Virus record (IMG/VR): IMGVR_UViG_3300033145_001743
Location: 1 to 24,805 of that record
Direction: 5' to 3' (one strand)
Length of the DNA stretch: 24,805 bases
Source of the DNA: a virus
The position numbers and the translations under genes were made by a program. Shown here piece after piece: positions 1 to 24,805 of the stretch; the first letter of the stretch is position 1; each line of letters begins with the position of its first letter. The notes beneath the pieces are model-generated. The model made no database searches. It was not told where the DNA came from and was given only the letters and a program-made list of their open reading frames with translations.

Positions 1-6
1 TTTGCC

Positions 7-35
7 TTGACTTGTTATATATTGTATGATATAAT
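7..35 (+). promoter_or_regulatory. Consensus sigma70-type promoter, extended -10
   Basis: The -35 box TTGACT (7-12) and the -10 box TATAAT (30-35) are separated by 17 bp, and a TG dinucleotide one base before the -10 gives an extended -10. The expected transcription start, about 6-8 nt after the -10, falls at or within the ATG at 41. The first ORF would therefore be leaderless, while the next gene (227) has its own GGAGG. A near twin of this promoter lies at 2168-2196. Confidence 0.8.
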
Positions 36-40
36 AAAGT

Positions 41-226
41 ATGAGAAGAAGATTAGTTACTGTAATTGATGGAGATATATGCTTTTCAACATGTAATGGT
101 AAGTGTAAGAACTGTGCTATAAGATTTAAGTGTATAACCACATCAGATAATTTTCTTGAGATTACTTACAATGATTTTTTTTGTTGTATTGGTAATGATA
201 AAGTAATTCATTATCATGGAGGATAA
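41..226 (+). CDS. Cys-rich microprotein, unknown function
   Basis: A 61-residue protein that I do not recognise. Residues 14-30 carry a C-x3-C-x2-C-x5-C cluster ending in CKNCAIRFKC, and two more Cys lie near residue 48. The same Cys spacing occurs in the protein at 638-841, whose C-terminal CTNCEFRFQC closely matches, so the two form a small family. Such a cluster could bind zinc or an iron-sulfur centre; this is inference. No ribosome binding site precedes the ATG, which lies only 5 nt after a perfect -10 box, so leaderless translation is likely. The stop directly abuts the ATG of the next gene, suggesting coupled expression. Confidence 0.65.
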   Translation: MRRRLVTVIDGDICFSTCNGKCKNCAIRFKCITTSDNFLEITYNDFFCCIGNDKVIHYHGG

Positions 227-583
227 ATGAAGACTATTTTTTCGTGCGATTTGTTAAATGTACCTTACAAGATAACAATAAGTGATGATGTATTGTTAGA
301 AATATCAGATGCTAGGATGCTTGCTAAGAACCTTCCTTGGAGTTGTAATCTTTATATACCAACTATGATGATGAACATTAAAACAAAACATAATGAGGAT
401 GGTTTTATTTGCGTGGGGGAATATGGTTCAACAATATTAATAAACAATGATAGTATATTAGAAAAAGATATATTAAGCATACCAGACGTATATCTCACGA
501 ATACTTTTAAGTTTAATCTCATAGACATCATATTTAGTTTGGACGAGGTTGATATAGAGTTAATAGCTAGATTAAAACAATAA
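227..583 (+). CDS. Hypothetical phage protein
   Basis: A 118-residue acidic protein with no motif, signal peptide or membrane segment that I recognise. The ATG follows immediately on the TAA of the preceding gene, and a good GGAGG (219-223) lies just upstream, inside the end of that gene. The two are probably translated from the same transcript, started by the promoter at 7-35. Alternating hydrophobic and charged residues suggest a compact globular fold. The function cannot be assigned from sequence. Confidence 0.7.
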   Translation: MKTIFSCDLLNVPYKITISDDVLLEISDARMLAKNLPWSCNLYIPTMMMNIKTKHNEDGFICVGEYGSTILINNDSILEKDILSIPDVYLTNTFKFNLIDIIFSLDEVDIELIARLKQ

Positions 584-597
584 ATTCCAGATTGTTT

Positions 598-628
598 TTC
601 ACTAAATTGAATAATCTGTTAATATATA
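598..628 (+). promoter_or_regulatory. Bipartite promoter-like motif, copy A
   Basis: TTCACTAAA (598-606), 11 bp, then GTTAATATATA (618-628). Exactly the same two boxes with the same spacing recur at 17554-17584. It lies in the short gap after the gene ending at 583 and ends 9 nt before the ATG at 638. It lacks a consensus -35, so a phage-encoded or phage-modified polymerase specificity is one explanation. The promoter role is inferred. Confidence 0.5.
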
Positions 629-637
629 AGTAGAGAC

Positions 638-841
638 ATGTTTGTTAAAATAAAAATAGAAGATATAGTTGATGTTTATTGTGGTGGAGATTGTAGTCAT
701 TGTTTACTAAATAACATTTGTGACCGTGTTAAGGATGTTACTATTAGTATTAACTACTATGATAAATTACAAATGTGTCGTGGAGTAAAGGGAGTGTTCT
801 GTACAAATTGTGAATTTAGATTTCAGTGCTGGACAAGATAA
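638..841 (+). CDS. Cys-rich microprotein, paralogue of the first gene
   Basis: A 67-residue protein with two Cys clusters: C-x3-C-x2-C-x5-C at about residues 15-28, the same spacing as in the protein at 41-226, and a C-terminal C-x2-C-x5-C (CTNCEFRFQC) close to that protein's CKNCAIRFKC. Seven or more Cys in so short a chain point to metal binding (zinc or Fe-S), although no known family can be named. The ribosome binding site is weak (GAGA close to the ATG). The bipartite motif at 598-628 lies directly upstream and may drive it. Confidence 0.65.
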   Translation: MFVKIKIEDIVDVYCGGDCSHCLLNNICDRVKDVTISINYYDKLQMCRGVKGVFCTNCEFRFQCWTR

Positions 842-844
842 ATT

Positions 845-1033
845 ATGAGTGTAGAGTTAATAAAATCAATGGTACGTCCTATTTTGATTATCAGCGGGTG
901 GGGAGTATGGTTATATATGATTTTGTCGGGAATCACTATACCAGAAACACTATCCCTATTTGTTGCTGCCATCTCTGGTGAGTATTTTGCGGAAAGAGCA
1001 TATAAGCGAATTAAAGAAACGAAAGAAACTTGA
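845..1033 (+). CDS. Small membrane protein, holin-like
   Basis: A 62-residue protein with a hydrophobic segment at about residues 11-29, a second weaker one at about 33-46 (after a Pro-Glu turn), and a basic C-terminal tail. Two short helices followed by a pattern like GEYFAERAYKRIKE and a charged tail is the layout of many small phage holins, which open the inner membrane at lysis. No endolysin is visible nearby, so the assignment rests on topology only. It starts 4 nt after the previous stop and overlaps the next gene in another frame. Confidence 0.5.
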   Translation: MSVELIKSMVRPILIISGWGVWLYMILSGITIPETLSLFVAAISGEYFAERAYKRIKETKET

Positions 1034-1580
1034 AAAACATATAGCTAGTATAAAAATAAGCAAGCCGTATCGGACCACTAAAAAAACTGAGGACCAATCT
1101 TTACCATTTATTGTAGGTATATTTAGGAAGTTGATGAAAGATGATATGCCTCCGACACAATCAGAATTCATTGCTGAATTTAGAAAACAATACCCCCAAA
1201 TTAAGTCAGGTGGTATAACATCAAGATTAAAAAGATTTTACTTATCTTATATTAGAGAATATCATCTATATTTTATACTGAAGCGGCACTTTAAAACTGT
1301 TATATATGATGAAGAATTAGATTTAAATGGTGTTGATTATGTAGTATATTACAAAAGACACAAGTTTAATATACATGCCTTTGTTAATACCAAAAATGGT
1401 AAATACTGGAGAAAGGTAAAAAATAATAGACACAACTTTAAAGGTAGACATGTTGATATACCAATGAATTTTGATGAGGGATATAAGTGTGGTGATATAT
1501 TCTTATATACAGATAAACAGGTTGAACATTTAAAGAAAAAAATGGAAAAAATATTGCTGGTAGAAAAGAAACATCACTGA
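987..1580 (+). CDS. Basic protein of unknown function, possible nuclease
   Basis: About 197 residues, strongly basic, starting inside the holin-like gene in a different frame. The start is unclear: the open frame reaches back to TTG 960, but TTG 987 has a GGTGAG 4 nt upstream. The first ATG (1134) would cut a coherent helical N-terminal region. The centre has a GVDYVVYY strand followed by a NIHAFVNTK strand and a basic KNNRH segment, then GDIFLYTDKQVEHL near the end. The arrangement of an acidic residue in one strand and a Lys after the next is reminiscent of PD-(D/E)XK nucleases, but the second acidic residue is not obvious. Treat the nuclease idea as weak. Confidence 0.55.
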   Translation: MRKEHISELKKRKKLEKHIASIKISKPYRTTKKTEDQSLPFIVGIFRKLMKDDMPPTQSEFIAEFRKQYPQIKSGGITSRLKRFYLSYIREYHLYFILKRHFKTVIYDEELDLNGVDYVVYYKRHKFNIHAFVNTKNGKYWRKVKNNRHNFKGRHVDIPMNFDEGYKCGDIFLYTDKQVEHLKKKMEKILLVEKKHH

Positions 1581-1697
1581 CATTATTTTTAAAAACTTAC
1601 ACTCAAAATTGACATTATTTTTTGACAAGAAAAAAGACATCTTAATAAGGTCTTAATATTTATTAAAACAATACTCTATTATTAATATATATTTGTA
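1577..1697. other. Repeat-rich intergenic region
   Basis: A 117-bp gap (plus the end of the previous gene) with TGACATTATTTTT twice (1577-1589 and 1610-1622), a duplicated CTTAATA (1641-1647 and 1652-1658) and a short inverted pair AAGAC/GTCTT. TTAATATATA at 1682-1691 matches the right half of the bipartite motif at 598-628, with a 7/9 match to its left half (TTTATTAAA, 1659-1667) at a longer 13-bp spacing. It looks like a control region, but no consensus sigma70 promoter can be drawn here. Confidence 0.4.
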
Positions 1698-1901
1698 ATG
1701 AAAAATAAAATAATTAAACAATTAAAACGAACACGCCAAAAGCTAAATAATATTATAGATTTGTTTGAAAGTTTAGAAGAAGACAACGATAAGGAAAATA
1801 ATATTAAAGTTTTTAATATTACTTTCCATGTTTTTGATATGGTTGATATGATTTCTAAAGTAGAGATTGATATATATAAGTATTTTAAGAGGAGAGGTTA
1901 A
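1698..1901 (+). CDS. Hypothetical small helical protein
   Basis: A 67-residue protein rich in Lys, Asn, Ile and Asp, predicted by eye to be mostly helical. The basic N-terminal helix (residues 1-18) may bind nucleic acid. No family is recognised. There is no Shine-Dalgarno sequence before the ATG; instead TTAATATATA ends 6 nt upstream, so the message may be leaderless or nearly so. The next gene starts 1 nt after this stop, and its ribosome binding site lies in this gene's last codons. Confidence 0.6.
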   Translation: MKNKIIKQLKRTRQKLNNIIDLFESLEEDNDKENNIKVFNITFHVFDMVDMISKVEIDIYKYFKRRG

Positions 1902-1902
1902 T

Positions 1903-2166
1903 ATGGAATGTTCTTTAGCTAAAAATTTAAAAGAAGACCATGAAACAATGAAAAACCCGAAGCTCGGAAAGGTTTTTGTAATGTGTCCAGTGCTTGGTAC
2001 CCAAATTTGTTATTGGTGTTGTCTTCATATATCTAATATAGCAGATCCAATGACAAGAGGTTATACTATTAAAAATTTTACAGAGTATTATAATCTAATA
2101 CCAAAAATCTGTAATAGGACTTGGGACAACATTTTTGAAACTTGTTGTGTTTGTAGAGACAGATAA
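1903..2166 (+). CDS. Cys-rich small protein, unknown
   Basis: An 87-residue protein with nine Cys, including an ICYWCC group near residue 35 and CCVC near the C-terminus, arranged like one or two metal-binding knuckles. The spacing differs from that of the two microproteins upstream. The start was placed at ATG 1903 because AGGAGAGG ends 4 nt before it; an upstream TTG/ATA extension in the same frame overlaps the previous gene and lacks such a site. The function is unknown. Confidence 0.6.
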   Translation: MECSLAKNLKEDHETMKNPKLGKVFVMCPVLGTQICYWCCLHISNIADPMTRGYTIKNFTEYYNLIPKICNRTWDNIFETCCVCRDR

Positions 2167-2167
2167 C

Positions 2168-2196
2168 TTGACACGTTGAGTACTATATGGTATAAT
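2168..2196 (+). promoter_or_regulatory. Perfect consensus sigma70 promoter, extended -10
   Basis: TTGACA (2168-2173), a 17-bp spacer, and TATAAT (2191-2196) preceded by TGG, an ideal extended -10 promoter. The next start codon, ATG 2201, begins 5 nt after the -10. The transcript would thus begin at or just inside the start codon, as for the promoter at 7-35. It probably drives the unknown gene at 2201 and dut. Confidence 0.85.
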
Positions 2197-2200
2197 AATA

Positions 2201-2422
2201 ATGTATGAGTTAAATAGAGACATAAAAAAACTAAAAGAAAACCTGTCAAAGTTCATGTGTTCTGGTTTTTCCTATCAAGAACAAGAACTCATCTTAAGGG
2301 TATTTAAGTCAGTTATAAAAATTATAAAAAATAAAGATGATTTACTAACAGCTAAAGAAATAATAAAAAAGGTAGGTTGGTTAGAGAATTGGTGTGGTAA
2401 AGATGAAAACAATAAAATATAA
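2201..2422 (+). CDS. Hypothetical small protein
   Basis: A 73-residue, largely helical, Lys-rich protein with no recognised domain. The ATG sits 5 nt after a perfect -10 box and has no ribosome binding site, so it is a strong candidate for leaderless translation. Its 3' end overlaps the start of dut by about 20 nt, which would couple the two. A stretch near residues 50-66 (LLTAKEIIKKVGWLENW) suggests an amphipathic helix. The function is unknown. Confidence 0.6.
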   Translation: MYELNRDIKKLKENLSKFMCSGFSYQEQELILRVFKSVIKIIKNKDDLLTAKEIIKKVGWLENWCGKDENNKI

Positions 2423-2834
2423 AAAGATAAATGATTCAGCTATTGTACCAAAACAAGCAACTAAAGGTTCTGCATGTTTTGATTTGTGTACATGTAATGG
2501 TTTTTGTATAAATAATGGTGAATTCTATAAAGTTCATACTGGTTTGGTTTTTGAGATTCCGAAAGGATATAGTGTAGAGATATTACCAAGAAGTGGATTT
2601 GCTAGTAAAGGAATAATAATACCGAATTCTCCAGGTATAATTGATTCAGATTATCGTGGTGAGATTCTTGTTATGTTTTATGGTTTATTTATAAAAGAAT
2701 TAATGTTCTTTAAGACTGGTGATAGGATAGCACAAGCTAGGCTAGTAAGGAATGAGGATATAGGATTTTGTGAAGAGGTTGTTCTTTCTGATACAGAGAG
2801 AGGATTTGGTGGGTTTGGTAGCACTGGTAGATAG
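2403..2834 (+). CDS. dut: dUTP diphosphatase (trimeric dUTPase)
   Basis: Hydrolyses dUTP to dUMP and pyrophosphate, keeping uracil out of phage DNA and feeding dTMP synthesis. All five motifs of the homotrimeric family are present in order: SACFDL (motif 1), PRSGFASKG (motif 2), GIIDSDYRGEI (motif 3, with the catalytic Asp), TGDRIAQ (motif 4) and the C-terminal RGFGGFGSTG P-loop-like arm (motif 5). The length of 143 residues is normal. ATG 2403 is chosen over GTG 2394; either overlaps the preceding gene. It is separated from the other nucleotide gene, nrdJ, by four virion genes. Confidence 0.96.
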   Translation: MKTIKYKKINDSAIVPKQATKGSACFDLCTCNGFCINNGEFYKVHTGLVFEIPKGYSVEILPRSGFASKGIIIPNSPGIIDSDYRGEILVMFYGLFIKELMFFKTGDRIAQARLVRNEDIGFCEEVVLSDTERGFGGFGSTGR

Positions 2835-2866
2835 TGCTTCTAACATAATTGTAGAGGTTTAAAAAT

Positions 2867-3676
2867 ATGAGTACATATAGTTTAGATGAGTTAAGAGAAT
2901 TAATAGAGAACATTAGTTTCAACGATAATGGTAAAGTTGTTATTAGTATTGGTAAGACTGAAGATGATAAGTACCAAATAGTGAGAGTTACTGATGATGG
3001 TGAAATTTCTTCTTCTATAGTGATTCCAGATGAAGCAAGGACCATTTTAGAGGAGATTGTTTCAAGAGTCACAGAGTTTAGCTCAGATGGTGGTACAGCA
3101 ACTGGTGGTTCTCAAATAACATTAGTTGATACGGATAAGAATTGGGAAACAGATATGTGGAAGGGTGCAGTGCTTGAGGTATATAGCGAAGCAGATTCTA
3201 TATATTATCTTAGAACAGTCTCTAGTAATACATCTGACACAATAACAATATCTTCTCTCCCTGCTGGTAAGTCTGTAGTTAGTGGTGATTCATATGCACT
3301 AAGACTTACAATAGGATTGGTTGATATTGATAAATTTGGTGGTACTAGTGTTACTGGTAGAGATATATCATTAGATATTGCTAAAATTGGTGATGATACA
3401 TATACTACACCAACTCATTCAAAAATTACTGTTGGTAATACTACTGGTGTAGCTTTGGCTGCCAATGCTAATGCTATATATAGGCTTTTTGAAAATATTA
3501 GCGATGAAAATATAAGTATAGCACTTGGTACTGCTGCTGTTGATGGTGAGGGTATTGTATTAGTTTCAAAAGGTAGTTATGAAATGAGTAAGAAGGCTGG
3601 AAATTTATATACTGGTGCTGTTAATGCTATATGTGCTAGTGGTGGAAAATCATTATCAGTGTTGGAAGGTGTATAA
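2867..3676 (+). CDS. Virion surface/structural protein, beta-rich
   Basis: A 269-residue protein with a helical N-terminal piece (residues 1-20) and then Thr/Ser/Gly-rich beta segments. Residues of about 85-145 resemble a recurrent phage structural module with a D-x-x-K-x-W ... W-x-G-A pattern, a TVSSNTSDTITI strand and GDSYALR. The C-terminal part (NENISDENISIALGTAAV-like, then GSYEM and NLYTGAVNAI) resembles small phage head or fibre components. GAGG at 2854-2857 precedes the ATG. The stop overlaps the next start (TAATG). A role in head decoration or adsorption is inferred from composition and position before lectin and spike genes. Confidence 0.7.
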   Translation: MSTYSLDELRELIENISFNDNGKVVISIGKTEDDKYQIVRVTDDGEISSSIVIPDEARTILEEIVSRVTEFSSDGGTATGGSQITLVDTDKNWETDMWKGAVLEVYSEADSIYYLRTVSSNTSDTITISSLPAGKSVVSGDSYALRLTIGLVDIDKFGGTSVTGRDISLDIAKIGDDTYTTPTHSKITVGNTTGVALAANANAIYRLFENISDENISIALGTAAVDGEGIVLVSKGSYEMSKKAGNLYTGAVNAICASGGKSLSVLEGV

Positions 3677-4068
3677 TGAGTGGTCTAAATAATTCTTATG
3701 GCTATGGAAGCACACCATCATTTGGTTCTATTACAGCTAATTGGAGTACAGCTACTGGAACGTCTGGAGAAACGGGAGAAGATTTGTGCGTAATTGGTGC
3801 TAATGATACTAAGTATAGATTGCTATCACTTCTTTTAGATGTTTCTGCTGTTACTGACACTGTTATATTGACTGTTAAAATGTTTATGCAAATCAATGGT
3901 ACTGAGAAGAAGGTTTATAGTCAAAACTTTTTGGTTGGTACTGACCCAGATGGTATTTGGGTTGTACAGTCTGTTGTTGCTATTCATGAAGTTTTACGTG
4001 TAGAGGTTGAAAGTGATACTAATGAATCTGTAGCAATAGGTTATGATTACATACTAGAGGCTGCATAG
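3676..4068 (+). CDS. Small virion structural protein
   Basis: A 130-residue protein, Ser/Thr/Gly-rich at the N-terminus and beta-stranded after that. The middle reads LLDVSAVTDTVILTVKM and the end RVEVESDTNESVAIGYDYILEA, a pattern I associate with small phage structural proteins of beta-sandwich type. A related stretch (ADVSLESADTLTFTLKM) occurs in the broken gene near 24250, suggesting paralogy. It is translationally coupled on both sides: the ATG overlaps the upstream TAA, and its TAG overlaps the next GTG start. The precise role is unknown. Confidence 0.65.
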   Translation: MSGLNNSYGYGSTPSFGSITANWSTATGTSGETGEDLCVIGANDTKYRLLSLLLDVSAVTDTVILTVKMFMQINGTEKKVYSQNFLVGTDPDGIWVVQSVVAIHEVLRVEVESDTNESVAIGYDYILEAA

Positions 4069-4775
4069 TGAGAAACCTAAGCACCATGCCAAGAGTCTTT
4101 GATATACCTTGGAAAAGGAAAAAATTTTCGTGTGTACTTGATTTATCGCTGCAAGATGAACCAATATCTACATCGTTGAAAGATAGGTCAGGTAATGGTA
4201 ACGATGGTATTATTATAAATGAGTCTTGGACAAAATTATCAAATGGTTTATGGTGTCTATCTTTAAATGGTACAGATAGCTATGTATATTGTGCTGATTC
4301 ATCAAGCTTAGACATAACAAATAATATATCAATAGAAGTTTGGTTAAAGTTTAATGATACACCAGCGGTAGGTGCTGCTTGGTCTATATCAGAGAAGGGA
4401 GGACGGGGTGGTGGGACAAACAATTGGGCACTTTATACAGAAAACAATAACACTACATTAAGATTTGGGGCTGGTTTTGGTGGTGTTTGGGTTTCTTATG
4501 GTGCCATAGGTACTCAGCTTGGTATCGGTGAATGGAGACATGTTGTTATTACGTATGATGGTACAAATATACGTTCTTATCTTGACTCTGTTATGGATTT
4601 AAACGAGTTAGAGTCTGGGGTATTATCTACCAATGATACTGCTTTGAATATATGTGGTAATAGTGATTACGTAAACGGTTTTCTTGGTGCTCATAGGATT
4701 TATACACAAGCACTTACTCAAGAAGAGGTTACGTATTTATACAGGTCTGGAAGAAGATTTTTCGCATCTGAATAA
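4068..4775 (+). CDS. LamG/concanavalin A-like lectin-fold virion protein
   Basis: A 235-residue protein carrying a laminin G/ConA-like jelly roll (LamG type 3) over about residues 22-225. Diagnostic pieces are DRSGNGNDG at the start, a LSLNGTDSYVYC strand, ISIEVWLKF, GEWRHVVITYDG and, near the end, FLGAHRIYTQALTQEEVTYLY. Phages use such domains in fibres and capsid ornaments to hold polysaccharide. The start is GTG overlapping the previous stop (TAGTG); an internal ATG lies at residue 7. Next to the beta-helix spike it fits a host-glycan recognition unit. The carbohydrate target is unknown. Confidence 0.8.
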   Translation: MRNLSTMPRVFDIPWKRKKFSCVLDLSLQDEPISTSLKDRSGNGNDGIIINESWTKLSNGLWCLSLNGTDSYVYCADSSSLDITNNISIEVWLKFNDTPAVGAAWSISEKGGRGGGTNNWALYTENNNTTLRFGAGFGGVWVSYGAIGTQLGIGEWRHVVITYDGTNIRSYLDSVMDLNELESGVLSTNDTALNICGNSDYVNGFLGAHRIYTQALTQEEVTYLYRSGRRFFASE

Positions 4776-4778
4776 TTT

Positions 4779-4798
4779 TACCCAAAATTTGTGGGGTA
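4779..4798 (+). promoter_or_regulatory. Small hairpin over the spike ribosome binding site
   Basis: TACCC (4779-4783) can pair with GGGTA (4794-4798) across a 10-nt AT-rich loop. The G-run is also the only Shine-Dalgarno-like sequence before ATG 4805, so pairing could dampen spike translation. The stem is only 5 bp, so this is a weak call. Confidence 0.3.
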
Positions 4799-4804
4799 TA
4801 CATA

Positions 4805-6013
4805 ATGCATGGTTTATATAATCCATATGATGATAGTTTATTGATGGCAGAGGTTGGTGGTATCAGAGGTGATGCTGGTTCTCAAGTGGTTAATCGTACC
4901 ATAACTGGTATGTTACGTGTTTCACCAAGTGGTGATGGTACTGATGGATTAACTTGGGATACAGCCTATCAAACCATACCATCTGCTCTTGATGCTGCTT
5001 CTACAAATGTTAATGATTGTACGCTAATACTTGTAACACCTAGTAGTGCAGGTTATGATATTAATACAACAGGTAATCCTACTTGGTCAGCTAATGTTAT
5101 ATTAAAAGGTACGCATAGAAATTGGGCTAAGGTAGTGAATACACACGAAAGTGCAACCTCGATACTAAAACTGACAGGAAAATCTGCCGTTTGTGATTTA
5201 AATTTTGATTTGGGCACCAGTGGTAATGGTTTGATAATGGAGCATGGTGGTGTTAGGGTATATAGTTGTCAGTTTATCGGTATTAATTTAGCTTCTGCTG
5301 GAGTTGGTCTAATTTTATCTAATTCTAATGCAAAGCATTGTAAGGTAGTTGACTGCGATTTTAGGGGTAATGTAACATACATGAAAGGTTTAGAATTTTC
5401 TAATTTTGGTTATTCTTTACTTGAGGATATTAGAATACATGATTGTCTTACTGGTGTTCATATACATGGTGCAAATTCTGAGGAAAATTTATTTTTTAAT
5501 ACAGATATAGGTGATTGTGCAACAGCAGTAGACATAGATGAGGGAAATCAGCAGCATTTTTATAAGTTAATATTGCACCGTAACACAGTTAATATAGATG
5601 ATGAAGTTGGTAATCATATATTTATGGATGTGTTTGGTGAATTATCTGTAATTGTAGCACCAAGTAATTTAACTGGTGTTACTGTAAATACTGGTGGTAG
5701 TGGTGATGTATGGGGAAACGACACTGAGTTACGTTCGGCTGCTTTAGCAACAAAACCTTTTAGAGTATTAGGATTATTTTCTGTACTATCTTCATCAGAC
5801 AAGTATTTAGTTAGGTTATCAGCAGATTCTGGTTCTTCTTATTTCGGTGCTTTTATTTTGGAGGGTGGTGTAAATGTTGCTGTTAGAACGGTAACACCAC
5901 AACCACAGGGTACTGAATTCATATTTAATAAAGGTACAAGAATTAGTGCATCAATTAAAAGCGAGACTGGTAATGATAATATAGAAGCTTGGTTAGAGTT
6001 ACAAGAGATATAA
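4805..6013 (+). CDS. Tail spike/fibre protein, parallel beta-helix
   Basis: A 402-residue protein. The N-terminal ~40 residues look like an attachment segment. Residues 38-75 (VSPSGDGTDGLTWDTAYQTI) match the opening of pectate-lyase-like beta-helix proteins, in which DG...W..A..TI begins the solenoid. The repeats CDLNF, VRVYSCQFIG, KVVDCDFRG, LEDIRIHDCLTGVHI and NTDIGDCATAVDI fit successive helix rungs with buried Cys and Asn. The last ~110 residues form a separate beta-rich C-terminal domain. No catalytic residues could be assigned, so depolymerase activity is possible but unproven. Confidence 0.8.
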   Translation: MHGLYNPYDDSLLMAEVGGIRGDAGSQVVNRTITGMLRVSPSGDGTDGLTWDTAYQTIPSALDAASTNVNDCTLILVTPSSAGYDINTTGNPTWSANVILKGTHRNWAKVVNTHESATSILKLTGKSAVCDLNFDLGTSGNGLIMEHGGVRVYSCQFIGINLASAGVGLILSNSNAKHCKVVDCDFRGNVTYMKGLEFSNFGYSLLEDIRIHDCLTGVHIHGANSEENLFFNTDIGDCATAVDIDEGNQQHFYKLILHRNTVNIDDEVGNHIFMDVFGELSVIVAPSNLTGVTVNTGGSGDVWGNDTELRSAALATKPFRVLGLFSVLSSSDKYLVRLSADSGSSYFGAFILEGGVNVAVRTVTPQPQGTEFIFNKGTRISASIKSETGNDNIEAWLELQEI

Positions 6014-6025
6014 AATGAGGAATAA

Positions 6026-8047
6026 ATGAGAGTAATAAAAAGAGATGGTAGGATAGTTAAATACAATCGTAACAAGATTGTTGATGCCGTCAAAAAGGCA
6101 ATGGCAAAGGTTGGTTTTTCTGATGATGTTATTGCTGATGATGTAGCAGATAAAGTAAATAATAAAATAAAAGATAAAAAAGAAATTCTTGTAGAGAGGA
6201 TACAAGATTTGGTTGAAGATGCTTTAATAGAGCTAGGAAACCCAAGTCTTGCTAAGGAGTATATCCTATACAGAGCAAAACGTGCTGGTATACGTGGTTT
6301 TAGAAGGGCGATAGGTGTTGATGATGATGATATTAAGTTGGGTGTCAATGCTTTGTCGTTGTTAGATAAGAGATATTTAAAGACAATTAATGGTAAGAAG
6401 GAGACACCGTCTCAATTATTTCATCGTGTTGCGTCACATGTGTCTTCAGTCGAGAAGAATTTTGGTGGTAATCCAGATTATTGGAGTAGAATATTTTATA
6501 GTCTAATGTCTAATCAGATTTTTTTACCGAATACACCATGTATAGCTAATGCTGGTAACAAAAATTTGAATTATCTTTTTGCTTGTTATGCCTTTGAAGT
6601 AAAAGATTCTATGGAAGATATACTACAGACAGCTAAAAATTGTGGTATCGTACAAAAGACTGGTGGTGGTGTTGGTTTGAATTTAACAAATCTTAGACCG
6701 TGTGGTGATAGGGTTTTATCTACAGAGGGTGTTGCTAGTGGACCTGTAGATTTTATGCGTATTTTTGATACCGTAAGTGATGTCATTAAACAAGGTGGAA
6801 TACGGCGTGGTGGTAATCTTGGGTTGTTATTGATAAATCATCCAGACATTATTGAGTTTGTGCAATGTAAAAACGATGAAAATAAGTTAAACAATTTTAA
6901 TATATCTGTTGGTATAACTGATGAGTTTATGCGTTGTGTTTATAATAATGAGGAATTTCCCCTGATTAACCCAAAAGACAACACAGTATATAAGTATGTA
7001 AACGCAAGACACTTACTTAGATTTGTTTCAGACTCTGCTTGGAAGAATGGTGAACCAGGTTTTGTATTTTGGGATAAGATAGAGAAAGATAATCCTACAC
7101 CGAACCAAGGGCATCTTATAAAGAATCTTTGTGGTGAGCAGGATTTACTACCATTTGAAGCGTGTGTATTAGGTTCTATAAATTTAGTCAAATTTGTTGA
7201 GGATGGTAAATTTATATATAGTTCATTGAGTAAGGTTGTTAAACACGCTGTTAGGTTTCTGGATAATGTTATAGATGCTTCCGATTATCCACTCGAAAAA
7301 ATACGAGAAAGGGTAAAAGGAAATAGAAAAATAGGTCTTGGTGTAATGGGGTTTGCTGATACTTTATTTACACTTGGTATACCTTATGATTCTGATGATG
7401 CTATAGTGTTTGCTGAAGAGGTTATGGATTTCATAAATTCTGAAGCCAATAAAGCATCTATTAAACTTGCTGAAGATAGGGGTACCTTTACAAGGTTTCC
7501 AGATTCTGCTTTAAGTGTTGGTAGAAGAAATGCTACAATAACAACAATAGCACCAACTGGAAGCATAAGCATCATTGCTGAGACATCTAGTAGCATGGAA
7601 CCAGCTTTTGCAATAGTTTTTCAGAAATCAAATATATTAGATAATAGTACGTTCTTTGAGGTAAACCCAATATTTGAGAAGATAAGTAAAGCAGAGGGTT
7701 GGTATTCAGAATCACTAATAACAAAAATAATTGAGAATGGTGGTGTTGTAAGTGGTTTGTCTGGTGTTCCTGAAAAGTATCAAAAGATATTTAGGACTGC
7801 TATGGAGATTAGTCCAGAGTGGCATGTAAAGATGCAAGCTGCTTTTCAAAAGCATGTTAATAATTCAATATCAAAGACAATAAATATGCCGAACAGTGCA
7901 ACTGTAGAGGATGTTGAAGATGTTATACTGCTATCATATAAGTTAGGATTGAAGGGGTTGACAGTGTTTCGTGATAGAAGTAGGAGCAAGCAGGTTTTAG
8001 AGACCCTTTGTATTGAATGTGATGAGGGTTCCTGTCCAATAATATAG
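6026..8047 (+). CDS. nrdJ: Class II adenosylcobalamin-dependent ribonucleotide reductase
   Basis: Reduces ribonucleotides to deoxyribonucleotides with a 5'-deoxyadenosyl radical from vitamin B12, so it needs no oxygen and no small subunit. It has 673 residues: an ATP-cone at 1-92 (VIKRDGRIVKYNRNKI), then the reductase barrel. Visible are PSQLFHR (128-134), the redox Cys187 and Cys380, the active-site N-x-C-x-E as NLCGE (367-371, thiyl Cys369), GLGVMGFAD (437-445), APTGSIS (509-515) and C-terminal Cys 662, 665 and 670 for re-reduction by thioredoxin or glutaredoxin. No intein or intron. Lack of an nrdB-like neighbour and overall resemblance to NrdJ decide for class II. GAGG at 6017-6020 sets the start. 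It lies, unusually, between spike and terminase genes. Confidence 0.93.
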   Translation: MRVIKRDGRIVKYNRNKIVDAVKKAMAKVGFSDDVIADDVADKVNNKIKDKKEILVERIQDLVEDALIELGNPSLAKEYILYRAKRAGIRGFRRAIGVDDDDIKLGVNALSLLDKRYLKTINGKKETPSQLFHRVASHVSSVEKNFGGNPDYWSRIFYSLMSNQIFLPNTPCIANAGNKNLNYLFACYAFEVKDSMEDILQTAKNCGIVQKTGGGVGLNLTNLRPCGDRVLSTEGVASGPVDFMRIFDTVSDVIKQGGIRRGGNLGLLLINHPDIIEFVQCKNDENKLNNFNISVGITDEFMRCVYNNEEFPLINPKDNTVYKYVNARHLLRFVSDSAWKNGEPGFVFWDKIEKDNPTPNQGHLIKNLCGEQDLLPFEACVLGSINLVKFVEDGKFIYSSLSKVVKHAVRFLDNVIDASDYPLEKIRERVKGNRKIGLGVMGFADTLFTLGIPYDSDDAIVFAEEVMDFINSEANKASIKLAEDRGTFTRFPDSALSVGRRNATITTIAPTGSISIIAETSSSMEPAFAIVFQKSNILDNSTFFEVNPIFEKISKAEGWYSESLITKIIENGGVVSGLSGVPEKYQKIFRTAMEISPEWHVKMQAAFQKHVNNSISKTINMPNSATVEDVEDVILLSYKLGLKGLTVFRDRSRSKQVLETLCIECDEGSCPII

Positions 8048-8056
8048 AGGTTTGTT

Positions 8057-8218
8057 ATGCGTTCTAGAAGGTGTGCAATTTGTGGAAAAGATATAACGAA
8101 GTACTTTTTTTGTAATGATTGTTATACTACACATAAATTAGATATATTAGCAAAAAAAGAGTGGGTAAAGTATCTTTTACGTGAGGAATCAAAAGAAAGA
8201 AGAAGATATCTACCATGA
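8057..8218 (+). CDS. Zinc-finger microprotein, possibly frameshifted
   Basis: A 53-residue ORF beginning MRSRRCAICGKD, with GAGG at 8047-8050. Two pairs of Cys (C6-x2-C9 and C19-x2-C22) make a four-Cys zinc knuckle, followed by a basic helix. The frame ends in a TGA at 8216, but the +1 frame from about 8190 continues coherently as EEDIYHDNDGNLVYKGNFEDA and stops at 8264, overlapping the next ATG by 8 nt as neighbouring genes do. One missing base in the A/G-rich run at 8190-8206 would explain this. The intact protein would have about 68 residues. The function is unknown, and DNA binding is a guess from the knuckle and basic tail. Confidence 0.7.
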   Translation: MRSRRCAICGKDITKYFFCNDCYTTHKLDILAKKEWVKYLLREESKERRRYLP

Positions 8219-8256
8219 TAATGATGGTAATTTAGTATATAAAGGTAATTTTGAAG

Positions 8257-8811
8257 ATGCCTAGGAAAAAGGTTAATCGTAAACTACAAGATAAGATAGA
8301 CACGTATTTAGATACATATGAATTGGATGATATGAATGAGGCTAATGATATGGTTGCTTTGGTTCAGATGTGCCAATTTGAGTTAAACATTGAGCAAATA
8401 CAAACAGCATTAAGTAGTATAAAAAACCCATTAGAGGATTCTAAAAAAATAAAAGAGTTGCAAGGCGCTTTAAGGGATGCTAATCAGAATTGGGTAACAC
8501 TGCAAACCGAGCTTGGAATAAATAGGAAAAAGAGGAAAAGTGAGGATGATGAAACACCATTAAAGTATATAGAGAGGTTACAAGAGCAAGCTAAGAAAAT
8601 TATAGATAGTAGATATAGGATTCTTAAATGTGAAAATTGTGGTCAAGTTCTTGGTAAGTTTATCGTTTATGTACAAAACAAGGGTGAGGAAGGGTCAATA
8701 GATAGTAAAACTAAAGTTATAGAGGATTACAAGTATACTTTCAGGTGTGAGTGTTGGAAATGTGGTAAAGTTTCTGGTATCACAAGTGAAGGGATTGTTT
8801 TATCTAAGTAA
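8257..8811 (+). CDS. Candidate terminase small subunit with C-terminal zinc ribbon
   Basis: A 184-residue protein whose TAA overlaps the TerL ATG (TAATG), the usual position of TerS. TerS recognises the packaging site and presents DNA to TerL. The sequence has a basic N-terminus (PRKKVNRKLQDK), a helical region (about 10-90), a charged linker (RKKRKSEDDE) and a C-terminal domain with CENC (125-128) and CECWKC (164-169), consistent with one zinc ribbon. No clear helix-turn-helix is visible, so the call rests mainly on position. ATG 8257 (AAAGG at 8241) is preferred over TTG 8251. Confidence 0.55.
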   Translation: MPRKKVNRKLQDKIDTYLDTYELDDMNEANDMVALVQMCQFELNIEQIQTALSSIKNPLEDSKKIKELQGALRDANQNWVTLQTELGINRKKRKSEDDETPLKYIERLQEQAKKIIDSRYRILKCENCGQVLGKFIVYVQNKGEEGSIDSKTKVIEDYKYTFRCECWKCGKVSGITSEGIVLSK

Positions 8812-10400
8812 TGAAAGAAAAAGTTTCGTTAAGCGAAGGTGATTTAGCTGTACTTGAGCTGTTAGATGATTCTGTACTTTTTTGCGAATTTGTAAGAAGT
8901 CAAGATGATGAGATAGATGATGGTGGTGGTTGGCACTACGATAATTATCAAAGAAAAATGTTGGTAGATAGTAATAATTATATATCTGTTGCTACTGGTC
9001 GTACTACAGGAAAGACAGCTACTATGGAAATAAAAATAATCTGGCTAGCCATTAAAAATATGTATAAAAGAGCAAGTGCCAATGAGATTTTACTTGTTGT
9101 GCAGAATAAAGCTCAATTAGAACCAGTATTTTTGCGGTTGTTGCAGCTTTTTAGAAGGCATCCATTTCTCAAGAATTTTGTTGATAGATTTAGTATAAAT
9201 ATGTCTAGTCATGAGATAAGGTTATTGAATGGGTGCCTAATAAGGTGCAGGATTGTTGGTTCTACAGCAGATAGCAATGTAATTGGTTTACATGTTCCGT
9301 GTATTTTTGTTGATGAAGGGCAGGTTTTTAACTATGCTGCTTGGAACTCATTAATGCAATGCCTAACAACTTGGGATGATAATTTTAGTCTTTGGGTTAG
9401 TGGTGTACCAAATGGTCTTCGTGAAAAGAATGTTTTATTTGAGTGTGACCAATTAGATGACAAGTTTTCTAGACACAATGTGTCTAGGTTAAGTAGCACC
9501 AGATACACAGAAGATCAACATAATTTTGACCTAAAACAGTACGGTGGTGAGAATGGTGATGATTATGTGCATCTTGTACTTGGTGAACATGGTTCACCAG
9601 CGTTTTCTGTTTTTGATAGAAAAATGATGTATATTGAGGATTATCCAGTTGATGTAAAGATTATGAATAACATAACTTTGGAACAACACTCTGGTCAATT
9701 TAATGAGATATTAAATGTTAGAGATTTACCACCAGATATACAAGATAAATATGATTTAATTATTGCTGGAATAGATGCTGGTTTTTCTAATGACCCTACA
9801 ATTATAACTATATTGTGGAGAGAAAAGTCTACGCTTGTTTGGAGAGAGTTTACTAGGATAGAGCTTCGTAGGATTAAATACCCTGTGCAAGCAAAGATAA
9901 TAGATTGGTTAGACACAATATATGGTTTTAACATGATAGCGATAGATGCTGGTCATTCTGGTTTAGCTTTGTGTCAAATTTTACAGGATGATGGTGGTGA
10001 TTTTAAGAATAAAGAGTTTTCAAAAAGGCTGATTCCTGTTGACTTCCAAGCAAACGTTGTTACTGGTTATGATGAGGATGATAAAGAAATAAAGGATAGG
10101 GTTAGGAAATTTACAATTCAGACATTACAGAAATGGAGTCAAAATGATCAGATAATTTGTTTTTCAACACAAGATGATGATGTAATATCTGAGCTTGAGA
10201 GAGTCGGTTTTACTAGAGATATGTTAGGACAACCAAAGTTTTTTGTTTACTCACCGCAGGGTGGTCAGAGGGGTGAAGATCACATTTTAGCATCTTTGCT
10301 TACTTGGGTTTATGGTTACTATTATGAGTATTATTCACCAGATAAACCAAATGCAAGGGGTAAGTACAAGGACCTTGCCAGAGGTGGTTGGTTTGTATAA
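8811..10400 (+). CDS. terL: Terminase large subunit (TerL), DNA-packaging ATPase-nuclease
   Basis: The motor that pumps DNA into the prohead and cuts it. It has 529 residues. The N-terminal ATPase has a Walker A deviant GRTTGKT (63-69), a Walker B CIFVDE (164-169) with the catalytic Glu, and a coupling motif SGVPNG (197-202). The C-terminal RNase H-like nuclease has the expected acidic triad: GIDAG (Asp322), AIDAG (Asp379) and GEDH (Asp490). The length is normal for the family. It overlaps the upstream gene by one base (TAATG) and is followed by portal after 14 nt, a standard packaging module. It is a confident anchor for phage origin. Confidence 0.95.
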   Translation: MKEKVSLSEGDLAVLELLDDSVLFCEFVRSQDDEIDDGGGWHYDNYQRKMLVDSNNYISVATGRTTGKTATMEIKIIWLAIKNMYKRASANEILLVVQNKAQLEPVFLRLLQLFRRHPFLKNFVDRFSINMSSHEIRLLNGCLIRCRIVGSTADSNVIGLHVPCIFVDEGQVFNYAAWNSLMQCLTTWDDNFSLWVSGVPNGLREKNVLFECDQLDDKFSRHNVSRLSSTRYTEDQHNFDLKQYGGENGDDYVHLVLGEHGSPAFSVFDRKMMYIEDYPVDVKIMNNITLEQHSGQFNEILNVRDLPPDIQDKYDLIIAGIDAGFSNDPTIITILWREKSTLVWREFTRIELRRIKYPVQAKIIDWLDTIYGFNMIAIDAGHSGLALCQILQDDGGDFKNKEFSKRLIPVDFQANVVTGYDEDDKEIKDRVRKFTIQTLQKWSQNDQIICFSTQDDDVISELERVGFTRDMLGQPKFFVYSPQGGQRGEDHILASLLTWVYGYYYEYYSPDKPNARGKYKDLARGGWFV

Positions 10401-10414
10401 AGAGGTATTTTAGC

Positions 10415-11908
10415 ATGGTTGAAAAAATAGAAGAAAATGAAAATTCAAGTGGTAATACCTTGAAGTTGGCTAAAGCTACAGCTAATATTTTGACTGATAG
10501 TTCTGGTTCTAGGTTGCTGTTTACAGAAGCTGTTGACAATATGGAAATACCAACTGATTTTCATAAGTTGATAAAAATATGCAGATTTTTTTACAAACGT
10601 GACCCAGTTGCTGGAACAGTTATAAACAAGATGGTTGATTGTGCAATTACACCAATAACTAACAGAAAATCAAAATGTACTGATACTGAATTTTATGTGT
10701 ATGATGCGCTTTCTGATATGTTACAAGCTTTCTTTAGAAATGCTTGTTTAGAGTATTTGTTATCTGGTCTTGTTGTACCAGAGTATGAGTGGAATAGAAT
10801 ACGTGGTAGTGACCTATCACAGGAACTTGGTTCTAGGATGAGGTTTAAAGTACCAGATAATATTTGGTTTAGGGATCCAGCAACTATCAAAGTAAAAAAT
10901 TCACCAATATCTAACAAGAAATACTATTATGTTACCATTTCAACGGAGTTGATTAATTTTATAAGGAATGATGGTAAACTAAAAGATGGTACTTATGACA
11001 AAGAAGCATATGATGCTCTTGTTAAGAATTATCCAGCTTTTGTAAAAGCTATAAAAGAATTAAAAGGTACTAAAGTCGAAATAAGATTAGAGGACATTAG
11101 ACCCATATTATCTAAGACATTAGCTGAGGATGCCTATCCAATACCATACATGAGCAATGCCTTAGAGTCACTTATGCACAAGAGAAACCTAAGAAAAATG
11201 GATTATTCTGTAGCTGCAAGGGTTACATCTGCTATACAATTAATTAGATTAGGTAGCGATGAATTTCCATGTACAGATGAGGGTGATTTTGATCACATAA
11301 AATCACAAATGAATTATAGGGTAGAGACTGGTAGGCAAGAGAGGTTGTTTCAGCTATTTGGTAATCATACATTACAGATAGAGTGGATTTTTCCAAATAC
11401 AGAAGCTATGTTAAATGTTGAAAAGTACAGGTCAGTAGACGATGACATAATATCTGCTTTTGGTTTTCCTAGAACGTTAATAACTGGTGAAACATTGAGG
11501 TCCAATGTGCAAGGTGGTTCTGATTTTGCGGCTTTTTCACCAATAGCTACTATGGAAACAATTAGAGATATATTAATCGAGTGGTTAAAGACTATGTACA
11601 AGGAAATAAAAGAACAAAACAATTTTAAGAGTTCTCCAATACCTAATTTTACACCAATGAGGTTGTATAAGCTATTAGATTTGAGTATGATTGGTGAATC
11701 ACTTTATAAAGAAGGAAATCTTTCGAGACAAACAAGGCAAGAAGTTGTTGGTTTTGATTTTGAAACAGAGATTGAAAGAAAGGAACAAGAGACTAAGCTT
11801 TATAAGGAAAAGGGTATACCAGAAGCACCAGAAGTACCATATTCTTCTCCAAATATAGGTAAAGTTGATAAAGAAACAACTGATACTAAAGAGGAAAAGG
11901 TAGAATAA
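10415..11908 (+). CDS. Portal protein
   Basis: A 497-residue protein following TerL. The portal forms the dodecameric ring at one capsid vertex through which DNA enters and to which the tail attaches. Early residues (KICRFFYKRDPVAGTVINKMVD) match the start of many portal proteins, in which a segment about one previously visited region precedes a long alpha/beta core; a YRSVDDDIISAFGFPRTLITGE stretch lies near residues 335-355, where portals of this type have a similar motif. The C-terminus is a charged tail. ATG 10415 is chosen for its AGAGGTATT site (10401-10409); a TTG frame extension to 10388 overlaps TerL and lacks one. Confidence 0.85.
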   Translation: MVEKIEENENSSGNTLKLAKATANILTDSSGSRLLFTEAVDNMEIPTDFHKLIKICRFFYKRDPVAGTVINKMVDCAITPITNRKSKCTDTEFYVYDALSDMLQAFFRNACLEYLLSGLVVPEYEWNRIRGSDLSQELGSRMRFKVPDNIWFRDPATIKVKNSPISNKKYYYVTISTELINFIRNDGKLKDGTYDKEAYDALVKNYPAFVKAIKELKGTKVEIRLEDIRPILSKTLAEDAYPIPYMSNALESLMHKRNLRKMDYSVAARVTSAIQLIRLGSDEFPCTDEGDFDHIKSQMNYRVETGRQERLFQLFGNHTLQIEWIFPNTEAMLNVEKYRSVDDDIISAFGFPRTLITGETLRSNVQGGSDFAAFSPIATMETIRDILIEWLKTMYKEIKEQNNFKSSPIPNFTPMRLYKLLDLSMIGESLYKEGNLSRQTRQEVVGFDFETEIERKEQETKLYKEKGIPEAPEVPYSSPNIGKVDKETTDTKEEKVE

Positions 11909-11926
11909 AGATTGTAGAGGATTGGT

Positions 11927-12874
11927 ATGGTAAAAAGGTTTCAATTTATTTATGATTTTACTCAATATAACTTATCGTTGAGTTTAATTGAAGATGAGAT
12001 GGTGGTACGTGGATGGGAAATTGTTAAATGTACACCTAAAACATATAATCTTGATAAAGATGTAAGAGGAAGCATTTCTTGTCAGACTGGTGATTGGATA
12101 CACAAAAAACCTCCAAGTAGTCCATCGTTTCTTGTTTTTCATGGTGTTTCTTTTATAAAAAACTGGGCAAGATGTTATCCAGATTGGGACTATGTTATTG
12201 TGCCAAGTAAATTTTTTGAGGATAATGTATCTGGCAATGTTTTAGGTTTGGGGTGGTCGAAGAGTGATTATTATATAAATAACAAAGATAAAAAACAAGT
12301 TTTTAAAGAGCTTATCAAAAAGCATCAAAATATAGAAAACGACAAACCAATAATCCTATTTGCACCAACATATAGTAAATCTGGTGGATTACAAATTCCT
12401 GGCAATGCTGATAAACTTATGGAGATTGTCAGCTATTTGAGTAACTATAATGTTATATTTATGCCACATGAGATGTGTGATTATAAGAATAAGTATAAGG
12501 ATTATAGATTTACAGTAAAGTCTAGTTATAGTTCAAAGTGGGATTATTTGTTAGGAAGTGATTTATTAATAAGTGATACATCAAGTCTAGTTTTTGAGTT
12601 TGCTTTATTGGATAAACCAATTGTTTTGTTAGAAAATACAAAATATACTGACTATTTGAAGGTGTCTGGTAGTGATATGACAGAGTTTTTGGATTTGGGT
12701 GATGTTATATCTGTTGATTGTTTAGATGGATTAGAAGATTCTGTAAGTTATTCTCTAAATAACCCAGAGAAGTATACTAATAGAAGAAAATACTGGGTTG
12801 ATAAATCTTTGAGTTATTGTGATGGTAATTCTACTAAAAGGATTGTTGACAAGATGGAGGAAATTTGTGGATGA
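11927..12874 (+). CDS. CDP-glycerol glycerophosphotransferase-like (TagB/TagF family) protein
   Basis: A 315-residue GT-B fold protein. Motifs of the teichoic-acid glycerophosphotransferase family are visible: VFHGVSF (70-76), FAPTY (145-149), the H in MPHE (181), SDLLISDTSSLVFEF (211-225) and LDKPIVLLE (228-236). Family members move a polyol phosphate from a CDP-activated donor, such as CDP-glycerol, to a growing polymer or primer. The length is short because the usual N-terminal membrane-binding region is reduced, suggesting a soluble protein. It directly follows portal and is followed by a methyltransferase (8-nt overlap), so it belongs to a decoration cassette. Substrate and acceptor are unknown. 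Confidence 0.75.
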   Translation: MVKRFQFIYDFTQYNLSLSLIEDEMVVRGWEIVKCTPKTYNLDKDVRGSISCQTGDWIHKKPPSSPSFLVFHGVSFIKNWARCYPDWDYVIVPSKFFEDNVSGNVLGLGWSKSDYYINNKDKKQVFKELIKKHQNIENDKPIILFAPTYSKSGGLQIPGNADKLMEIVSYLSNYNVIFMPHEMCDYKNKYKDYRFTVKSSYSSKWDYLLGSDLLISDTSSLVFEFALLDKPIVLLENTKYTDYLKVSGSDMTEFLDLGDVISVDCLDGLEDSVSYSLNNPEKYTNRRKYWVDKSLSYCDGNSTKRIVDKMEEICG

Positions 12875-13541
12875 CTTATTTGGTATAGACAAGAAAAAGT
12901 ATCCGATGGTTGGTAATGAGCAGTGGATGTATTGGGGAGATAAGAGTAAAGGAACGATTGGAAGGGCATTTACTAAGGATGAGTACTTTAACCGCTATCA
13001 AAAACATAATCATAAAATAGTTGATACTATAGTATCTTTATGTGAACCAAAGAATGTACTTTCGTTGGGATGCGGTTTAGGTTTTGATGTAGAAAGGTTT
13101 GTTCAGTTGGGTATTGATGTTACTGGTATAGAGATAACAAAGGATGCAATAGCCAATTCACCAGCCAGTAATAAAATAGTTTGGGGATCAGCTACTGATT
13201 TATCTAAGTTTTCAGATAATTTTTTTGATATTGTTGTTTCTTTGGAACTATTAGAGCATTTACCACCAGAGCTTACGGAGCAGACAATAAGCGAGATTAA
13301 ACGTGTCGGTTGTAGACGGGGTATTTTGACAATTGGTAGGGGAACACAAGACCCTACTCATATAAACTTACGTCCAAAAGAGGAGTGGATAAAACTATTA
13401 TCACCTATTGATTACTTGCTTCAGGATGAGATTGGTAGCAGTCTCAAAGAGAAGAGGTTAGTTGATATGGTGTGGGATAGAGTTTATGTAATGAGGTTAG
13501 AAAATGAAGGCAATAATATTAGCGGCGGGGATGGGCACTAG
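12867..13541 (+). CDS. SAM-dependent methyltransferase, class I
   Basis: A 224-residue protein with a Rossmann-fold methyltransferase core: motif I LSLGCGLG (about 65-72), the acidic end of strand 2 in GIEIT (87-91), a SATDLS loop, and FFDIVVSLELLEHL (119-132), the motif of small-molecule and sugar methyltransferases (Methyltransf_11/23 type). The substrate cannot be told. GTG 12867 is chosen because GGAGG lies 7 nt upstream; an in-frame ATG at 12819 is deep in the previous gene and has no site. It overlaps the gene before by 8 nt and the gene after by 38 nt, so it is translated as part of the cassette. Confidence 0.8.
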   Translation: MDDLFGIDKKKYPMVGNEQWMYWGDKSKGTIGRAFTKDEYFNRYQKHNHKIVDTIVSLCEPKNVLSLGCGLGFDVERFVQLGIDVTGIEITKDAIANSPASNKIVWGSATDLSKFSDNFFDIVVSLELLEHLPPELTEQTISEIKRVGCRRGILTIGRGTQDPTHINLRPKEEWIKLLSPIDYLLQDEIGSSLKEKRLVDMVWDRVYVMRLENEGNNISGGDGH

Positions 13542-14598
13542 GATGGGGATTGATTTCCCCAAAGCACTTTTAGAAATAGATGGTAAAACAATATTAGAAC
13601 ATAAGGTTACAGGATTAAAGGATATAGGTATTGAGGATATTTATGTTGTTACTGGTTACAAAAGTGAGATGTTTCCAGATTTAGGAGACTCTGTAGAGTA
13701 TGTTAATAATGATAGGTTTGCGGAGACTGGTAATGCTTATAGTTTTAATTTAGCATTACAACAGTGTGGTACAGACGACTTTGTTGTTTGTATAGACGGC
13801 GATTTGATGTTAGATTATCGAATCTTTTTCGATATAAAACCAAAGTTCCAGTATTTTGTTGATAATTTGAGACACTTTTGGCAACCAGGAGAGTTGGGTG
13901 TTCACATAGATTTCAACAATAGGGTTGTTGATATTAGTCGTGAATATGACTATTGTGTGATGTTGGGATTGGCAGTCTATCCTCCAGAGTTTGTTAGAAA
14001 GTTGTCAAAAAGTTTAAATGGTGTTGAAAAGGAAGAACTAGTTTCTATAGTTCGTAAACATATAAGCTCGTTTCATGCCACACCAGAATTTGTAAAGTAT
14101 GATTGGATGGAGATAGATACTAGCAAGCAATACGAAGAAGCAAAGGTTTTATTTGATAATCCTAAATTAGAGTTATGTGATTCAATAACTCTAAAAGAAT
14201 TAAATTCTTTATATAAAGATATGGGTGAATTTGGTGGACTTCATCTTAGTATGCGTAATTTGGAGCGTGACAGTACAATAATAAAAAATTCAACATATGT
14301 TGTAGTTAGAAGAAACGGAAGAGTTATTGGTTCTGGAAGATACTTTACAGACGGTGCGTATGTTGTTGCAATTTGGGATGTTATGGTAAGACCATCGTAT
14401 CAAGGAATAGGTGTTGGTACTACAATTACCAGAGAGTTATTTAGAAAAGCAGAGTTATTGAATCCGATTAAGGTCTTTCTCATTGCTGATCCTGGTAAAG
14501 AAGACTTTTATCGTAGATTTGATATGGAAGTGACAAGAGCACCAGCTATGGAAAGGAGGTATGATTATGATAGATTTTCGCCAAATTGGGAAGGATAA
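13504..14598 (+). CDS. LicC-like nucleotidyltransferase fused to GNAT acetyltransferase
   Basis: A 364-residue two-domain protein. Residues 1-220 form a nucleotidyltransferase: AAGMGTRMGIDFPKAL (7-22) binds the NTP, CIDGD (96-100) carries the metal-binding Asp, and WMEIDT (201-206) supplies a second. The pattern with an early TGNAYSFNLAL segment is closest to phosphocholine or aminoethylphosphonate cytidylyltransferases (LicC/PntC) rather than to glucose-1-phosphate enzymes. Residues 225-350 form a GNAT N-acetyltransferase with VMVRPSYQGIGVG (293-305), the acetyl-CoA loop, and a DFYRRF motif near the end. It could activate a phospho-compound with CMP and acetylate its amine. It overlaps both neighbours. 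CMP specificity is inferred. Confidence 0.82.
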   Translation: MKAIILAAGMGTRMGIDFPKALLEIDGKTILEHKVTGLKDIGIEDIYVVTGYKSEMFPDLGDSVEYVNNDRFAETGNAYSFNLALQQCGTDDFVVCIDGDLMLDYRIFFDIKPKFQYFVDNLRHFWQPGELGVHIDFNNRVVDISREYDYCVMLGLAVYPPEFVRKLSKSLNGVEKEELVSIVRKHISSFHATPEFVKYDWMEIDTSKQYEEAKVLFDNPKLELCDSITLKELNSLYKDMGEFGGLHLSMRNLERDSTIIKNSTYVVVRRNGRVIGSGRYFTDGAYVVAIWDVMVRPSYQGIGVGTTITRELFRKAELLNPIKVFLIADPGKEDFYRRFDMEVTRAPAMERRYDYDRFSPNWEG

Positions 14599-15898
14599 GA
14601 TTGATGATGCTAAAAAACTTCTTGAAATCAAAAAATCACTTGGTGTCGCCAGTTCTGGAGATATTGATAGACTTTTTGTTATTTCTGGTGCTGATGGTGA
14701 ATTTGTTTATGATGTCTGGGGTAAAAAGTATATAGATTGCACATCTCAGGGTTGGGTCAGTGCTATTGGTCATAGTCATCCTAGAATAAAGGAAGCCGTA
14801 AAAAAATCTATAGATAATAATCTAATACACGTTCGTCCAAGTTATTATACAATACCGAAACTTGAATTGGCACAAAAGTTGGTTGATATTGCACCAGACA
14901 ATATAACTAAAGTGAATTTTTGTCTTCATGGTTCGTTAGCAGTTGAAGGTGCTATTAAACTTGTTCTATTAAAGAATCCAGACAAACCGATAGCAGTCCT
15001 TGATACTGGTTTTTGTGGTAGAAGCATCGCTACTGGTTCTTTGAGTTGGGATTACTTGGAAAAAGAGGAGTTTTATCGGCTTAAAAATGAAGTTGTCAGG
15101 ATACCAAGCGCATATTGTTATAGGTGTAAGTTTGGTAAAAGTAGAGGTAACTGTAGTTTTGAGTGTGTTGAGTATGCTGATAAGATTTTTCGTGAGAAAA
15201 AACCAGGTATGTTTATATATGAACCAATACAGGGTAATGGTGGTCAAATAGTTTTTCCTTATGCTTATCATAAACTAATGAGAGATGTTTGTACTAAGCA
15301 TGGTATTGCTATGGTTGTTGATGAAATGCAGACAGCATTTGGTAAATTACCAGAAATGTTTGCTTCTTATTTGTATGATATAAAACCAGACATTATTACA
15401 GTTGGTAAAGCGTTGGGAGGAGGTTTACCACTTGCAGCTACTTTATACAGTGATGAATTTGATTTTAGAGGTGGTGATCATACGTTTACATTTGCAAGTT
15501 TTCCATTGAGTATGGTATCAGCACTAGAAACGTTGAAAGTGTTAGAAGATGAGAATATATGTGAACAAGCAAGTGAGAAAGGTGAAATTTTTCTTAGTTC
15601 TTTACTAGCATTACAAAAGAAGTACCCAATTATTGGTGATATACGACAAGAGGGTATGTTGATTGGTGTAGAGTTAGTTAAAGATGTAGAAACAAAGGAA
15701 CCTATGCCAGACGAAGTTCAGAAGTTGATAGATTTTGGTATCCATAACGGTGTGTTGTTCGGTTGTGATAAACATGCTGGTCTTGGTAGTACACTAAAAA
15801 TAAAACCTCCATCGATTATAAGTTATGAAAATATAGCTAATGTTTTATGTGTATTAGAGTATGGATTAAGTATTATAGCAAAAAATTTGGGGGTCTAA
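14567..15898 (+). CDS. Class III PLP-dependent aminotransferase
   Basis: A 443-residue fold-type I enzyme that moves an amino group to an aldehyde or ketone. It shows the DVWGKKYIDC opening, GHSHP (68-72), the cofactor phosphate-binding HGSLAVEGAIK region, VVDEMQTAFG with the cofactor Asp252, and VGKALGGGLP with the Schiff-base Lys281. A Cys group (CYRC ... C ... C, about 184-200) is common in 4-aminobutyrate/2,4-diaminobutyrate-type members. ATG 14567 is favoured because AGGAGGT (14554-14560) ends 6 nt before it; ATG 14561 is too close. It overlaps the nucleotidyltransferase-GNAT gene by 32 nt, so the two probably work in one pathway, giving an amine for later acetylation or activation. Confidence 0.92.
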   Translation: MIDFRQIGKDKIDDAKKLLEIKKSLGVASSGDIDRLFVISGADGEFVYDVWGKKYIDCTSQGWVSAIGHSHPRIKEAVKKSIDNNLIHVRPSYYTIPKLELAQKLVDIAPDNITKVNFCLHGSLAVEGAIKLVLLKNPDKPIAVLDTGFCGRSIATGSLSWDYLEKEEFYRLKNEVVRIPSAYCYRCKFGKSRGNCSFECVEYADKIFREKKPGMFIYEPIQGNGGQIVFPYAYHKLMRDVCTKHGIAMVVDEMQTAFGKLPEMFASYLYDIKPDIITVGKALGGGLPLAATLYSDEFDFRGGDHTFTFASFPLSMVSALETLKVLEDENICEQASEKGEIFLSSLLALQKKYPIIGDIRQEGMLIGVELVKDVETKEPMPDEVQKLIDFGIHNGVLFGCDKHAGLGSTLKIKPPSIISYENIANVLCVLEYGLSIIAKNLGV

Positions 15899-15899
15899 A

Positions 15900-16364
15900 A
15901 TGCCATATGGTATAAAGAACGAAACAAAGGAGCAAACGGAGTGGATGGAAGGGTGTGTTTCCAGTATTTCTGGAATTAATAAAAAGACTGGAAAAGCATA
16001 TACAAAAAGTGAGAAAATAGCTATTTGTAAAGTTCAACTGTTTAAGAAGGAAGAGTCTGAAGCTGTTAGTGAGGAAAGCATCAGAGAACAGTACTATAAT
16101 CTAGAAGATAAGGTGTATAATGAAATAAATAATGGTAGAGGTTTGAAGTCAAACACATATGTTGTAGATATTTTTGACAGTTATATAATAGTTGAAGTTG
16201 ATAGCAAAATGTACAAGGTTAATTATAATATTTCTGGTGATGATGTTATAATTAATTGGGTTGGTTCTGTAGAGGTAGAGCGTATTACTGAATACAAAAC
16301 TGTAGAGGCAACCAAAGGAAAAGTTATGAATAGGGTTGTTACATATGGTGGTAATACATTATAA
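15900..16364 (+). CDS. Head morphogenesis-associated protein
   Basis: A 154-residue protein in two parts. Residues 1-50 contain a Cys-bounded helical segment (GCVSSIS ... AYTKSEKIAICK), like short N-terminal domains that phages carry on head proteases and related proteins. Residues 85-130 (YVVDIFDSYIIVEVDSKMYKVNYNISGDDVIINW) match a small beta domain that often accompanies prohead protease genes. Here the module stands alone, separated from the protease by a glycosyltransferase gene. It begins 1 nt after the aminotransferase stop, with GGGGG upstream. A capsid assembly role is inferred from the module and location. Confidence 0.55.
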   Translation: MPYGIKNETKEQTEWMEGCVSSISGINKKTGKAYTKSEKIAICKVQLFKKEESEAVSEESIREQYYNLEDKVYNEINNGRGLKSNTYVVDIFDSYIIVEVDSKMYKVNYNISGDDVIINWVGSVEVERITEYKTVEATKGKVMNRVVTYGGNTL

Positions 16365-16373
16365 GGAGTATTT

Positions 16374-17525
16374 ATGAAAGTTTTTTGGATAGGTGATGCT
16401 ATAGTAAATTCTGGTTTTAGCAGGGTTACTCATAGTATTTGTAATGAGCTTAGTGAGAAGTGTGAGGTTGTTGTATATGGTATTAGGTACGATGGTAAAA
16501 TTAGACACGGTAACAAATATTATATATATCCAGCACAAAGTGGCAGTGATTGCTACTCGTTTGATGATGTATCTAGGGTTATACTAAAAGAAAATCCAGA
16601 CGTTGTAGTTATTTTCAATGATTTGTGGGTTATCGAACAATATTTGATAGACATTAAAAATAAAGTTGAAAACTACGAAATAAAAGCAAGGTTTGTTCCA
16701 TTTTTACCTGTAAATTATTTACCAATTGATAAGAAACATATTCTAAATCTTTCTCTTTTGGGTGTTTCGACTGTTTTGTCTTACACTGATTTTTCTGGTT
16801 CTGCTATTAGAGATATAAACCCTAACCTTGATATTGTTACTGTTTCTCATGGTGTAGATAGGGACATCTTTTATCCAATTGACGATGTTAAGAAAAGTCA
16901 GAATTTAGAAGATTTTTTTGTGGTTGGTAATATAAATTCTAATACATACAGAAAACGGTTAGATTTATTTTTGATTGGTTTTTATAAGTTTGCCAGAAAC
17001 AAGTCAGATGTTAAGTGTCTTATACATGCAAGTAACAACGAGATATCATATGATTTACGTGATATTGCTAAAGATTTGGGTATATCAGATAAGGTAATAA
17101 TTAGTGAAAGAAGTTTGTCAAATGATAATATTAATTTGCTTTATAATATGTTAGATGTTAATGTCAATACTGCTATGGGAGAAGGTTTTGGTCTTACGTT
17201 AGCTGAAGGTGCTTCGTGTGGTGTACCTATAATCTGTTCTGACATTGGTAACTTTCACAGCATATGGGGAGATTGTGCTGAGTATATTGCTACAAATCAT
17301 GTTGAGTATGTTAGTGGTACCACGTACAATGGTGTTGTAATAGACACAGATGATTTAGCTTCTAAGCTAAATATTCTTTATGAGAATAGGGAATATCTTA
17401 ATCTTAAAAAACGTGAAACACTAAAAAAGATTGAGTCACCTAAGTTTAATTGGAAAACAATATCTGATAACATATATAATACTCTTTGTGATGTTGATAA
17501 TGGTAGGGTTAGTGTTATTTCATAA
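16374..17525 (+). CDS. Glycosyltransferase family 4
   Basis: A 383-residue retaining GT-B glycosyltransferase, moving a sugar from a nucleotide donor. The N-terminal half begins MKVFWIGDAIVNSGFSRVTH, with the acceptor-domain SGF loop. The C-terminal half has VSHGVD (157-162), the donor-phosphate-binding NTYRKRLD (190-197) and the EX7E motif MGEGFGLTLAEGAS (Glu270 and Glu278), followed by CGVPII. It has no membrane segment, so it is probably soluble. AAGGAG at 16363-16368 sets the start. It resembles the N-terminal half of the fusion at 21976 in layout (short N-terminus, SGF/TGY motif). Substrates are unknown; virion or host glycan modification is inferred. Confidence 0.88.
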   Translation: MKVFWIGDAIVNSGFSRVTHSICNELSEKCEVVVYGIRYDGKIRHGNKYYIYPAQSGSDCYSFDDVSRVILKENPDVVVIFNDLWVIEQYLIDIKNKVENYEIKARFVPFLPVNYLPIDKKHILNLSLLGVSTVLSYTDFSGSAIRDINPNLDIVTVSHGVDRDIFYPIDDVKKSQNLEDFFVVGNINSNTYRKRLDLFLIGFYKFARNKSDVKCLIHASNNEISYDLRDIAKDLGISDKVIISERSLSNDNINLLYNMLDVNVNTAMGEGFGLTLAEGASCGVPIICSDIGNFHSIWGDCAEYIATNHVEYVSGTTYNGVVIDTDDLASKLNILYENREYLNLKKRETLKKIESPKFNWKTISDNIYNTLCDVDNGRVSVIS

Positions 17526-17553
17526 GTTTTTTTTGCGTTTTTCTTTGTTTTAC

Positions 17554-17584
17554 TTCACTAAACCATAAAAAGCGTTAATATATA
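17554..17584 (+). promoter_or_regulatory. Bipartite promoter-like motif, copy B
   Basis: TTCACTAAA (17554-17562), 11 bp, GTTAATATATA (17574-17584): the same boxes and spacing as at 598-628. It lies in a 100-bp gap, 41 nt before the protease start, ahead of the protease-scaffold-capsid block, where a strong late promoter would be expected. A poly-T stretch just upstream (17527-17534) has no stem and is not a clear terminator. The promoter role is inferred from the repetition and position. Confidence 0.55.
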
Positions 17585-17625
17585 TATAGAGGTATATTGT
17601 ATATACTAGTTTGAGGTATGTTTAT

Positions 17626-18210
17626 ATGAAAGAAGCGGTATTTAATGTTGGTATAGAGTTTGTTGATGATGATTTAGCTACTGCTGGAATACCAGAAGAA
17701 TACAAGAACCCTCTTTTGTCTTGGGTGCGGTTCATCTTTACAGACGATTTACCAAATGCAAATAATCAGGGTATTGGACAAGATGAGTTTGATAACCTTG
17801 TCAAGTCTATGTCTTATATGCCAATCAAAGCTAAGTTTGATAATGAGTTTGGTTTAGAAGGACATTCTGAAGCTTCAATAATTGGTGTAATAAAGGAAGG
17901 AAGACAAGAGGATAATAAAATTGTAGCAATTGGTGCTTTATACAAGGATGAGGTTTCTGATGTTGTTGCGTTTTTTAAGCAAGAGCTGTCTGATGGCAAT
18001 AGTGTTGATTTTTCTTGGGAAATAAGGTATATGGATTCAGAAGAGAAAGATGGTACTGAGTGGTTGCGTGATGTTACTACTAAGGCTGTTACAGCCGTAC
18101 AAAATCCAGCATACGAAGGTAGAACACCTTTAGTTTCTATAAGTAGTAAAGATTTACTAGATAGTGTAACTAGAGAAATAGAAAGAAGAGAAGCCTCAGG
18201 TGTTGTATAG
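17626..18210 (+). CDS. Putative prohead protease
   Basis: A 194-residue protein directly upstream of a coiled-coil scaffold, the usual place for the capsid maturation protease. Such proteases cut the scaffold and the capsid delta domain before DNA packaging. Features are a MPIKAKFD strand, GLEGHSEASIIG with a candidate catalytic His80, and NSVDFSWEI with candidate Ser126 or Ser130, then the AVQNPAYEGRTPLVSI segment. This order of His then Ser fits the herpesvirus-type assembly protease fold. ATG 17626 is chosen because GAGGT (17613-17617) lies 8 nt upstream; a TTG at 17611 would overlap that site. Sequence identification is moderate; context strongly supports it. Confidence 0.72.
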   Translation: MKEAVFNVGIEFVDDDLATAGIPEEYKNPLLSWVRFIFTDDLPNANNQGIGQDEFDNLVKSMSYMPIKAKFDNEFGLEGHSEASIIGVIKEGRQEDNKIVAIGALYKDEVSDVVAFFKQELSDGNSVDFSWEIRYMDSEEKDGTEWLRDVTTKAVTAVQNPAYEGRTPLVSISSKDLLDSVTREIERREASGVV

Positions 18211-18228
18211 TTGCAAGGAGGAGCTAAT

Positions 18229-18852
18229 TTGATAAATTTAACGGATATTTCTACAGCACAACTGAAAGAACTACAAAAAATTCTAAGCGTTGGTGTTGTT
18301 GCTCAAGCAGAACTTGACACGTTGGATGCTGAAGCTGTTGTTTCTGATGATAGTTACAAAACAATAAATAACGAGGTATTTAGTATGGAAGATAAAGAGA
18401 AGATTGAATCTCTTGAACATGAAAATGCTACTCTAAAGGGAGAAAGAGATTCCCTAACAAATGAAAAGGTCGAGCTTGAAGAGAAAGCATCTCAAGTTGT
18501 TTCACTTACTGATGAGTTGAATAGTCAGAAGGAAGAGCTTGAATTGCTTAGACAATTTAAGAAAGAGGCTGAAGAGGTTGCTGAAAGGCAACGCAAGATT
18601 GATGATATTTCGTCTAAACTTGAAGAGGCTGGAATAGAATTCGATGCTGAAAGTGATTCTGATTATTGGTTGAGTATGACTGAAGACATTATGGATAAAA
18701 CTATAAACAAGTTTAAGTCACTTAGTAAGAAAACAGAAGCATCTGTAAAGATTAATGTTCCTCCAATAAGAAGTTCAGACGATGTAAATGATTCAAGTGC
18801 TGTTTCTGTTGTTTCTGACGGTTTAAAAGAAATAAAACAATCAAAGATATAG
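18229..18852 (+). CDS. Scaffolding protein with probable internal start
   Basis: A 207-residue acidic protein starting at TTG 18229, with a perfect AAGGAGG (18215-18221) upstream. Residues of about 53-125 form a long heptad-patterned coiled coil rich in Glu, Lys and Leu, typical of the internal scaffold that shapes the prohead and is removed before packaging. The C-terminus is basic, as needed to bind the capsid protein. An in-frame ATG at 18385 (residue 53) has its own GAGGTATT site (18373-18380) and would give a 155-residue scaffold without the N-terminal 52 residues. This gene lies between protease and decoration genes, fitting a scaffold role. Confidence 0.72.
   Translation: MINLTDISTAQLKELQKILSVGVVAQAELDTLDAEAVVSDDSYKTINNEVFSMEDKEKIESLEHENATLKGERDSLTNEKVELEEKASQVVSLTDELNSQKEELELLRQFKKEAEEVAERQRKIDDISSKLEEAGIEFDAESDSDYWLSMTEDIMDKTINKFKSLSKKTEASVKINVPPIRSSDDVNDSSAVSVVSDGLKEIKQSKI
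18373..18387 (+). promoter_or_regulatory. Internal ribosome binding site and start in scaffold gene
   Basis: GAGGTATTTAGTATG: GAGGTATT (18373-18380) followed by ATG 18385, in frame with the scaffold. The same GAGGTATT-type site precedes portal (10402), decoration (18854) and the gene at 21066, so it is this phage's strong signal. It probably starts a shorter, second scaffold product. Confidence 0.55.
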
Positions 18853-18865
18853 TGAGGTATTCTAA

Positions 18866-19465
18866 ATGGGAGTAGAAATTAGATTAAGAGGCACAGCTAT
18901 ACCTTGTATAGCACAAGAGGACATCGTTGCTGGTCGTGCTGTTAAGTTGGGTGAAGCTAGTAATAATCCTAGAATTTTGGGTGGTACAGCTACTCCAGAT
19001 CCTAGGTTACAAGACGGTATTTATAACGTTTTGCAAGGAGCGTCCTTACCTACTGGTGATGATGATGCTGAGGCTAGGTATGTGGCTGCGTTCCGTGTTT
19101 ATAACGAAAAACCACCACTTTATGAGACTTTACCAGTTACCGATGTCGGTGATAGTTCCGTTCCTTATACTTTAAGGAATTTTGTTGCGGGTAGTGAGAA
19201 TCTACCAGCCGATGTTACTTTGCGTATGGTAGCACCAAGACTTAAGGAAAATGAAACCATTGCGTCTGGTGCGTTGATGCTGGCTTATGATGATGGTATT
19301 TATACCATTACAAGTGGAAGTTTTTATGCTGGTACATATACCATCGGTAATAAGATTAGTGTTAAAACTAGTGGTGTTTGGTATGAAAGTTCTAATGCTA
19401 GGGTTGGTATTGTTTTAGAGCAAAACACCTCTAAAAACACACTAACCATAAAGACTGGTAGGTAG
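18866..19465 (+). CDS. Capsid decoration/stabilising protein, putative
   Basis: A 199-residue beta-rich protein between scaffold and major capsid protein, the usual site of the head decoration or capsid-stabilising gene. The N-terminal half reads RGTAIPCIAQEDIVAGRAVKLG, a short beta-barrel opening found in small phage capsid proteins (DUF2190-like), and the C-terminus ends RVGIVLEQNTSKNTLTIKTG. There is one Cys and no Lys/Cys motif for crosslinking. GAGGTATT (18854) is a strong ribosome binding site, suggesting high expression with the capsid protein. The assignment rests on position and beta composition, so a different minor capsid role is possible. Confidence 0.6.
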   Translation: MGVEIRLRGTAIPCIAQEDIVAGRAVKLGEASNNPRILGGTATPDPRLQDGIYNVLQGASLPTGDDDAEARYVAAFRVYNEKPPLYETLPVTDVGDSSVPYTLRNFVAGSENLPADVTLRMVAPRLKENETIASGALMLAYDDGIYTITSGSFYAGTYTIGNKISVKTSGVWYESSNARVGIVLEQNTSKNTLTIKTGR

Positions 19466-19475
19466 TAAAAAATTT

Positions 19476-19504
19476 TTGTGGGGAGTATTATTTGCTCCCC
19501 ACAA
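19476..19504 (+). promoter_or_regulatory. Perfect 10-bp hairpin upstream of the capsid gene
   Basis: TTGTGGGGAG (19476-19485) and CTCCCCACAA (19495-19504) form a perfect stem with a 9-nt loop. It lies between the decoration gene and the capsid ribosome binding site (AGGTG 19507). No T-run follows, so it is not a simple terminator. It may stabilise the capsid mRNA 5' end, act as an RNase processing site or attenuate read-through. Confidence 0.65.
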
Positions 19505-19515
19505 GTAGGTGTAAT

Positions 19516-20436
19516 ATGGATGATATTAAATTTAAGGAAGCGTTAGCTGAAGTTGCTAAGACAGATAAAAGAGCTTTATCTGAATTAATAGTAGAGTACA
19601 TTGATCCAAAACATGTTAGTAGAGACATTGTTGGTATTTTTATGAATACTAGGTCTCTTAATCCTGGAGATGCGTACGTAAAAAAGGTTAGACGTGGTAT
19701 TGAGGTAAGGCAATTGGTTCCTGGTCAAGATACTCTGTCAAGTCAGATAACAGTAAAAGATACTGTTACGCACGCTCTTGATACAGCTTATGCAGAAGTT
19801 TCCCATAATGAATGGGAGGTTGAGTCTGGAGAAATTGGTACTATAGATGAAATAAGAAATGAAATGATGGCTAAGTTCTCAGATTTCTATGTTGTAAAGG
19901 TTATGAATGCATTATATACGCTGGCTACTATTAACGATAGTGCTAACTTTTGGTATGTAACAAGTTTGCTACGTTCAACACTTGAGGATGCTATTGATTC
20001 TATTTCTGATATTGCTGGAACAGTTAGGTCTGTTGTAGGTAGACGTACAGCATTAGCTCCCATAACTAAGTTCGCTGGTTATAGGATTGGTGTTGGTGCT
20101 ACTGAGTCGGCTGGTTATCCTGTACCAGTATCAAGTGCATTAGAGGAAATTCGAAGAACAGGTTGGTTTGGTATGTACTATGGTGCTAATTTTGTAGCCC
20201 TTGAACAGGTCTACGACAATGAGTATGATAGGAACAAACTAATTCAAGATGACTTAATTGTTGTTGTTGGTGATTCTTGTGGTGAGTTTATTACCTATGG
20301 AGAACCAAGAGAAGATCAGTGGTCTGAAATGAAAACTGCCCCTCCTACTTGGCATCTTAGGATATATCAACAGTATGGTCTTCTGTTTGACAAAATGGAA
20401 AATGTTGGTATAATTAGAACTGATTCTGGTTCCTAG
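19516..20436 (+). CDS. Major capsid protein
   Basis: A 306-residue protein after the decoration-like gene, and a good length for an HK97-fold capsid protein. The N-terminal helical segment (KFKEALAEVAKTDKRALSEL) is followed by an extended region with RQLVPGQDTL, then the beta-helical core (YAEVSHNEWEVESGEIGTIDEI), a long helix-rich domain with RTALAPITKFAGYRI, and a C-terminal VVVGDSCGEF/TWHLRIYQQYG strand set, typical of this family. ATG 19516 follows AGGTG (19507-19511); the frame could extend to TTG 19492, but that lies inside the hairpin arm. The hairpins on both sides fit a heavily expressed message. No lysine-based crosslink motif could be assigned. Confidence 0.82.
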   Translation: MDDIKFKEALAEVAKTDKRALSELIVEYIDPKHVSRDIVGIFMNTRSLNPGDAYVKKVRRGIEVRQLVPGQDTLSSQITVKDTVTHALDTAYAEVSHNEWEVESGEIGTIDEIRNEMMAKFSDFYVVKVMNALYTLATINDSANFWYVTSLLRSTLEDAIDSISDIAGTVRSVVGRRTALAPITKFAGYRIGVGATESAGYPVPVSSALEEIRRTGWFGMYYGANFVALEQVYDNEYDRNKLIQDDLIVVVGDSCGEFITYGEPREDQWSEMKTAPPTWHLRIYQQYGLLFDKMENVGIIRTDSGS

Positions 20437-20454
20437 TTTTGGTTGTTAATTAAT

Positions 20455-20474
20455 GGGGGTTGAAATATACCCCC
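20455..20474 (+). promoter_or_regulatory. GC hairpin downstream of the capsid gene
   Basis: GGGGGT (20455-20460) pairs with ACCCCC (20469-20474) over an 8-nt loop, and TTAA repeats can extend the stem on both sides. It lies 18 nt after the capsid stop. There is no run of T after it, so a weak terminator, 3'-end stabiliser or partial read-through element are all possible. Confidence 0.5.
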
Positions 20475-20531
20475 TTAACTTAATTGGAAGAGAGGCTCAA
20501 AAGATTAAGTATAAAAATTTAAAGGAGAAAA

Positions 20532-21032
20532 ATGATGAATGATGTATACCCAAAGGTATATAAGAAAGCAATAAAAGGTGCCGTTGGTGGTGTGTTTCTA
20601 AATAAAAGAGGACTTACGGAAGAGTTTCTATTAAAGGGAGACCCTAACACAGCGGATATTGAAAGAATAACTGTAGAGATATACGATAAAGAATCTGAAA
20701 GATTTTTTATGAAGTACAATAAAGCAACAGTTACCAATGGATTTTTGATAGAAATCGGTGGTATTGTAGATATTGTTGTTGACGGTGTAAATTCTGTTGG
20801 CGATGGTTATTTAAGAGATTTGTTAAAGCAACCTTTTACAAAGATGAGGAAGAGATGTTTAGAGTTTACTTCTTCAGTACCAGTTCATAGATTATTAGCT
20901 ATTGCTATAGAGACCAATAAACCAATAAAAACAATTGAGTTTTTAAAAAAACTAGCTAATGGTTTAGATGAGAGAGAGTTACCAAGTACTTTTACTATTG
21001 ATGGTGCTAAAGTTGGTGGTATTGGTAGTTAA
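20532..21032 (+). CDS. Conserved-type head protein, unknown role
   Basis: A 166-residue protein after the major capsid gene. It has a basic N-terminus, a KGAVGGVFLNKRGLTEEFLLKG region, a beta-rich middle (RITVEIYDKESERFFMKYNKA) and a helical C-terminal half with LRDLLKQPF, EFTSSVPVHRLLAIAIETNKPIKTIEFL. I do not recognise a named family, though a segment of this shape often follows the capsid gene in tailed phages. Head completion or packaging are guesses from position. AAGGAG (20521-20526) sets the start at ATG 20532; ATG 20535 is a close alternative. Confidence 0.6.
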   Translation: MMNDVYPKVYKKAIKGAVGGVFLNKRGLTEEFLLKGDPNTADIERITVEIYDKESERFFMKYNKATVTNGFLIEIGGIVDIVVDGVNSVGDGYLRDLLKQPFTKMRKRCLEFTSSVPVHRLLAIAIETNKPIKTIEFLKKLANGLDERELPSTFTIDGAKVGGIGS

Positions 21033-21065
21033 TTAGATTTATCACCAGTATTACTTTGAGGTATT

Positions 21066-21563
21066 ATGAAAGAAGTTGAAAAAATTGTTGGAAGCGTAGT
21101 TGTTGTTTTAAGAAATATCAATACTAACGAAATAACTGTTTTTGAGACTCATAACATCATTACTAGTGCTGGTGATAAACATTATGCACAAAAGTTCTGT
21201 GGTGAGATTCCTAGCGTCGATTTCTCTGGTATAAGATTGGGTAGTGATGATACAGCACCGACTAAAGCTGATATAGATGTTACTACATATTTAGAGAATA
21301 CGTCTCATGCTTTAGCGTCTGGTTATCCTAAGACTAATGATGATGATAGTCATAACACTGGTACTGGTGAAAATGTAGTTACTTGGAAATATTCGTATGA
21401 AGCTTCTGAGAGTATTGCAAGCTCTATAAATGAAGGAGCTATTGTTGATAACATAGTAACACCAACAAGTGCTTTGTGTCATTTTATCTTTTCGTCATCA
21501 TTTAATAAAACAATAAATGAGGAATTAATGATATTTGTAAACCATACTATTGATGGTGTGTAG
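21066..21563 (+). CDS. Virion structural protein, unknown
   Basis: A 165-residue beta-rich protein with GAGGTATT at 21058-21065. The N-terminal VVVLRNINTNEITVFETHNIITSAGD and the following HYAQKF ... GIRLGSDDTAPTKAD resemble a recurrent fold of small tailed-phage structural proteins, in which a nearly invariant I-x-L-G-x-x-x-x-x-P-x-x-x-D pattern lies in the middle. The C-terminus has strands typical of tail or head-tail components. It follows the head genes, so a connector or tail protein is likely, but no function can be fixed. Confidence 0.6.
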   Translation: MKEVEKIVGSVVVVLRNINTNEITVFETHNIITSAGDKHYAQKFCGEIPSVDFSGIRLGSDDTAPTKADIDVTTYLENTSHALASGYPKTNDDDSHNTGTGENVVTWKYSYEASESIASSINEGAIVDNIVTPTSALCHFIFSSSFNKTINEELMIFVNHTIDGV

Positions 21564-21573
21564 GGAAGGAGTT

Positions 21574-21804
21574 ATGGTAGAACTAAAAAATGGTTCTGAT
21601 ATAGTATGGGGTGTTGACATCAGAGAGAAATTCTGTGAAAGGTGCAACATCCCTTTTATTTTATTAGAAGATAACAATAAAAATCTTTATTCTGAGTGTC
21701 CAAAGTGTGGTAATAGGATGGGTCGTCTTGTTGTTACTATGGTTAGTATAGATTCACCAAAACCCTTGACTTGGATGTGCGATGTTGTCTATATATACAA
21801 CTAA
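21574..21804 (+). CDS. Zinc-ribbon small protein
   Basis: A 76-residue protein with two CxxC pairs, CERC near residue 21 and CPKC near residue 42, spaced as in a small zinc ribbon, and a further Cys at about 69. ATG 21574 is chosen because AAGGAG (21566-21571) lies just upstream; an ATG at 21550 would overlap the previous gene. Zinc ribbons of this size occur in phage transcription regulators, virion parts and enzyme add-ons, so the role cannot be decided. It overlaps the next small ORF by 23 nt. Confidence 0.6.
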   Translation: MVELKNGSDIVWGVDIREKFCERCNIPFILLEDNNKNLYSECPKCGNRMGRLVVTMVSIDSPKPLTWMCDVVYIYN

Positions 21805-21976
21805 AAGAATAAGATATGCAACAAGCAATAAGGGAAAAAACATACTACAAAGGTATCGTACTGCTAACCCAAATCCAGAGACCTTTTGGCAGGCATTTTT
21901 TGCTACAATTAGATTATTTACACCGCTGTTAAGGAGCTATGGTTTTTACAAAGGTTCTATTGAGGAAAGGATATAA
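21782..21976 (+). CDS. Small basic protein, uncertain
   Basis: A 64-residue ORF with a basic N-terminal half and ANPNPETFWQAFFATIRLFTPLLRSYGFYKGS at the C-terminus, which looks like an amphipathic or membrane-touching helix. It has no strong ribosome binding site, overlaps the zinc-ribbon gene by 23 nt, and its TAA overlaps the ATG of the glycosyltransferase fusion (TAATG), which supports it as a true coupled gene. An alternative short ORF starts at 21815 in another frame, so the call is tentative. Confidence 0.42.
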   Translation: MLSIYTTKRIRYATSNKGKNILQRYRTANPNPETFWQAFFATIRLFTPLLRSYGFYKGSIEERI

Positions 21977-23925
21977 TGAAGTTTATTTGGTTAAGTGTGG
22001 CACCTTGGGCAGTGACTGGTTATGGAACCGTGACCAGAGCAATTGTACGTAATGTAGATTGGAATGGTTGTAAAGTAATTAGCGGAATGGATGTAGGTAG
22101 ATTAAATAGATTAGCAATTAGAGAAGAAGTTGATTTTATAATAACTTTACTTGATATTCATACTTTAGGTGTATTTCCTAGAAGATGGGTAGCATATAGT
22201 CCCATAGATGTTCAAACTTGTCCATTGTCTGTTAAGTCTAGACTTGATGGTGTTAAATATTTAATATCTATGAGTAAACATGCTAAAGCAGCATATAGTG
22301 ATGCTGGACATAAATCAACATATTGTCCTCATGGTGTAGATACAGATGTATATTATGTTGATGATAATCATAGGAAAGCAGCTAGAAAACGTCTTAATTG
22401 GGAAAGTAATTTTGTTGTTGGTACTGTCGGTGTAAATTACACAGACCAAAGAAAAAATTTCGTGAATTTATTATTTGCTTTTAAGACATTACATGATAAT
22501 TATCCAGAAACAAGATTGTTTATGAATACCAATATGGTTGATGATGGTAATGCATATCCGTTACCAATGATAACAGATAGTTTAGGAATTTCTGAATTTG
22601 TTCGATTTGTTGATTCTGATGATTATTATAGTGGTAATATAACTGATATAAATATGGCTAATGCTTATAGGGCAATGGATGTTATGTGTTTACCAACCAA
22701 AGGAGAAGGGTTTGGTCTTCCTTTAATAGAGGCACAAGCTTGTGGTACACCAATAATAACTACAAATGCATCGACTGGACCTGAGTTAACCTACGGTGGC
22801 TGGTTGATTAAGCTTGGTAAATATGATTGGGAATGGTTTAACAAGTCTTGGAGATCAAATGCAAGCTCTCAGTCAATATATGAATCATTAAAAGAGTCTT
22901 ATAAAGCATGGAAAAATGGTACAATACGTGACATTGGTATACAGGCTTCTGAGCAAATCTCTAAAGAATATAATTGGGATTATGTGTTTGATACTTATTG
23001 GAAACCGATACTAAATGATTTGAATAATTTTGATATTGTACCAAACAATATGCCAGATTATAATAAGTTGTATAACATATTTGATGGTAGAATAATGATG
23101 GGTAACTGTTCTACATGGTGTAAATTAGAAAAATGTCCATATTATAGATTTAATCTTTATGGAGAAACTGAAGCAGAAAGAAACATTATGTCAAGAAGTT
23201 ACCCAGTAATACCAGATAAAAACGGAAAATTGTTTGTTGATACTAGGTGTCCACTTCACAATTGGATTTCAAAGAGGTTTAAACAACAGGTAAAAGAGTC
23301 TTTTGATTATTTGTGGGGATTTCCTAGGGTACGTGATTTATTTAGTAAAGATTTACCATCAACATATATATCAATAGATGATATAAATTATGACTTTGAT
23401 GATAAATATAAGTGGGCTATGCAAAGTCATTATAGAACAATATGTCCAGATTTATCAGAGTTTATACCAAAAGGTAGTAAAGTTCTTGATATAGGTTGTG
23501 GAGATGGGGCAAGGATAGGAGAATTACGTGATAAAGGGTTTGACGCTTTGGGGTGTGAAATCAACAAAACTTGGGTTGGAGGCTTTGTAGATTATGGTAG
23601 TGCTGAATGCTTACCATATGATGACAATTCTTTTGATGTTGTCCTCTCTATAGATGTATTAGAGCATCTAGAAAATCCTATCATTGCTTTAAAAGAAATG
23701 TTTAGAGTTTGTAAAAATAGAGCTTTTATTATCATTACACCGATGGAAGCTGGAGAATTCTACGAAGACCCGACTCATAAAGTTGAATGGGACATTTCTC
23801 GATGGAAACGTGAGATAAGTGAATTTGGAGAAATAGAAGGCGTGTTCCCTCCATACGGATTTTTAGTTATGAATTTGGAGGAAAAAAATGGCGCAAGACA
23901 AATAATGAAGGTCTTGGAGAATTAG
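21976..23925 (+). CDS. GT4 glycosyltransferase-Cys cluster-SAM methyltransferase fusion
   Basis: A 649-residue three-part enzyme. Residues 1-345 are a GT-B glycosyltransferase: TGYGTVTR (14-21), CPHGVD (117-122), NYTDQRKN (154-161) and the EX7E motif GEGFGLPLIEAQ (Glu244 and Glu252). Residues 370-430 are a linker with C378-x3-C382-x4-C387 and C425, probably a metal site, possibly zinc or Fe-S. Residues 485-649 are a class I methyltransferase: VLDIGCGDGA (503-512), CEIN (527-530), SAECLPYDDNSFDVV (542-556) and SIDVLEHLENP. One polypeptide could thus transfer a sugar and methylate it, or cap a chain. The start overlaps the previous TAA. The stop lies inside the next, broken gene. Confidence 0.85.
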   Translation: MKFIWLSVAPWAVTGYGTVTRAIVRNVDWNGCKVISGMDVGRLNRLAIREEVDFIITLLDIHTLGVFPRRWVAYSPIDVQTCPLSVKSRLDGVKYLISMSKHAKAAYSDAGHKSTYCPHGVDTDVYYVDDNHRKAARKRLNWESNFVVGTVGVNYTDQRKNFVNLLFAFKTLHDNYPETRLFMNTNMVDDGNAYPLPMITDSLGISEFVRFVDSDDYYSGNITDINMANAYRAMDVMCLPTKGEGFGLPLIEAQACGTPIITTNASTGPELTYGGWLIKLGKYDWEWFNKSWRSNASSQSIYESLKESYKAWKNGTIRDIGIQASEQISKEYNWDYVFDTYWKPILNDLNNFDIVPNNMPDYNKLYNIFDGRIMMGNCSTWCKLEKCPYYRFNLYGETEAERNIMSRSYPVIPDKNGKLFVDTRCPLHNWISKRFKQQVKESFDYLWGFPRVRDLFSKDLPSTYISIDDINYDFDDKYKWAMQSHYRTICPDLSEFIPKGSKVLDIGCGDGARIGELRDKGFDALGCEINKTWVGGFVDYGSAECLPYDDNSFDVVLSIDVLEHLENPIIALKEMFRVCKNRAFIIITPMEAGEFYEDPTHKVEWDISRWKREISEFGEIEGVFPPYGFLVMNLEEKNGARQIMKVLEN

Positions 23926-24325
23926 CTCTGTTGGCTATTGGTTCAGCAGCTAGTGTTATAGAAAATGTTTGTTGTGTAAAAACTGCATGTTCTGCTGCTA
24001 CGGCTAGTGGTTATTCAGATTATACTCAAAGTGTTGTTGCTGGTCTTACTGAAGCTAGTGCTGCTACAGTATCGGCAAGTAGTGATTCATTTACTAATGA
24101 TACTATTTGTGTATCATATCGGCAAGTAGTGATTCATTTACTAATGATACTATTTGTGTATCACATATTTTTACTGCTGGTGGTAGTGAGACTGTTAAAG
24201 GTGTTATGTCGTCTAATTCAGATAGTGATGCACTGTATTCTATATGTTGTTTTGCTGCTGATGTATCTTTAGAATCTGCTGATACATTGACGTTTACCTT
24301 AAAGATGCGATTAAAGAATGGTTAG
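23888..24325 (+). pseudogene. Broken small virion-type gene (extra base and 47-bp duplication)
   Basis: An excellent GGAGG (23877-23881) precedes ATG 23888, but that frame gives only MAQDK before TAA at 23903. Skipping one base there (T23903) opens a frame that reads NEGLGELALLAIGSAASVIENV onward. At 24070-24163 a perfect 47-bp tandem duplication shifts the frame; removing one copy makes it run on through FTAGGSETVKGV to a stop at 24325. The restored protein would have about 129 residues, Ala/Ser/Thr-rich, with an ADVSLESADTLTFTLKM segment akin to LDVSAVTDTVILTVKM of the protein at 3676. It is a likely virion or decoration protein, now disrupted. TTG 23931 is a weaker alternative start. The two lesions could also be assembly errors. 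Confidence 0.65.
24070..24163 (+). repeat. Perfect 47-bp tandem duplication
   Basis: Two adjacent identical 47-bp units (24070-24116 and 24117-24163), beginning TATCGGCAAGTAGTGATTCA. The first mismatch comes right after the end of each unit (T24117 against C24164). As 47 is not a multiple of 3, the duplication shifts the reading frame. Perfect identity suggests a very recent event or an assembly artefact. Confidence 0.95.
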
Positions 24326-24331
24326 TATATA

Positions 24332-24380
24332 ATCCTGTTAGTCGAGTAGACTTTAATGTTGTCTGCTCGATGTTCAGGAT
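24332..24380 (+). promoter_or_regulatory. Two-part stem-loop before the last gene
   Basis: ATCCTG (24332-24337) pairs with CAGGAT (24375-24380), and CGAGTAGAC (24343-24351) with GTCTGCTCG (24361-24369; one G-U wobble). The two stems are separated by a symmetric 5-by-5 internal loop, and the apical loop has 9 nt. It lies in the 122-bp gap between the broken gene and the last gene. No T-run follows. It could be a regulatory RNA fold or processing site. Confidence 0.55.
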
Positions 24381-24447
24381 ATGGTACTTATGTATATTTT
24401 GAGATATGATGTTTAAAAGGTTATAGTGATACAGACAAGGAGTTAGG

Positions 24448-24805
24448 ATGCCTAAACTAGATAAGACATATATTCCAGCAGTTAGGAATTTTGATAGAGT
24501 ACGATTTGAGAATCTAAGACGCACTCTCGATATTCCTTTTAATTTGGTGCATGATGAGTTATCAGTAGCATATTATGACTATTGGCGCAAGGGATTGAGT
24601 TATCCATATCAAGGATACGATGTCTTGTTAGATGTAGATGGTAACTTTGACAAAGATGCAACTAAAACTCAATTTGACAAGCTTCACGGTCTGATATTTG
24701 AGCAGTACAACGTAGCATTCCACAATACTAATAAATCTCTGGATGCGAAAGATAAAATTGATGAACAAGAATACAGATACGGTTTTGATTTTGTTACAGA
24801 GACAC
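24448..24805 (+). CDS. Hypothetical phage protein, partial (runs off the window)
   Basis: At least 119 residues, open to the edge of the window. AAGGAG (24437-24442) lies 5 nt before ATG 24448. The protein begins MPKLDKTYIPAVRNFDR, is rich in Tyr and Asp, and contains short aromatic patches (VAYYDYWRKG, YRYGFDF). No family is recognised. A tail or connector role is a guess from its position after virion genes. Confidence 0.7.
   Translation, partial: MPKLDKTYIPAVRNFDRVRFENLRRTLDIPFNLVHDELSVAYYDYWRKGLSYPYQGYDVLLDVDGNFDKDATKTQFDKLHGLIFEQYNVAFHNTNKSLDAKDKIDEQEYRYGFDFVTET

Follow-up and report, generated by a model that had tools for sequence, protein, structure and literature searches.

The stretch of DNA analysed here (hereafter, the window) is the whole of IMG/VR record IMGVR_UViG_3300033145_001743, 24,805 nt (24.8 kb) in length. 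It is evidently a fragment of a larger genome, as its longest relatives are contigs of 134–153 kb, and the lineage consists of uncultured large phages. Domain calls on the window ORFs were accepted above curated Pfam cut-offs, and all enzymes that a first-pass annotation had named between the portal and protease genes cleared this threshold. All window features described below lie on the plus strand. Downstream of the portal gene is a set of four genes that we call type A. The first (11927–12874) encodes a predicted TagB/TagF-like CDP-alcohol phosphotransferase (Glyphos_transf PF04464, E-value of 2.6e-24) with profile matches to solved TagF, TarL and Cps3D. Its scores are below the curated equivalog cut-offs for TarL (55 versus 1000 bits), TarF (46 versus 550) and TarB (20 versus 500). 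The second gene (12867–13541) encodes a class I SAM-dependent methyltransferase (Methyltransf_11, E-value of 1.2e-13; orthologues at 61–67%). Judging from the homologue in contig L002, it most likely starts at the GTG codon at 12867, behind a GGAGG motif (both within 12857–12869). With this start, the methyltransferase gene overlaps the first gene by 8 nt, and each of the remaining two overlaps measures 38 nt, so the overlaps reported earlier among the first four genes are real.

The third gene (13504–14598) is a single ORF in which a LicC-like nucleotidyltransferase (NTP_transf_3, E-value of 6e-17) is fused to a GNAT acetyltransferase (Acetyltransf_1, E-value of 2.7e-10). The best PDB match of its N-terminal NTP domain is LicC (1jyk, E-value of 6.9e-14), which bears out the original label and marks the domain as a putative cytidylyltransferase. 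An AlphaFold model of the fusion had a pLDDT of 42, which is below usable quality. The fourth gene (14561–15898) encodes a class III PLP enzyme (Aminotran_3, E-value of 1.5e-74) in which K283 and D254 are invariant across three orthologues. Its solved relatives include aminotransferases and amino-acid epimerases/racemases, and it could be an aminotransferase or racemase-like. A domain scan of the window cassette genes found no LicA choline kinase, LicD or TagD partner.

These four genes are flanked by a conserved head module. On the left is the portal gene (10415–11908; PHROG portal matches), which is kept in all relatives with 58–93% identity among them. On the right is a small ORF (15900–16364) with 46–56% identity across phages with different cassettes. 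Its AlphaFold model was middling (pLDDT 66), and a Foldseek search with this predicted structure returned nothing at E ≤ 0.001. It is followed by a core GT4 glycosyltransferase (GT4a; 16374–17525; PF00534, GT4 E-value of 3.1e-14; PHROG 2170), which has chlorovirus B736L as its best PDB match (3oy2, E-value of 3.2e-26) and is present in five of the six large relatives. The next ORF (17626–18210) is a putative prohead protease, named from its position, the first-pass annotation and a weak PHROG match. It is conserved together with the downstream scaffold-like, decoration-like and capsid genes (57–70%). Our backbone marker, the putative major capsid protein (19492–20436), is 74–82% identical to its relatives and matches PHROG 16565, a family of unknown function, so its name rests on position and conservation. 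Beyond the capsid gene we found the previously noted GT4-methyltransferase fusion (21976–23925), assigned from Pfam domains, with 25–30% identity to proteins of relatives. In the relatives, a second core GT4 lies beyond the capsid gene, and the core GT4s are confined to the head module. Because the small ORF and GT4a belong to the conserved module, the variable cassette proper spans 11927–15898. The extent first proposed thus holds for the other enzymes but not for GT4a, which had been counted as a cassette member, and it did not list the small ORF.

A search for the same gene set around the portal gene, suggested in the first-pass annotation, identified four matching relatives. The type A order and site are shared by L002, L003/L013 and L006/L010, as well as by L005 up to the contig end. 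With the same genes, order and site in four relatives, the arrangement is not due to chance. Orthologues of the first gene occur in L002, L013, L006 and L005, and the NTP-GNAT fusion is 84%, 75% and 69% identical in L002, L013 and L006, respectively. With the aminotransferase as the sole query, no relative was confirmed in viral contigs, although L002, L003 and L006 carry the gene; the short patterns used were too specific. At the sequence level, a tblastn search with TerL at 1e-5 found no match in 50,697 phage records including T4-like phages. When 84,980 bacterial and archaeal genomes were searched with TerL and NTP-GNAT, no relative turned up, and thus no host or donor candidate.

Roughly 17 further contigs share this backbone but have other gene sets between portal and protease. 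At least six unrelated sets, including that of the window, occupy this site in the relatives. The alternatives comprise RmlA/RmlD deoxysugar genes with GT2s, a GDP-mannose dehydratase/DegT/C-methyltransferase set, NeuB/PseF-like genes with HldE, KdsD/KdsC-like genes and DHQ-synthase-like cyclitol genes. In one variant, type A is extended by an APS kinase and a sulfotransferase. Across the lineage, cassettes contain about 4 to 14 sugar-chemistry genes, with centres of 4–13 kb. Most of the scanned cassette proteins (51/60) match families of sugar activation, sugar modification, glycosyl-, methyl-, acetyl- or sulfotransferases, or radical-SAM type families, and no tail-fibre genes were found among those scanned. 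L109, which has another arrangement, is the only case in which collar and glycine-rich proteins are encoded close to the site.

We compared cassette content with backbone relatedness. In L012 and L032, nrdA (RNR), TerL, portal and capsid are 88–90% identical, while none of 11 cassette genes are common to both. DNA homology between these contigs ends some 90 bp upstream of the portal stop codon and restarts 4 bp before the small ORF, and both breakpoints are sharp. Conversely, the portals of L020 and L032 are 64% identical, while their cassette genes reach 87–88%. TerL identity correlates with that of the capsid protein (rho = 0.71) but not with cassette content (rho = −0.10). By these sequence comparisons, the fixed site between portal and the small ORF holds several unrelated gene sets, and whole cassettes are replaced between near-identical backbones and shared between distant ones. 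The complete differences between close relatives suggest an exchange of the coating that the phages put on the particle, or on the host, comparable to the swapping of capsule types in bacteria.

We consider it slightly more probable than not that the region is an exchangeable glycan cassette (a "glycotype locus") in the head module, whose soluble enzymes decorate virion proteins. These enzymes would produce an activated sugar or polyol in the cytosol, which transferases would then attach to virion proteins during assembly. Glycosyltransferases are encoded alongside virion genes, with GT4a and the second core GT4 both in the head module of the relatives. The two core GT4s may lay down a common part, to which the cassette would add a variable part. 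In the window, the class III enzyme might aminate a small phospho-alcohol or sugar, and the GNAT domain could acetylate the resulting amine. The LicC-like domain would form the CDP derivative, the TagF-like enzyme would transfer the phospho-alcohol and the methyltransferase would tailor the product; the alcohol and the order of steps are guesses from family knowledge. A pathway of CDP activation, amination, acetylation and transfer, as originally proposed, is still the best chemical reading of these genes. However, we reject the idea that it is fixed in and particular to this phage group, as relatives carry other gene sets at the site.

A cassette swap would give the virion a different surface chemistry while leaving the structural proteins unchanged. 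More tentatively, and at somewhat less than an even chance, the portal-protease site may act as a phage "serotype locus". Whole cytosolic pathways would then be swapped as units between near-identical particles, yielding virions with chemically different coats independently of tail-fibre exchange. The pathway types concerned are those for deoxysugars, nonulosonates, cyclitols, CDP-amino-polyol phosphates and sulfated forms. Descriptions of phage particles usually centre on their proteins. If a lineage exchanges whole sugar pathways within its head module, virion surface chemistry would be a separate trait that evolves rapidly, and this would bear on adsorption, recognition and particle stability. 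Natural matched pairs, with backbones about 90% identical and cassettes wholly different, make the role of virion glycans directly testable. The cassettes also provide many phage-encoded enzymes, the LicC-GNAT fusion of the window among them, whose chemistry may be new.

Alternatively, the target may be the infected host, whose surface glycan (O-antigen, capsule or teichoic-type polymer) the cassette would remodel to shut out competing phages or alter recognition. The phage would then provide precursors and transferases, and the host the lipid carrier, flippase and polymerase. The TagF, LicC and GT2 families are mostly surface-polymer builders in bacteria, and the transferases could use lipid-linked intermediates of the host. 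Comparable islands in pelagimyophages, cyanophages and jumbo phages have been interpreted in this way (PMC7029224, PMC2984593, PMC7824862). Still, we consider this reading rather unlikely. With positive controls, we found no match to PF13440 or PF02397 in seven records or to PF00953 in six, and none of 176 cassette ORFs had more than one candidate membrane segment by simple hydropathy. A Wzx/Wzy-type surface polysaccharide locus was therefore rejected, as no flippase, initiating phosphoglycosyltransferase or multi-spanning cassette protein was found in these records and ORFs. This absence of export machinery favours the virion over the host surface as the target. Moreover, the site is inside the head module beside late structural genes, where expression would probably be late for superinfection exclusion.

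We find it improbable that the enzymes hypermodify phage DNA, with a hydroxymethylated base being glycosylated, aminated, acetylated or methylated against restriction. Many phage glycosyltransferases act on DNA (PMC12619734), and three genomes (G001, G002 and G005) have a thymidylate-synthase-like ORF. However, this ORF is missing from the other two of the five genomes (G003 and G004), both of which have full cassettes, and this lowers the likelihood of DNA as the target. The cassettes are also located in the head module, away from DNA metabolism genes, and we know of no DNA precedent for CDP-alcohol or PAPS-type chemistry. Equally improbable is a reading of the cassettes as auxiliary metabolic genes, or genes for a small secreted metabolite, that sit as cargo at a recombination hot spot without a role in the particle. 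Radical-SAM and cyclitol-type genes do occur in cassettes, and hypervariable islands of T4-like phages also hold unrelated metabolic genes (PMC2984593, PMC7824862), but the contents here are consistently carbohydrate activation and transfer, with no mixed metabolism, and core GT4s are kept beside them. Lastly, although all sequences are metagenomic contigs and such gene families are abundant in bacteria, we reject phage/bacterial assembly chimeras as a barely credible source of the variable centres. The reason is that independent metagenomes show the same junctions: for type A, 3300033145, 3300038673, 3300027917 and 3300000362; for type B, 3300017971, 3300014613, 3300014656 and 3300025314. In addition, seven single records hold both flanks and the centre, one of them on a circularly permuted reading of the contig.

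Our searches of the open-access literature, where absence is no proof, returned no description of a carbohydrate cassette between portal and protease. We regard the site as a variant of known phage carbohydrate islands. The host recognition cluster of pelagimyophages, located between VrlC and gp14, averages 44.6 kb, includes tail fibres and is rich in glycosyltransferases and deoxysugar enzymes, with radical-SAM cassettes (PMC7029224). Like this cluster, the cassette is a non-syntenic carbohydrate-gene island within the structural region of large phages, but it occupies a different site, its centres are smaller and annotated cassettes lack tail-fibre genes. The authors described gradual divergence without complete replacement in the pair they compared (PMC7029224), unlike the complete replacement observed here. 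In cyanomyoviruses, 4–14 genes are inserted in the structural module at the hyperplastic region (g15–g18), and the genes cited there are carbon-metabolism genes. The LPS clusters of P-SSM2 have complete sets for sugar production and glycosyl transfer that are polymorphic between related phages. In the sections of PMC2984593 and PMC7824862 on which these statements rest, the TagF/LicC/class III combination is not named, and the position differs from that found here, between portal and the small ORF or protease. For mycobacteriophages, capsid and tail tube subunits are reported to carry glycans (Freeman et al. 2023, cited through PMC12619734). Phage glycosyltransferases are involved in both cases, but those glycans were measured on virions, whereas in our lineage virion decoration is predicted, and whole precursor pathways are encoded and change hands as units.

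Bacterial O-antigen, capsule and flagellin glycosylation loci have fixed flanks, a variable centre and modular nucleotide-sugar pathways. The cassette site shares these three traits, and L017 and L046 encode MptE/Maf-like proteins, but it is phage-borne, is flanked by head genes and is without a flippase, polymerase or initiating transferase. The type A set differs from LicC/TagF CDP-alcohol systems in its GNAT fusion, its class III PLP partner and its lack of the LicA, LicD and TagD partners. Like those systems, it combines a LicC-like NTP domain with a TagF/TarL/Cps3D-like transferase, and on one plasmid each of Solidesulfovibrio and Haladaptatus a TagF-like gene is directly followed by an overlapping LicC-like gene, the order seen here.

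The window is a complete 24.8 kb IMG/VR record. ORF calling combined with Pfam, PHROGs and NCBIfam scans confirmed all of the enzymes that the first-pass annotation had named between portal (10415-11908) and protease: a TagF-like PF04464 protein (11927-12874), a methyltransferase, a LicC-like NTP_transf_3 domain fused to GNAT (NTP-GNAT, 13504-14598), a class III aminotransferase (14561-15898) and a GT4 glycosyltransferase (GT4a, 16374-17525). The GT4-methyltransferase fusion proposed at 21976-23925 was likewise found by domain scans. The likeliest start of the methyltransferase is GTG 12867, preceded by GGAGG, which gives gene overlaps of 8, 38 and 38 nt. No terminator-like site turned up when 10300-20500 was scanned for such patterns, which would be in keeping with a single operon but does not prove one. 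Inside the putative capsid gene, in its 3' end (20387-20414), lies a perfect sigma-70-like TTGACA-16-TATAAT whose second hexamer is preceded by TG.

TerL alignment yielded 29 metagenomic viral loci sharing one backbone (o206, ClpP-like, dut, DUF4406-like, nrdA, small terminase-like, TerL, portal), and portal alignment contributed two more (L094, L098). Immediately 3' of the portal, these loci carry several unrelated gene sets, making this a hypervariable site whose architecture we consider close to certain. Based on Pfam and NCBIfam, L040 (=L012) encodes RmlA-like, RmlD, GMD/RmlB-like, five GT2-type, radical SAM, GFO/IDH and DegT proteins. L041 (=L016) carries HAD, a PseF-like CMP-nonulosonate synthetase, NeuB, TylF, HldE-like, a split transketolase, two radical-SAM/SPASM proteins and a methyltransferase. 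L045 and its relatives L047, L004 and L094 share epimerase, GMD, GNAT, DegT and C-methyltransferase, with NUDIX in most, and L044 (=L025) has Asn-synthase-like, epimerases, GMD, C-methyltransferase and B12/radical SAM. KdsD-like, KdsC-like and NTP transferase genes occur in L017, L014, L015, L028 and L029, with MptE/Maf-like in L017, while L048 (=L026) contains GT2s, HldE-like and GMD-like. L046 (=L027) combines Asn-synthase-like, DegT, epimerase and a GT2-MptE fusion with GFO/IDH oxidoreductase, DHQ-synthase-like and FGGY kinase genes; the last three are consecutive (8706-12825), suggesting that a phage encodes a cyclitol pathway. In total, 51 of 60 scanned cassette proteins match sugar-chemistry type families. 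The GMD of the L045-type set exceeds its curated cut-off; most NCBIfam equivalog cut-offs were unmet, so exact sugars should not be inferred from family names.

Querying with NTP-GNAT recovered relatives of the window's set (type A) at 84% (L002, contig of 138,618 bases), 75% (L003/L013) and 69% identity (L006/L007/L010, contig of 152,753 bases), and the portal query recovered L005, whose contig ends within the set. As far as sequence extends, all keep the order portal, TagF-like, methyltransferase (lacking in L005), NTP-GNAT, aminotransferase. The window's version is the shortest: L002 and L013 have two extra methyltransferases, and L006/L010 have one of these, followed by an APS kinase-cytidylyltransferase-like fusion and a sulfotransferase (L006 11660-13194), an apparent virus-encoded sulfation step.

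Judged by identity patterns, exchange of cassettes is demonstrated. L012 and L032 are 88-90% identical in nrdA, TerL, portal and capsid, and share none of 11 cassette genes at ≥40% identity. Their DNA alignment (82.5%) ends ~90-100 bp ahead of the portal stop, is absent across unrelated centres of ~11.6 and 10.4 kb, and restarts at 80% 4 bp upstream of the small head-module ORF (15900-16364 in the window). Conversely, identity between cassette genes of L020 and L032 reaches 87-88%, compared with 70% for TerL, 64% for portal and 53% for GT4a; likewise the window and L002, at 84% in NTP-GNAT, have portals only 63% identical. The L011 cassette is by its gene content a mosaic: it places RmlA- and epimerase-type genes from one set beside a TagF-like gene with 45% identity to that of the window. 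Seven genomes have both flanks and give 21 non-independent pairs; across these, capsid identity follows that of TerL (Spearman 0.71), and cassette sharing does not (-0.10).

The 15900-type ORF closes off, on the right, each of the nine cassettes for which that junction was recovered; L108 and L109 are exceptions. In L109, a collar-domain protein and a glycine-rich protein (904-4104) upstream of the protease replace this ORF and GT4a, an altered arrangement of the site. GT4a is present in five of six large records; all six have another core GT4 that follows the capsid gene, and none contains a further PF00534 match. Among solved structures GT4a matches best the glycosyltransferase B736L (3oy2, 3.2e-26) of chloroviruses, which are known to glycosylate their own capsid protein; the likeness is no more than suggestive.

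By simple hydropathy, none of 176 cassette ORFs (including a few duplicates) has more than one candidate membrane segment, and outside the cassettes of five large genomes two-to-four-segment proteins were only small or structural. Flippase and initiating-enzyme families were absent from the large relatives, with control genomes positive. Because all three are lacking, soluble chemistry on a cytosolic acceptor is indicated, and the location within the head module suggests that this acceptor would be virion proteins. Whether the enzymes thus decorate the virion seems to us evenly balanced. In type A, the LicC-like enzyme would form a CDP-alcohol and the TagF-like enzyme then transfer the phospho-alcohol, as supported by recurrence of their overlapping pair on Solidesulfovibrio and Haladaptatus plasmids. 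Going by family membership, the class III enzyme would aminate and the GNAT domain acetylate; epimerases and racemases are among solved relatives of the former, so it may be no transaminase.

Alternatively, the cassettes may remodel the host surface using host export machinery, the reading given to similar islands in accounts of pelagimyophages, cyanophages and jumbo phages; we consider this possible, if doubtful. Hypermodification of phage DNA is improbable: of five large genomes, only G001, G002 and G005 carry a short thymidylate-synthase-like ORF of 212-215 aa (L064 73-720, L050 14280-14927 and L073 9325-9963, respectively). That the cassettes are passive cargo is similarly unlikely given the functional coherence of the sets. 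Variable centres arising as assembly artefacts can be practically dismissed, as the same junctions occur in independent metagenomes.

Carbohydrate islands of variable content have been described in phages (PMC7029224, PMC2984593, PMC7824862), as has virion glycosylation (cited in PMC12619734). Features that appear new within the literature searched are the placement between portal and protease, the complete replacement of entire pathways where backbones are nearly identical, the conserved GT4 frame adjoining the variable genes, and the joint presence of TagF-like, LicC-GNAT and class III enzymes. The lineage's TerL had no match in 50,697 phage records.

Matches to terL (L026, L028, L029) and nrdA (L008, L016) are interrupted by ~1 kb insertions, the pattern expected of introns or inteins that carry homing endonucleases. 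Four window ORFs between dut and nrdA (2867-6013), including by eye LamG/lectin-like (4068-4775) and beta-helix-like (4805-6013) ones, look like a second variable site, since homologues, of two of the four, were found only in L027.
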